Part shown: one piece after another, positions 1-64,000 of the stretch
How positions within the stretch are numbered: position 1 is the stretch's first letter
Layout: the number at the start of each line of letters is the position of its first letter
Assembly (NCBI GenBank): GCA_000316135.1
Contig: JH994045.1
Location: 4,666 to 68,665, forward strand
DNA length: 64,000 nucleotides
DNA from: Trachipleistophora hominis
Taxonomy: Eukaryota > Microsporidia > Pleistophoridae
Direction of reading: 5' to 3'
The notes under the pieces: generated by a model
Told to the model about the DNA's origin: nothing
Seen by the model: the letters and a program-made list of their open reading frames with translations, nothing else
Databases searched by the model: none
Program-made: the position numbers and the translations under genes

Positions 1-100
1 CCCTATCAACAATCCTTCCCTAATCCCTCCCTAATATTACCTACCACCCCCACCAATAAAACAAATTTTAAAAATAAATAAAAATCAAGAAAACACCCCC
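1..100 (+). promoter_or_regulatory. C-rich leader and C-run before the Argonaute gene
   Basis: The leader is rich in C, T and A and almost free of G, and it ends in five C residues (96-100) that touch the ATG at 101. C-runs close to the start codon are known in microsporidia and lie near the transcription start. No TATA box stands 27 bases upstream, unlike the secreted-protein genes of this window. Confidence 0.6.
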
Positions 101-2404
101 ATGGCAACAAACATGCAGCTTATGCAACGCCCCAAAAATATACAACCAGGCAACGTTCCCCTAACAGCGAACCTTCTTGAACTAAAAGTGCCTAGCCTAA
201 CCTTACACCACTACGCCGTACTAATTGAGCCTGTAATAGCACGTCGTCTCAATCCGATAGTAGTATCAGCAATAATACAACGACATGCTCAACAGTTCGA
301 TCAGATAAGCTACGGTTATGATGGTAATACCATTCTAGTGACCAGCAAACAATTGCAAGGTGATATAGTTGATGTGGAGAAGGTCGGCAGTACGGACGTG
401 ACCATAAAGTTTGAGTATAAGAACGCGCATACTTTGGATGATCCTACGGGCATGCAATGTCTGGAGATTATGCTCAGGTCTTATCAGGCACGCACGTTCT
501 TTGTGGATGGCCGGAAATGTGTGTCGGCGGGTGATAGGTCACATGTTACGGGTGGCATTGAATTGTGGAATGGTGTGACACAGCGTGTTAAGTTTTTTAA
601 CGGAAGATTGTTTTTGAATGTTGATGTTGCGTTTACACCGTTCTACGAATCGATGATGCTTACAGACGTACTCGTGAAGATGTGCCAGCGACGTAGGGAT
701 GAGCACGTTGATCTACGGCGTGTTGATGCAGGCAAGTTCAGAGCACTCGGCAAGTTCTTGAAGAGTGTGCGGCTTACCACCGTGCACCGCAAGAACAATC
801 CTAAGTTTAAGTGTGTGGATGTTACGGACAAGGGCGCGTGTGATACGCTCTTTGGGGATGATAACGTAAGCGTTGCGGAGTACTTTGCGAAGCAGTACAG
901 GCCGTTGCAGCACCCGTACCTGCCGTGCGTGGTCGTAAAGAAAAAAGACGGCAACATTTTCTTTCCTATTGAGGTCGTAAAGATCTTGGAGGGACAGAAG
1001 TACACCAAGAAGCTCAGCGACTTTCAGACTGCAGACGTGATACGTCTGTCGGCACGTCCTGCCGCAGAGCGTTTTAACTGCCTGGAGAACCGCATCCGGT
1101 CAATGCACGTTACCTCAAACGACGTGCTCACAAATATAAACGTGCAGGTGAGCGACCGTTTCTACGAGTGCCTTGGTAAGCGGCTCAGTCCGCCAGACGT
1201 GCTGTTTGCATCAGGCAGCGTGCAACCGAGCAGAGGTTCATGGAACCTGCGCAACCAAAAGGTTGTGCGTGGTGTAGCAGTGGTACGCTGGGCGGTGCTC
1301 GTGCTTGCAGATGAGAGCGTATCGTTCGTGAACAGGCAAATACCTAACCTGGTGAAGATATGCAACGATATGGGCGTTCGTATGGCGAACCCCCTTGAAG
1401 TACGCAAGGTAACGCTGGAGAACATTGAGGAGCATATCAAGGGCAAGGAGCTCGTGATGGTCATCCTGCAGGACAAGTCATCGTTCGTTTATCAGGAGGT
1501 TAAACGCATTGCTGATTTAAACTGCAGCGTAGTAACGCAGTGCGTGCGTAAGCAGAACGTGGAGAAGTTCCGCGATGGTTCTTTTTGCGGTAACATTGCG
1601 CTCAAGATCAACACCAAGCTGGGCGGCGTTAACTTTACGGTTGATATTGCACAGGACGAGCTCATCGTGTTCGGTGCGGATGTAACTCATCCAGGGTTCG
1701 GTGATCTAAGCTGCAACAGCATTGCTGCAGTGGTAAGTTCTCTTGATAAGCATTTCAGCAGGTACCATACGTCATTGCGCATGCAGCCTAAACGGCAGGA
1801 CATAGTCGAGGACCTCAAAAATATCACGGTGGACCATCTCAAACGTTTCCGTACGTGCACCACGAAAGTCCCGCGTAAGATAATTTTCTTTAGGGACGGC
1901 ATAGGAGACTCTCTCATGCAGAACGTTTATTTCAGGGAGATTGAGGCGATTAGAGAAGCGTGTGCAACATTGCACGAGGGTTATAAGCCAAAGCTTACGT
2001 TTGTAGTGGTGCAGAAGAGGCACTCTGTACGATTTAAGGGAGACGGCAGGGATGAGATCGTGAAGGACAAGCGAAGAGGACCAACATGTAATCCTATGCC
2101 AGGTACCCTCATTGACAGCGTAGGTACGGAGTATAACGATTTCTACATGATATCACACTTTGCATTGCAGGGCACTCCGTGTCCCATCAAGTATCACGTG
2201 CTAGTCGATGAGAACAACATTCCTAATTTCCCGTTGTACATCTACAACATGTGCCACGTGTTTACACGTGCAACGAAGAGTGTAAGTGTTGTACCACCGA
2301 TCTACTATGCCCATCTGGCAGCTGCACGTGCTAAGTGTTATGTTAATGGAGATAGGCTGGATGAGACAGAGGAGAGGCTTAAGGATGTTCTTTATTACTT
2401 ATAA
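101..2404 (+). CDS. AGO: Argonaute (PAZ-PIWI) protein
   Basis: This 767-aa protein is an Argonaute, the small-RNA-guided core of RNA interference, normally cytoplasmic. A PAZ domain covers roughly residues 250-330 (VSVAEYF at about 256, then PYLPC and the GQxYTKKL block). MID and PIWI follow to the C-terminus. In PIWI the catalytic residues are visible: D527 in GADVTHP, D599 in FFRDG and H738 in YYAHLAAARA. The D527-D599 spacing of 72 equals that of human AGO2. The fourth residue, the 'glutamate finger', aligns with D567 in RQDIVEDL, where AGO2 has Glu, so the set reads DDDH instead of DEDH. Length is slightly below the ~850 aa of animal AGOs, as expected in microsporidia. The ATG follows a C-run directly. 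GC content is clearly above the flanks. Family assignment is certain; slicer activity is inferred. Confidence 0.97.
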   Translation: MATNMQLMQRPKNIQPGNVPLTANLLELKVPSLTLHHYAVLIEPVIARRLNPIVVSAIIQRHAQQFDQISYGYDGNTILVTSKQLQGDIVDVEKVGSTDVTIKFEYKNAHTLDDPTGMQCLEIMLRSYQARTFFVDGRKCVSAGDRSHVTGGIELWNGVTQRVKFFNGRLFLNVDVAFTPFYESMMLTDVLVKMCQRRRDEHVDLRRVDAGKFRALGKFLKSVRLTTVHRKNNPKFKCVDVTDKGACDTLFGDDNVSVAEYFAKQYRPLQHPYLPCVVVKKKDGNIFFPIEVVKILEGQKYTKKLSDFQTADVIRLSARPAAERFNCLENRIRSMHVTSNDVLTNINVQVSDRFYECLGKRLSPPDVLFASGSVQPSRGSWNLRNQKVVRGVAVVRWAVLVLADESVSFVNRQIPNLVKICNDMGVRMANPLEVRKVTLENIEEHIKGKELVMVILQDKSSFVYQEVKRIADLNCSVVTQCVRKQNVEKFRDGSFCGNIALKINTKLGGVNFTVDIAQDELIVFGADVTHPGFGDLSCNSIAAVVSSLDKHFSRYHTSLRMQPKRQDIVEDLKNITVDHLKRFRTCTTKVPRKIIFFRDGIGDSLMQNVYFREIEAIREACATLHEGYKPKLTFVVVQKRHSVRFKGDGRDEIVKDKRRGPTCNPMPGTLIDSVGTEYNDFYMISHFALQGTPCPIKYHVLVDENNIPNFPLYIYNMCHVFTRATKSVSVVPPIYYAHLAAARAKCYVNGDRLDETEERLKDVLYYL

Positions 2405-2943
2405 GGTAAGTAAAAGTATGCGTAGGATTTGTTTTGTTCTTGTCTAGTGGGCTAATGTTAGTGAGCTAGGTTGGTGGTTAGAATTGATCTTACAAGGTGT
2501 TGAGTTAGCCCTGCCATTGGAGACATGGTCATTCTGGTTGAAGAGTCTTCGTTTTTTTCATATTTTTATTCTTGATCGTTTCGTATTTATACTTTTAATT
2601 ATTTCTTATTCGTTTATGCATGCTCTTCTTTATTTATGCACGTTTCAGTTTATTTATGCTTATTTTTATTTATTTATATACTTTTACTTATTTCTTATTC
2701 ATTTATGTTTGTCCTCCTATGTATATCACTCAACATTAAAGTACTTTATTATCTTTTCCCTTCCATCTACATATTCACCAACGTATTGAATTGTTCTATA
2801 TCAATTAACAGTCAATACAATTAATCCATCCTTACTTATTATACATCCCATTATAATCTAATTATTCTATTCTTACTTATTATACACCCTCTCTCTACGC
2901 CCTACCTACTATGAAACATTCTTATAATAACAAACACTCCATA
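2405..2943. other. Gene-free T-rich stretch
   Basis: This holds low-complexity DNA, with repeated TTTATTTAT/TTCTTATTCATTTATG tracts around 2560-2720. Long open frames here encode only Phe/Leu/Tyr/Ile-rich strings and begin at non-ATG codons, so I see no gene. Confidence 0.5.
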
Positions 2944-2948
2944 CCCCC
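2944..2948 (+). promoter_or_regulatory. C-run before the 85-aa membrane protein gene
   Basis: Five C residues directly precede the ATG at 2949, as in the Argonaute gene, behind a pyrimidine-rich leader (about 2885-2943). This supports the start and the gene. Confidence 0.55.
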
Positions 2949-3206
2949 ATGAAAAGATACTCCAAATTCATACCGTTCCTTCTTCTCATCCTCCTTAGCA
3001 TAGCCCTTCAACTGTACGTACTCTTTCCACGTACAGTAAGCTACACCGTACAGAATGACGTACTTGTAGTAAGAAACGGCAATTTAAAACGTATTTACGT
3101 ATTCTTGGATGGCAAGAGAATGGTTGTGGGCAGAAAGAGCGTAGTACGTGTTAATGTACGTGATGTTGAACGTGTTATAGGACATTGTAATGAAGTGTTG
3201 AAGTAG
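2949..3206 (+). CDS. Small single-pass membrane protein, unknown
   Basis: The 85-aa product starts MKRYSK and has one hydrophobic segment at about residues 7-26, followed by a basic, beta-rich tail of about 55 residues. The positive N-terminus and lack of a clear cleavage site suggest a signal anchor with the tail in the ER lumen or outside the cell, though a signal peptide is not excluded. I do not recognise a family. Support for a real gene comes from the C-run touching the ATG, the pyrimidine-rich leader and normal residue composition. It lies 545 bases downstream of Argonaute on the same strand; no functional link is visible. Confidence 0.65.
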   Translation: MKRYSKFIPFLLLILLSIALQLYVLFPRTVSYTVQNDVLVVRNGNLKRIYVFLDGKRMVVGRKSVVRVNVRDVERVIGHCNEVLK

Positions 3207-3316
3207 TAGATGAAATAAATGTTTAGTTTTAGATCGTAATGATAGAATCGTTACGTTTATTACGTTCTTTCTTATTTTATATTCTTGTAGAGAATAAAGT
3301 ATTTAATGTGTTACGA

Positions 3317-3831
3317 TTGTCCACTCTGCGGATCCCGAGGCCTATCTACAAGGCCTGTAATGTGCGAGAAGGTAGGTGATAGGCTGTAAGATATGCAGCT
3401 GAAGATGAAGGAAAGGCCTCATACTAAGGTCAAAGTATGAGACCTTGTGTAAAAAATGAATTTATTTTAAAATGTGCATACCTCAAGGCAGGAGTAGCTT
3501 GGAGCGCTCCTAGGAGGGTGGTGGTCAGTATATTGTCAGCATACTGCTGAGGTCCCTGTTGTGCTATGCGACATACTTCGACTTACGTCTATGGTTCGCC
3601 GAATAAAACTCAGGTTTTGGCCATGTAGGACGTGTTTGTTGGGTGAGCTATGCAGGACTTCCATGAACCGAAGGCCGGTGGCCATGGTTAAAGCCCTAGC
3701 GGACCAGGAAAAAGGATTTATTATTTTTGCTGTTAATAATGGGGAGGTAGGACGAATATATTGCTATTGAGGATAATGGGGTGGAAGACGAGTCACCAGA
3801 TTTTTAAATATAATTTTTCTAGTCAAAAAAA
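3317..3831 (+). mobile_element. Element L, copy 1 (5'-truncated, A-tailed)
   Basis: This ~515-bp block is a near-copy of 5472-5988. Both end in TTTTCTAGTC followed by eight A residues, after which the flanks diverge. The similarity starts around 3317, so this copy lacks the GC-rich 5' part that copy 2 has. It contains hairpins, for example a ~13-bp stem in the segment AAGGCCTCATACT...AGTATGAGACCTT (about 3413-3446) and CAGTAT/ATACTG (about 3525-3547). A stretch at 3661-3715 resembles the 5' half of the family-A element (GGCCGGTGGCCATGG). A 5'-truncated, A-tailed copy suggests spread by reverse transcription from the 3' end. No convincing target-site duplication was found. Confidence 0.7.
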
Positions 3832-3991
3832 ATACATAACAAACCTTATTTGTGAAATAGTATTTAAATCTAATTCGTTCTCCTAAGCTACGATTTTTTA
3901 TCGCATATGTCATTTGTAGCAGCTATCATCACCTCCACGAATACAAACGTTTATCACTTTATTAAATTCATCCGTCATGTTTCATCCAACA

Positions 3992-3998
3992 TATAAAA
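3992..3998 (+). promoter_or_regulatory. TATA box (TATAAAA) for the secreted 143-aa protein
   Basis: TATAAAA begins 27 bases before the ATG at 4019, the same spacing as in the other secreted-protein genes here. This selects 4019 over the upstream in-frame ATG at 3977. Confidence 0.65.
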
Positions 3999-4018
3999 GA
4001 GGGTGTATCGTAAAACAT

Positions 4019-4450
4019 ATGCTATTATTCATATTATCTGTAGTTTCTGAATCTTTTAAACTACAAAGCGCAGCCATCCCAGATTTTTTTATTGGTGAAA
4101 ATCAAACCAAAAAACTCACACTGGTTGAGGAGCCATTCGCCGATGTTTTTGTTCTGGAATTCGCAGGATTGAATAAAGACGATATTGTCGCAGTTCCAAC
4201 AAAAGGTGGTGTCATTTGGGAACTTGATGAAGCACTAGGCCGCCTTTCCTACACGGATCTTAAACATGGAGGATTGGGACAACGATTTAAAATAGTGAAA
4301 AGACCATTCGGATTGTATAAAATTATGAATGGAGGGAGCGGTTGTGTTACTTTGGATTTTAGAACGGAAGATTTTCGTAAAACGACATGTAACGATGACG
4401 ATTTAAAACAATTTTTTAGGCTGATTGAAATGCCAACAAGAGGGTTTTAA
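4019..4450 (+). CDS. Secreted beta-trefoil-like (ricin-B-type lectin-like) protein, tentative
   Basis: From 4019 the protein is 143 aa and begins with a signal-peptide-like stretch, MLLFILSVVSESFKL. An ATG at 3977 would add 14 residues that hide the signal and would place the TATA box inside the gene, so I prefer 4019. The mature part shows repeated motifs of the type QRFKIVKRP..LYKIMN..SGCVTLD and LKQFFRLIEM. These recall the Q-x-F/W and Y-x-I-x-N patterns of beta-trefoil lectins, a fold used by secreted ricin-B-like proteins of microsporidia that bind host glycans. The assignment is weak and rests on pattern only. It lies between two copies of element L, in DNA far more AT-rich than the housekeeping genes. 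Confidence 0.5.
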   Translation: MLLFILSVVSESFKLQSAAIPDFFIGENQTKKLTLVEEPFADVFVLEFAGLNKDDIVAVPTKGGVIWELDEALGRLSYTDLKHGGLGQRFKIVKRPFGLYKIMNGGSGCVTLDFRTEDFRKTTCNDDDLKQFFRLIEMPTRGF

Positions 4451-4659
4451 ATAAACAACTGTATTTTTATTCGAAGTGGCAGATTTTCTTTTACTCGATG
4501 ACTACATCGCGGAGAACACCATATCATGTCATACTTGTCTATATCCTGCAAATGAAACAAAATATTTTCCTTGTAGTGTAAATAAAAATATTTGATGAAT
4601 AATTTAAATAGGCGCTGCTTGGAAATTAAATGCCAATAATATTTTAATATTAATAAAAA
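4451..4659. other. Gene-free AT-rich stretch
   Basis: This AT-rich sequence lies between the secreted-protein gene and an inverted family-B repeat. I see no gene or clear signal. Confidence 0.5.
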
Positions 4660-4950
4660 GGCAACTTATAATCTGGTTGGTCGGGCAAAAAAATATCTAA
4701 CGTTTTTGCTCGAAATGAAAGTTATGAGTTTTATTTGGTTTCTAAATACCGAAATTCGTTTAACAATAATTTAAAATTGATATTTTGAGACGATACTAGG
4801 GCCGGCTAGAATTAATTTTTTAACTCTTTTTGAGAAATGGAAACAGCATAAAAATAGCCTTTATAGCATGAAAATTAAAGACGAATAGGGAGTGGTTTTA
4901 TTTTCCTCACATCGACCCAAACTGCTATTTTCAAAACAGAATAACGCAGA
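4660..4950 (-). repeat. Family-B repeat, diverged inverted copy (B1)
   Basis: Read on the minus strand this matches the ~320-bp family B. The 3' hallmark appears as AATAAAAAGGCAACTT near 4665, the AGAATTAATTTT block lies near 4808, and the 5' hallmark (CTGCG..ATTCTGTTTT on the minus strand) lies near 4935-4950. It is strongly diverged and therefore old. Confidence 0.5.
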
Positions 4951-5076
4951 TGGTTCGTGTATATTTGAATTTGATTGATCCAATAACAATAAGTAATTTT
5001 AATATTAATGAATAACCGCCCGGGATGGCAATAATCTCTATGTGATTCATGAAACGCGCAGTTATTCGTGTTGCGC

Positions 5077-5988
5077 GGCTAATGTTGCCTGCTGGTTTTC
5101 CGGCTTAGGGTGGACGGCCTCCTCTCTCAGCCGTTCATCCCGGATATCCGTTGGGAAAGCCAGCGGTCTCAGACCGGCCATTGTGCCGGTATCGCCGATC
5201 TTCGTATCGGATCGGTGTCTGCCTTGTGAGATGGCAGACCCCGACTGGTCACTGGTCGGCAACAAGCCCAGAATATGGGCATCGTATCCCCGAGTACAGC
5301 TCGACTCAGGGGATACGAGCGACACTATTGTGCCGTAAGGCCGTTCTGCCGATACAGGATGGCGAAGAGGCCTGCCATGCAGGCACGTGCCGCTTTAAGC
5401 GGTCGAGGGGTGACACGCTCACGTGTCCACGAGTTGTCAACAGCGTAGAGGAGACGCTGTCAACAACAAAAATGTCCGCTCGGCGACCTCGCGGTCTACC
5501 TACAAGGCCTGTAATGTACGAGAAGGTAGGTGATAGGCTGTAAGATATGCAGCCGTAGATGAAGGAAGGCCTCATATCATGGTCAAAGTATGAGACCTTG
5601 TGTAAAAAATGAATTTATTTTAAAACATGCATACCTCAAGGCAGGAGTAGCTTGGTGCGCTCCTAGGAGGAAAGTGATCAGTATATTGTCAGCATACTGC
5701 TGAAGTACCTGTTGCGTTATGCGACATACTTCGACTTGCGTCCATGGTTCGCCGTATAAAACTTAGGTTTTGGCCATGTAGGACGTGTTTGTTGGATGAG
5801 CTATGCAGGACTTCCATGAACCGGAGGCCAGTGGCCATGGTTAAAGCCCTAGCGGACCAGGAAAAAGGATTTATTATTTTTGCTGTTAACAATGGGGAGG
5901 TAGGACGAATATGTTGCTATTGAGGATAATGGGGTGGAAGACGAGTCACCAGGTTTTTAAATATAACTTTTCTAGTCAAAAAAAATGT
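5077..5988 (+). mobile_element. Element L, copy 2 (longer copy, A-tailed)
   Basis: The 3' ~515 bp is near-identical to 3317-3831 and ends in the same eight-A tail at 5988. Copy 2 extends ~400 bp further 5', into a block that is unusually GC-rich for this genome (hairpin array, separate entry). The 5' end is uncertain. TGTTGCG at 5069-5075 recurs directly after the A tail (5989-5995) and might be a short target-site duplication, which would put the element start near 5077. Open frames across the GC-rich part run in several frames on both strands, start at non-ATG codons and resemble nothing, so I read the element as noncoding. At 5812-5866 it shares the family-A 5' motif. Confidence 0.6.
5095..5500 (+). 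ncRNA. GC-rich array of consecutive hairpins (possible structured RNA)
   Basis: About ten hairpins follow one another. Clear ones are CCGAT/ATCGG near 5198, CTGCC/GGCAG near 5220, CCGAC/GTCGG near 5239, GCCC/GGGC near 5268, a perfect 10-bp stem TCGTATCCCC/GGGGATACGA (about 5282-5318), GCCTG/CAGGC near 5370, CCGCT/AGCGG near 5391, GACACG/CGTGTC (about 5413-5428) and a 5+7-bp stem GTTGT..ACAGCGT/ACGCTGT..ACAAC (about 5434-5468). Such density in a ~33% GC genome suggests selection for RNA structure. It does not resemble rRNA or tRNA that I recognise. The strand is taken from the A-tailed orientation of element L. Whether it is transcribed is unknown. Confidence 0.45.
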
Positions 5989-6127
5989 TGCGATGTTATT
6001 AATATTTCTGATCCTCATGGTATCTCTTTATTCTATCTACTTATTATAATACAATACTCCCAGCAAGTCCTCCACCCTACCAAATTCTCAATCATTAAAT
6101 CCTCAACTACCCCTATTTATATTAACA

Positions 6128-6132
6128 CCCCC
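6128..6132 (+). promoter_or_regulatory. C-run before the RPB3 gene
   Basis: Five C residues lie 11 bases before the ATG at 6144, at the end of a G-poor pyrimidine-rich leader (about 6055-6143). The same arrangement occurs before the other housekeeping genes. Confidence 0.5.
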
Positions 6133-6143
6133 ATCACCCTTCC

Positions 6144-6746
6144 ATGAAGAAAATGGTAATCCTAGAAACAACCCCTACAACCATCAACCTTACAATAACA
6201 CCATCCACCCCATCATTCCTAAACGCAATTCGCCGCACTCTCCTAAGCGAAATACCCACAATAGCAATAGACCTGGTAACAGTACACAAAAACACAACAT
6301 GCATTCCAAACGAAATGCTAGTACACCGTCTATCCCTAATACCACTGCCAATAACAACCCTAAAAAGAAAAGAAGAATGCACGTGCAACGTTTCATGTCC
6401 GGCATGCAGCGTCACGTTCTCACTGAACGCCGTGTCTAACGAAGGCATGAGTGTGAATGCATCGCATCTGTTCTCAGATGCGGTTGATACCACAAGATTG
6501 AAGGGATTGATATGTAAGATGGGCGAGAAGCAGAGCGTGAAGATGAGTGCACTGGCACGTACTGGTACTGCGAAGGAACATGCCAAGTTTTGTGTGGTTA
6601 CGGTTGTTAGGATTGGAGAGGACAAGATTGAGTTTGAGGTGCTTGATGAGGTGGGCAAGCCTGTTGATGTTCTTGTGATGGCGTTGAGGGTGCTTAAGGA
6701 CAAGGTTGCGCGGTTAATACGTGCAATTGAGGAGTACGACGGGTAG
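6144..6746 (+). CDS. RPB3: RNA polymerase II subunit RPB3
   Basis: This 200-aa protein is the alpha-like subunit RPB3, which pairs with RPB11 to nucleate Pol II assembly in the nucleus. The alpha motif lies at residues 25-70 (FLNAIRRTLLSEIPTIAID then HRLSLIPL). A zinc site follows as C79-x-C81-x3-C85-x2-C88, the same spacing as yeast Rpb3. The block GTAKEHAKF at 141-149 and the C-terminal helix (residues 176-198) match RPB3 rather than the Pol I/III subunit AC40. It is much shorter than yeast Rpb3 (318 aa), consistent with microsporidian reduction of loops. The start at 6144 is the first ATG after the C-run; the ATG three codons later is possible. Confidence 0.93.
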   Translation: MKKMVILETTPTTINLTITPSTPSFLNAIRRTLLSEIPTIAIDLVTVHKNTTCIPNEMLVHRLSLIPLPITTLKRKEECTCNVSCPACSVTFSLNAVSNEGMSVNASHLFSDAVDTTRLKGLICKMGEKQSVKMSALARTGTAKEHAKFCVVTVVRIGEDKIEFEVLDEVGKPVDVLVMALRVLKDKVARLIRAIEEYDG

Positions 6747-7380
6747 AGTTATGAATAGTTGATTTGTTAGTGTTATTACGTATTTATAGGGATTACGTAA
6801 ATATTTATAAACATATTTGTTATTATGATATAAGTATTTATACGTACTAAGTATTAATAGCTATTTTCATCTACCCTTATTACGTAGTATTATTACGTAT
6901 TATCCTCTTATTCTCATTACTCTTCATTCATTATTCTTATTCTCCTCTCTTATCATCAAAATATATGTGTAATGTTATATATTAATTAAAGATTAACCCC
7001 TTATGATAGACAATTCTTACATTAAGTACAGATCGTAATTCTTTACCAGAATTAATTCATCGCATTAACCCCTTCCTTTGTCTTAACGATAAGTTTTCTA
7101 TTCCTCAGATCATTTTATCTGTTCTTAATGCATAAACAGTAAATTAATTTAAAGTACGTACTTTTCCTTTTCTCTATTCTCTTAGAATAAAATCATTGTA
7201 TGATGTACGTTTAAATAAATAATACGTTGATAGCATTTGTATAATTACCAATAAATAATGTTCTTAACAGTTGTATTATGATGAACTAACATTACCGTTG
7301 CGCTACTTAATTGTTCTATCACAATCTTATCTTCCTACTACAACGTTCTCTTAACTCTGTTACAACGTTCTCTTAATTCT
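6747..7380. other. Gene-free stretch with repeat D
   Basis: There is no gene here. TATTTATACGTA-like tracts fill 6770-6900. At 6965-7040 a ~70-bp segment (ATTAATTAAAGATTAACC then TTATGATAGACAATTCTTAC) recurs at about 10055-10115 and, inverted, at about 47430-47490; this is called family D below. Confidence 0.5.
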
Positions 7381-7535
7381 TCTTCTATCCACCAATAATT
7401 CGTATTCTTCTTCTCCTCCTATCCTCATTTATTCTTTCCATCCTATCCCCATTCTCTCTATCCTCAAATCCCCATCCTATCCTCATTTATTCTCCCCATC
7501 CTCATTTATTATTCCTCCTCTCTATTTCTATCCCC
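7381..7535 (+). promoter_or_regulatory. Polypyrimidine tract and C-run before the 477-aa gene
   Basis: About 150 bases of C/T-rich DNA with imperfect repeats of CCATCCTATCCTCATTTATT lead to CCCC (7532-7535), which touches the ATG at 7536. This is the most extreme case of the pyrimidine-rich leader shared by the housekeeping class. Confidence 0.5.
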
Positions 7536-8969
7536 ATGAAAAAACTGCTCACAAAACAGAAGAGCCCTTTAATACTGTACGGCAAAACATCAAACAACAA
7601 ATTCTACAATCCTTTCTACACCATCCAAACATCACATACCTCCACCCTATTCACCATGCTAAGCTACAAATTATCACCAGCATACATCAAAACAAAGCAC
7701 AGCATAGTATTCACCGGCCACAAAATATACGAGGACTTTAACTACGTGTACTTCAAAGAGAACTACCGTTGCAAGAAGAAACTGATCAGTGATGGTGTAA
7801 GTGTTTATAGGGTGGTAAGTAACTGTGAGGCTGTGCCTTATGTGCCTATGAAAGACGAGATAGGATACGTTTATAGCAGGATGGAGATTGATGGTGATAG
7901 ATTTCTTCGTGGGATTGATGAGATGGGCTGTGAGTATGTGGTTGATGGTGTTAGGGTAGTTGTTAAGAGAATTAATTTTGGGAGGATTATGAGCGTACGG
8001 CTTGTGGTTGATGGATGGATGAGGGGATATGTGCAGATTGGGGATGTTATTGATGGTGTTTATGAATATGAGGTGGTGAAGGAATGTGATGGTGGTAATG
8101 GTAGGAATGATGATAGGGTAAATCGTGGGGATGGCAAGATTACGATTGGTGGTAGGAACGATGATAAGGTAGATCATAGGGATGAGACGGGAATTAATAA
8201 TAGTGAGAAAGAAACCAGGAGGAAGATCAATGCTAAAGAGAGTCAGATCAATGGTAACAATCCTGGTCATAAAAACGTACCCTATCAGTACAAGTACGTG
8301 GTACATAAGGAAGGTGTGACCGGTGTATTCTTAAGCAACAAGAAATACCTCATAAAAGATAAAGTACGGCTGAAAGTGCATCGCTTTGATGATGGCCGTT
8401 ACCTTTTCAAAGAGGATGATAGCGTAGACTTAAGCGTAGCATGGACAGAAGAATGTACAAATAAGCCATCCGTAGCACAGAATACTTACAGATCAACATC
8501 CTGCCAGTTATCAACGGCCCATAAAAATGAAAAGGTACCACACACGTGTTTGCCCGATATAACGGTGCACAACTTACAGGCAATGGAGATGCCGGCCTTC
8601 AAACGAAAGCTAAAAAAATACAAAAGGCATCTTCAAGATCTTAAGGACGTTTTCACCGGCGAGAAGAACATCGAAGTGTACAAGCAAATATTCCTTATGC
8701 TAAGAACGAGGCGCAGTTACATCGAATACATCCAAAAGGATAGCTCTGCTTTTCTTGAATATCCTAAGTATTATCATATCGGTATTTCTGTGCTTGAGGA
8801 TTATGACAGGTGGTTTGAAAGGATCAATAGAACGAAGAAGGTTTGGTTGGCGTATTTGAAGAGAACTGGCAATGTAGGCGTGCAGAGGTGTCTTGAGGAG
8901 ATGAGGGGCAAGGAACGAGAGTTCTTTGTGGGGTATTTTAGAAGTGCAGGGCTGCTGAACGCTGAGTAA
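7536..8969 (+). CDS. Conserved-looking protein of unknown function (477 aa)
   Basis: The product is soluble, with no signal peptide or membrane segment. Residues 1-185 look like a folded, beta-rich, Tyr/Val-rich domain. Residues ~187-245 are a Gly/Asn/Asp-rich linker containing two copies of a GRNDD[RK]V unit. Residues ~246-300 resume folded sequence. A basic, helical C-terminal region (about 348-477) starts FKRKLKKYKRHLQDLKDVF. I do not recognise a family; nucleic-acid binding is only a guess from the basic helices. The C-run at the ATG and the pyrimidine-rich leader place it with the housekeeping class of this window. Codon and base use match RPB3 and Argonaute better than the AT-rich accessory genes. 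Confidence 0.75.
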   Translation: MKKLLTKQKSPLILYGKTSNNKFYNPFYTIQTSHTSTLFTMLSYKLSPAYIKTKHSIVFTGHKIYEDFNYVYFKENYRCKKKLISDGVSVYRVVSNCEAVPYVPMKDEIGYVYSRMEIDGDRFLRGIDEMGCEYVVDGVRVVVKRINFGRIMSVRLVVDGWMRGYVQIGDVIDGVYEYEVVKECDGGNGRNDDRVNRGDGKITIGGRNDDKVDHRDETGINNSEKETRRKINAKESQINGNNPGHKNVPYQYKYVVHKEGVTGVFLSNKKYLIKDKVRLKVHRFDDGRYLFKEDDSVDLSVAWTEECTNKPSVAQNTYRSTSCQLSTAHKNEKVPHTCLPDITVHNLQAMEMPAFKRKLKKYKRHLQDLKDVFTGEKNIEVYKQIFLMLRTRRSYIEYIQKDSSAFLEYPKYYHIGISVLEDYDRWFERINRTKKVWLAYLKRTGNVGVQRCLEEMRGKEREFFVGYFRSAGLLNAE

Positions 8970-9664
8970 TGTTTTATGCAGAGCGTTTCTATTTATAGTT
9001 TTATGCATAAATGAATCTTATTTGAAGTGTTTGGCGGAGTGTTCGTATTACACCATTAAAAATAAATTATTTGGTATTTAAATGTGTGTAACTGTTCTTT
9101 TTAAACTTTTAAATAAATAATTTATTTAAAAAGATCTTTGATACTTAGAGACATTTAAAAGATATTTACGGCTATAGAATTAAATACAAAACGCAAAGCT
9201 TAGCTTAAAGAATCTTTACAGTGGTTGGTAGGAACGTTAGTTCTCCGCTTTTTAAAAGTAAACTTCCTTCGTTTCAAAAAAAAAAAAAGGATCTTTACCG
9301 TGTGCTAAGTCGTAATTAAGCAATGATAAGTATACGTGTCAGAAACATTTACTGTTTAAGGTTAACAACGATATAACTAAAGATAAACTCTCTGCATGGT
9401 GTTGTATAGCAGTATATTATAGATTATATTACATAATGGTACATTTAACTCCATTTATAACAACTATTATTATTAGTATGAAGGTAATAACAGCAATTAT
9501 TGTTGTTAATATGATAAAACTCATCAATATATTACCATAGTTTAATATTATCTATAACAAGCACTCTTAACCATTTTATGTTTCTTTAGTACCATTCGTA
9601 CACTGACAATAATTTATTTTTCTTAAAAGCATGTTTATTTGTTCTTCACATACTTCATACATAC

Positions 9665-9715
9665 TCATTTTATCTGCTGGAATTGACCATGGCTATCAGC
9701 CTTTGGTTCATGGTA
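9665..9715 (-). repeat. Family-A element, 5' fragment (A1)
   Basis: On the minus strand this reads CATGAACCAAAGGCTGATAG then CCATGGTCAATTCCAGCAG, the 5' end of family A. The tail half is not recognisable. Confidence 0.55.
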
Positions 9716-10054
9716 CAATCAATAAACATAATCTATTTGTACTACTCTATAAACTAAAAAATATTCTACAATAAACCGGTAAATAGCCCTCTATAATTAT
9801 TCTCACAATATTTCCCTCAATTATTCTCCTAATGTTTCTCTTAATGTTATTCTTCCCGTGTTTCTCTTAATTCTTCATTTAATTATCATCAATCGTTACA
9901 ACAACAGATATAAATAACATTTTAACTACATACCACATCATTATCAAAACGTTATTTACTTCTTCATCTAAAGATAGTCCTCTTAATCACAATTGCACGT
10001 TAATAGGTTTAACAGTACGTATTAGTGTTTATCATCTATAACAATAAAAGAATA

Positions 10055-10115
10055 TTTTATGTTGTGTATTAATTAAAGATTGACCTTATGACAGACAAGT
10101 CTTACGCTTTATGAT
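10055..10115 (+). repeat. Family-D repeat
   Basis: ATTAATTAAAGATTGACC, then TTATGACAGACAAGTCTTAC, matches 6965-7040 and the inverted copy near 47430-47490. Confidence 0.5.
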
Positions 10116-10312
10116 ACTAAAATTATTTCCTTTTACGTCAACGTTAAATAAAATATTTATTTTAACAAAGCGTATTGGACTAGAAGAGTATCTTTGTGTT
10201 GTATTAGAGGAATAAAAACGCTCTTCTAAGGAGGGTATACGTATCGTTCTGAACAGAAAGGGATGCTATAACACCATCATACAAGAAATTATTTTTTAAT
10301 CATTCTTAACGG

Positions 10313-10383
10313 TTGAGAGCGTGTTAAATTGGATGAAGTGTGTAGTGGTGATAATTAAACATACTTTTAAGAAAAGAATCTTA
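10313..10383 (+). repeat. Family-A element, 3' half (A2)
   Basis: GAGAGCGTGTTAAATTGGAT, GTGGTGATAATTAAAC and CTTTTAAGAAAAGA match the 3' half and tail of family A. It is 5'-truncated. Confidence 0.6.
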
Positions 10384-10898
10384 ATGTTTGATCTACCTTT
10401 AATACCAGTACGTGTACATACACTTTCTAAAAAATACGTTTATTTCTCTTTCCTACAACACCATCATATTTTGTATGTTATGAATGATCGTATAGTATCA
10501 CCATTTTATTTATTTTCACGTGTTGATACATTCTAAGATTCATTTTTATCTTTCGAAAAATTTAAGTTATTTATCACGTCTTTCATACACTCTAAGATAC
10601 AAGTTCTGTAAAACATCTAATTGGTACGATGCATCACTCGCTTTATGGCGTTTAATCTATAACCATGTCATCTTTCACTTATTTCCCAATATGAACCGTT
10701 TAAATAGCTAAAATACACTGAAAACGAGTTCATTTTAAGTGTGTTATAATGTGAATGAATTTAATTAAAAAAGAAATCGAATCGTCCAGTAGTGTTAAAG
10801 TTACGCATTTATACACGCAAAAATATTCATATCACACACTTTTATTTTCTCAAGTATCTCATATTTTCACCGCCTGCCTGTTAAACTCCCGCACATTA

Positions 10899-10904
10899 CC
10901 CCCC
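10899..10904 (+). promoter_or_regulatory. C-run before the 86-aa gene
   Basis: Six C residues lie 8 bases before the ATG at 10913, supporting this short gene. Confidence 0.5.
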
Positions 10905-10912
10905 TCCTACAA

Positions 10913-11173
10913 ATGAAATCATTTTCTCTGCCATTCATCACGGTTCTCTACCGATCAGCAGGCATTTCGTACGTATCAGGATACCTAACAGGTACTTTCT
11001 TAGGCCTGCTATCAACTAAAAACGTTGTAAACAACGTTTCACGGTATGGCAATTTCTTTTCGTTACGGTTTTCTTTTGTGGGCATGGTGTTGTGTTGCGT
11101 TGTGCAAGAGATAAAGGAAAAAAGAGTGTGTGGATGGTTTATGAGAGCATTTAATGGTGGACTAAAGGCATAG
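10913..11173 (+). CDS. Small membrane protein, possible reduced Tim17/22-family member
   Basis: The 86-aa product has two or three weak hydrophobic segments, with a Gly-spaced stretch SYVSGYLTGTFLGLL (about residues 18-32). A second part starts RYGNFFSLRFSFVG and ends EKRVCGWFMRAFNGGLKA. The pattern of glycine-spaced helices followed by a basic loop and a final GG..A helix resembles the Tim17/Tim22/Tim23 family of inner-membrane translocases, which microsporidia keep in reduced form for their mitosomes. This is a pattern resemblance only, and the protein is shorter than typical Tim22 (~180 aa). The C-run before the ATG supports it as a real housekeeping-class gene. Confidence 0.55.
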   Translation: MKSFSLPFITVLYRSAGISYVSGYLTGTFLGLLSTKNVVNNVSRYGNFFSLRFSFVGMVLCCVVQEIKEKRVCGWFMRAFNGGLKA

Positions 11174-11290
11174 ATGGCGGTCAAATGTTTTTAATTAACT
11201 ATTAATATTAAAATATTAAATTGGTGTAGAAAAATATTAAAATGTTAATAATTGTGATATTAAAACTTTTTATTTTACTATTAAGATAAT

Positions 11291-11606
11291 ACTAGCTACG
11301 CTATTCCATTTATAAAACGGACATATAAATTGACATGAGTACATATATATTCTTTAATTATCCTAAAATTTTATCGTTTTTATTCATTCCAGGTGAACAA
11401 TACTTTTCAACAGAGCTTAAAAATTAATTTTCTGTCGGTGTTAACAACTAGTTTAAACATCGATCGTAAATTACTGCTGAGTGAGTTTCGGAAGATGAGG
11501 ATTTCATAACAACATGTAACTTATCAATATTAACGAAAAGACGAAATAATATTTTTTGATTTTTTCTCGAACTGACCAATCAGCTTGCGAGTTGTCTTTT
11601 TATTAA
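11291..11606 (+). repeat. Family-B repeat, full copy (B2)
   Basis: This is a good reference copy. It starts ACTAGCTACGCTATTCCATT, carries AAAAATTAATTTTCTGTCGG at about 11421-11440 and ends GACCAATCAGCTTGCGAG then TTGTCTTTTTATTA. No terminal inverted repeats or coding potential are seen. Palindromic blocks recur among copies. Confidence 0.75.
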
Positions 11607-11654
11607 TATGATGATAAATTAATAATTGTGATGTTACAACGTTTAATTTTATTA

Positions 11655-11750
11655 TTATGATTCTTGGACCGATACATGTTGCAACATAAGGGGTATTTAT
11701 TTAATTGATTAAATAGAGGAGGTTGGCTCCGGGCCAACCAACTTGTTTCT
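11655..11750 (+). repeat. Family-C repeat with a strong hairpin (copy 1)
   Basis: GGACCGATACATGTTGCAAC is followed by the hairpin GGTTGGC-TCCGG-GCCAACC (about 11721-11739). A second copy lies at 22795-22890; both copies lie just downstream of family-B sequence. Confidence 0.6.
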
Positions 11751-11940
11751 TTTAAACAATAACAAAGAGCAATCGTGGCTCAAAAGCACAAAACACGGTT
11801 GGATTCAAAACATCAAATGGTATTGATAAAAGTATTTATTGTCTACGGTCATATGTTAAAAATAGGAGCACGTGTTTGGAGACAATCAGTTGACGCAATT
11901 GGTATAAAAATTATTTTTAAGTGGAGTGTCAGCGTAATCA

Positions 11941-12572
11941 NNNNNNNNNNNNNNNNNNNNNNNNNNNNNNNNNNNNNNNNNNNNNNNNNNNNNNNNNNNN
12001 NNNNNNNNNNNNNNNNNNNNNNNNNNNNNNNNNNNNNNNNNNNNNNNNNNNNNNNNNNNNNNNNNNNNNNNNNNNNNNNNNNNNNNNNNNNNNNNNNNNN
12101 NNNNNNNNNNNNNNNNNNNNNNNNNNNNNNNNNNNNNNNNNNNNNNNNNNNNNNNNNNNNNNNNNNNNNNNNNNNNNNNNNNNNNNNNNNNNNNNNNNNN
12201 NNNNNNNNNNNNNNNNNNNNNNNNNNNNNNNNNNNNNNNNNNNNNNNNNNNNNNNNNNNNNNNNNNNNNNNNNNNNNNNNNNNNNNNNNNNNNNNNNNNN
12301 NNNNNNNNNNNNNNNNNNNNNNNNNNNNNNNNNNNNNNNNNNNNNNNNNNNNNNNNNNNNNNNNNNNNNNNNNNNNNNNNNNNNNNNNNNNNNNNNNNNN
12401 NNNNNNNNNNNNNNNNNNNNNNNNNNNNNNNNNNNNNNNNNNNNNNNNNNNNNNNNNNNNNNNNNNNNNNNNNNNNNNNNNNNNNNNNNNNNNNNNNNNN
12501 NNNNNNNNNNNNNNNNNNNNNNNNNNNNNNNNNNNNNNNNNNNNNNNNNNNNNNNNNNNNNNNNNNNNNNNN
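11941..12572. other. Assembly gap (632 N)
   Basis: The sequence is unknown here. Frames that run across it are meaningless. Confidence 1.
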
Positions 12573-13937
12573 CGCAGCTAGTGTATTTTAAAATGCTTTC
12601 TATAAAAGTACAGGATTCGTTATTGCTATTTTCTTCGTGTATCAATAACACTATCTTCATTGTGTTAAATACAATGAGTATTTAAGCTGCAAATATGAAC
12701 ACGAATAGGAACGTGTTCTGCGACATTTATTATTTAAAAACTGACTTTTTCATGCTAACAGTAAATAAATAACCTTTTAACAGCAACTATAATTTATATG
12801 AAGTACGTTTAATTTTATAGAAATGAGTAAATACTTAGATTTACTAGTCTGTTTAGTTACGCCTTATGTTGAATGTTCGGTTCTGTACTTACATGTGGAT
12901 GCGCAGTGCCAAGTTTACGTTATGTAAGCCTATGCAGTCCCCATCAAGCCCGTTTTACATGTTTTCTAACGTAGTGTTATTTATACACACGAATATATCA
13001 TTCCATTTCTTATATTTCATGGTTACATTTATCCTCGTTGCCAGCATACTAATCATTAAAATTGCCATAGTCCAACAAATCGTTTTGATTCAATATTCCT
13101 TTGGTATGTAAATTTCGCTATTACAACTTACACCTGGTACCATCAGAAATGTGGATCGCTTACACATGCCTCTCTTTATCTCCTGACACATCTTTATCTG
13201 TTTTCGGTTGCACAATATCTTCAATTTTCTTGTTTGTTTGATTGATAAATTCGGAAAATCTATGAGAATAAGTGATGTATTGCAGATGTGCTACAGGTTT
13301 GGGAACAGGTTTTTTTTCCTTGTTTTCTGCTTTGCTTATGGGAGGGATATGAACACAAAACAATCAAAGCGTGTACGTTTAACTACGCAACATCATATTT
13401 ATGGCAGAAGTATATGCGACTTGATAAAATTGCTGTGAAATAAAGCTCATAAAAACGATTTGCTTTTAATAGTAGATAATAAAATACCAGAAACTAGACA
13501 AGTCGCAACGAAAATATTGTAAACTGCCTAACACATTGATTGTATAGTATGTTTAGCCGATTGCAGTTGCACATAATCAGGTTCATTTATTAATCATACC
13601 TCGAGATTTATTTCGTGTTATTTTCAACTATATTGTTCACTAATAATGACACAGCATCATTTTGTGTGTTGATGAGGATCAAAAATTGTTTTGATATTAT
13701 CTTTACCATAATATATTATCCAAATATGTGTCATTTAGGCGTTTTAATGTTCATTTTAATCAAATAGCTTCAGCGGTATTGCAACGCTGGTTTATCCGGT
13801 ACAATTACATCACTATGTTTTCTATCGTAGTGTATTTTTTGAATCCATGTTATTATTTAGTCCTCCTTCTATTTTTGTAAATGATCGACTAAAGCGCTGT
13901 TATGCCTAACGATTCTTTTTGCACTGACAATCAAATA
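12573..13937. other. Gene-free AT-rich stretch
   Basis: There is no supported gene. A 67-codon minus frame at 13160-13363 has non-repetitive composition but lacks both a TATA box at the usual spacing and a C-run. Confidence 0.4.
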
Positions 13938-14300
13938 GTAGTAAAAAAACAACTCGCAAGCTGATAAGTCAATTCGTGGAAAAGAATTATTCCCGTTTTT
14001 GTAAAAAATAAAAAGTTGTATGTTATTACGCAATGCTTGTTCTCAAAAACACATATTATGATCTTTTGCTAACGATATTTAAAGAAAACTCCAACTTTGA
14101 AGAAGAAATAATTTTTTTAATCTCTGTTGAGAAGTGGAAACCATTTGGAATCTGCCTTATTAACACAGGAATTAAGGCCAAAAGGGGTCAAGTTTTTTGT
14201 ACTGCTCACCAATCAAATATTAGTTTGCAGAGAAGAATAGCATTGCTAATATGAATATAGTTTGGCTCATGTTTTGTTTTCTCACAGTGCTTATAAAATT
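13938..14300 (-). repeat. Family-B repeat, inverted copy (B16)
   Basis: AAAAAACAACTCGCAAGCTG (about 13945) is the inverted 3' hallmark, and AATCTCTGTTGAGAAGTGG (about 14120) matches the corresponding block of the inverted copy near 4815. The 73-codon frame at 14033-14254 lies inside this repeat and is not a gene. Confidence 0.5.
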
Positions 14301-15307
14301 TAAACATAACCATATTGTATACAGCTTTTGTCGAACATGGAATTATTATGAGCTGATATAATATACATATGGGATTGGTATTGATATTGTAGTGCTCGAG
14401 AATCCAGAACTACCATTTGATAGTGAGATAAACTGAGTTTGTTATTAGTGTCTAGACAAGACAAATCCCGAAATTATGACAAAGAGTTGAAACTGCTGTT
14501 GCACGGATGGAAAGCCAAGGATTGCTCACCTCGGGTTAAATGAGGTGTCAATGGACTATTGAGGATGTACTGGCTATCGTTATATGATCTCTTCATCTTC
14601 TTTCTGTCTGTAAGAGGTGTCATAGGCAACAGCAGTAAATGCTGTATTATCCTTTTTGAGATGTCCTCCATCCATTTCTTAAATTTTCCTTTTTGGTGGG
14701 AACTACGGATCACTGCGGTATGCTTTTTATATGACATTTACGGTGTTATAAAAAGAATATTAGTTAAATAAAGAGGTGTGTCTCACACGGTAGTTTTACT
14801 AAATAATAATACGCCTGTGTTGTTAGACAAATTCCCGGGTGATAACTGATACAGCTATTAACATTAATGGAAAATGTTGTTTGAATTTTATATAAAGCTA
14901 TACGTTCCAACAAACACGTTCTGAGCAACACTTATTACTGTTTCTACAGTTAACAACATAAAAGTTTGTTTTTGAGCTGTCTGCATGCGTGATACACTTT
15001 TTTATTTGAAATATATTATACAATACGGTTCATTTACGTTACTATTCTATTGCATCAATTTACACAGTCTAATAACTTGAATTTCAGCAGGTTATTTTGT
15101 TTGACATAATACTGACAAATAGTGATGCATTGTTCGTATGATTATACGTGTTTGTATGTTGCAACTCTGCACCTATTGAATAGATATGAATTTATAAAGT
15201 ATATTCGTACAAAATTCGAACCAAAACATTTGAAACTATACGTATTTCCTTATTAGTTTACGTCTCAAGGATAAAAAGTTTTTAAAAAAAATTTAATCTA
15301 TCTTTAC
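14301..15307. other. Gene-free AT-rich stretch
   Basis: An 87-codon minus frame (14474-14737) with varied composition is the only candidate. It has no promoter signal of either class and no recognisable domain, so I do not call it. Confidence 0.4.
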
Positions 15308-16888
15308 ATGGATCATTTGATGTCACACATAATTCTTCATATTCTATTGAAAACCATACAATGCAGTAATTTTTACGGTATGCAGCCTGAATATACAGAA
15401 AATAGTTTGGTGACAAATCCTGAGACTAGAACAACGAACGATTCTGGTTGTCGAGAAGCAGCTTACACAAGCACCCAAGCGAATGAGGTGAAAAATACAC
15501 ATAATAGGACAATAAAACTCATACGGGCATACAATAAAACACATAAACATATGTTTAAGGCAAGGACATCTCGTCTTGTTGGTTTTAAAAGACTATGTGA
15601 TATAATTAATTTTACTTGGTGTGATTGTGATCAAAATAGACTGGAGAAGTTTACAACCATGTTATCAAATATGAACGATATCGAAATAGTTGAGCATTTT
15701 ACCACGTTTAAAAAATTATGTATTGATTTTTCTTTGTCAAAAAGAAAACATTTGCCAGTAAAAGCTTTGAATAAGAGCGAACAAAGACCTATGAGTGCAA
15801 GTGCTAAAAAGATGATTGAGGAATACGAGAAGTGCCCACGACATGATAATATTAATGGATATATAGCACAACTAAATAAGTATTCCGATACAAAACTTTC
15901 TTTTAATACAAAAGACAAACGTTGTGTGGCTTTCAAAGAATTTTTGATGCTTATTGAAAATGTGATAAATGTTAAATGTTATTTAAATCCAGAGAATGCA
16001 GATGAGGTTACCGCTATGGAAATTCGAAAATTTTTCTTTATAATTAAGAAATTTTGCTACAACTATATAGGTTTATATGAGCAGAAATACCATCTTGTAG
16101 AAAACTTGATGAATTTATTTAATAACTCGCTTTGTATTTTTTTAGAAACAAGAATCGGTGAGAAGAATATAATGCTGCCAGAATTTTTATACCTAAAGGA
16201 TAGCTTCATAGTATACTGTAAGTCGAAATCAAAAATATTATATTCTGAAAAAACTTTTCAGATTTACATTATAAGTCGAATAGAAGCGGCAATTTCAAAA
16301 ATGATAGTTTTGAATAATGAAATCGCAACGTCACAAGATATTGTATGTGAAAACAATTTTAAGCTGATTTTATATCGATCCTTTGTGAGAGAGGTTTTGT
16401 TAACGAACCTTCTCTTTTCATTTCAATGTCTGAACAGACATATAAGCAAGTACATCTTTTTATCACAGTTAGAATACATTTATGTGCGTATTAATGTTTC
16501 GACTTGTTGTCTTGGTGATAACGGAAAATTTAGAAATTTTTATGATGTTTTATTTTGGACATTGTCTGATTTTTATTTTAAAATTTCCTTTACAAAACAA
16601 AATACAACGTGCGCTTGGGACAGCAACATTGATTTTAGCCGCATAAACACCAATCACATCATTATTAAACTAATAATTTTACAACCAGATGTGTTTAAGC
16701 GTGCTCTAAAGAAAAATATCCGAAGACTTTTCACTCGTCAAGGGTCTAGATTTGCACAGCTATCTAGACTAAAAAAAACTATATGGGTTCAAATTAACAG
16801 TTTAAATAGAAAGGATCCTTGTCTCATGTTACTTAAAGCCCATGCGATCTATAAGTTTCTTAGGTGTTATCTCTTAGCAAATTCATGA
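15308..16888 (+). CDS. Large accessory protein of unknown function (526 aa)
   Basis: The AT-rich gene encodes a Lys/Asn/Phe-rich, mostly helical protein. The N-terminus (MDHLMSHIILHILL) could be a weak signal peptide. No domain is recognised. Residues ~30-70 are polar and probably disordered; the rest looks like a helical fold ending LMLLKAHAIYKFLRCYL. It is clearly under constraint, because a decayed paralogue at 54475-55792 aligns along most of its length. The 62568-62795 frame may be a C-terminal remnant of a third member. A TATA-like TTTTTAAAAAAAA tract lies about 30-36 bases upstream, but no canonical TATA box or C-run is seen. It looks like a lineage-specific, possibly host-interacting family; that is inference. 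Confidence 0.8.
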   Translation: MDHLMSHIILHILLKTIQCSNFYGMQPEYTENSLVTNPETRTTNDSGCREAAYTSTQANEVKNTHNRTIKLIRAYNKTHKHMFKARTSRLVGFKRLCDIINFTWCDCDQNRLEKFTTMLSNMNDIEIVEHFTTFKKLCIDFSLSKRKHLPVKALNKSEQRPMSASAKKMIEEYEKCPRHDNINGYIAQLNKYSDTKLSFNTKDKRCVAFKEFLMLIENVINVKCYLNPENADEVTAMEIRKFFFIIKKFCYNYIGLYEQKYHLVENLMNLFNNSLCIFLETRIGEKNIMLPEFLYLKDSFIVYCKSKSKILYSEKTFQIYIISRIEAAISKMIVLNNEIATSQDIVCENNFKLILYRSFVREVLLTNLLFSFQCLNRHISKYIFLSQLEYIYVRINVSTCCLGDNGKFRNFYDVLFWTLSDFYFKISFTKQNTTCAWDSNIDFSRINTNHIIIKLIILQPDVFKRALKKNIRRLFTRQGSRFAQLSRLKKTIWVQINSLNRKDPCLMLLKAHAIYKFLRCYLLANS

Positions 16889-17499
16889 TAAATGATATCA
16901 AGTATTATGCTGAATAACAAAGCAAGGCAATTTCAATAAAAGTATTTTTACGGTTATAATTATCTTAACTATATCAGGAACAATTTTTATACCTAATTCT
17001 CCGGACCACCTGAATTACCAAGGTACTCATTTATTCGGTGTATCACATAGCCTCCTAATTACGGTAGTTTAATTCAACCTTTCACATCGTTTTTCATATT
17101 ATCTTTTCTTCACAATTTTTTCATTGAAACTTCGTAGCGGATGGGTGCGAATAATTTTCAAGCAACACAATTATCATCCCTTTTCATGACACTTACTTTT
17201 TATATCTTCATTTTTATGCAAAAATTTTCTACAATTACAACTAGGCGCTTTATTCTTATAAGAAATTAGTTCTATTTTTTTTTAATGATTCTGTGTATTT
17301 ACGTTTGTAATTAGTACGTAGACGTTATTTTCTTAAAGTGTAGAGATGTGCTATTCTAATTTTTTTGTGGTTGGTACTATTATTAGTGTCGAGAAATATA
17401 CTTTTATTATGTTCCAGCCCTGCATAGGAGTTGTGTAAATGGATGTTTATATTTCATCGAGCATTGTTATAGTGGTACAGAACGTGTACACGACACCTA
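16889..17499. other. Gene-free AT-rich stretch
   Basis: I see no gene, repeat or promoter signal in this 3' flank. Confidence 0.5.
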
Positions 17500-17765
17500 C
17501 AATAAGTTGTTCTTGTTTGTTTTCAAATTCATTTTAAGTCGATTGTTCTCCCGTCGTCGCATTTCTCATTAGGAGTTAAAAAATTAATCTCTGGCGGGTG
17601 ATGGTATTTTCGATAAACATCGATCACAAACAGCTACTGAATGAGTTTAGAAGCCTGGGTGTTTGATAACAGTATCTAACATATCAATACCAACAAAAAG
17701 ATAAAATAATATTTTTTGATTTTGTCTCCAATTGACCAATCAGCTTGCGAATTATCTTTTTATTA
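17500..17765 (+). repeat. Family-B repeat (B3, 5' end unclear)
   Basis: AAAAATTAATCTCTGGCGGG (about 17579), CTACTGAATGAG and the 3' hallmark GACCAATCAGCTTGCGAA then TTATCTTTTTATTA match B2. It abuts B4 head-to-tail. Confidence 0.65.
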
Positions 17766-17768
17766 TGA

Positions 17769-18096
17769 TTAGCTGCAGTGTTCTGTTTATAAAACGGAAA
17801 TACAAATTGGCACGCTTACAATAGAAATTGTCCTTCTTTATTCTTAATTTCGTTTTAATTTAACATTCCAGCAACATTTGCATTTTTCACATGGGTTCGA
17901 AAATTAATTTTCTGCTGGCGTCAATGACACATCGAAGTTATATTGATTGTACATGACCACTGAGTGAGCTTCTGAAAATGGAACATTCATAACAATACAT
18001 AACTTATCAATAGTAACGAAAACATAAAATAACATTTTTGATTTTTTCCACGAATTGACCAATCAGCTTACAAGTTGTCTTTTTATTGATGGTTGA
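17769..18096 (+). repeat. Family-B repeat, full copy in tandem (B4)
   Basis: It starts AGCTGCAGTGTTCTGTTTAT, contains GAAAATTAATTTTCTGCTGG and ends GACCAATCAGCTTACAAG then TTGTCTTTTTATTG. B3 and B4 form a direct tandem. Confidence 0.7.
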
Positions 18097-18220
18097 TGAT
18101 GATAAAAAAAATTGATTGCAATTTAAATGTAAAACAGAATTAATTGTAATGTGATCTACTTAGACCCCGGGCTATCCTAAATCAACAGCATAAAATAATA
18201 TTAAAACTTTTAAATCATCG

Positions 18221-18385
18221 TAATAATAAAAAGACAACTTGCAAGCTTATTTACCAGTTCAAAAGAAAGATATTGTCTTGTATTCTCGTACAAGATAAAA
18301 ATCTATATGTTATTAAACAGTTTTCATGTTTATAAATTCACTCAACAATCTTTTAACGTTAGTGTTTACGAAAACACCAAAATGG
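18221..18385 (-). repeat. Family-B repeat, inverted 3' part (B5)
   Basis: TAATAATAAAAAGACAACTT and GCAAGCTTATTTACCAGTTC are the inverted 3' hallmark, and AATTCACTCAACAATC follows. Together with B4 it could form a long hairpin. Confidence 0.55.
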
Positions 18386-18546
18386 CCAGTAATTGATTCT
18401 TTAACCCTATTGAGGACGTGAAAATGACAAATGTAAAACGAATTAAAAATTAGAAAGAATTGATCCTTGGAACGTACGTTGATTCAATCTTCCGTTTTGT
18501 AAACATAATAGAGCAATTAACTTTTGATATATTCTCTTCGTCAGAT

Positions 18547-18656
18547 ACATGACCTAAAGGCCGGTGGCCATGGTCGGTTTCAGCGGACCAGAAGAGTGAG
18601 TTGGATCAAATGATATGCTGTGGGGTGATAATTAAACCGACTTTTACCTAAAAAAA
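18547..18656 (+). mobile_element. Family-A SINE-like element with target-site duplication (A3)
   Basis: The 110-bp element runs from ACATGACCTAAAGGCCGGTG to a final run of seven A. It is flanked by TCTTCGTCAGAT (18535-18546) and TCTTGGTCAGAT (18657-18668), a 12-bp duplication with one mismatch. Hairpins GGCC/GGCC and TGGTC-type are present near its 5' end. Confidence 0.75.
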
Positions 18657-19256
18657 TCTTGGTCAGATGATGCAGCACGTATCGCTCCAGGACATTCAAA
18701 GAAAAATAAACATCTGAACCATTGTCAATGTGCAAGTAAACTTGACGTACATCGTAATGAAAGATGAAAAAGATGCAAGACGACCTTTCCAACTAACAGG
18801 TAGATGCTGTAATGTTTACAGAAGTATTATTATTGGATTATATATATAATAAATGTCCTAATCTGAATATCAGCATAAAGTTTAATGGCAGATTCTCTTC
18901 ACTTGTTTCATTTTGTTGTTCAATGTGTTTCTTATTCATATACTTCCTTACATCCTTCTACATTCATACAGGTATTTATTACAGTATTTAATTTCTCCCG
19001 GTTATTAGACATATATAAAGAAGGTCCTACAACGATAATAATTCAGAACGGAATATTTTGTGTAAATTTACACTCAGCTCGTATAAAAACATATTATTCT
19101 TTTTAACTAAAAGACGTTTTAATTATATTCTTCATACATATCATCTAAGCAAACACACTTTCTGTTTTTTTATACGTTATTCTAAATACGAATTCTTTCT
19201 TAGAATAATAATAATTCGAAAATGATAAGTAAATTGATATTTAAATGATAAGAAAA

Positions 19257-19264
19257 TATAAAAA
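19257..19264 (+). promoter_or_regulatory. TATA box for the 217-aa membrane protein gene
   Basis: TATAAAAA lies 27 bases before the ATG at 19284. This favours 19284 over the upstream ATG at 19245, which would put the box inside the gene. Confidence 0.65.
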
Positions 19265-19283
19265 AGAAAGAGAAAGAGGCTCT

Positions 19284-19937
19284 ATGTTTATAACATACAT
19301 TGTACATTTCATTTTCTGCTTAACGGCCGTATCATGTATAAACAATTACGAAAACACAGATAAAGACACGGGTAATAAACAGTTATTGGATGAGATAGCA
19401 AGATATTCATCCTTAGATCGCAGTGATCTACAAGCACCAGAAGAGCAGCAAACGTCATCTACCCAGCCAATAGATGTTAGGGTGATAGTCGAAACAGAAA
19501 AGCAACTTCAATCAACGAGCGATGTAATAACAAAGAAATCAGTACATTTTAAAGAACAACCATTTGAGATGCATCCTCTCGTTCATGATGACCGTAAAAG
19601 GTATGATGAATATGAACAACAACATTTAGGAATACCCGACAAACTCGCGGATGTAGATGCAAAATCAACTAAAAGTGAACAAAACGATCGTAAACTGATT
19701 TGTGCCAAAGGACAAGATGATGTACAGGAGTTCAGAGGGCAGCAAGAGGCAACACGTTGCACAAAATTTTTCAGTTTGCCTTCAAAAGCCGAATGTGGAG
19801 AAAATATAATATGGGGCATAATGGCTGCGTTCATGACTTTGTTGCTAATGGTAGTTATTGTCGGTTTAAATAGCATAATTTGTGTTCTGAAACCGGATAG
19901 TTTTTTTTGTTTTAAGAAATTTTTTTCATCCGATTAA
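19284..19937 (+). CDS. Type I single-pass membrane protein, secretory route, unknown
   Basis: From 19284 the protein is 217 aa. A signal peptide (MFITYIVHFIFCLTAVSC) is followed by ~155 hydrophilic residues rich in Glu, Asp, Gln and Lys without a recognised domain. A transmembrane helix follows at about 175-200 (IMAAFMTLLLMVVIVGL), then a short basic/Phe-rich cytoplasmic tail (FFCFKKFFSSD). Such a layout fits a surface protein with a flexible ectodomain. The in-frame ATG 39 bases upstream would add a basic stretch that masks the signal peptide. No paralogue is seen in the window. Confidence 0.75.
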   Translation: MFITYIVHFIFCLTAVSCINNYENTDKDTGNKQLLDEIARYSSLDRSDLQAPEEQQTSSTQPIDVRVIVETEKQLQSTSDVITKKSVHFKEQPFEMHPLVHDDRKRYDEYEQQHLGIPDKLADVDAKSTKSEQNDRKLICAKGQDDVQEFRGQQEATRCTKFFSLPSKAECGENIIWGIMAAFMTLLLMVVIVGLNSIICVLKPDSFFCFKKFFSSD

Positions 19938-20215
19938 GGTAATTTTTAAGAAAGTTTACGTTAATATTGAGACGAATAAGAAATTGTTCGTCGTGTAAAC
20001 AATCTATAATTAAAAAAGTTATTTGTTGAATAGTTTATTCTTTGGAGACAGAACAGTTTCTTTACAGCTAGTTATATTGTTTTTGTTGTATCACTCTTTG
20101 ATGGTATATTAGATTCATTTATTCTTGAAGTTATCTTTTAATTTCATTTACTAGCCATTACCATCATATTCTTGTTATCATCATGAAGTACTAATTAAAA
20201 GAAAACTCGGAGGAG
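19938..20215. other. 3' flank without gene
   Basis: This is AT-rich; nothing recognised. Confidence 0.5.
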
Positions 20216-20509
20216 AATTGGTCAGTCGAGAAAAAATGTAGTTTTTTATTTCTTTTTTCCGTTACTATTAATAAGTCATACATTGTCATTTATATTCTCA
20301 ACTTCTTAAACTCACCCAGCAATCATGTACAATAAATACGATTGATAAGTCATTGACACCAGCAGAAAATTAATTTTCCAACTCCAAAAGAAAAGTGCGA
20401 ATTCTGAGAACACCATAAATAAATTAAAATGGAACTAAGCGTGGATGATCAGGATATTGAGAGATAACAATTTTTCATTCGTTTTATAAATGGAATAGCG
20501 CAGCTAGTC
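20216..20509 (-). repeat. Family-B repeat, inverted copy (B6)
   Basis: On the minus strand it starts ACTAGCTGCGCTATTCCATT and shows GAAAATTAATTTTCTGCTGG, ending near GACTGACCAATTCTCC. It is a nearly complete copy in reverse orientation. Confidence 0.65.
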
Positions 20510-21133
20510 ATAATAACAAAATCACGGTGCTCGTTTCAACACATACCTCATTTAATATGTTAATTAACATCAACCATAACTCGTGTTAATTGTTATAGCA
20601 TGCATGTTGTTAATTATTGTAGGGTATTTGTTGTTCAACCGTTTATTAAAGCACGAAATAACCCGTGGCATGATGTTCTTTCGCTTGAACATACAAAATG
20701 GTGGATGGCAGATAAGAGATAATCCATTAAAGGGCATTGTTTTTTACTTTCACTACTTAACAATACACGAACTTTCTTTGGTCTGATAAGACTAATCATG
20801 GACAGATTTTTTTGTCTCGTAGGATCAAGAAACAAGGATGGAATAACGTGTAAATATACGAAATAGAATTAGTATTGTGATATTTGTACTTGTTGTAAAC
20901 GTTAATATTCTTTACCTGAAGGATTTGGCCCAATTAATATTAAACAGTACATGGTATAGCGATTTTAAGTAAAGATTTAATTACACGTACTTTCATAGTT
21001 TGTCTGTTTTTATTGTGTATTCACACGTATTCCTAAGGATTAACGTACAATTAGGGCGTATTGTAGAAGAATGTTCGTTTCTTATTGATGGTACAATCGC
21101 AATTGATAATTTCAATGCGGCGTATAAAACTGC
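20510..21133. other. Gene-free stretch
   Basis: A 60-codon frame from an ATG at 20604 to 20786 encodes a hydrophobic start plus basic tail, but has neither promoter type; not called. Otherwise nothing is seen. Confidence 0.4.
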
Positions 21134-21859
21134 TCATTTACCGTGATTACGCCACTGTGCAATCTTTTCCAGAATTTCTTTGGTAAACATAAAATAAACA
21201 AAAAAGACGCACACAAACACGGGGAACAGCACAGCAATCACAGTCTTACTGACCTTTCCAACCTCATACACAATACCGTGCGCGTACAGCAGCATATCAA
21301 CCGGTGATACGCTGTTAATGATTATTAACAGGCAGAATGCACACACAACGGCTTTGGTAAGTGCAAAAAAGTACTGCTTACACAGCAGTAAGGCACCAAT
21401 AAGCAGCGCAAAAACAGCATATACGATAAAAAACGTGCGTAGCATTTCAAAACTAAACATGATGGTGATGAAATAGCTTAGAACGTACGAACTGCTGGCG
21501 AGCAGTGCAAGAATGCCGGTTAGCGGATTATAAAAAGAGAGTATGGGAATAAATATTACGACTACGATTGCAAGTGGTGCTGCCAGATCGTATATTGCAA
21601 TTGCAACGAGGTGTTCCGTCATGTAATACATGCCTAGGCCTGCACACAGCTGATTCTGGAGGCTTATCAAGGTTTCGTATGGCGCAACGATGCACACGAG
21701 CATGATCAGCTGGAAGAGTACGAATAAAATGAGCGCAAAGAACTCTTCATATGCGATGTCATATACGAATGGTGGAACGGGTACTGCAATTTTGCCCCAT
21801 TCTTCTGGATATTGCTTTTTGGGCATTTCGTCTGCAACTTTCAGCATCTTTATAAACAT
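21134..21859 (-). CDS. Multispanning membrane protein, paralogue of 24463-25137
   Basis: The 241-aa protein has about six or seven hydrophobic helices, e.g. residues ~40-60 (FFALILFVLFQLIMLVCIV), ~95-112, ~115-136, ~140-160, ~166-185 and ~205-228. It shares with the 224-aa protein at 24463 the block L.AG.GMYYMT.H after helix 1 and FYNL/FYNPLTG..A..SSYV further on. The two are divergently arranged, 2.6 kb apart. No transporter signature that I recognise is visible. A C-run lies 5 bases before the ATG, so it follows the housekeeping promoter type, unlike its paralogue. Confidence 0.8.
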   Translation of the reverse strand: MFIKMLKVADEMPKKQYPEEWGKIAVPVPPFVYDIAYEEFFALILFVLFQLIMLVCIVAPYETLISLQNQLCAGLGMYYMTEHLVAIAIYDLAAPLAIVVVIFIPILSFYNPLTGILALLASSSYVLSYFITIMFSFEMLRTFFIVYAVFALLIGALLLCKQYFFALTKAVVCAFCLLIIINSVSPVDMLLYAHGIVYEVGKVSKTVIAVLFPVFVCVFFVYFMFTKEILEKIAQWRNHGK

Positions 21860-21864
21860 GAAAA

Positions 21865-21868
21865 GGGG
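21865..21868 (-). promoter_or_regulatory. C-run before the minus-strand membrane protein gene
   Basis: On the minus strand CCCC stands 5 bases before the ATG at 21859. Confidence 0.4.
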
Positions 21869-22336
21869 ATTGTACAGGTAATTGATTGGTGTTTGGATAT
21901 GTTTGGCACTATGTGCTAAAATAAACAGTGAAATACATCATAGTTGAGGGTTAAATGGAAAGAGACATGTCAAGCAGGGGGTAGCGTATAAAAATTATTT
22001 GATAACCTATTTAATATAGGAGAACATGTTCCTTAAAACGTGATACAAATTGTCCATTTTACCTACTTTTATCAGTGTTATGTAACATTAGACTTGCAAT
22101 CGGTTAATTTGTTACTAATACTGTGATGATGATAATGGCGTAGTATCTGATGGAGATACAAAGCGATTTGTTAATAAAATTTTTAATTGACAAATAATTA
22201 ATTTAACATTTATGTATGAGATAATTTAACTAATGTTGCTATTTTAAGTAATTCATATCGTATCCGCCTGCTAAACATATGGTCATTATTAATAATTTTT
22301 CTGCGTATAGAGCTGTGGATTAATCTTTAATGAGGC
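21869..22336. other. Upstream region without gene
   Basis: This AT-rich sequence has no gene or repeat recognised. Confidence 0.5.
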
Positions 22337-22656
22337 ACTAGCTGTACTATTCCATTTATAAAATGGAAATTCATGTTAGCATGAAATCTATATAATTTAC
22401 CTTTTTTATCCTTAGTTTTATTTTAAATCGATCATTTCAGCGTTTTTTGTATTTTCAGAAGAGATTAGAAAATTAATTTCTTGCCGGCATCAACAATTAA
22501 TCTAAACTTCGATTGTAAATAGCAGTTGAGAGAGTTTCAGAAGATAAGAACTTTATAATACCATATAACTTTCTATTTACCAACAAAAAGATAAATTAAT
22601 ATTTTGTATTATTTCCCAGAACTGATCAATCAGCTTGCGAATTGTCTTTTTACTAA
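22337..22656 (+). repeat. Family-B repeat, full copy (B7)
   Basis: It starts ACTAGCTGTACTATTCCATT and has a perfect 8-bp-stem palindrome TTCCATTT-ATA-AAATGGAA (about 22349). It contains GAAAATTAATTTCTTGCCGG and ends GATCAATCAGCTTGCGAATT then GTCTTTTTACTA. Confidence 0.75.
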
Positions 22657-22744
22657 TATTGAGAGATTATCAGAAAATACACTTACATGAAATACAAGGC
22701 ATACACGTATCATGAATTAGTTTTTTTACTACAAATGTTCGTTT

Positions 22745-22890
22745 GTTACTAACTGCGCTATTCTGTTTAAAAAACAGATGTTAAATTTTTGGATCGATAC
22801 ATGTTGCAACATAATGATAGTTTATTTAAGTGGTTAAATAGATGAGATTGGCTTCGGGTGAACGAAGTTAATATACATTTAATGAAATTC
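22745..22890 (+). repeat. Family-B 5' stub fused to family-C repeat
   Basis: ACTGCGCTATTCTGTTTAAA is a short B 5' end. It runs straight into GGATCGATACATGTTGCAAC and GATTGGCTTCGGGTGAAC, the second copy of family C. The hairpin seen in copy 1 is decayed here. Confidence 0.5.
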
Positions 22891-24435
22891 ATTTCTTTTC
22901 TAAACTGTATTTTCTAAATAAAAGCGTTTTTATTTATCTTCACTGCTTCGCATCGCACTTAAATACTTTTCTGGCCGCTTTGTTTTTATTAACAACATAG
23001 GTCTCGCCAAAACAATTTTCATTTGTCATTAGAGGCCAATATTCTTAATTTTCTATCAAAAGCAATACTTTCCTTGGTGTTCGTTTATTATTATATACAT
23101 CTCAAAATACATACACTTTCTACTCTGTCGACTTTTTATCGTGAGTCTGTGTGATTTAGTTAATGGTAAAATGCTTAAACATTCTTTAGACAACCATGTT
23201 GCATTATTAATATTAAACGCTTACACATCGTGTTATTTCGAACACTTATAGTATTAGACATCTTTTTTGCGCTATCTTTACTGTGTGCATAACATGATTG
23301 GTATACCGTTGGATGCATGGCATGTAAAAACAATAGAAAATAAAACAAAATAACAATTCTGTTCGTTTCAAATGTTCCTTTTCATGGTATGTTTAGTATG
23401 AACCATAAAAATGCTTTCCTATTCAAGTACTACGATAATATCAAATACCAAAAATAGACGGTCGTTTTCATTTGTTCTTGTTATTACGAACCAATCATCT
23501 GCTTTTGCTCAGTAAATGCAATTAACCAATGTTTCAGTCCCAATTGGTAAGAAAAGGAACCAAACCTGTAAAATTGTGGTATAGAAATGCGGCTGAATGA
23601 GAACGAAGTTTGTGTAATTTCATTTAAATAACCTAAAACTGATTGGTCGATGTAATATTTTGATAAACGATAGATATGAAACGTATGATTATAAAACGAG
23701 CACATTTTTGATTTCTGGTGTATTTCTTTGTTATTATTCATTTTTTGACCGTTTTTATGAATGCTTAGTTAACTCTTCAAAACTTCGTCGCATTGTATTC
23801 GTAAATGAAAAACAAGACTAAAAACAAACGTTTAGACACAAAAGGCAATATTGTGCGTTCACATGCAAAATTAGTTATTCGGTAAATACTGTGGTATGTA
23901 AGATAAGAATACTAAATATAACACTATATCAGATATTAGATCAATAAATATGGTGAAATGGTAGTGCTTTTGGCACAAACTCGTTTATAGGATTTCTTTT
24001 CTGTATAATGGTTTTGTGTTTGTTATCGCAATAGATAGTTAATATTTTATGTCCTAGTAATGATTTTAACTTATAATGTTTTAATCTATAGTTTGAACAT
24101 GAATAGCAATTTCTTATATGCTTAGCAGATAGCATATTTAGTAACTAACACATGTCAGTATGCATTTAAGTATTCCTAGTGAGCAAATTTTTATTATTTT
24201 CTCTGGTTTGATGATAAAACACAACCTTCTATTCTCAACTTAACACGCCGTATGGATATAAAAACTTTGATTTATACGCCAACATAAAAATATTTCTCGC
24301 AGAAAATACTATCGTATTGAAAAGCATCGAATACTCCTCTCAGATCACTAAACAAACATCCCATCCCAATCGTTCCGCTTTAATACCGCTCCTTTTCTCA
24401 CTTAATTTCATTAGGCACTATTCTCCTTTTATTCC
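22891..24435. other. Gene-free AT-rich stretch between the paralogue pair
   Basis: Two minus frames (85 codons at 23484-23741, 64 codons at 23941-24135) lack both promoter types and any motif. I see no repeat of families A-D. Confidence 0.4.
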
Positions 24436-24443
24436 TATTTATT
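24436..24443 (+). promoter_or_regulatory. Possible TATA variant (TATTTATT)
   Basis: TATTTATT stands 27 bases before the ATG at 24463, the spacing of the canonical TATA boxes here, but it is a weak match. Confidence 0.3.
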
Positions 24444-24462
24444 GCATTCACACGTTCGCAAC

Positions 24463-25137
24463 ATGGCAGATGTTGAACCTGTATTCAGAATTCCAAATTA
24501 TCTCAGTGAAGTAGGCTATGGCAGTCCTTTCACACTCATAGGTTCTTTGTTCTTCGAGTTCATACTTCTAATAGCGCTGTACATCCCCATCCAAATGCTT
24601 GGCGGTTTCCAGGAATTATTGCTGGCCGGTGGTGGTATGTACTACATGACACTGCATATTCTATCGTACATTCCCATACCGCTCTATTTCATATCAGCAA
24701 GCATTGCTTTCCTGATCATGATAGCGGTAATGGTATTTTCAAAGAACGAAAAATTTTACAATTTATTTACTGCGATCGGATCGGCATATATCGTGACATA
24801 CATGATTGTTATACTTCTAAATATGCCGAGAATATTTGTGTTTTTGCCGCTTATGATCGTTGCATTTCTTGGATTCGTGGTGTTCAAAAAAACGAAAAGA
24901 GCAATGCACTATGCAGTATGTAAAGCTATATTAACCGGCTTTATGCTAGACTTAATGATAGACCATCTTCTGCCCGTAGCATACATGACTAAGTCACATT
25001 TCTCGGGTACTGCTCTTATGTATGGCAACAATTTGCTAACCATCGTAACGTTTGTGCTGGCCGGTGTGATGAGCTTCATATGGACGTGTTATCGCGATGC
25101 TTTCATGAATAAGGTCAAGTCATTTCGGAAGAAGTAA
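24463..25137 (+). CDS. Multispanning membrane protein, paralogue of 21134-21859
   Basis: The 224-aa product starts MADVEPVF and has six or seven hydrophobic helices. The L.AGGGMYYMTLH block at about residues 55-65 and NLFTAIGSAYIVTYM at about 101-115 match the minus-strand neighbour, so the two are paralogues. The C-terminus is basic (NKVKSFRKK). No family is recognised; a small transporter or a lineage-specific membrane protein are both possible. The frame stays open for seven codons upstream without an ATG. The two genes differ in promoter signals, suggesting divergent expression after duplication. Confidence 0.8.
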   Translation: MADVEPVFRIPNYLSEVGYGSPFTLIGSLFFEFILLIALYIPIQMLGGFQELLLAGGGMYYMTLHILSYIPIPLYFISASIAFLIMIAVMVFSKNEKFYNLFTAIGSAYIVTYMIVILLNMPRIFVFLPLMIVAFLGFVVFKKTKRAMHYAVCKAILTGFMLDLMIDHLLPVAYMTKSHFSGTALMYGNNLLTIVTFVLAGVMSFIWTCYRDAFMNKVKSFRKK

Positions 25138-25342
25138 ATAAAGTTTTAGTATTCATTTATTGGCTCTGTACGTCGTATCGGCTATTTTTCACTATAAATT
25201 ATCGGTGTTAGTGATTTATCCTCTTCATGGCTCATTAACACCATCATTTTGTTTAAAATTGAAAATTCGTTTAATTAACACCATCATTTCAACCACTGAT
25301 AACATCGATATAGTAAATATTTTCACTATTTTTTATTTAAAT
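25138..25342. other. 3' flank with short repeated phrase
   Basis: TTAACACCATCATTT occurs twice (about 25225 and 25275). There is no gene. Confidence 0.4.
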
Positions 25343-25664
25343 ACTAGCTGCACTATTCGTTCTGTAAAATTAAAAGAAAAATTAATGTATTTTGTACATC
25401 TTCTCGTTCTTACTTACTTTTATTCTAATTTATTTGTAGCATTCTCAATATTCGCACTTTTCTGTAGGAGTTAGAAGATTAATTTTAAGACGCTGTTCAT
25501 GCTTTACCCAAACATCGATTATAAATGGTTGCTGAGGATGTTTCAGAACATTAGAATTCCACAACAACATATAACTTTTTATTTTACAGTAAGAATACAA
25601 TCAAATTTTTTAGTTTTTTCATTGAATTGCCTAAACACCTTTACGAGTTATCTTTTTATTATTA
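25343..25664 (+). repeat. Family-B repeat (B9)
   Basis: It starts ACTAGCTGCACTATTCGTTC, contains GAAGATTAATTTTAAGACGC and GGTTGCTGAGGATG, and ends TACGAGTTATCTTTTTATTA. Frames inside it (25499-25696) are not genes. Confidence 0.65.
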
Positions 25665-25665
25665 C

Positions 25666-25968
25666 AAATAGCTGTGCTAGTACGTTTATTGAATGAAAAC
25701 TAAAGTTAGCCTGTATTGGATAAAAATTTTTTACTCTTCTTTTTCATTTAAACATGCCATTTGTACGTTATTCGTGTTTCAACAGTGATTAAAAATCAAT
25801 TCTCAGTTAGTGTAGCGCATTCACTAAATATCGCTGTGATTAGGGATTACAGAGTGAGTTCAAGAATACGATAATTTAACAAGAGTATATAAAATACCAT
25901 TTATTATCAGAAATTAAACTATTTTGTGGAAATGATTAATTTACCACAAGTTGTTTTTCATTAATGTC
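25666..25968 (+). repeat. Family-B repeat, diverged tandem copy (B10)
   Basis: It follows B9 head-to-tail: AAATAGCTGTGCTAG, then AAAAATCAATTCTCAGTTAG, ending CCACAAGTTGTTTTTCATTA. Confidence 0.5.
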
Positions 25969-26558
25969 GATTGATGACCACTCGACTTGTTTAAAAGTAA
26001 TAACATCCAAAATCTTAACTTAAATCGTTCTAAAGAATAAAAAAAGTGTCATTTACCAATAAATAATCCTTTATTGTTAGAGATATGCAATTATAAACTT
26101 TACGTATTAATACAATTGGTTCGGTAAAATAAAATTGATGGTTACAACAAAATTTTTCACTAGGCTTTGAAAGATTATTTGTTTTACTTTCCATTTATTG
26201 CCTCTTAGATGTTATTTTAAGTGAAGTGTTAAGTTGTACACAACTATATTGTAAAATATATTTTTTGATGGTGTAAATTACGATATTAATTGTATTTATT
26301 ATTTACAACGCATTCTTGGTGCATTTCACCTTTTGAGATTTGTTGCCGTATAATATACACAGTTTTACGAATAAATTATCAATAGAGAATCAAACGATGG
26401 TATTAACAACACTTTATGGGTACTTTCGCCATGAAAAAAATATTTTTGAAAAATTGTGCAAATTAATATAACATTTATTAAAAACACAATATTATTTTAC
26501 TGAAATAATCAATTAAGAAATATTTTCGTACTAAATGTCTAAAATAAGTTTACTTTAT
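25969..26558. other. Gene-free AT-rich stretch
   Basis: Nothing recognised. Confidence 0.5.
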
Positions 26559-27203
26559 CTATGCTTCATCATCTGACAAAATAACTTCGATAATTACGTC
26601 GTTCCTTTGGTTTTTAGAGGACATAATGCCTACTGTATCATTTGACGGCTCAGCATCAGACTGCTGTTCTTGTAACAATAACACATATTGTTCCTCAGAA
26701 CGTGTTTCTTCATGGTCTCCCGACTCATCTATTGAATTTTTCGTAAGTACTACGAGTTTCTTCCTTTTTTTTGCATGGCATTGATAGTTACTATCCGGAT
26801 TGGGAGTATCCTGCGTTGTTACTGTAAATTTGCTCAATTCTTCTTCATTCTTAGGTTGTTTTGATGCATCACTGGTACTAGCACCCTCATTAACAACATT
26901 ATCACCATGATTATCGTTATCAAATGACCGCTTTGGGCTTTGCCAATTCATATTAGTCATATATTCGTCTGTTGGACTACTTGTTTTTCGATCATACCTT
27001 GGGCCTGCATCATGAAATACGTCTAGATATTTTCTGCGCGATGTACGATTAGTTTCATCGTTATTTGTTACATGGTATTCAGTACGCTCAGAAAAATAAT
27101 AATCATACGAGGACATATGTGTACCAGTAATTATATTATTCAAACTATCGTCATAATTTGCGGCATTTACACGAGCAAGTATGATAAATATAATTGTTAT
27201 CAT
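26559..27203 (-). CDS. Secreted hydrophilic protein with a basic NLS-like motif
   Basis: The 214-aa protein has a short signal peptide (MITIIFIILARVNAA). The rest is polar and low in hydrophobic residues, rich in Asn, Asp, Ser, Thr and Glu, and probably disordered. It has one basic cluster AKKRKKLVVL (about residues 143-152) in an otherwise acidic protein, and an acidic C-terminus (LSDDEA). A signal peptide plus a nuclear-localisation-like cluster is the pattern expected of a secreted effector acting in a host nucleus. That role is inference; the cluster could also bind nucleic acid or be incidental. A TATA box 28 bases upstream supports the start. Confidence 0.7.
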   Translation of the reverse strand: MITIIFIILARVNAANYDDSLNNIITGTHMSSYDYYFSERTEYHVTNNDETNRTSRRKYLDVFHDAGPRYDRKTSSPTDEYMTNMNWQSPKRSFDNDNHGDNVVNEGASTSDASKQPKNEEELSKFTVTTQDTPNPDSNYQCHAKKRKKLVVLTKNSIDESGDHEETRSEEQYVLLLQEQQSDAEPSNDTVGIMSSKNQRNDVIIEVILSDDEA

Positions 27204-27225
27204 GGATACGTTATCGGTAATACAA

Positions 27226-27231
27226 TTTATA
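27226..27231 (-). promoter_or_regulatory. TATA box for the secreted 214-aa protein gene
   Basis: On the minus strand TATAAA begins 28 bases before the ATG at 27203. Confidence 0.6.
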
Positions 27232-27944
27232 TTTTAAATGATTTGTGAATGCATTTTGGAACGTATAATGTGTATTTATGGTAAATTAATGATTTATTGC
27301 AAATTTAGATCGTGTGTAAATCAATAGTGTGGTATTAAACCTTTTTTAATCGGATTATAAGTTTAAAACAAATTTAAGCTACAGAAAAAATTTTAATATC
27401 TTTTTACGTATCTTATCAAAACTGTTTCTTTAAATTACAGCATTATATTTATTAAAAAATTTTTATTTCTTTCACCCAAGAAGTAATTAGAGATACTTTT
27501 ATGCCTATAATATATTTTTTAAGTAAAAACGTCCTTATTTATTTTTATTAATTTGCACCACACATAAACACTCCTTTTTTTAGCTCAGAACAATCACAGA
27601 CACTGGCCTTTTATTTAAAAAATGTCCATAATATTCTCTTAAAGAAAAAATTGTGAAAAAATTACTAAGCTGATCAATTGTAGTGTGCGTAATTTTTTTA
27701 AATAAACTACAAAAAAGCAGAAGAGTTGGTTGACTGGTCTAACATACGAATGAAATAATTAAACTAATTTTTATTTTGAAAAAAACTACAAAAAAAGTAA
27801 ATTTTTTTAAAAAATAAAAAATGTCTTAAAACGCGGTATTTTAACTAATAATTTATGGAAAAAGCTCTTTGAATTTGAAAACATCAATAACTTTGTTTTT
27901 TAAACGTGTCTCTATTTACAATCACCACATTACATTTTGTTACT
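27232..27944. other. Gene-free AT-rich stretch
   Basis: Very A/T-rich, with several runs of A near 27775-27825. Nothing recognised. Confidence 0.5.
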
Positions 27945-28027
27945 AAAAGTCAGTTTAATTATCACCACATCCACGATATCCAATCAAACACACTTTTCTG
28001 GTCCGCTGGGACTAACCATGGCCTTTT
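27945..28027 (-). repeat. Family-A element, truncated copy (A4)
   Basis: On the minus strand it reads GGCCATGGTTAGTCCCAGCG, GACCAGAAAAGTGTG and GGTGATAATTAAACTGAC. It is interrupted at its 5' end by A5 in the same orientation, giving a head-to-tail pair. Confidence 0.6.
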
Positions 28028-28135
28028 TTTTATTAAAAGTTAGTTTAATTATCACCTTATAACATATCATCTAACTAAACATACTCTTCTGGTCTGCTGG
28101 GACCAACCATGGCCACCGGCCTTTGGTTCATGGAG
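28028..28135 (-). mobile_element. Family-A SINE-like element (A5)
   Basis: A nearly consensus copy: on the minus strand CATGAACCAAAGGCCGGTGG, CCATGGTTGGTCCCAGCAGA and GGTGATAATTAAACTAAC, ending in an A-rich tail that abuts A4. Confidence 0.7.
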
Positions 28136-28412
28136 GAAATTGGTGCTTTGCTTCGCACAATGCCTTCGCGCGCACCCTCATAACAACAGAAAGGTATGCT
28201 GCTACCGCTGCAGTGACCTTAACACGCAAGTCATAGAAATATGTTTTTTGATAAAAAGTTGAGACCAGCCATGAATTCTAAACCGCTAGACACGGTCAGT
28301 CCTAGTAAATAGAAAAGGTGTTATAATAGATAATTATGTGTGGTGATATACTTAAAAAAGTTAAATAGATTCAGTTATTCATAATAAGACAATGAACTTA
28401 AATAACTAAACT
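28136..28412. other. 3' flank of the LRR gene
   Basis: A slightly GC-richer patch (28140-28225) contains no recognised feature. Confidence 0.4.
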
Positions 28413-31400
28413 TTACTTAATTTGGTACGTTTTTTCATCAAGGCTTACCAACTTGCCAGATGCTTCCAATGCTAATTCTTCCAACTCATTAAAATTAATG
28501 TAATTTCGAAGAAGATTAAAAAGCTGATAATACTGGCTTATCATAGGGTTACTGTCGATCATCGTTAGTGGATAAGTATCAGGACCATCCAACAACACAG
28601 TTAACCGCCTGACAACAATTTTCTGGTCGCTTTGGGCGCAGAAGTTAACAACATCAGGAAACTTCTTGATTTTTAGTGACTCGAGTTTGAGAGGTAGACA
28701 ATCAAAAATAGGTCTGTATCTCATAATAGACTCATCGAGCACTATGTTTTTGATGCTTTTGTGTTTTTTCAATGATTGTACTGTTGTAAAATCAAGATTG
28801 TGTAAATTAACATGCAAGTTCTCATGAACTTTTCTGTCGATTATTTCAAGTGTTTCAAGCTGATCAGGTACGTTTATAAACAAAGAATTATCAATAAATG
28901 CGCAATCAATGATTAGCGTGTGCAAACTGGTGAATTCTTTCAACACACTCACGTTTTCTTTGCTTAAGCTACACCCTACCAGATTTAAATACTCCAACTT
29001 ATTCTTTAAATTAATGGTAAAAAACTGATTCATAAAAATGTTCGTTTTGATGCTCAGAAAGTTCGTTTTGCTGTCGCTCAATGGCTGATAGGCTGGCATA
29101 TACTTAAAAATCTTTTGATATGACCATGTATTATGATCTATGGAATTAAGTATATAATACAAAGTGAACGATGATTGTAAATATGGGGTAGATTTGTCTA
29201 AATGATCAAGAGTTCGGACTGTCAAGCTTTGTAAGTTCACATACTTCATTGGACAATGATATGTTAGACATTCGTTGTTCAAGTTATAGGCGATGTCTAA
29301 TTCTCGGAGTTTGTTTAGTGATGGAAGATTTACCATAAACCTTGATTTTTTTACTAGCTCTGGATGCAAACCAAAAACTTCTAAGTTTTCAATCTTCGAA
29401 AGATCGTACACCCCGATGCAATGATGCAAACGAACTTCGTTACATTTTGGATTAAAAATGAAGTGTGCATTATTTGCAAGTATTGTTCGTCGTAAAATGA
29501 TGATGCGTATTTGATAAGGAAGTTTTAAATCATTCTTTATATCAACATTCTCCAATACTAATATCTTAACTGTTGACAGCCTGGTCAGAAAGTCTTTTAC
29601 ATCAAGATCTGACATATCTTTCAATGTCACCTTTTCTAAAAGTGCCGCTTGCGAAAGATCAATATTAACCGCAAGACTCTCCAATTTTAAGCGTTTACAT
29701 CTTCTGCCAAGTGTTAATTTAGTCTTTTCAGCTGTTCGAACATTCTTCAAATGGATAGTTTCAATATCATCAAAAAATGCTACATTGTGTTCAAATGTAT
29801 AATTTTCAATGTACAACAAACTATTTTCAGGCGTTCTAGTACATTTATCGCAATATAATGTGCATCCTTGATTAAATTTCATATTTTTTAGACCGGTGAC
29901 TCGTGTCATATCAATCGTACCGTCAAATCTGGAAATAGAAAGCAAAGAAATGCCTTCATTAACTTTTATAACTACATCCGGTACAAGAATGCAGTTTTTT
30001 AACAAAAATGTGCTTAAACTTGGTACAAGATCGAAACCAAAATCTATATTCATATCAGAAATGCTCAAATAGGATAAGGAGTGGTGTATTGCAGGATTGT
30101 AAGCGATTGATATTGTATTTATTAGCGTTATTGTTCTGAGATTCTTTGCATGCGTGGCATCAATGTCTATTTTAGATGAATCTAACCGGATACTATGTAA
30201 ACCTTCGTTTAACTGTAACACCGAATCATCAGTGGATGTAATTTTGATAAGGGACAGGAACCCGATATCCTTCTTAACTCGCCAAACACCACGAAAGTGG
30301 TGAGAGACAAGTTTCAATTCTGAAGGTTCTTGTTCATAAGAACTGATCAAATAGAATTCTGTGCCTGAGACAACACAAAACGAAGATTTATCAGCAACTG
30401 CATCTATCAAAACGCCTATAACATTCACGGGAAAAGTACATTTTGATATGGAAATATTTACATCGTTATCACCACCTATAACGATTGGCATGGCAATATC
30501 TGTACAGGAAAGAGTCACGACCTGATTCGACTCTACGTTCACGGGTGTTTCTTGGGTAGATCGGATTTGCTTGCCTAAAGCAGGCAATTCAGACAACGTG
30601 TTTAGTCCTTGGAGATAGAACAGTTTAAGCGCTTTAAATGACGTAATATTAGGTACAAAGAGAGGACCTGTAAATTTATTCAGGATCAAACGTTTACATT
30701 GCGAGGTGGCAATGTGTAACCATTTAACTACTTTTACTTGATCAAATTCAGCTGTATTAATATTTGTTCTGATGACCAACTTGTAGAATATCAAGTTTCT
30801 TACAAGAATATCAAACGATTCTTCGTGTTGCCTAGTAACTTCTAAATGACCACAATAACCATTGTACACGTCAACTGTGCCGAATTTATCGTTAGAAACG
30901 AAGCCAGGGATTTTAAACCTACCTTTACAGTTGGTAAGTTTGACTCTTTTAAAATTCTTGTCAACGGCTACGTAATTCGGTTTGATTACAATTACGTTAT
31001 GAAACACGTACTCGTCTATTTCAGGTCTGAAGTGTATCGTTTCTTGTATTTGAAAATTTGCTACATATAAATGAGAAGGTTGTCCATTACGGGCTTTCTT
31101 AAAATGCAATTTGTGGCACATCTTATCAAACATTCTCATCTCCTGGAATTCAAATCCTTTAAAGTGAGGAATAAATTCAAAGTTAACAGTTCCAATCGAA
31201 TTGCTTATAGACAATTCATTTATATTAGCACTGAGCTGTAAAACACCGATTTGTCTGATATCAACACGCGACATATAAATTGATGACACAATGGGAAGAA
31301 AATTCCTTAATTCGAACAAAGTAGCACCCTCCATGTAAATATCGAGCATACTATCATTTTCTTTCGCTCTTTTAGAACGAAATCTACCTCGATTAAAACA

Positions 31401-32990
31401 AGCAAACATAGAAAGTTCGTTGGTAAAACCTTTGAACTGCGCGTAGCCATTAAATTCGTCCAGCGTAATCTCTTTAATATCAGTTGGAAATACTACCGAT
31501 ACTGAACTATCATTCGTTGTTATATTTCTCAACGTAATCCTACGTATACTTGTTGGTATAATGGTTGTAGAACTCATAAGTTTTACACCGTCTATCACTA
31601 ATTCCTCGATGACATTTCTATATCGCAATAACTTGAACGACCAAATCCTTTGAAATTGGATGTTTAACGTTCTCCTAATATAGGGAATATGCACGGCACC
31701 AGTGACCAAAGTCATTGTTATCTTGTCACAGGCATCGTTAACATTCAACATATAATACTTCATTATCTCCGTTCTTTCTAAAGTAACAACCTCAAGATTG
31801 TCCGGTAAATATAAATTGCAATAAAGCATCGATTCAACAAGTGACAGTAATCGTATATTTGGAGGGAGCAGAGTATCACTGTTTAAAGTACATTCGCGGT
31901 AATAAATATGTAACTGCTTGGCAGATATAGTTGTAAAATCTAGGTTTGCATGGATTTCTATGAATCTAAATATGCATATCTCAAGGCAAGCAAGCCTGAA
32001 AAACTTACGCTCAAATGTCTAGCTGAGCTTCTCAACTATTCTTTCGTTTGAATAGCTTTCGTCCGCAAAAGTTCTTGCCATTTCGTAAAAAACATCAGAA
32101 AAATCGACATCTACGTTTAAACTAAAGGTTGGAGCAGCGCTTTCATACATCTTAGCTAGAATTTCATGATTATGGATCACAAAACGGCCATCCATACGTA
32201 AATAGCTTGGCTTGGAAAAACAATCTAAACAACGAAGGTTTGCACGAAGATGCGGTCTGACCGTACTATCGTTCGAAAATACTGCTGCAGCACCGAATCC
32301 ATCCATAGAATAAATACTAAAGGAATTTTGTATTGTGTATATTGCACTTTCTTGTTTCATATGATAAGATACGTTCTTTGGAAGTGTTCCTTCTTCTTTT
32401 TTAATTTGCTCTTTGCCAATGACACACAGTCTATCACATAATTTGGTATCAGCGATGAGCTGCTGAGCAAATATCCGTAAAAAAGGCAATTCATCATTTA
32501 AAAGATTCAAAAGACAATCGATGACTTTGTAAAGCTCATCATCAGAAAATTTTTCATCACTGTTCATTTTCAATTTAACAACCTTCATAAATAGAAATTT
32601 CGTGAGAGGAATTTGAATGGTGCGATACCTGCATCGATATCCAATTGTATCAACCTCGTTGCTAACCTTAGTATTTCTTCTTTTTGCCAATTCATGTTCA
32701 TCTACAACTTCCATATTATAATTCGAGATATTATAATTGGTGTGTGGTTGTACGTTTTGTTGAAAAATCCGCAAAGAGTCATTTTGTATATCGTAATCAC
32801 GAATTTCCAGATTAGCTATCGCTTCATCCTTCAGTATATGCTCAGAAAACGGATTAAAAATATTAACTATATTGTAATCTTCAAGATTATCACATAAAAT
32901 GATATCAGTATCAGCACTTTCTCTTTCGTTACAAAAACATAAAATCCACTTGATGATAATATTTGTGATATCTGGTAATGAATTGTTCAT
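28413..32990 (-). pseudogene. Large LRR protein gene interrupted by one in-frame TAG
   Basis: Two open segments in one frame, 32990-32022 (323 codons) and 32018-28413, are separated by a single TAG at 32019-32021. After the stop, 63 codons without ATG precede the first internal Met (31829) and continue the same LRR-like pattern, so the original product was ~1525 aa. Residues 1-323 are non-repetitive, with a weak hydrophobic stretch near residue 12. The rest consists of irregular leucine/isoleucine-rich repeats of ~20-25 residues, for example LEYLNLVGCSLSKENV and LESLKIKKFPDVV. Large LRR families are typical of microsporidia and are thought to meet host ligands. It may be a young pseudogene, a readthrough gene or a sequencing error. 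A TATTTAA box 27 bases upstream of 32990 supports that start. Confidence 0.8.
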
Positions 32991-33010
32991 GATATGTGAA
33001 TCTCTCGTGC

Positions 33011-33017
33011 TTAAATA
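33011..33017 (-). promoter_or_regulatory. TATA-like box for the LRR gene
   Basis: On the minus strand TATTTAA begins 27 bases before the ATG at 32990. Confidence 0.45.
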
Positions 33018-33241
33018 CCTTAGAAATTTCCGTCAAAAACATATTATGATAGCTTCCATAAAAATGTATAACCAAAATGGTAGGTGTCAAATCTTTATTT
33101 CCAAATTTTACCTTTTTGTCCTTGTAAATCATTTTTACGTAAAGCATAGGTTGGTGGCTGCGGCCCGTCCTAACGAACTAGAGGAATGTTGATGTGATGA
33201 TGAAAGTAAATAAAATATTTTAAACAAAAAAGGAATCTTTT

Positions 33242-33705
33242 CTATGGAGGTAATTGATCAAGTAATGGCTTATCGTAGAGGTAATAATATTTGAAGCGTT
33301 TTTTCAGTAAAGTACGCTTATCGGAAGGTAACTCACCGGATTTTTTTAAATAAAGCTCTTCAGTCAAAAAAGTACGCTTATCCAGCGATCGTAACTCCTC
33401 ATTATCTCTTCTACACGTTTTCAATAAGATTGATAACAAATAAACGAGTTAAATATGACGTGTTGATATTATATTAGACCAATTAAGGTAAAATCTATTG
33501 TATCATTTGATAAGTCGAATTTATAACATAAGTATCGCATTGAATGTTGATATCACGAACACAATTTTAAATTGGTTAGTAGCCAAGTTTCTATTAACGA
33601 GTCAATTTCCTCAGAAACCGCAACAAACAATTTTAAAATAAATTTGTCGTATTTTTGTAAATCTACACATTGAAACATTTGACACTTAAAATTTTCAAAA
33701 TGCAT
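33242..33705 (-). pseudogene. Possible decayed small gene
   Basis: On the minus strand an ATG at 33705 opens 50 codons with natural composition (MHFENFKCQMFQCVDLQKYD...), stopping at 33553. A 65-codon frame (33439-33242) in another phase follows, with two copies of a DKRT..L motif. Together they could be a frameshifted gene, but neither half has a promoter signal and the middle is not open. A ~35-bp direct repeat (AGTACGCTTATC...GTAACTC) lies at about 33311 and 33371. Confidence 0.22.
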
Positions 33706-33814
33706 TGTTATTCATTGTTTTACCAATAACACTGGTTAAATCTTCCAGGACCGGTAATTTATGATAAAGATCGTTCTTTCTCATCTATCTATTTATAACC
33801 TCTAAGCTTCATTA

Positions 33815-34085
33815 TACTTAGTTAATCTTATGACAGATTTAACTTGACATATATAGTACAGATTAATGCGTTTAATCTTCTCACGGGTTGTGTTTTACTG
33901 TAAGCTCATGGGCGTACATAATAATGTCAAAAAATCAAGGACTGGTTGTGCAGCTAATAGCATTACAATCCCTTCTATGTTTCTGAACAGACCGTAAATG
34001 TATAATTTAAACTGTTACTTAAAGAGGATACTTTATTTAATGTTGACATGAGGAGGTACTACTTTCAGCATAACAATACCAGCAA
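33815..34085. repeat. Repeat D/E fragments
   Basis: AGTTAATCTTATGACAGATT (about 33820) resembles family D. TTAAAGAGGATACTTTATTT then ATGTTGACATGAGGAGGTAC (about 34019-34060) recurs near 47640-47680 and, inverted, near 46283-46318 (family E). Confidence 0.4.
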
Positions 34086-34454
34086 TGTAAGATATCATCA
34101 TATAACATCAATACTATCGACTATCAGAACAGGCCCTGCCGGAGACTTTCTTTACTTCACATGCATTATATTCTCGTTTAACCATTTTTTAATAAAAGCG
34201 TCGTTTATTGTCAGTCATTTTATAACGAACACCTTTATGATCTATTAGGCCCAACCACAACTATTGCACCTTTAACTCATCGCTCGTAGCTATTCTGTAC
34301 GTATTTATTAAATAAATAAAAGACACCAAAATTCTTTTTATCCTACTGGTTGCCAAGGCTATATGTTTACTTTTCAGCATATAACAAACCTTCTGGTACC
34401 AACATATGAACGTTTTACCGAACCACGTGATCTATAATAATAAAACATAATTTA

Positions 34455-34560
34455 CATACTATTTCAGTTAACATTCACCTCATTACATCACACCATTCAT
34501 AAGCAAATTCCAAGTGGGCTATCGCCTACCACAGCCTCGTCGGCCGTCGGTCCTCAGGAC
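34455..34560 (-). repeat. Family-A element, subfamily II (A6)
   Basis: On the minus strand GACCGACGGCCGACGAGG, GTGGTAGGCGATAGCCCAC and AATGAGGTGAATGTTAAC match subfamily II. With A7 it forms a 5'-to-5' (divergent) inverted pair about 50 bp apart. Confidence 0.5.
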
Positions 34561-34611
34561 CAATTGATCTAAACTTTGAAGAAATATGCTGAGTGCAATG
34601 CAAATGGTTCG

Positions 34612-34716
34612 TACATGAACCAACAGTCGTCAAGGCCACGGTTAACGCTCAGCGCGCCGGGAGAGTCTGTTCGGTGTGTGAGGTGCTAATTCAACGGTCT
34701 TTTAAGCAAAAATTGT
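34612..34716 (+). repeat. Family-A element, subfamily II (A7)
   Basis: CATGAACCAACAGTCGTCAA, CACGGTTAACGCTCAGCGCG and GTGAGGTGCTAATTCAACGG lead to CTTTTAAGCAAAAA. Full length. Confidence 0.6.
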
Positions 34717-34821
34717 AAATAATTCGTACCAAATTAACGTTTAATCAGCGAACATGATAAAGAAACGTTTCTCATAAGAACAGAAACTATACCTACCATG
34801 TCTTAAGTACTGAAATGATTA

Positions 34822-36106
34822 TCACCTTCTAGCAGTGTTTGACGAATTGGTATCTGTTAGGTTATCGAAATAACTTAAACTGTGCAGCGCTGTGAACCAT
34901 TTGTAGCTGTCTGCAGGATCCGTCGGCATGTTCAACTTCTCTTTGTCGCCGTATTTCAACGAATTACACAAACTGCTTATATCGACCATCGTCCACGAAT
35001 TCACATATTCATTATACCACAGCCAAAATTGTTCTCGTCGCTCCGCGAAAGTATGCTGTACAGCTTGGATATTACGTTGTTCTTCCATCGATTGCGTAGA
35101 CTTTTCGGCTCTTTGTGGATCGTCAGATTTCGTCTTAGGTGTTAATTTTGCAGTGGTTCCTCGTTTCGGTTTCAAACTCACCATGTCATACAAATATAGC
35201 GATCTGTAACTCATTCTACCTTTACTATGAGCATCAAAGCAAGTCTTCCTTGCTTTTTCGCACCTAACGTAAAACCAAAACTCTTTTTCATACTTTTCAA
35301 GCTCTTTTCTTACTTTCACTGCCTGCTCACAGAACTTAATCAACTTTTCCATCCTTTCGTTGACTGACAGGTACTTTAACAGCACCTTCCTCACCGTTTC
35401 TATCAACCTTATCAGTTCAACAATATCCTCCACAATCTCCATTTCCATTGCTTCCGGACTGCCAGGTATCGTCGCCTTGAAACTAGCGGACAGGCCAGAG
35501 AAAGGATCTTCAAGAAAGTTTTTGAATGCTGTGACATCGCGATTTGTGCCTATCTCAGGACAACCATCAATATAAAGAAATACGTACTCAAGCACAGAGA
35601 ATGCGCAGTGCAGGCTCAGCACGCATTTCATAAGCCTCATAAGACTAAATTGGCAACTTGAAGAATTCTGTGCTTCGATAAGCTCCTCCTGTTCCTTCAG
35701 ACAAACAAAATACTTAGGATCAAGTAAAGACATGATTGGTCCAAAAATGGTAACAAACTCTTCAAATGACAGTCTCGTCTTTACAGGCGTTGTTATATTT
35801 GATTTGTCACGTTCTGCCCGAAGGATCATTCACCGCAGCACAGACATTCACACGCTTAAACAACAGATCAGCTTCCATCATTCTTAAACCAATCGCCCGA
35901 TACGTAAATTCACTTACGGTTGTTGATATTACATCCTTTGAACAATCCCAGAGCGGTAATTGTACCTTCTGATTCAAGCTATGCTTCGCATTCTCAGCTG
36001 TCACAAGCATGCTCATCTCCTTGCTTTTACATTCCTCCTCATTACTAGCACCCTTTATCATTCCCAGTGATAAAATGACAAGTCTGACAGCAAATTTTAT
36101 GTTCAT
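34822..36106 (-). pseudogene. Secreted protein gene with a one-base frameshift
   Basis: The 5' frame (36106-35807, 99 codons) starts with a signal peptide, MNIKFAVRLVILSLGMIKGA. The 3' frame (35829-34822, 335 codons) is shifted by one base. The switch must fall within 35810-35829, since the second frame has a TGA directly before 35829 and the first stops at 35807. Only the 5' frame has a TATA box at the usual distance, and the 3' frame lacks signals of its own, so I read one gene for a ~430-aa secreted, helix- and Lys/Glu-rich protein. No domain is recognised. No homopolymer explains the shift; a sequencing indel, real decay and programmed frameshifting remain open. Confidence 0.65.
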
Positions 36107-36128
36107 AAGTTTTCCAAATATGTGCCTA

Positions 36129-36134
36129 TTTATA
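36129..36134 (-). promoter_or_regulatory. TATA box for the frameshifted secreted gene
   Basis: On the minus strand TATAAA begins 28 bases before the ATG at 36106. Confidence 0.6.
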
Positions 36135-36701
36135 CTTTAAAATGCGAGAGAAAGCGTCAAACTTTTTTGATATTTGTTTAATGATAAACCTGTCAATAAA
36201 ACACTTCTTAGTTTGCATAGCTGCTGATAAAAAAGGAATAGCAACATTTAACTGAAAGACTGTGAATATTTGGCACGTATAACAGAATGACGCATAATTG
36301 GTCAGATAACTATGACAATGCATCGCAGTTCATAGATGTTATTCCTGATATTAGCTTTACATAATCATATGGCAGCAACATTTATACGTTCAGAATTGAT
36401 GAAAGAGTCGTGTTTATTCCTACTATATCGGTGTACGTTACGTATTTTTACATCAGTAAAATATTTTAATAACGTTTTACGTGATCTAAGGTATTTTAAA
36501 ATAAGAAAGCCTAAATCAATTATAGATCCCATCATTTAATTGGAATGTTTACTGTTCATAATTCCAATTTAAAACTAAAATAAGTTTTATCTTTGCTTTT
36601 AGATCGTTCTGTTGATAGGAACAACAACGGCAGTAAAATAAACAATGGCAAATAGAATGGTTTAGTTACAACGATCATTTATTCTATCCTTTTTCGTGAA
36701 T
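36135..36701. other. Gene-free stretch
   Basis: Short frames on both strands (36126-36323, 36336-36539) have no support from promoters or motifs. Confidence 0.4.
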
Positions 36702-36716
36702 AACAGTATTTCTATT

Positions 36717-36822
36717 TTTTTTTTGAAAGTCATTTTAATTAAAACTTCTTACCATCTTACACTTTAAAAGACTCTCCTGGCGCGCTAGCGCCTACCATGG
36801 CCTTGTCGCCTTTGGTTCACGG
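36717..36822 (-). mobile_element. Family-A SINE-like element with perfect 15-bp duplication (A8)
   Basis: AACAGTATTTCTATT occurs at 36702-36716 and again at 36823-36837. Between them is a minus-oriented subfamily-II copy whose A tail appears as T residues at 36717-36724. The hairpin GGCGC-GCTA-GCGCC lies at 36779-36792. This is the clearest insertion in the window. Confidence 0.85.
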
Positions 36823-36837
36823 AACAGTATTTCTATT

Positions 36838-37097
36838 AAGGCTGTTCATAATGATCATGAATACTTTTTTAAAGTATAGGATCACGAGATTACACCCATT
36901 GTTGATACGGGACATTTCCCATTTTGTACAAATTGCAAACTGACATGATAACACTTAAATTTCCAATACGGAGCAGTGCGTTGTATTTTTATATAAATTA
37001 ACATCGTACCAGAATATACAACGCCACGAATAATTGTTAGAATTATTGCACCCTGACGATAAATGAAATATTCTCGTTAAACTGCAATTATTATTTA
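36838..37097. other. Gene-free stretch
   Basis: Nothing recognised. Confidence 0.5.
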
Positions 37098-37537
37098 ACT
37101 AGCTGCGCTATTTCATTTATAAAACGAAAGTTAGGATTGATGCACGTATGTTCTATTTATAACCAAAAGTAGGTTTAATTGTGGTTTGTTCTATATGTTC
37201 TTTAGTTATCCTTAATCTTTAATTTTTTGTTCATTTCTTCTAAACCAACGTTTTTCAATGGGGGTTAGAGAATTAATTTGCGTGATCAAAGGCCGATGGC
37301 CATGGTCAGTCCCAGCGGACCAGTGTGTTTGGTTGAATGTTGTTGTGTGAGGCAATGATTAAACTGACTCTTAGCAAAAAAATAGAAAATTAATTTTCTG
37401 CCGGTGTTAACATCTTCACTAAATATTTTTGGTTAAAGAACGCTGAGTGCGTTTTAAAACGTAAGAATTTCATAATAGCACGTATTACTTATTTCATGAA
37501 CTGGTCAATCAGCTTGCAAGTTGTCTTTTTACTATTA
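37098..37537 (+). repeat. Family-B repeat split by a family-A insertion (B11)
   Basis: It starts ACTAGCTGCGCTATTTCATT and ends GGTCAATCAGCTTGCAAG then TTGTCTTTTTACTA. The AGAAAATTAATTTTCT block is interrupted by A9. Confidence 0.75.
37280..37382 (+). mobile_element. Family-A SINE-like element nested in family B (A9)
   Basis: The 103-bp subfamily-I copy lies between TAGAGAATTAATTT (37266-37279) and TAGAAAATTAATTT (37383-37396), a 14-bp duplication of host repeat sequence with one mismatch. It ends in seven A. The hairpin TGGTC (37303-37307)/GACCA (37318-37322) is intact. Confidence 0.85.
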
Positions 37538-38655
37538 TGAATGAAATGATACGTTAGTTAATGTTAACATGAGAGAGCAATAAAGTCTCTCTAATTCTAC
37601 TGTAACACTAAACAAGAGTATCTACTACTATTCCAACATGTAATACAATTATTACTTAATGGCAGTCACGTATTCCAATCCAATTTATTTGTTATACTTC
37701 TAAGAGTATAAAGCACTGCAGTCTTAATACGTTACCTAAACAATAACCAATAGAACATATTAACGTATGATAAGTATTTAAACATTCTATTCTAAGTAAG
37801 TAAACAATTAATTTACCATACACCTACACCAAACCACGTACTATACGTAAAGATGTGTGATCATTGTCTCCTATCGTTACACTTATTATTTCTTTTACCA
37901 CGTAAATCTTCTATTTCTTCTACAGTATTACTAAATGTGCATGTTATACGTGTTAAATATTCTTCTTCATTGTATGATATAATTTCTTTAGTACTGTTAT
38001 TTTTTATTACCATTTACTACATTTTATCTGCAATGGTTTATAATGGCACAGCTTTAAGATAATATTCCTATACATTTCCTATACTCACTCTAACATATAC
38101 TCTAACGTAGTATTCTAATGTATTTCTTATACTTGCACTAACATATACTCTAACGTAGTATTCCTATACATTTCTTATACCCATTATAACCCTCTACATT
38201 AACCCTCTTCTAACACCTACTCTAACCACTAACTAACACCTACTCTAATATATACTCTAATATAACATCCTTATATAGTACGTTCTATGTACGTATCAAT
38301 ACGTTAAACTAACATTATGATCCTTTACAATACCTTTATACTACATTTCTATCTTTACTAATCTAATACGCATATCATTCTCTTATAGACCACAATTATC
38401 CTTCATAACAACACGTGCTCTAAAACATATTTTCATTACGTTATAAACACTCCATCATAATTAATTCTACGTTTAAACGGTCCTATCAATTGTAATATTT
38501 TATAAACACGTCCATTATATAACAATACTATGCCAACGATGATCCTTACGTAATTGGGCAGATCATAGATTTAAAGCATTGGTAGTAAATAAGATACTCT
38601 GTTGTAACAGAAGGATAGCTAATCATATTATAAACAACATCAATAGATAAATAGA
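37538..38655. other. Gene-free region with imperfect tandem CTCTAACATATA units
   Basis: Between 38080 and 38290 phrases such as ACTCTAACATATACTCTAAC and GTAGTATTC recur irregularly. There is no gene. Confidence 0.5.
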
Positions 38656-38798
38656 TCATTCCTTGTCAGTGAATCTATTCCTTATCAGTGAATCTATTCC
38701 CTGTCAATAAATCTATTCCCTCTCAGTGAATCTATTCCCTATCTAACATTCCTTGTCAATAAATCTATTCCTTCTCAGTGAACCTACTCCTTGTCTAA
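38656..38798. repeat. ~18-bp minisatellite overlapping the end of the HIRA gene
   Basis: About seven imperfect units of the type CAGTGAATCTATTCCTTGT lie here. The last units run into the C-terminal codons and stop (TAG on the minus strand, 38784-38786) of the HIRA gene. Confidence 0.65.
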
Positions 38799-41700
38799 AT
38801 ACGCTATCTTTCCTAACACATCATAAACAAAAACAGGAAAAGTACATTTCATCTCTTCTAAAATACCAATCACATCTAATCTACACTCATTCATAACAAG
38901 GTTCATAAAAATATTCTCCAACCTTATCTCTATTACCTCAGTCATACTCCTTAGATTACTTATAAACAATCTTAAACGTGATAATACTCTCGTTGATGAT
39001 TGTTTCTTAAGTATGCTGTACTCTATCAGTTCTAACGATGAAAGATCATCGTTATCAAATAACTGTGAAATTGCTATGTTATCGACCGTAACAGCACTTT
39101 CTGATTCGTTAGCTATGCTAAGATTGTTGGTAGGAGAGTTGACATGAAGTACGTTCTTGTCAACCATTGCATTGCTGCCCGTGTTATTAGCAGTAGCACT
39201 CATCTCGTGTATTATGCCGTCCCCATCTTCATTTGACAGACCAGCCCGTTCTTTACTCTTCTCTGCTACAATACCAAAGCCTTCGCTCTCTTCGTGATTA
39301 ACCCTGCACCATTCCCCAATCTCCTTCATAAAGAAGTATTTGTTGCCCTTGAGATCACATCCTAACACGAAGTACTCCTTAGAGAAACAAAGATTGTACG
39401 TATCAAACGGCACACTCCCTGCCACTAACAATTTCTTTTTCCTAAGGTTTATTATTTTAAACGTATCCCCCATAAATAAAAGAAGGTTATCTCCCTTAAT
39501 GTCCACGTATAACACGTTCTGCTTGATGAACGGTAAGAGCAACTGTCCTGATATTACGTTTTTTACGATTAGTACGTTCGTATGAATGGCGATGTACTTA
39601 TGGGAAAATGCGAGTAGACGTACATTCCTGTACCTTAGGGTGTATCTAAGCACATCGTTAATGCATACGTCTATGGTGTATAGACCAGCACGGCCCTTCT
39701 TTTCTTTTTTCTCGTTGTTGTTAAAGGAGCTATGACCATCGTGCTGTGCATTGTTTGTGAGATTAGGGTCACCGCACACTTTCTGTCCATCAATTTGTTC
39801 TACGTGCCGCGTGATAACATCACCGCACACTTTCTGCCCATCAATCTGCTCTACGCGCCGCGTGATAACATCACCGCACACTTTCTGTCCATCAATTTGT
39901 TCTACACTACCACCACAGCTAACCCTCACTGTAATTTCTTTCATTTTCATCAGCACAGGCCTAATACACTCTCTCATTACCTTGTAGTCCTCGTTTCCCT
40001 TAAAAAGCACATAAACGCTGTTCTTTACGCTTACAATTTTATCTTCGTAGTTTGTAAGCTGTGGTATTAAAACGGGGGTTATTCTACGCTTAGGCTTATC
40101 CCGTTGTGTACCGCTGGTTGGTTGTTCCATCTTTACCACGCTGTCCTTGGGCTGAGGCGCAGTACCATCGGTTTGATTTGTCAATTCTTTAACCGTAGCC
40201 TTTTTACTGGTAGCATTTGAAACATCCGCATTTGAATCAACACCAACGTTCTGGCACAGCACCTTTCTCTTTCCGATCATCATCGATTCATCCAAAACAA
40301 CCTGTTCCATCTCGACAGTACGGCACATCTTCGGCCTTCCCCTCTTTCTTTCAATATCAGATCTTATTTTAAAAAACTCATTATCACATTTACTGCTACT
40401 CGTGTCATCAATGCCATCCTTAGGGCTACTCTTCATAAATGCACTGATGCGTTGATCAGTAATTGATAGCAATTCCTTGCCTATATTAACATCTGCCTTT
40501 TCTTCCTGTTTTATTTCGTCTATTTGTTCTTTATCAAACGTTACCATCACCACTTCACCGCTATAACTGCAGAATAAAACGTTTTTCTTGTACGTGGTTA
40601 TGTCAAGGATTGGTGACGTAGTTAAGTTTTTAATGAGGCATAACGGCCGGGTGTACGAGCCCTGTCTTATTTTATTTACGGTTACTGTGCCTTTAGGAGA
40701 TCCTCCCTTTGAAACGCTACCTTTTGCCGATACGTTCACGTTTTGCTTTTCATTCTTCCCATTTTCTTCTTTCTTCTCTTCATTGTTTACGTTATTATCT
40801 TTTAGGACGTCCTCCTTCTCCTTTACATTATTATCTTTATCCTTTACAATACTTTCATCAGCATTATCTTTTAGGACGTCCTCCTTCTCCTTTACAATAT
40901 TTTCATCAGCATTATCTTTTAGGACGTCCTCCTTCTCCTTTACATTATTCCCTTTATGCTTTACAATACTGTCCACACTCTTTACGCCAATTCCCTTACC
41001 AACATTCCCTTTATCAACCGTTCCATGTTCAGTTTCCACCGGTTTAACACCATTGCTCTTTTCATCTGCCTCATTCTGTGCAACAATATCAATCGTACCA
41101 CAAGGATCTTTTCCTTTCCCTTCCTCCGCATTGTTCAAAGCCTTTCCTGCACCGCTATACTCAACAGCATTTTGAACGCACACTAAGGTACGTTTATCTT
41201 CATCTGCCGTGTTACTCACAGGCAGCTTGTCCTTCATACTCTTTTCAACACTCTCCTCTTTGCTGCCATCAATCTTAGCTCTCTTAGCAGTTTCTTCCTC
41301 ATCTTCATACAAATTCTCTCTTAATTTGTAATTATGCTCATGCCGCCACAGAACAACGCTTTTATCCTGGCAGCCACATATCAAGATGTTCCCTAAAACA
41401 TAAACAACCTCAACCGGGGCAACAAATCCAACTAGACTGAGTATTTCTTCATCACTCACCAGCATAACCACGTCTTCTCTGTTATTGAACATGGAGGGAA
41501 CAACCATAAACTTTCCAAAGCTTGTCATTCTTGCAAAGAACGACTCATTAAGTATTCCATCGCATACAATTCTGCTCACCAACGTTTTATCCTCATATAT
41601 CAGAAGATGCGTGTCTGTTTTCACGAATGTTCTATTATCCTTCGTATACAATCCCTTGATCGGTGTTCGTATGTCCACGTAATTAAGCAGGGAGCCCGTA

Positions 41701-42242
41701 AAATCGTACACGTAAATCAGACCATCAAGACCAGCCGTAAGAAAGGAATCGTCTTTTATGTGCAGGGATGTTATGTCTGCCTTGTGGTGTGCAATGACCT
41801 GCAGCTTCTTGTACTCGAGTATTGGCAGCGTATCATTTACCTGCTGAGCACCATTACTGCCGGTGTCATTTCCTGCAGGCTCACTCATTTTGGCAGCTTC
41901 ATTCTCAATTCGTTCTCCATCCCGAGCACCACCTTCATTTCCATACCGAATTTGTTTGTACAATATACAAAGATTGTCATCCCCCGTTGTAATCAGGTAC
42001 TCGCCATAAAACCGGGCATTCAACACGGACGACTTATGATCGTAAATTTTCTGTAATACTGTAAACGATGGTAGCACGGGCCGTCTGCCGTGGTTACTAC
42101 CGCTGCTGTCATCAATCCTCCATATAATCACCTCTCCGTTGTAACTGCCGGTCACCACGAAGGTGTCCAAACTGTCGATCGTAAAAATGGGACACCGCCT
42201 TTTATTCTGTTTATGTTCTATGCATGTTCTGGAAATTATCAT
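38784..42242 (-). CDS. HIRA: HIRA-type histone H3-H4 chaperone
   Basis: The 1152-aa protein starts with WD repeats (about 1-330; PIFTIDSLDTFVVTGSYNG, then TGDDNLCILYK and NILICGCQDKSVVLWR), as in the HIRA/Hir1 propeller. A Lys/Glu/Asn/Asp-rich linker follows, with three KEKEDVLKDN units (about 432-484). An AT-hook-like core KRGRPK lies at about 633. A motif KRRITPVLIPQL (about 713-728) matches the HIRA B-domain that binds ASF1. Three 17-residue repeats VEQIDGQKVCGDVITRH lie at about 779-824, and a C-terminal Hir domain (about 850-1152) closes the protein. HIRA deposits histones independently of replication in the nucleus. The low-complexity linker and repeats are unusual for a microsporidian protein. 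Six C residues touch the ATG. Confidence 0.88.
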   Translation of the reverse strand: MIISRTCIEHKQNKRRCPIFTIDSLDTFVVTGSYNGEVIIWRIDDSSGSNHGRRPVLPSFTVLQKIYDHKSSVLNARFYGEYLITTGDDNLCILYKQIRYGNEGGARDGERIENEAAKMSEPAGNDTGSNGAQQVNDTLPILEYKKLQVIAHHKADITSLHIKDDSFLTAGLDGLIYVYDFTGSLLNYVDIRTPIKGLYTKDNRTFVKTDTHLLIYEDKTLVSRIVCDGILNESFFARMTSFGKFMVVPSMFNNREDVVMLVSDEEILSLVGFVAPVEVVYVLGNILICGCQDKSVVLWRHEHNYKLRENLYEDEEETAKRAKIDGSKEESVEKSMKDKLPVSNTADEDKRTLVCVQNAVEYSGAGKALNNAEEGKGKDPCGTIDIVAQNEADEKSNGVKPVETEHGTVDKGNVGKGIGVKSVDSIVKHKGNNVKEKEDVLKDNADENIVKEKEDVLKDNADESIVKDKDNNVKEKEDVLKDNNVNNEEKKEENGKNEKQNVNVSAKGSVSKGGSPKGTVTVNKIRQGSYTRPLCLIKNLTTSPILDITTYKKNVLFCSYSGEVVMVTFDKEQIDEIKQEEKADVNIGKELLSITDQRISAFMKSSPKDGIDDTSSSKCDNEFFKIRSDIERKRGRPKMCRTVEMEQVVLDESMMIGKRKVLCQNVGVDSNADVSNATSKKATVKELTNQTDGTAPQPKDSVVKMEQPTSGTQRDKPKRRITPVLIPQLTNYEDKIVSVKNSVYVLFKGNEDYKVMRECIRPVLMKMKEITVRVSCGGSVEQIDGQKVCGDVITRRVEQIDGQKVCGDVITRHVEQIDGQKVCGDPNLTNNAQHDGHSSFNNNEKKEKKGRAGLYTIDVCINDVLRYTLRYRNVRLLAFSHKYIAIHTNVLIVKNVISGQLLLPFIKQNVLYVDIKGDNLLLFMGDTFKIINLRKKKLLVAGSVPFDTYNLCFSKEYFVLGCDLKGNKYFFMKEIGEWCRVNHEESEGFGIVAEKSKERAGLSNEDGDGIIHEMSATANNTGSNAMVDKNVLHVNSPTNNLSIANESESAVTVDNIAISQLFDNDDLSSLELIEYSILKKQSSTRVLSRLRLFISNLRSMTEVIEIRLENIFMNLVMNECRLDVIGILEEMKCTFPVFVYDVLGKIAYLDKE

Positions 42243-42248
42243 GGGGGG
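42243..42248 (-). promoter_or_regulatory. C-run before the HIRA gene
   Basis: On the minus strand six C residues directly precede the ATG at 42242. Confidence 0.55.
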
Positions 42249-43674
42249 TCGCTGTACAAATGAAAAAGAGTGTTGAACTGACGGGTGATCAATATTTTTA
42301 TATACTTTTGTATTCTTATTCGTTTATGCGGAAGCTTATTTAAGATTCTAATTAAGCATAAAAATACGAGGTTGCATAATTTTACCGCCTGGTTGCACGA
42401 GATTTGTTTGCAAAACAAAACGGGTGTGTCTCTGCCAAGATTATGGTAGATGAGAGCATGTCTGAAGAGTCTGTTTAGGTGTGAAGAAAGTGTAAATGTC
42501 AATTAAATGAACTTGAAAAAAACAGAACAAGTGTGCTCAATTGTGCAACATCTCCAGAAGATGATCATTTGTTTTGTATTACAAATGTTTAACCTGTTTA
42601 TGCGCATAATCATATCTTTAACGCACAAAAATCATTTCATTAGATAAAGATAAATACGATAGAGTGATAAAGAATAGTTGTTAAAAATACGATTAAACGT
42701 TTGAACGACAGACTGTTTAATCTATGCTTGATACACACGGTATCTATTCGTTTAGATGTATTCGAAGAGCAAGCGTTAATTATACTGTCGTTTTAAAAAG
42801 TACAGGTAAACCACATAAACAAATCGTAGTAATAAAAAGACAAATCACAAGCTGATTGGACAGTTCAAAAAAATACAAAATTTGTATTTCATACTCGTAT
42901 TTTGCATAAAAATGCCAATAGAACGTTCGTTAAGAAAAAACCATTTTTATCTTTTATTGTGATAATATGCTTAAATAAGACCGTTTATGATGAAAACGCC
43001 CTTATTTCATCCCTTTTTCAGATTTTATTAATTGTCCATTTTTTGTATTACTGGTAGTCGTTCCTAAACAAAAATTTTTTTGTTTGAAAGTCTGTTCAAT
43101 TAACAGCTCACACCAAACAAAAATTTATTAAAGCCGGAGTGTTTGTTAACGTACAACGAGAGATTTTCATAGTTTCTTCTGATAGCATGAAGTAGTAGAT
43201 GAAAATAAAGTGTGTATGGTGAACTATAAGTCATCATCTCCTTTAATACATCCGTTTAGGTTTAAGAATTTATAATCGTATTTTTATTCAAATTCAAGCG
43301 GTTAATGCATAAGACCGGTAAAGATAAAAGGCATTATTTTTAAAAAATGCATAAATACTACGTATTGCATAATTTCTGATCTACGCTTCATTTAAATTTA
43401 ATATTATTAAACGTTTATTGACATTCATTATCTTTAAATTTAAATGTTATGGCATATAATTAAGATACGATTCCTAGAATGATAAAAATAAAATACTTGT
43501 ATTATGCATTGATACGATAAGTTTACTATTCTTTTGGCTCGATCGTTTTCTAAAATATATCTTAGTATCAACAATAAAATAACATTCATCCTATAAAGGA
43601 GCTTTAATTGATGGGCATTTACTGATCTATAAAATCGTGTAATGCACATAAATTACTTACACATATAGTTTTAA
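42249..43674. other. Gene-free stretch with an inverted family-B 3' end
   Basis: At about 42826-42930 AATAAAAAGACAAATCACAA and GCTGATTGGACAGTTC mark the inverted 3' part of family B (B12). Otherwise nothing recognised. Confidence 0.45.
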
Positions 43675-43790
43675 TAAAAAAGCGTTTTTATTTACCTCCA
43701 GTGTATCATACATAGACACTCTTCTGGTTCATTGGGATAGAACAGCTCCTTTGAAAAGCTGTTTAATTATTGTTTTCTCAATCACAGGAT
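43675..43790 (-). repeat. Family-A element, diverged (A10)
   Basis: GACACTCTTCTGGTTCATTG and GTTTAATTATTGTTTTC, then GACCATAGCTACGAGG, resemble inverted family A, apparently two partial copies. Confidence 0.4.
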
Positions 43791-43866
43791 TGACCATAGC
43801 TACGAGGCTTAGTGTTCATACTTTTTCTATTAAACGTGTTTTTATTTACTCGTCTCTCAGATAACA

Positions 43867-44020
43867 AGCCGCTCATACTTTTCTCTTAAGTAAAAATCTG
43901 TTTAATTACCTCCTTCATACACACTACCTAACCAACCAGCCGCTCATACTTTTCTCTTAAATAAAAATCTGTTTAATTACCTCCTTCATACACACTACCT
44001 AACCAACCAGCCGTTCATAC
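43867..44020. repeat. 71-bp tandem repeat upstream of the tRNA endonuclease gene
   Basis: AGCCGCTCATAC starts at 43867 and 43938, and AGCCGTTCATAC at 44009, so the period is 71 bp. The two full units differ by only a single base. Each carries the inverted family-A tail phrase TAAAAATCTGTTTAATTACC. The near-identity points to a recent duplication. Confidence 0.75.
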
Positions 44021-44046
44021 TTAAATACAAATTTACGCTATTCTTG

Positions 44047-44050
44047 CCCC
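44047..44050 (+). promoter_or_regulatory. C-run before the tRNA endonuclease gene
   Basis: CCCC stands 17 bases before the ATG at 44068. Confidence 0.4.
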
Positions 44051-44067
44051 GGCACCGCTCAAAAAAA

Positions 44068-44379
44068 ATGATAAACCATCATAAAAAGATTATGCGCATA
44101 AAATCGCACCTGTTAGCGGCAGGCTATGAAGTTACTGATGGTATTAAATACGGTACAGATTTTCTGATCTACACGCACGACAGGAACAAGGTACATGCGA
44201 AGTACGCGTGCATTGTGTACAACAAGCAAAGCTTCCTGAGTGTTATTGCCGTGCAGAGGGTTGTCAATGGAGTGGGGAAAGTACTTATTTTTGGGGATGT
44301 TAGGGATGGCAAGGTTATGTTTTGGCGTGTGGAACGATTATACAAACGAAATGATGGTGATGGTACGAATGGTGGGTGA
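44068..44379 (+). CDS. tRNA-splicing endonuclease catalytic subunit (Sen2/Sen34 type), minimal
   Basis: The 103-aa protein from the ATG at 44068 is essentially only the endonuclease catalytic domain. It contains AAGYEVTDGIKYGTDFLIY then HAKY, and the triad Y35, H43 and K71 is in place. The Y-H distance of 8 matches eukaryotic Sen2 and Sen34. The enzyme cuts introns from nuclear pre-tRNAs as part of a heterotetramer. Microsporidia have few tRNA introns but keep the enzyme. The usual N-terminal domain is missing, which fits reduction. The frame continues upstream without an ATG. The C-terminus (GDGTNGG) is followed within six bases by a family-A insertion. Confidence 0.85.
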   Translation: MINHHKKIMRIKSHLLAAGYEVTDGIKYGTDFLIYTHDRNKVHAKYACIVYNKQSFLSVIAVQRVVNGVGKVLIFGDVRDGKVMFWRVERLYKRNDGDGTNGG

Positions 44380-44395
44380 TCGTGGTGAAGTTTTT

Positions 44396-44488
44396 TACTT
44401 CTTGTCTAACTTTATGTTTAGTTATCTACTTCATCCAACAAACGTATTCTGAGATAACCATGGACACCTGCCTTTGTTTCATGGAGGA
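44396..44488 (-). mobile_element. Family-A SINE-like element just after the tRNA endonuclease stop (A11)
   Basis: TGAAGTTTTT occurs at 44386-44395 and 44489-44498. Between them is a minus-oriented copy (CATGAAACAAAGGCAGGTGT, CCATGGTTATCTCAG). The insertion site lies six bases past the stop codon, so it may supply the gene's 3' end. Confidence 0.7.
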
Positions 44489-44498
44489 TGAAGTTTTT

Positions 44499-44899
44499 AT
44501 CGTTTGGCGGTGTTTTGGTCGTGATGAAGAAAATTAATGGACAGGGTGCGCTGTGACACGCATGATTGGTCAACGTCTGCCATATAATTTAATATGGGCC
44601 GTAAAATGTACGAATAGCGAATTTGAGCAAAAACAGCGGTTAAAGGGCGTATAAAGAGCAACGCTTAAAACTATCATACGTAAAGCAGAAAGTACTTTAT
44701 GCGCATAAACGAGTAGGATGTGATAGAAGAGCAGAATTGCACGGGGAGCTGCGTATCACATATTTCGCACAGAATGATATTATCAAGAACAAGACGCTAT
44801 TATCACCCTGCCAAACACACACACGCCAATAAGAGAAAAATCGCGAAACAATGATAAGATGTTGATCAGCAACATAATACAAAAAAGTAACACCTAAAA
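44499..44899. other. Gene-free stretch
   Basis: Nothing recognised apart from the promoter of the next gene. Confidence 0.5.
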
Positions 44900-44906
44900 T
44901 ATAAAA
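44900..44906 (+). promoter_or_regulatory. TATA box for small secreted protein 1
   Basis: TATAAAA begins 27 bases before the ATG at 44927. Confidence 0.65.
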
Positions 44907-44926
44907 GCAGACGTAAATTGACGAGG

Positions 44927-45145
44927 ATGCATATTCTCTCACTTTTATTTTCTGTCATTGCAGCACGCGAAGGAGTAGCAAAAAAGAGTCAGCTGTTTAA
45001 CCCCTTTAGTTCATGGAACCCTTTTGGCCTTAGAACACCATCACCGGCGGCAGAAATTGAAAAGGCTGCGATAAGACGAACGGCCGCTGCGAATGCAGCC
45101 GCGGCTGCCAACGGATTTGGCAGCCCATTCACAGGGTATTTCTAA
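44927..45145 (+). CDS. Small secreted PAE/Ala-rich family protein 1
   Basis: The 72-aa protein has a signal peptide (MHILSLLFSVIAA), a central stretch with NPFSSWNPFGL, and the family motif SPAAEIEKAAIRRTAAANAA, ending FGSPFTGYF. Five genes between 44.9 and 57.0 kb share this layout: signal peptide, ~20-30 polar or Gly/Pro-rich residues, [ST]PAE-like Ala-rich segment with an Arg, then a short aromatic/Gly tail. I know no named family that fits. Small size, secretion and clustering suggest a spore-wall/polar-tube component or an effector; the sequence does not decide. The start is fixed by the TATA box and signal peptide. Confidence 0.75.
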   Translation: MHILSLLFSVIAAREGVAKKSQLFNPFSSWNPFGLRTPSPAAEIEKAAIRRTAAANAAAAANGFGSPFTGYF

Positions 45146-45249
45146 AATAAAGATTTGTAAATAAAAGTAATTTTGAATAAATTTTTTTGGATTACGCATT
45201 AATGCATAAATTTTGTTTTTTACGAAGGAAAGGAGAGTTTGACGAACTT

Positions 45250-45350
45250 TTCATGTATTCATGAACCAACGGTCTATAAAGCCATATTGGGCGCTCAACG
45301 CACCAGGAGAGTTGATGTGGTGTGAGTGTAATTAACCAGACTTTCAAACG
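45250..45350 (+). repeat. Family-A element, subfamily II (A12)
   Basis: CATGAACCAACGGTCTATAA, TTGGGCGCTCAACGCACCAG and GTGTAATTAACCAGACTTTC match subfamily II. The tail is poor in A. Confidence 0.55.
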
Positions 45351-45387
45351 AGAAGAATATCTTCGTATGTTGTATGAAAGTGATACC

Positions 45388-45498
45388 ATGAACCAACGAT
45401 CGTCAAGGCCACGGTCGGCGCTCAGCACGCCTGGAGAGTTTGTTTGGTGTGTAAGGAAATGTGAGGTGTTAATTAGACGGACTTTCAAGCAAAAAAAG
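45388..45498 (+). repeat. Family-A element, subfamily II (A13)
   Basis: CATGAACCAACGATCGTCAA to CTTTCAAGCAAAAAAAG. Flanks ATCTTCGTATGTTGTAT (left, about 45357) and ATCTTCGTACGTAGTATT (right, about 45498) resemble a long, imperfect duplication. Confidence 0.6.
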
Positions 45499-46968
45499 AT
45501 CTTCGTACGTAGTATTGAAGTGGTAATTTTGGTTTCTAGGCCTAAAATTACGCTGAAATATTAATTTAAAAATTAATACAACGCTGTACAGTACAGCCCC
45601 CATTTTATTTGAAGAAACATATTTAATTAATAATTCAACAATCCGTTCTTACGTGCATAGCTCATCATTCCAGTAAACAAGGATGCTAACAACCGATAAA
45701 TCACTGCACGACAATAAACACGTAAGAGTTAAGTTCCTTGCAAAATATAAATATTTTCATAATTTTTGGTTCGTTGTGCAGTAACCCGACATATTCCTTG
45801 TTATGTACATAGAAATCGTATTGTGATAGAAAATAATAAATGCATCAATCTGTCATGGTCATCTAGAATAAAATCGAGACTGCAAAAACAAATGCATTAA
45901 CTTGGCAGGGTATCACCTGTTACAAACACTAAGGCCATAGCAAGAAAGGCTAAAACGGCAGAGCACACACTATAATGCGTAACGCAAGCAAGAATTTGTG
46001 TGTAAACTCACAGAACATTATTCCAACATAAGAACGTGGCAACACGAGATAAGGACAATCAATAGTAGCTACGATAGACTAAACAAGTCAAGCTATCAAA
46101 GAGCAGGTTGTAACCAACAAAGCTGGTATAACAGATAATCAAGTGAGATACTGCAAAATAATTTTCTTGGAAAGGAGCAGGCAACCACAATACAAAGGTC
46201 TTTTACTCAATCCTTTTTATCAAGCGCACTTAGCGCCCGGTCATCGCAATCAAAAGCATAATTCATAAAATTATAGCTCCTTCATGTCACCATTAAATAA
46301 AGTATCCTCTTTAAACAACATAAAAGAAACCATTTAATACGTACTTTGTAACGTTTCCTTCATTTACTGCGCGTCAACGTCATTGATTGTCCATGCTAAG
46401 AAATGTAAGGTTACAATATTTTTAAGTTTGTCTTGTTGGATAGCGTTCTTATCACATTATGACTCGTATATTTAATACTTTGTGATATGTTACTTAGTAA
46501 TACACACATAAAAATGTTTCAATATCAATCGCATTGAAGTGTTATAGCACCAATTTTACTGATACGAGAGAATGGAGCCATCAACATCTTAATTCACGTG
46601 TGTTGTCTTTTTGCCCGTTTTTATCGTATACAGCCAAAACATACAATGGGCATGCTGCAAAATAGATCACCAACAATCGTTAGAAAGTTAAAACATGGTA
46701 GTTCAAACAACATGCTGATTATATCGTACTTAAACGAACCGCATCTACAGTTGTTAACACTTGATACATGTTACAGGATATAAATAGATCAATAACTAAC
46801 CGGTTCTGATAACCACATTCATATGAAATGATACAGACAGTTATTTCGTGTAAACATTTTCATTTGTTTATTGTATTCCATGTCTTTTAACGTTTTGTTT
46901 TGGCCCAATGCCTTTTTTTTGTTACGGTGCGTGTATTGATTGATACTAAAACACGGGAAAATAAAGTA

Positions 46969-46974
46969 TATAAA
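46969..46974 (+). promoter_or_regulatory. TATA box for small secreted protein 2
   Basis: TATATAAA (from 46967) stands 25-27 bases before the ATG at 46994, marking that ATG as the start. Confidence 0.6.
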
Positions 46975-46993
46975 GAGATGCATACGTATTTTT

Positions 46994-47173
46994 ATGCTAG
47001 GAAAAATAATTACCATAGGCTTTGCTTTATTCACAGGTGTTTTCGCTGAACAGGAAATAAATAAGAAGGATAATTTGTATGGATATGGTGGTTATCCATT
47101 CATTGGATCGCCAGCTGCTTTGGGAACAGCTGCTGCTAGAAATGCAGCTATTGCGGCGGCCACGGGATTATAA
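46994..47173 (+). CDS. Small secreted PAE/Ala-rich family protein 2
   Basis: The 60-aa protein starts MLGKIITIGFALFTGVFA (signal peptide), continues with a short polar part and a Gly/Tyr patch (LYGYGGYPFIG), and ends with SPAALGTAAARNAAIAAA. It is the shortest family member and lacks the aromatic tail; the Ala-rich segment nearly ends the protein. The frame extends 18 codons upstream from a TTG, but the TATA box lies within that extension, so 46994 is preferred. It is on the same strand as member 1, 1.85 kb away. Confidence 0.7.
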   Translation: MLGKIITIGFALFTGVFAEQEINKKDNLYGYGGYPFIGSPAALGTAAARNAAIAAATGL

Positions 47174-47729
47174 GTAAAAATGTTTTGAAGCTGAACGTGT
47201 TCTTACACTTTTTGTAATGTTTAAGTGTTTTATTAACTTAACATTTTGTAGGTTTAATTTAAACTGCTCAGCATATTTTTAAATCATTGAGATATGCTTT
47301 TAATTCTACACGTTTTTTCAATCGTTCATTCTACGGCAAAAGATCAACACGGTACATTTGCTTTATCATCTTATTGTGTTAATTTTACAGTAATTATCTT
47401 TTTATAGAACGTAGCTAAGATTTATTTAATGTAAGACTTGTCAGTCATAAGGAGTCGATCTTTAATCAATATATAACATCATTATAATAAAAAGTTTTTT
47501 AGAATTGGTCAATTGAATGCGCATTTCAACAATTTCTTTTTAAGAAATGGTCAAGAAACTGTAAAGCATCTGTTCCACAGCATAAAAGAAATAGTTATAA
47601 CGATTGTGATATAAAACGTTAAATAACTGCTCTTATCGTTGTTTAAAGAGTATATTTTATTTGGTTATGACATGAGGGAGTAATAATTTTAGCATTTGTG
47701 ATTCAAGAGAGTTACGTTAAATGCTAGGA

Positions 47730-47832
47730 TATATTTATAAAGGGCCACTTTCGGCACTCAGTGCACCTAAATATTGTGTCAATGTATATAAAAGAATGTA
47801 GTGATAATTAAATGGGTTTTTGTGCAAAAAGT
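47730..47832 (+). repeat. Family-A element, subfamily II, diverged (A14)
   Basis: GGGCCACTTTCGGCACTCAG, then GTGATAATTAAATGGG and GTGCAAAAAG, match the body and tail of family A. Confidence 0.5.
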
Positions 47833-49214
47833 AGGTCAATAATATGTTTAAAACAATTCTACCAAAGCATGGTGAATACAACACTATAAAATGTTTTTCT
47901 CTCAATAGCATAGCGCTAAATTCGTTTTTTACAATTGTTTGTCTTAGTATACTTATTATTCATAAATAATTATTTGCAAAAAGCGATAAAATAGCGTATG
48001 TAAATTAGTGGACTAACCCTGTAAAAAAAAACAAAGTACCATTTATTATAAATTTTAAAGTAATAACGACGTATGTAAAAATTTTAATTCAAAACTATCA
48101 ACTCTTACATAATCATCTGATTCAGCCAAAAACATAATTTACAAATATTTTCTTTTAAATCAACAGCTCTTAGTTGATAATGTGGCGATTTTTCAGCCAA
48201 CCACGCGAATTATAAAAACCATTTACAAATTTTTCACCAATTCTTGTTATGGAAACGAAATTATGATGTATTAATTATTTGTTTGTAGTGATTGAATGCA
48301 CGGCTGCTTTAGAATACTTCTTTAAAGCTTATATTATAAGTTTAAAGTCATAAAGAAACGCATTCCATCGTGAATGCACCCATTTTTATTCCTAGACAAT
48401 ATATAATTGTGTATAGGATGGAATCGCCGAGTTGACTAACAAGATATTGTGAACCAGAAGAGTATGTAAGAGATAATGTGGCGAATAAATGAAAATACTT
48501 TCTGTAAAGCATGATATTCTAATGGTCTTTTATCAATGAAAATTGCTACTCGATTGATTAATGGCTATAAAATGTTATAACTAAGCTATGAAATCAATCA
48601 AGATGCAATATAAAAGATAGATAACGTCAATGAAAAACTAATAGTTAGAAAACAAAATTAATGACGATAATAAGTACCAATCATGAGATGTATCTCGTGT
48701 AATTACCGATGTGTGCGAATGTTAGGCTCAATGAACCGATCTTTGCAGCACTTTCGTAAAGGAATCATGGATAAGTAACCAAAGAATATTGACCAAGTTA
48801 ACGGAAGAGTTGTAATATTTTAATAACTCACTTTCTAAAAACATACACATCACGAGTTTATTCTTCATCCTGCTTTCATTAAGGCTATAATACTGTACAC
48901 TGTGCCAATAAGTATCCCTATTATAGGTCGGTATGGCATTATAATGTTTGTTATTTATCGCCATAGGAGTAGCACAATAGTTGTTTTGTGTTAATTAATG
49001 ATCAGCTTTCCTAATACTAAAGACTTGTTATTTATGTCAGTGGTAATTTATAGTATGATTATTTAGTTTTAAAGATTGATGTCACTGGTCTGCCACCATA
49101 ATGTTGTGCCAGACTTATAGAATATAGGTTTATAAGTGAAAGAAATTTATTTAGCGAAGTATATCGTTCATCATTTACCTTAAATACTCTATTTCCCATT
49201 CATGCTGATCGCCT

Positions 49215-49297
49215 CAAAGTATCATTAAAAAACCATAAATCACTCTCCAGTGCGCTAGCAAATACCATTGCTTTGCCAATCTTTGGTTCAAGGAGAT
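49215..49297 (-). repeat. Family-A element, subfamily II, partial (A15)
   Basis: On the minus strand CTTGAACCAAAGATTGGC, then ATGGTATTTGCTAGCGCACT and GGAGAGTGATTTATGG. Confidence 0.5.
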
Positions 49298-49371
49298 ACA
49301 TCAACATTTTCTATTGGCGTAGCGGTCGATACATGGCGCTCGGGTAAATCTTCTCGAAATGCAACGCAAGA

Positions 49372-49487
49372 CCATGAACCAAAGGCTGAACAGGGCATGG
49401 TAGGTGCTAACATACCAGGAGAAGCATATTACCCAGGTATTAGGTGGAATGCTGAATAATTAATTAAATATGTTTCTTAAAAAAAGC
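49372..49487 (+). mobile_element. Family-A SINE-like element with target-site duplication (A16)
   Basis: The 116-bp copy runs from CCATGAACCAAAGGCTGAAC to an A-rich end. Flanks TGCAACGCAAGA (49360-49371) and TGCAACGTGAGA (49488-49499) form a 12-bp duplication with two mismatches. The 63-codon frame crossing it is an artefact. Confidence 0.65.
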
Positions 49488-49744
49488 TGCAACGTGAGAA
49501 AAACACCTCAGATACTGCGCTGACACGTTTTTGTGCGTTGCCTTTTGTTTAGAAGCAAATACGAGCTTTCGAACGAAATTAAATTCAGTTTTTTAGTTAC
49601 TATCATGTTTTGATAAACCGACTAGCTCTGAGCGATTGTAATCGAGTTTCAATTTAATACGTTAATATATAAAAAGCTTAATGTGATTATAACAAAATTG
49701 AATTTGTTGTACTCGTGCAATGCACGCTACGCATATTCATTCAG

Positions 49745-49855
49745 TTTGCTACTGAGAACGATTTTCTTAAAAAGCGTTCTTATTTATTCGTCTCTCACTA
49801 TATAGATTCTTTTGATCCGCTGTGACTAACCTCATAGCTATTAGCCTTTGGCTTG
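49745..49855 (-). repeat. Family-A element, subfamily I, diverged (A17)
   Basis: CTTTTGATCCGCTGTGACTA and GCTATTAGCCTTTGGCTTG match inverted family A. Confidence 0.45.
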
Positions 49856-50088
49856 TGCATCATCGAGAATCGATGATCGACACGGCTATGGTGTATGGTA
49901 ATCCGCCAAAGATTTACGTATGAAAGGTTTGATGTAGCGATGTGAGGTGTAACTGAAGTAGTAAATAAACTTAACTCAGTTGAAAAAATTAATACACCTA
50001 GAAATGTTAACCACAACAACCAGAATCAGTAAAAATTGTTTGAGAACTAAAAATTTACTTCATTTCAAACAAACTATCGATGAAACAT

Positions 50089-50325
50089 CTAAGCTAGATA
50101 TTTTGACGATACATATGAGTACCTTGAAGCAGATGATACTGCTGAGTTTCTAGCTGCCTTTTCGGCCGCAACCTCGGCAGGACTAAAAGTAGAGGGCAAA
50201 AATGGGCTAAAAGGCGTAATAAGTTCGTTGCTTTTCATAGGCATTTTGTCTGTACCATCAATAGCACATACAACACACGAAAGTACGGTTGTTAGAGAAC
50301 ATAAAACTAAGTGTTTTACACGCAT
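50089..50325 (-). CDS. Small secreted PAE/Ala-rich family protein 3
   Basis: The 78-aa protein has a signal peptide with three Cys (MRVKHLVLCSLTTVLSCVVC), a Pro/Phe/Ser-rich centre (ITPFSPFLPSTF), then SPAEVAAEKAARNSAVSSAS and a Tyr/Ser tail (YSYVSSKYLA). It is the first of three members on the minus strand, converging on members 1 and 2. The motif here gives the clearest consensus. TATA spacing supports the start. Confidence 0.78.
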   Translation of the reverse strand: MRVKHLVLCSLTTVLSCVVCAIDGTDKMPMKSNELITPFSPFLPSTFSPAEVAAEKAARNSAVSSASRYSYVSSKYLA

Positions 50326-50346
50326 GTGGATGGAATGATGGTTCTA

Positions 50347-50352
50347 TTTATA
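50347..50352 (-). promoter_or_regulatory. TATA box for small secreted protein 3
   Basis: On the minus strand TATAAA begins 27 bases before the ATG at 50325. Confidence 0.6.
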
Positions 50353-52118
50353 TCCAGAATGATACATTTTTTGTTTTAATAGTAATCTATTATCTAAGTT
50401 ATAGATTTTAAACTATTGGTTTGTCGTATATGATATTTCTGCGTGCTTAGTTGTGGTCGCGATAATCGATGTTAGGACTATGATTCAATCGTTAATGCGT
50501 TTATGATACGATGTGGAATGTTGATTCGTGGCATTTCGAAAATATCTTTTGAATTAAGAGAGCAGTATACAGCTTAATAAATGTTATTTAATAATATGTA
50601 CGGAGCCATCATCATATGTTACAATATTTTAATTAGTAATACATGCAAAAAGTAGCTAAGAATATAAAATGTTTCTATTTATTTTCTCAGATGGAGAACA
50701 ACAATTTTGTTAAATGTGCCGTAGTAGTGTGGAAGTGTGGGAAATGAATTTAATTTGATTAATAATAACAAATTTGTTAAATTTTGTATTTTTATCAGGC
50801 GCTATGTTTCAATACGTGCTTGTATTTTCCTGAAAACCCATAAAAATCTTAAATAGTGACGAGAATGGATCTTTTATTTGTGTTTCAACCCAACGTAAAT
50901 ATTATCCACCTCGATGGTTTTATTCCCGAGAAGTGCTCAAAAATAATGATGCTGCGCACGACTACAAAACGATAGATTAAAATTATAGTTTTTTGGGCTT
51001 ACAAGTAGCCAGCGATCTATTTTTTTAAATCTGATAACTAAACCGATGTTGTATTTATAATAAATTTCATTAAACGGTACTTTCAGTCAGTTATATTTTC
51101 GAACAGATATACGTGAGAATGCTACCCACTCTATCATTTAGGTATTAGTTGAGCGGGATCTGTTTTTAAATAAAGTAAACGTTTTACTGTTGTTGCTATT
51201 GAAGTGCTGTTTATTGTAAATCAAAAAAATGTTGTGAAAAATAAAAGAGTTTGAGTCAAAAAAAAATTAAAATACTATTTTTGAAAAAATCTCGCTAGTT
51301 TTAAGATGGATGTCGTGAAAACCATAGATAAAAAGTAGATGGTGATAAAATTATATGATTTTCTCATAATATTCAAATATATTGTAGTATAAGCGCTATT
51401 TTAATTCTGTTCGTGAAAAGAAAATATTTCATTAAATATTTGAAGTAAAAAGCGCAGAAATACACTTTATTGAGATGAGTAAATTAATTATAACAATATA
51501 ACATGCAAATCATCTAAATTACGAAAGTATTATTTAATTATATAAAATAACATGCTATTTAGTGGATAAAATGGACAAGTTGCATGTATTAACAATTATT
51601 CGACCGATACAACTCGTTATTTAGCATTACCTCGTATTTCATTTAAGATTGTGTTTATCGTACGATAGAAGACGCTTCTTATTATGACATAGATGAAAAA
51701 TTATTAAGCGATATGCAAGTTGATCATTTATTTGATTACTTGTATAGGTAATAGAAAGATTTGTATGGTAATCTTTAGGACAGTGGTTACTTTTATTTTT
51801 TATAGTTTTGTTCAGGAAACTATTCAATAGTACCAACGCACGGGAATAACTTATGATTTATGTTTTTCTTAACAAAAAATCAACTAATACTAAAGTTTAA
51901 TAAACTAAACAGTCGACTATGTTTACTTGATTGAATGTCTGTTATATTGTAGTAACATAAGTATATGATGGACTGAACACTATTTAAACGCAATAATACG
52001 TTGAGACTGAATAATACGGTTCAGAAACACTTTCAAGTAGATGCAAAAATAAATTAAATGCCTATTAAAGCTTATACTAAAGAATATTATGCCGTTTTTA
52101 GTAATTAACGAATAGTAT
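50353..52118. other. Gene-free AT-rich stretch
   Basis: A TATAAA at 50661 stands 28 bases before an ATG (50689) that opens only 18 codons; this may be a dead promoter. A possible gene remnant at 51541-51755 is listed separately. Confidence 0.4.
51541..51755 (+). pseudogene. Possible decayed small secreted gene
   Basis: TATAAA at 51541 precedes an ATG at 51571 by 30 bases. The 17-codon start (MDKLHVLTIIRPIQLVI) resembles a signal peptide. About 25 bases after its stop, a different phase reads CVYRTIEDASYYDIDEKLL and further natural-looking residues to a stop near 51750. This would fit a frameshifted small gene. Evidence is slight. Confidence 0.25.
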
Positions 52119-52508
52119 TGCTGCTGGTGCACTATTTAGTCTGTAAAATAGAAAACTGGGTTGATTTCTATCCGATAAGATAAATCTTTCGTTGTTTTTC
52201 ATTTCGTTTCATGTCGATCACTCCTTCGAAATCAATACTCTTCATTAAAGATTAAAAATTAATCTTTGAGCCGCATTGGTGTTGTTACTAAATATTTTTG
52301 ATAAAAGATTGCTGAGAGGATTTAGGGATATGAAGAGCGAATAACAATATAAAATTTTTTATTTGCGCTTAAAATACAATACTAAGATATGTCCTATATT
52401 TATGGAGTAGCGGAAGTGAATAAAGATACTTTTAGTTAAGAAAACAAGCAATAACATTTAGTATTTTTTTGGAGTTATCCAATCGAGTACGAATTGTTTT
52501 TATAAATA
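52119..52508 (+). repeat. Family-B repeat, diverged (B13)
   Basis: TGCTGCTGGTGCACTATTTA, TAAAAATTAATCTTTGAGCC and GATTGCTGAGAGGATT, with an end near CCAATCGAGTACGAATTGTT. Confidence 0.55.
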
Positions 52509-52573
52509 CCGAAATAATATGACATTACAAGCACAACCATCCCACAGGAAATCATTCATACAAATTCATTTAA

Positions 52574-52801
52574 TTACGCACCATAACTAGTGGACATTCG
52601 CCTTGAAAATCGATAACTAGCAGCCCGACTGCCAGCGGCAGCCGCAGCTACTTCGGCAGGTGTCGGTTCAACACTTGGTGTCGATGGAACACCTCCCCAA
52701 AAGCCATCAAAGAACAAATTGCTATTTTTCACGTCATTGGCTGCCTCTTTATTGCAGAATACATATGTAAATACCAAGAAAATAGAAGTTAACAAATTCA
52801 T
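52574..52801 (-). CDS. Small secreted PAE/Ala-rich family protein 4
   Basis: The 75-aa protein starts MNLLTSIFLVFTYVFC (signal peptide), followed by an Asn/Lys-rich part, a Gly/Phe patch (FFDGFWGGVPSTPS), TPAEVAAAAAGSRAASYRFS and a basic/Tyr tail (RRMSTSYGA). The MNLL start and the Cys near the cleavage site are shared with member 5, its closest neighbour, suggesting a more recent duplication between these two. TATA spacing supports the start. Confidence 0.78.
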   Translation of the reverse strand: MNLLTSIFLVFTYVFCNKEAANDVKNSNLFFDGFWGGVPSTPSVEPTPAEVAAAAAGSRAASYRFSRRMSTSYGA

Positions 52802-52823
52802 AGGACGATTTTACTCCTCTCAT

Positions 52824-52829
52824 TTTATA
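52824..52829 (-). promoter_or_regulatory. TATA box for small secreted protein 4
   Basis: On the minus strand TATAAA begins 28 bases before the ATG at 52801. Confidence 0.6.
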
Positions 52830-53619
52830 GTTTTTTCAAAAACTAGAGTTTCATAGTTATGTGATTAGATATTCTAATGAATGTGTGATTTGAAACGCAG
52901 AGTCTAAGCTTAATTGGAAAATGAACAATGATATGTTATAAAATCAATAGATAAATGGTTGATGAGAAGATGGGGCTATGACGATATGATTGAATGATAT
53001 AAGTGGTGAACTGCTAATTGATAAATAATATAGAATGAGAAACAAATTCAAGAAACTTGATTCGAGGAAATAAATAGTAAAAAATTGGAAATTTGATTAT
53101 TTCCAAACTACAATCATTGATACGATGATATCGAAGAAGTATCTTTATAAATACCATTGGCGAGCTTAATTATGGCGCCATTTCATTTATGGCACATGAC
53201 CAAACAGAAAATTAAGCTCAGATAAATTTATAGAAATAAAAAATCTTTATTGTTCAATATTGTAGACTAGTAAAAATATATTTATGAGGTGATAATTGGT
53301 GTTGGTTTGAAACACAGAATATACGAAAGTATTCTGTACAAAATATCACAAATTTTCGGGAAATATAGCATTTACAGAGAATTGTATCGCACCATAATAG
53401 ATTTTATACATCCAATAATGATGGTAAACGATGACATCAACTTTATATAATCACAGCCGGTATTAGGTTAATATACAAATATAAATTATGATAATTATTT
53501 ACGAAAAAGTCTTGTTTGGGAATAATCAGAGCACACAAATGTAATCAAAGATGAGTCGAATAAACATCATAGATAATCAACATTGACTAAAATATGATGT
53601 TTCATAGTATCAATTTAGT
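52830..53619. other. Gene-free AT-rich stretch
   Basis: Nothing recognised. Confidence 0.5.
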
Positions 53620-54250
53620 AGAATGCCTACCGCCTTTGTCAATAAAAAAATAAATTTTCGTAGTTTCAATATTACTTTTTTCCTTCATTGAATTCATGTT
53701 TTGTTATTATCACTTTAGAACAGTTTGTATTTGCCAGTAGAGGTTAAAAAATCAATTCTTAGTACGCATCAGTAACTTCTCAAAACATTAAACGTAGAAG
53801 ATAATTGAGAACACATCGCAACATAGAATTACATAACCAAACGATATTTTATATTCGTCACCAAAATAAAAGAATTTTTTAAAACAACTATTGAGTTTGC
53901 AGATTGTCTTCTTATTAACATAACAAGCTGTTCTATTACATTTTTCAAATAAAAATTACAATTTGTATGCATTCAAGAAACGTATTCTTTCTTTGTTTTC
54001 AATTTTACTTTATATCAGCCATTTTTAGGTTGTTTACTTTTCGATAAGGGTACAAAAATAAAAATCCATTCTGAATTAACTTTGCGTTCCTTTGTTATAT
54101 GTTAAGTAAAAGACCATTGAATGTGCCTCTAAACACAAGAATTGCGCAAAATAGTATAATTTTTCGTTCATTATAAGCATATGATATTTTTTGATTCTTC
54201 GATAGAACTGACCAATCAACTTTTGAGTTATCTTTCTTTTAATACTGATG
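53620..54250 (+). repeat. Two family-B repeats in tandem, diverged (B14, B15)
   Basis: AAAAAATCAATTCTTAGTAC then TTGCAGATTGTCTTCTTATT (ending near 53918) is one copy. CAAGCTGTTCTATTACATTT (about 53928) to GACCAATCAACTTTTGAG then TTATCTTTCTTTTA is the next. The minus frame at 54076-54282 lies inside. Confidence 0.55.
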
Positions 54251-54474
54251 AATATTGATGACAAAGTATATAAATTTACCATTCAATTCAATTAATCATC
54301 TAATCGACCATATAATACAGCACATTATCCTCGATAATTACTGAAAACCTCGTGATGCAGTAATTTATAAAATATGCAATCCTGCCACACAGAAAATCAT
54401 TTGACGCCAATTCCGAGGCTAAACTCACGAATAATTTTGATTATTGTGAAGTAGCCTGAACATAATTCTAACAG

Positions 54475-55792
54475 AAGAGTTGAAAACAAAAATACTAAAG
54501 GACAATAAATAATTTATAGACATACGAACAGGCATACAAACACCTGTTTAACAGGAATATAAAGCCTAGTCATGGATTCAAACAACTTATGGGCCTAATC
54601 AACCTCACTTAGTGTATTAATGAAGCATTACACCATTGCTATCTAACATGGACGACAACAATATTGTCAATCATTTTAATGAATTAAAGAAGTCCTTAGT
54701 CAATCTTATAAAAACTAATAGGCATTAGTTGTTGAGAAGTGTTTTAAATAACAGTGAGCACAAACTTTCGAATAACGATATTAGTATGATGTCCCAGGAA
54801 TATATGGAATGTGTATGATGTAAAACTGTCAATGAGTATATAGAACAACTGAAAGAAGTTGTGGTTAAATATCTCTTTCTAAATTAAAAAGCAAATTTAA
54901 AATTGATTTCATATTGAATAGACATTGATACATGCCACTGGTTATTTGAACTCAAAAAATGTAGATGAAGTTAGTATCGTAAACAATTAATATTTTTTTC
55001 GGCATATTCAAAGTATTTCGTTTGAAATTATTGTGAATATGATTATAAATACCATCTTAAAGGAAACCTAATGAATTTTACCTAATAATTTGCTTTGCAT
55101 TCTTTTAGAAACATGAATTCCGAAAAATACAAAATATCAATGTTTTTATTTGAGAGATTGCCTAGTAGTATACCTTAATTCAAACATAGAAGAATCGCGC
55201 TTTAATTGATTTTATCGTATACTTTACCAGTTGAATAGAAAATGCCTTCTCACAAATTCATAGCTTTGAATAATGAAATTATCGTATCAAAAAACAGCCA
55301 TAAGCTAGTTTTTATCGATCGTTTGTTGGAGATGTCTGATTGAAGAATCTTTTTTTTGTGTTTCATATCGTAAATCAGCATATATATGTACATATTCCTT
55401 TCACTGTCTAAATACATTTATGTAGATATTGTTATTTAAAAATATTCTTTTTACAATAATAAGGAACTAAAAATCATAATATTTATTTTTACATTTTCAA
55501 ATTTTTGTCGTCGATTTTCTTTTTCAGAGGATTGGTGATAAAGACATAGAACTGAAACATTGATTCAACAGCGTAAGTACCAATAAGATTGTTATTAAAA
55601 CTATGCTTCATTGAACAAGTTTATTTAAATGTGAACCAGGAGAAAGTATTGAGTGAATTTCCAATCATGAAACATTTAAAACTTTCCGAAATTATGTAAA
55701 ATAAATCATACATGTACCCATTGATAAGTTAAATGAGAGCCATCCATGTCTCACGGTGTTTAAAGCGCATGCTATTTTTGACTTAAAATACA
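54475..55792 (+). pseudogene. Decayed paralogue of the 526-aa protein gene
   Basis: Collinear similarity to 15308-16888 runs through this stretch despite many stops and shifts. The segment at 54530-54610 matches 15520-15620 at base level. NNIVNHFNELKKSL (from 54658) parallels DIEIVEHFTTFKKL; SQEYMECV then NEYIEQLKE (54796-54855) parallels EEYEKC..NGYIAQLNK; GYLNSKNVDEVS (about 54940) parallels CYLNPENADEVT; and ALNNEIIVSKNSH (about 55265) parallels VLNNEIATSQD. Near the end TVFKAHAIF (about 55760) matches LLKAHAIY. It retains full length but is non-functional, so the family was once larger. Confidence 0.8.
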
Positions 55793-56005
55793 TGTACGAA
55801 ATTTCATTTTACCATTTTGTTTCATAACTTCGAGAAACTTTACTCTATGAACAGCTTCATTAACTTTTAATGAATAGACGCACGATATCAGATGGTCTAC
55901 TATCGTTAATATATTATGCTTTGAAATCCAATGGATGATAACAAACTTATTGTAGCATAGTGGAAACAATGTAGCAAATAAAATAGTACATATGCCAACA
56001 AGCAT
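55772..56005 (-). CDS. Possible small secreted protein, unsupported promoter
   Basis: From the ATG at 56005 the 77-aa frame starts MLVGICTILFATLFPLCYNK, which looks like a signal peptide, and continues with ordinary composition to QNGKMKFRTCILSQK. It overlaps the 3' end of the decayed paralogue on the other strand by ~20 bp. There is no TATA box at 25-28 bases and no C-run, so the frame could be chance. No PAE motif is present. Confidence 0.3.
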   Translation of the reverse strand: MLVGICTILFATLFPLCYNKFVIIHWISKHNILTIVDHLISCVYSLKVNEAVHRVKFLEVMKQNGKMKFRTCILSQK

Positions 56006-56008
56006 CAA

Positions 56009-56795
56009 ACATCAATAATATCACTTTTGTGGCAGCATTAAATCCTCTAAATAATTTTCTCTCATGTTTAAATTACATCACACCTATTATTTAAAAGTAT
56101 TTTCTACAAAGTTAACACTCCCATAATAAGTTAGAATTTTCATAACATACGAAATATTCTAAGTTGGTGTTAGGAATGATTAAGTGTATGTGACCTATTT
56201 GCAGACGTATTGTATTGATAGATGCGTAAACTTTTAATTACTTGCCCATCGAAGTTGATAAGATGTAAATCTTATAGAAATAAAATTCTGATAAGATATT
56301 ACGCTATTTATAGACCGTTAAAACCATGCATGTTGTTAAAGATTGTTATAGATGTTTATTTGCACCACAAATTTATTTTTAACGTTGTTCATTCAAAATA
56401 AAATAACGACTTGTGACAGTTTATTTTTAATAAAGAAATCTTGAACTTACAACTATTTTAACCTACGGTGGAGAACAGTGTAGTAAGAAAATATTTTATC
56501 GTTTTTAGTTTAAAATTTAATATTGTTGAAGTAGAATGATAAAAATAGAAAACAAAAAAAGGAACTAACGGCCTGTAAACGTGCAGGTTGAACACTTTAC
56601 CACAAAACTCATATGAAATTATCACGTATACATAATTATACTATGTTTAGAAATTTCACCCTAAAAATGTTTTACCATCTATACACCGTCATATTAGATG
56701 ACACAATCACTTTTACAGCAAAAATATATTTAATGTCAAAAATAGCATCATCTTCATAATTTGCTGCTTTGTTAAATAATTAGTTTTAATTTATC
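56009..56795. other. Gene-free stretch
   Basis: Nothing recognised. Confidence 0.5.
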
Positions 56796-57002
56796 TCACA
56801 ATCCGACTCCATATCCAAACCTACCACCCATAGGATAGAATGGGCTTCTAGTGGCAGCTACTGCAGCAGCCTCAGCGGGCGTTTGTGGATCTAAGGGATT
56901 ACCATGAGTACCAGCACCATACAACAACTTATTGATTTTGGCATTCTCGCCCACACACAATATTACTGGAGTACCTAAAATAAAAAAACGTAATAAATTC
57001 AT
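56796..57002 (-). CDS. Small secreted PAE/Ala-rich family protein 5
   Basis: The 68-aa protein starts MNLLRFFILGTPVILCVG (signal peptide), continues with ENAKINKLLYGAGTHGNPLD, then TPAEAAAVAATRSPFYPMGG and a Gly/aromatic tail (RFGYGVGL). Like member 4 it begins MNLL and has a Cys near the predicted cleavage site. The Gly-Tyr tail resembles the central GYGGYPF of member 2. It closes the five-gene cluster. TATA spacing supports the start. Confidence 0.78.
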   Translation of the reverse strand: MNLLRFFILGTPVILCVGENAKINKLLYGAGTHGNPLDPQTPAEAAAVAATRSPFYPMGGRFGYGVGL

Positions 57003-57023
57003 AATAAGTCAGACAATTATTTG

Positions 57024-57031
57024 TTTATATA
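57024..57031 (-). promoter_or_regulatory. TATA box for small secreted protein 5
   Basis: On the minus strand TATATAAA ends 22 and begins 29 bases before the ATG at 57002; its TATAAA core begins at 27. Confidence 0.6.
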
Positions 57032-57305
57032 CTTTTTTAACAAACGATTGTTACGCGTGAGTGAGATGTAACATGTATGAGACGAATGGCTTGTGTGATG
57101 ATCTAGATTGTGTGTTAATGATGATTTGTGCAGCAAGAAAATAGCATAACACTGGACAAAAGAGATGACGGGATTGGCAGCCGCGTTTCACGTCGTTTTG
57201 ATGCGAAACACATGAAGGGCGGTTATTGGTAACATACATCCTCAAGGTAAAATGAGATGCTATATATAATGTGTTTAGAATGTTATTCCCTCGTAAATTT
57301 TTACT

Positions 57306-57387
57306 CTTTTTAATAAAAATATATTTATTTATCACCACTGCACACTTTAACACACTCTTCTGGTCAGCCGGGACAGACCATGCCCGC
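57306..57387 (-). mobile_element. Family-A SINE-like element with target-site duplication (A18)
   Basis: Flanked by CGTAAATTTTTACT (57292-57305) and CGTAAGTTTTACT (57388-57400), which differ by one mismatch and one base of length. The copy is minus-oriented and lacks the extreme 5' end (starts GGCGGGCATGGTCTGTCCCG). Confidence 0.65.
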
Positions 57388-57400
57388 CGTAAGTTTTACT

Positions 57401-59574
57401 TATTATGTCAATATATTTGCATTTAATTATCGTATTATAAGGAAATTCAATTTAATTATAAAAAGATTTATGGCATATTTTGATTTGACAGGTACAATAA
57501 AACAAACCCTTACAATTTAGTAGGGTGATTAATACGAATAATTGCAGATTACGAAAAACCACGGTTATTAATAATTACTAGTAACAGTGACTACAAGAAT
57601 GAATCTATCAAGATATTGTTACCGCAGCTTATGCCTCGACCATGAGTGGAAATAAACACTTAAATGGTTATTACGTAATAATAACGAAAGCTGTTGGTTA
57701 AATAATTAAATAGAATAGATCATAACAGTGTTAAAATGTTTAATATGCTGATTAGAAATTATTTTGTAAATTACAGCTAGTAATAATAAAATATTGTTAG
57801 ATTTATGTTGTGTATTGCTGATGGTAAAATATATACACATGTCAAAAAATCAATATTATTAACTTCTACGTATAAGCAAAATTCTTTTGTTCTAAAACCT
57901 GAACAATTTGATCATAAATAAGTATTTTAGCAGGACTAACGGGGTAAAAATACAAAAATCAATTTTATCTTGTATTATACTTTTGTTTATACTCAACATA
58001 TGAATAACAATATTTATTATATTAGCACAGAATACAGTAATATATTACAGGTCAACTACTAAACTGCTGATATTGGCCATAAATCTGAGCTGCTTGCATT
58101 TTACGTTCCAAGCCAATTAAAAAGGTTTAATTACAATGTTATTAGTTTCAATTCAAGTATTTAAAAGTTTAATATCTTAATTTTTGTGTATAAGTATAAA
58201 TACACCTGGTTCTGCTAAGAATATCGATATTTTACACGTTATTTGCGTGAAATAATTGGCTGTTTATTTATATTTTTCACATATTAAAATTCACCTGAAA
58301 TTTCTTTTCCAACAGTTTCATCACATCCAATCATCAATACAAATACGTTATTTGCTCCTGTCAAGATTACTACTAATTTCTTTTTCACTGATCGTATTGA
58401 ATGCATAGTAAGAAAATATATAAAGACACTTACCTCGAACTCATTGAATATTACGGGTTAGGAGGCCATTACAATATTTTCAATCGTAATATTCAATGGC
58501 CCGCATCTATTATTATTGTAATTTATCATTTTTCCCAATTTTAAATAATATACAGCCCAAATTTTCTAATATACACCTATTTAAAGCCGTACAAACGTAT
58601 TACTGTTCAGCAAACAGTCGTTATGTAGGAATAGTTACAGCTTGCCTAAAGAAATTTACAAACCCATAATAAATATATTTTTATCAACAAGATGTCTAAA
58701 ATTCACCACGGTATCTACGGTAAGATTTGTCTATCATGAAGGAAAAGTTTTACTTAATATATAAAATCTATTAAATACACCAACACGTAAAAAATGTTCT
58801 ATAAAATGTTTCATCAATGATGAAAATTCTTAGATAGAATAGAAAAATTTTTCATTGCTGTCTTATTTTTTACCAATTTATTACAATCAAAGAAGTTGTA
58901 CGCAAAAATCAAATAATAATCCATCTATTACTTTAAGTGCTGACAACTCAAAATATAAATAATTATTAAGTAATAACTGTTTACTGTTAGGATTGTATTC
59001 TCTTATAAATTATCCGATAAAGTACCTCATGATAGTAATTACGACGAATATTGGAAGATGTTCACTTTTTTGCTATCAGCATAGGAACATAATTGTTATA
59101 AAATAATAGTACACACTGTAATTAAATTATTTTCAATTACCTTTGATTTAATACACCGTTACTGACTTATTCCAGCATTACCTTTCCTTCCCTAAATCTA
59201 CTTGGCATGTCATCATGAGGACAATGTACGATATATTTATTGTTTATAAGCACTACTTCTGTTCCGTATTAAAATAGAGCAGTTTGAATTTTAAAGACCA
59301 GCCCAAGCCAAATAACAGATACGCACCGTAAAACCTAAATGTGCCACACAAGGTAGATAAATAGAAAAGGAACAATAACATTAACATAGTATCGTATCAT
59401 ACAACAACATTATTGATCATTATGGTAACTAAAGATATATTTCAAAAATTTATCATCGACATATTCACACGGCATTTAAAAAGAACGATCGTGTTTTTTT
59501 CCCGGTTTTAAGTTACTTTTACTCCGATGTTGTTAATGTAGTGATGTTTATAACTAAACATCACCAACTTTTTT
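57401..59574. other. Gene-free AT-rich desert
   Basis: Over 2 kb without any frame above 60 codons or a recognised repeat. Confidence 0.55.
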
Positions 59575-59675
59575 CCAACTAAAAGCATCTTTACTCATTT
59601 TCTACAATGTCATGACACATACAGACACTCTTCTGGTTTATTGATACTAATTGTAGCTGCTGGCCTCTGGTCCAT
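59575..59675 (-). repeat. Family-A element, diverged (A19)
   Basis: CAGACACTCTTCTGGTTTAT and GTAGCTGCTGGCCTCTGGTC match inverted subfamily I. Confidence 0.5.
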
Positions 59676-60003
59676 AATATTTCATCGCCAAAAACCGCAA
59701 CACATTTCTATTTTTTGTTGCTCAAAAACATAAATAAGTAAAAAAATTTTGCCCCTGCGACGTCTGTACTTATCAGAATCATTTGTACAGTTCTTTCGCA
59801 TTCCAAGTTCGTCTGAACTTGTACCCGACAGGGCCGGGATGACGAAAAGTGGTATACTGCAGCACGGACGATGACAGATGAATTGTCTTTTGCGGTATCT
59901 TTCTGACTGGTCTTGTAAATAAACTGTTTAGTTATTTATTTTTAAATTCTTGCTTTTTTACCTGTTTCTATGTGATTGGCGGTTATATTTCCAGTTTTAT
60001 CAT

Positions 60004-60165
60004 TTATTCAAATGCGTTACCAGTCGATGGCAGACCTTCTGTAGAATCGACATTAATCGCTGCAAATTTTTGTGGTACCAATTTTCTTTTAACGGTTATT
60101 TTGTTGCAAATCAATTTGTTTGCTTTACTGCGTTGCTTTCCTTCACAATGAGTTCTTCTGGGCAT
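60004..60165 (-). CDS. Possible short basic protein or gene remnant
   Basis: On the minus strand an ATG at 60165 opens 53 codons (MPRRTHCEGKQRSKANKLIC ... ending TGNAFE) in a patch that is less AT-rich than its surroundings. The frame continues upstream for about 20 codons without an ATG. Composition is natural and basic, but there is no promoter signal and no recognised family. It may be the end of a lost gene. Confidence 0.25.
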   Translation of the reverse strand: MPRRTHCEGKQRSKANKLICNKITVKRKLVPQKFAAINVDSTEGLPSTGNAFE

Positions 60166-60199
60166 ACCGCGCACATTGGCATCTAAGTTCTTGTAGCCC

Positions 60200-62029
60200 A
60201 GATTAATACGAAGACTTTTAGCTTAATTACGAATGGTTCATACGTTATACGTGTATCCACAATTTAGACAGTTACATGTTATTTAGTTTTATGTATTTTC
60301 TATTGGTTGTAAAATAATGAAATATAAAAACAAAGATTTTTTAGGCTTAGCATACGTTGTACATCCATTTAAAAATCATTTACTCGTTCAAATGTTTCCC
60401 CAACAAACTATTAATCGTTTCTTTAAATCATTCTTCGCTAGTGATGTTAACATTAAATCATATATTTCCGTCGAGCGTTAACTAAATTATTTAATATGCA
60501 TATGTTTTAAACAAAGCTCTTTCAATACGAACGAATATGCACGTGTGATTGCCTTTTAATTAGTAGCATCACCATAACTCCTAATGTTATTGATATTCCA
60601 GCATAAGCACAATGAGTATCAGGTGTTCATGTTAAAAGTAAAACTACGATCTGAAACAAGATACTTCAAAGAATAATTCAAAACAAATTCACAGTAAAAA
60701 CTGCTGATTTCATGCGCTTGATCTTCAAAATACAGGTAATAAAACACGTTGATTCATATTTTCACTTCATATATGAATGCTATTAATCAAATATACACAG
60801 TAATTTCATTTATTAATATAAAAATTATTAAATTACTAACAATCGCGAAATTCGTGTATCCTGTCATCGGCTCAAACAATATTAACAAACATTACATCAG
60901 AACACCAACATACTCTACCACATCATGACTACCTCCGTTAAAATCGAATACATAGTGTCTAACAGGCCATTCGTAAAAAAATGATAATATTTACATCATA
61001 TAATCACCATTATAAAACATATTTTGTGACACTACCACTATATTTTGAAGTGTAGATGAAAATGTATGTTAATTTATTTTGTGATATTTCTTGTTTGTAT
61101 CCGATCGATAATAGATCTGCAGAAATACGGGTTAGGACATACAGAGGAAGGTGAAATAACGAATAAACTGAAGGGCGATAAAAATGTTACCATGAAATCG
61201 TTTGAATTTTGAATAAAAAATGATGAATAACACGCTTTCTGGATAATTAACGTATTTTTGTTGATAAATATTATACTTTTGTCTTAATATTAATTTAATT
61301 ATTAAATTAATACAGGGTATTATATAGCCGTTACATTCGTTATATGATTATCGATCAGCTAATATTAATTCAGCTATTAATTTTAAGGTTAATTACATTT
61401 TTCATTATACCATGCTGTTTCATTTTCTTACTTCTTTTTCCCTCGTTTATTTGTAAATCATATTTTACGTTGACGTTTCATCTGTATTATTTTTGCAACG
61501 ATAACCGGTAATTAAAATGCCCAATGAACAAAAATTTTACCTTTTCAATATGAGTTACTGGATGATAAAGGACTAGTGGTTCGTTAATGTTACAATTGTT
61601 GATAAACAATACAGTTTTCTACGAGTTGTATATTTCAGTAAAAAATTATATTTTGGTTAATGAACAGTTGTTATTAATACTAATAAAAACGCTTATGTCG
61701 GTTAGTAGCGCACAAAATTTAACTTTGCAAGCTATTGCTAATTAAATAACCAGCGTTATCAGCAACATTATTAATTTGCTACCATATTTGATTACATATG
61801 TTAAACATATTACTAATTCTATTTCTACTGATATTTTCAATACATTAATAATTGTAACTTTTATCTTTACCAATGCATTTATTAACATTTTTTAATACTA
61901 TGTACACTAATAAAAAATCTTTTGTGTATACGGCAGTATCAATACAATATTAATCACGTATTATCAATTAAGAGATATTAAGCCCCATTGTTATGATTTG
62001 ATACTCCATAAAAACGTTTTATTTATTCC
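60200..62029. other. Gene-free AT-rich desert
   Basis: No frame, repeat or promoter signal recognised. Confidence 0.5.
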
Positions 62030-62040
62030 TGTACACCTTA

Positions 62041-62155
62041 TTTTTTTGAAGAAACATGTTTAATCAATAATTCAACCTTCTACAGAACACCTATTTAACA
62101 TACTTTTCCTGGTATATTAGCACGTATCATGGCCCGTTCAACCTTTTGTTCATGA
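62041..62155 (-). mobile_element. Family-A SINE-like element with perfect 11-bp duplication (A20)
   Basis: TGTACACCTTA occurs at 62030-62040 and 62156-62166. The copy between is minus-oriented, with a T run (A tail) at 62041-62047 and the 5' end CATGAACAAAAGGTTGAACG on the minus strand. Confidence 0.75.
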
Positions 62156-62567
62156 TGTACACCTTACAACTTATACTTTTTTGGTCTACCAGGATCGGCT
62201 ATAATCATCGTTTTCTAATTCATGAACTATGTTATTTATTAAAAAAAGTACAGATGAGGTAATTCTTGCCATTCTGATATAACACAGGGCACACGCTATT
62301 ATTTAAAAAATATTGATAACGTATCTTAACCATTATCAGTACAATATTACGTTTTTATACTTCAAAAATGATGTAATACTGTGTAATAAGATATGAAAAC
62401 TCCGAATCTAATACTCATTCAAATCTTCTCTTCAACCAAAACCGCTGTTTTATTCTACACCGCACCAAAAACACTAACTGGTAATTTATGTAAATTTGGC
62501 TATATCATCATACTATCATTTTAGAAAAAAGTCTATTTATGTAACAAATACCAAAATTTACGTGTTA

Positions 62568-62795
62568 ATGAGCTTTTATAGCATGTTAAGGACCGGCTAT
62601 GATCTTGATTGCCTTTTTCTTCAAAAGAATAATTTGATGTTCAGAGTTGCTTGGATAGTATTCGAGTATTTCAGATATTATAACGACTACAAATGCAAAA
62701 ACGCGTTATATGAGATCCTTCTCTATTATTTAATGGCACATTTCATACTCTCTAAAATATACAACAATAATAATAGCAAGTCTATGATCCAATAA
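62568..62795 (+). pseudogene. Possible C-terminal remnant of the 526-aa family
   Basis: A 75-codon frame from the ATG at 62568 contains SMLRTGYDLDCLFLQKNNLM then AWIVFEYFRYY. The spacing S.L[KR]...L.[KR]...LM...A.....F.R.Y resembles the end of the 526-aa protein (SRLKK..., LMLLKAHAIYKFLRCY). The frame is open upstream without an ATG, and there is no promoter signal. The resemblance is weak and could be chance. Confidence 0.25.
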
Positions 62796-62869
62796 CAAAG
62801 TATGTTTTCTTGCCATTTAAACTTTAAAACGCGTTTAAAACGTAATCAAGCCTAAAACACAGGTAAACG

Positions 62870-62876
62870 TATAAAA
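62870..62876 (+). promoter_or_regulatory. TATA box for the 211-aa gene
   Basis: TATAAAA begins 28 bases before the ATG at 62898. Confidence 0.65.
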
Positions 62877-62897
62877 GAATCGGCGACGGTAAACAAA

Positions 62898-63533
62898 ATG
62901 TGGTCTACATTTTTCACTCTGGCGTTTGAGCGCTTGCTCAGTACGCAAGAACTAACTGTTTATGGAGAAAATAACAATTCATCTCACAACTGGGATGATG
63001 TTCTCACGATGATTATAAGGCGGTTAATTCAATCAGGATTAAACGGCGCAGATGTTGAAAACGATAATGGAAAAAACAGCCATGTAGATAATAATGATGG
63101 TAATGATACTACCATGGTTACTAACGACGATCATACTAATGTTGAGAGTCGAAAAAACAGTAACGACGATGAAAGTCACAATACTTCAACTAATACTTTC
63201 ATTGATTTATACCCGTACGATACAAAACAGCGAGGATTAAAATGTAAAAACTTTGAATGGTTCAATGTTCGTAATAATATGCACATTACAACGCTGGTTG
63301 ATTCCAGTGCTGCACTTAACGCAACATCTTTACGAAACTGTGATGAAATCGTTGTTGTTAACACACCTGTTAGTACATGCAACGAAAGTTCATTACAGAA
63401 CAGCAATGAAATTACCAGTGTTAAAGCATTAAAAATAGCGAAAAATAAATACTCATCTGATGAAGGTACCACAAAAGATTGCCATCAGGAATATTTTACG
63501 TTATCAGATTTTACATTGCTATACGATTATTAA
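62898..63533 (+). CDS. Asn/Asp-rich accessory protein, possibly secreted
   Basis: The 211-aa protein begins MWSTFFTLAFERLL, a weak signal-peptide candidate interrupted by charged residues. Residues ~50-95 are Asn/Asp/His-rich low complexity (VDNNDGNDTT, NSNDDES). After that the sequence is mixed and ends DFTLLYDY. Residues ~145-175 contain a doubled phrase: LRNCDEIVVVN and LQNSNEITSVK, each preceded by Ala/Ser/Thr residues. No domain is recognised. The TATA box places it with the accessory class. Confidence 0.65.
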   Translation: MWSTFFTLAFERLLSTQELTVYGENNNSSHNWDDVLTMIIRRLIQSGLNGADVENDNGKNSHVDNNDGNDTTMVTNDDHTNVESRKNSNDDESHNTSTNTFIDLYPYDTKQRGLKCKNFEWFNVRNNMHITTLVDSSAALNATSLRNCDEIVVVNTPVSTCNESSLQNSNEITSVKALKIAKNKYSSDEGTTKDCHQEYFTLSDFTLLYDY

Positions 63534-64000
63534 CAATTAACGAGATAAATATTTTAGCATCAAATATTTCATTACAGTAAATAATTATGTTATCTTCAAT
63601 AGATTTCATGATCTATTCAACAATATTTGGCCTATTTTCTGCATATAACCCTATTCAAAGAAACGCCTTACCATTTACTATGCTTCAGTTCCCGTGTTCA
63701 AAACATCATTTTAACCACCAGATTGTTTCATGTTAAAAATCGACAGCCCATTATCTCCACTAAAAAATCAAAAAGTTAAATGTCTTAAATCACAAACGCA
63801 CAGAGAATTGTCGTCAAATTACTGATGTTTTACACTGTTTATCGTCATAAACTCACGTCTTATTATCATAATGGCAAACAACGCGTTCAAGAACACTACG
63901 CATTGTCCATGAAACATAGATTTATAAAAAAAAAGAATGTGCCGCTCTTATAGATTGTAGCGTGAATAAGTAGCCAAAAAATACTACCTATATCTACTAC
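63534..64000. other. 3' flank, no gene
   Basis: Nothing recognised. Confidence 0.5.

What the first reader, a model, noticed from the sequence alone, without database searches (positions are those of the whole stretch)
44927..57002. Cluster of five small secreted proteins sharing a [ST]PAE-type Ala-rich motif
Genes at 44927, 46994 (plus) and 50325, 52801, 57002 (minus) encode 60-78-aa proteins with the same layout: signal peptide, short Gly/Pro/aromatic stretch, SPAAEIEKAA / SPAALGTAAA / SPAEVAAEKAA / TPAEVAAAAA / TPAEAAAVAA, an Arg within a few residues, then (except in member 2) a short aromatic or Gly tail. Overall identity is so low that a search with a single member could miss the others. 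Each has a TATA box 25-28 bases from its ATG. Fast divergence around a fixed motif, clustering and secretion suggest an undescribed family of effectors or structural spore proteins.
Basis: partly seen in the sequence, partly recalled or inferred. Interest (0 to 1): 0.85.

Follow-up and report, generated by a model that had tools for sequence, protein, structure and literature searches.

The report
Cluster of tiny secreted microsporidian peptides
A parasite that is very probably a microsporidian carries, in one cluster, at least nine very small secreted-looking protein genes that share one layout and one promoter style, and other unnamed sequences hold recognisable counterparts, so this looks like a real family that we did not find described, whose job is still unknown.

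Summary
The five ORFs exist as described (59-78 aa), each with TATAAA 25-28 nt before its ATG. The family is larger: four more genes of the same layout lie within 3.3 kb past the window end on the same contig, three found without the motif, one by profile without the promoter. On this contig 10 of 73 small hydrophobic-start ORFs have such a box, nine of them this family; in 52 other loci 0 of 140 (129 distinct) do. Six database proteins are counterparts of members 1, 2, 3, 4, 8. From [ST]P to the end they are 84-100% identical in four of five, against 45-67% in the signal region; member 1 is the reverse. So 'fast divergence around a fixed motif' is not borne out; both member-1 counterparts lack [ST]PA. 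[ST]P plus E/D/Q and alanines fits a helix N-cap; two low-confidence models start a helix there. Best reading: secreted peptides whose capped Ala-rich helix plus tail is the working module, somewhat more likely a stable structural set than fast-evolving effectors. Family well supported; module-level homology weak for some members; function open.

The parts
44927..45145 (+). member 1, 72 aa small secreted-type protein gene; module SPAAEIEKAAIRRTAAANAAAAANGFGSPFTGYF
   Evidence: counterparts P0004, P0005
44900..44905 (+). TATAAA, 27 nt before the ATG of member 1
46994..47173 (+). member 2, 59 aa; module SPAALGTAAARNAAIAAATGL
   Evidence: counterpart P0008
46969..46974 (+). TATAAA, 25 nt before the ATG of member 2
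50089..50325 (-). member 3, 78 aa; module SPAEVAAEKAARNSAVSSASRYSYVSSKYLA
   Evidence: counterpart P0006
50347..50352 (-). TATAAA, 27 nt before the ATG of member 3
52574..52801 (-). member 4, 75 aa; module TPAEVAAAAAGSRAASYRFSRRMSTSYGA
   Evidence: counterpart P0007
52824..52829 (-). TATAAA, 28 nt before the ATG of member 4
56796..57002 (-). member 5, 68 aa; module TPAEAAAVAATRSPFYPMGGRFGYGVGL; no counterpart found
57024..57029 (-). TATAAA, 27 nt before the ATG of member 5
44380..62897 (.). gene-poor island: no ATG-started ORF of 100 aa or more. GC of C95:49118-67562 (window 44453-62897) outside the family's coding regions is 0.300; family coding regions in the window 0.41-0.48. The cluster continues beyond the window with members 6-9 at window-equivalent 64675-64875, 65311-65508, 66106-66285, 67016-67222, all + (L034:741-941, 1377-1574, 2172-2351, 3082-3288)

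Best explanation
Shown: a cluster of nine genes for 59-78 aa proteins on one contig of a very probably microsporidian genome. Each has a hydrophobic N-terminal segment that looks like a signal peptide, a short Lys/Arg-containing segment after it (such as KKSQLF, KKDNLYG, KNSNLF, KGEHVYE), a linker that is often rich in Gly, Pro or aromatic residues, and a C-terminal module that begins with [ST]P and runs into an Ala-containing stretch and a short tail. Each is preceded by TATAAA (CATAAA in member 9) 25-28 nt before the ATG. Inferred: one family, arisen by old local duplication; transcription starts at or within a few bases of the ATG; the signal peptide is removed and a peptide of roughly 35-55 aa is released to the secretory route; [ST]P-x-[EDQ], where present, caps the N-terminus of a short Ala-rich helix; the helix plus Gly/aromatic tail is the working module. 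Committed guess at function: the members are small structural or assembly peptides of a surface layer (spore wall, polar tube or the parasite-host interface), each kept for its own place, rather than a fast-evolving effector arsenal. The family claim alone I hold at about 0.9; the confidence given here is for the whole statement including function.
For: Nine members with one promoter spacing and layout. Two recoveries that did not use all the defining features: m6-m8 by hydrophobic start plus TATA alone; m9 as best or second-best ORF outside the known members in each of 8 full-length leave-one-out profile searches of 662 ORFs, and best in each of 8 with the first 18 residues removed, then seen to have CATAAA at -28. 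m9 matches m6 at E = 4.9e-6 in an own-genome search. Controls: 0 of 140 (129 distinct) outside against 10 of 73 on the contig; simulations. Six counterpart proteins, E 1.7e-16 to 2.5e-3, with aligned C-terminal ends; module 84-100% identical in 4 of 5 with the signal region at 45-67%, which suggests selection to keep the module. Counterparts P0005 and P0006 are listed with a longest contig of 30514 bases each, P0007 and P0008 with 11483 each, which hints at linkage there too. AlphaFold models start a helix at the motif (m1 40-63, m3 49-67), at low confidence. Leaders under 7 nt in E. cuniculi mRNAs (PMC2803860, passages) fit a box at -25 to -28 from the ATG. Counterparts without seen expansion fit a structural set better than the lineage-specific expansions described for host-exposed families (PMC5423893, passages).
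Against: No transcript or peptide. Signal peptides judged by hydrophobicity only. Much of the paralogue similarity comes from the signal region: with the first 18 residues removed only m5 keeps E < 0.01 (8.3e-4), m2, m3 and m8 lie at 0.065-0.17, and m1, m4, m6, m7 at 1.9-13; full-length, m7 and m8 fail leave-one-out (E 0.29, 0.72). Member 1 shows the opposite conservation pattern (signal region 18/18 and 17/18, module 25/34), and the linker of member 4 is poorly kept (9/22 with 5 gaps), so its whole secreted part is no better conserved than its signal region (34/51 against 16/24). No counterpart found for m5, m6, m7; none was sought for m9 (one search scored only the 7989 candidates sharing most words). 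The distance of the relative or relatives is uncalibrated, so conservation may partly reflect closeness; one-to-one kinship is read from alignments, no tree was made. Models are poor (pLDDT 56.5 and 60.9). Members 1, 2 (SPAA) and 9 (SPSM) lack the acidic or amide residue of the capping pattern. A clade-restricted, signal-bearing family in a gene-poor region is also what host-exposed proteins look like.
Confidence: 0.44

Rival explanations
1. A family of host-exposed effector peptides: secreted into the host cell, with the Ala-rich helix and tail binding host targets, encoded in a gene-poor region that favours turnover.
For: Signal peptide plus clade restriction is the profile of microsporidian host-exposed proteins (PMC5423893, passages; PMC3749934, passages); the database searches returned relatives from one unnamed source only; gene-poor island; strong paralogue divergence (14-33% to member 3, counterpart excluded).
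Against: The C-terminal module is more conserved than the signal region in 4 of 5 counterpart comparisons; no species-specific expansion was seen, unlike the large families in PMC5423893.
Confidence: 0.35
2. Not one family: unrelated short secreted proteins that converged on Ala/Gly-rich composition and a helix N-cap, next to each other by chance or because of a shared regulatory region.
For: Paralogue similarity is weak once the first 18 residues are removed; [ST]P-x-E is a general helix-capping pattern (recalled).
Against: Shared order of parts, similar spacing between the basic segment and [ST]P (15-22 residues) and shared promoter spacing in nine neighbours; m9-m6 E = 4.9e-6; m9 recovered by profile at up to E = 5.6e-8; 0 of 140 (129 distinct) small hydrophobic-start ORFs elsewhere have the box.
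Confidence: 0.08
3. Mostly spurious ORFs or decayed leftovers in an intergenic region.
For: No expression data; gene-poor, AT-rich stretch; no Pfam match for any of the nine.
Against: Five of the nine have counterparts with aligned starts (P0008 has an N-terminal extension) and C-terminal ends; coding GC 0.39-0.48 against 0.30 in the island; TATA statistics.
Confidence: 0.03
4. Secreted signalling or antimicrobial-type peptides, processed further after secretion and active on host or competing microbes.
For: Small size, net charge of +2 to +4 from the basic segment on in 7 of 9, short predicted helix.
Against: m8 is at -5 and m6 at 0, although m8 is the best conserved (36 of 37 residues from the basic segment on); I see no shared dibasic site and no cysteine framework in the sequences.
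Confidence: 0.1

Closest known systems
Microsporidian large, clade-specific host-exposed gene families (NemLGF families and others; PMC5423893, passages)
   Same: Signal-type N-termini, restricted distribution, several paralogues, no known domain
   Different: Members here are under 80 aa, nine were found (definition there: at least 10 in one genome), counterparts look conserved and no expansion per species was seen
Ricin-B-lectin-like clustered proteins of microsporidia (PMC3749934, abstract and passages)
   Same: Secreted type, clustered by duplication
   Different: No Pfam domain in any of the nine; different composition
Newly predicted small CDSs of Encephalitozoon (25-84 aa; PMC4589312, abstract and passages)
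   Same: Very short genes that standard annotation misses, recognised with help of upstream signals and conservation
   Different: Only one of those was predicted to have a signal peptide; the passages seen do not describe a clustered family
T. hominis / V. culicis-specific families enriched in signal peptides (PMC4654818, passages)
   Same: Lineage-specific, signal-bearing, function unknown
   Different: No named source appeared among the hits here; not compared directly
Polar tube and spore wall proteins (PTPs, SWPs; search listing only)
   Same: Secreted; structural role as proposed here
   Different: No sequence relation tested; known ones are larger (recalled)

Membership tests
Microsporidian large gene family as defined in PMC5423893 | At least 10 homologous members in one genome | tested here: inconclusive
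[quoted passage not shown]
   All nine have hydrophobic N-termini, but no SignalP and no genome-wide rate
Microsporidian large gene family as defined in PMC5423893 | Genus- or species-specific with lineage-specific expansion | tested here: inconclusive
   Relatives only from one unnamed source; no expansion seen, but few sequences
Ricin-B-lectin-like proteins | Ricin B lectin domain | tested here: not met
   0 Pfam families at E <= 1 for all nine
LRR secreted families | Leucine-rich repeats | tested here: not met
   0 Pfam families at E <= 1 for all nine; no repeats visible in the sequences
Fungal hydrophobins | Eight-cysteine pattern in a small secreted protein (recalled) | tested here: not met
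   From the basic segment on, only m7 has a cysteine, one (sequences)
Polar tube / spore wall proteins | Location in polar tube or spore wall | not testable with these tools
   Needs spore proteomics or antibodies
This family (proposed here) | [TC]ATAAA at 24-29 before ATG, hydrophobic start, [ST]P at residues 36-56, under 100 aa | tested here: met
   9 of 9; the rule was partly drawn from these same members
   Holds for m1-m5; m6 TPVQ, m7 TPIQ, m8 SPAD, m9 SPSM; absent from P0004 and P0005

The most novel reading that the evidence does not exclude
A multi-component peptide coat system: nine or more tiny secreted peptides with conserved counterparts, co-regulated by strong TATA promoters with near-zero leaders, that assemble through N-capped Ala-rich helices and Gly/aromatic tails into a microsporidian surface layer (spore wall or polar tube), missed until now because each gene is under 80 codons and too divergent for single-sequence searches.
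Probability: 0.25. Interest if true: 0.75.

Novelty: new member of a known kind. Interest (0 to 1): 0.55.

Why it matters
Lineage-specific secreted proteins are a large and little understood part of microsporidian genomes, and very short genes are easily missed in annotation (PMC4589312, abstract and passages). This locus shows that a promoter rule ([TC]ATAAA 24-29 nt before ATG) plus a hydrophobic start picks out a family on one contig with little help from homology, and that counterparts elsewhere keep the C-terminal module. If the peptides prove to be spore or polar-tube components they would give new markers and a simple model for layer assembly; if host-exposed, a compact effector set.

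Tried and rejected
Considered and dropped: (1) the motif as a processing site: I see no shared dibasic or cleavage pattern. (2) Small ORFs as first exons of larger genes: counterparts end at aligned positions. (3) Known domains: no Pfam match for any of the nine; no PDB match for m3 at E <= 10 (the others not tried). (4) Fold search of the two models: not run, models too poor. (5) Members on other contigs: motif patterns gave 13, 10 and 30 places; the only ORFs of the family type in the loci around them lie on C95. The control used 52 of the 58 loci outside C95: six (L010-L014, L016), with masked stretches, dropped out of my script's filter; they had been scanned (TATAAA only) with no hit. The 140 ORFs and 159,187 bases count overlapping loci twice; distinct are 129 ORFs and about 145 kb. 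These loci were picked by motif, TATA or family matches, not at random. (7) dN/dS: no DNA for the relatives was at hand. (8) The 1138-aa window protein, tried as a yardstick of relatedness, found only itself, so the relatives' distance stays unknown.

Literature: the listings of searches (25 of 323 papers shown; 0 papers; 20 of 30; 2 of 2; 12 of 20) showed no paper that I could recognise as describing such a family; the library holds open-licence PMC papers only. Papers seen as passages: PMC2803860, PMC4654818, PMC4589312, PMC3749934, PMC5423893, PMC3879972, PMC13174016 (the last not used); the rest only as search listings.
Full report
What was checked. The window lies on contig C95 (92,476 bases) of an unnamed 5.5-Mb assembly in 119 contigs, as C95:4666-68665. 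Each has TATAAA 25-28 nt before its ATG; 45 of 3648 ATGs on the contig have TATAAA at 24-29. The stretch 44380-62897 has no ATG-started ORF of 100 aa or more, so the five are the only convincing genes I found there; the left neighbour at 44068-44379 carries a tRNA intron endonuclease domain. The organism is very probably microsporidian: its uS7 matches PDB entries 7qca and 6zu5 best, which I recall as microsporidian ribosomes. The species was not identified, and the microsporidian SSU rRNA model and ribosomal L15e gave no match in the assembly.

The family is larger. A scan for ORFs with a hydrophobic start and a TATA box, without any use of the motif, found three more just past the window end, L034:741-941, 1377-1574 and 2172-2351; all three carry [ST]P followed by an Ala-containing stretch at the same place (TPVQEAA, TPIQAAT, SPADAVA). 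A leave-one-out profile test over 662 ORFs then brought up a ninth, C95:71633-71884. Among ORFs that were not known members it ranked first in 7 of 8 full-length runs and second in the other, and first in 8 of 8 runs without the first 18 residues. Its likely start is C95:71681, with CATAAA 28 nt upstream. It shares the ending NAGMF with member 6, and an own-genome search with it returned member 6 at E = 4.9e-6. So nine genes lie in 22.3 kb, in three blocks by strand (two plus, three minus, four plus).

Chance and controls. In 60 simulated contigs the count of 55-85-aa ORFs with hydrophobic start and TATAAA was 0.22 on average, at most 2, and none had the motif; observed 8 and 8. In 52 of the 58 fetched loci outside C95, 0 of 140 small hydrophobic-start ORFs (129 distinct, about 145 kb distinct sequence) had [TC]ATAAA at 24-29; on C95 10 of 73 had, nine of them the family and one a 99-aa ORF at window 35807-36106 that does not share the layout. 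The six loci left out had been scanned for TATAAA without a hit. The loci were not a random sample. TATA-bearing ORFs hold [ST]P at residues 36-56 in 9 of 10, the others in 28 of 193; the motif rule came from five of the nine, so only the added members are independent. Parts of C95 and of the assembly read N, so more members may exist.

Limits of the homology claim. Full-length, held-out members 1-6 are recovered at E 2.6e-6 to 8.2e-3, with only member 9 ever ranking above them; members 7 and 8 are not (E 0.29 and 0.72, each below member 9 and one unrelated ORF). With the first 18 residues removed, member 5 stays at 8.3e-4, members 2, 3 and 8 at 0.065-0.17, and members 1, 4, 6, 7 at 1.9-13; of these last, members 4 and 7 still rank next after member 9, member 6 ranks far down. 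So paralogue kinship rests on the sum of layout, signal region, promoter, position and the m6-m9 link, not on the module sequence alone. All nine have no Pfam match at E <= 1.

Relatives. A profile of the five found P0004-P0008 (only the 7989 candidates sharing most words were scored) and a profile of members 5-8 found P0010, all from one source code (lgn) with no names; the other rows were the window's own proteins. They pair with members 1 (two), 3, 4, 2 and 8. From [ST]P to the end, identity is 25/34 (m1, both), 19/21 (m2), 26/31 (m3), 25/29 (m4), 19/19 (m8); before the basic segment it is 18/18 and 17/18 (m1), 13/22 (m2), 13/29 (m3), 16/24 (m4), 13/22 (m8); the linker between is 12/16 and 15/20, 12/14, 11/16, 9/22 and 17/18 in the same order. 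Thus in four of five the C-terminal module is better kept than the signal region; in member 1 the reverse holds, and member 4's linker is variable. Both m1 counterparts lack [ST]PA. P0005 and P0006 are listed with a longest contig of 30,514 bases each and P0007 and P0008 with 11,483 each, which suggests linkage but was not seen. No counterpart of members 5, 6, 7 was found; member 9 was not searched. How far the relative or relatives are from this species is not known.

How it may work. [ST] at the N-cap, P at N1 and E, D or Q at N3 is a known way to start a helix (recalled), and two AlphaFold runs begin a helix at that place (m1 40-63; m3 49-67), at low confidence; member 9 (SPSM) and members 1 and 2 (SPAA) do not have the acidic or amide residue there. 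E. cuniculi mRNAs have leaders under 7 nt (PMC2803860, passages), though that species mostly uses other upstream signals; a TATA box 25-28 nt before the ATG fits a start of transcription at the ATG. The rest is inference: signal removal, release of a 35-55-aa peptide, helix plus tail as working part. Between a structural set and host-exposed effectors I lean to the former because the counterparts look conserved and no expansion was seen, whereas described host-exposed families show species-specific expansion (PMC5423893, passages); the lean is slight.

Novelty. Five paper searches showed no such family in their listings. The kind, lineage-specific secreted families of microsporidia, is well known (PMC3879972, PMC3749934, PMC5423893, passages); this family is new within it as far as these searches go, and unusual in size, promoter uniformity and conserved counterparts.

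Noticed in passing
window 4019-4450 +, 19284-19937 +, 26559-27203 -, 35807-36106 -, 62898-63533 +; L035:6489-7295 +: TATAAA 27-28 nt before the ATG also at other secreted-looking genes, while Argonaute, the Rpb3-like gene and most ORFs of 150 aa or more on the contig (17 of 23 in the listing) lack it: the box may mark a regulated secretome class. Against: a membrane-type ORF (21134-21826 -) has it and some secreted-looking ORFs further along the contig lack it.
   Followed up: partly
window 101-2404 +: Argonaute (Piwi, PAZ, ArgoN, ArgoMid): this lineage may keep RNA interference.
   Followed up: no
window 28413-31829 -: 1138-aa ORF with no Pfam match and no relative but itself in the protein database search.
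   Followed up: partly
window 21134-21859 - and 24463-25137 +: Two membrane-type proteins of 241 and 224 aa that look alike by eye; possible local duplicates.
   Followed up: no
window 27935-28114 and about 57341-57390: A repeat unit containing CACACTCTTCTGGTC..GC.GGGAC seen in a tandem array and again singly inside the gene-poor island (by eye): a possible dispersed repeat.
   Followed up: no
whole assembly: Microsporidian SSU rRNA (RF02542) and ribosomal protein L15e gave no match in the assembly, so it may be incomplete or the first look may have missed them.
   Followed up: no
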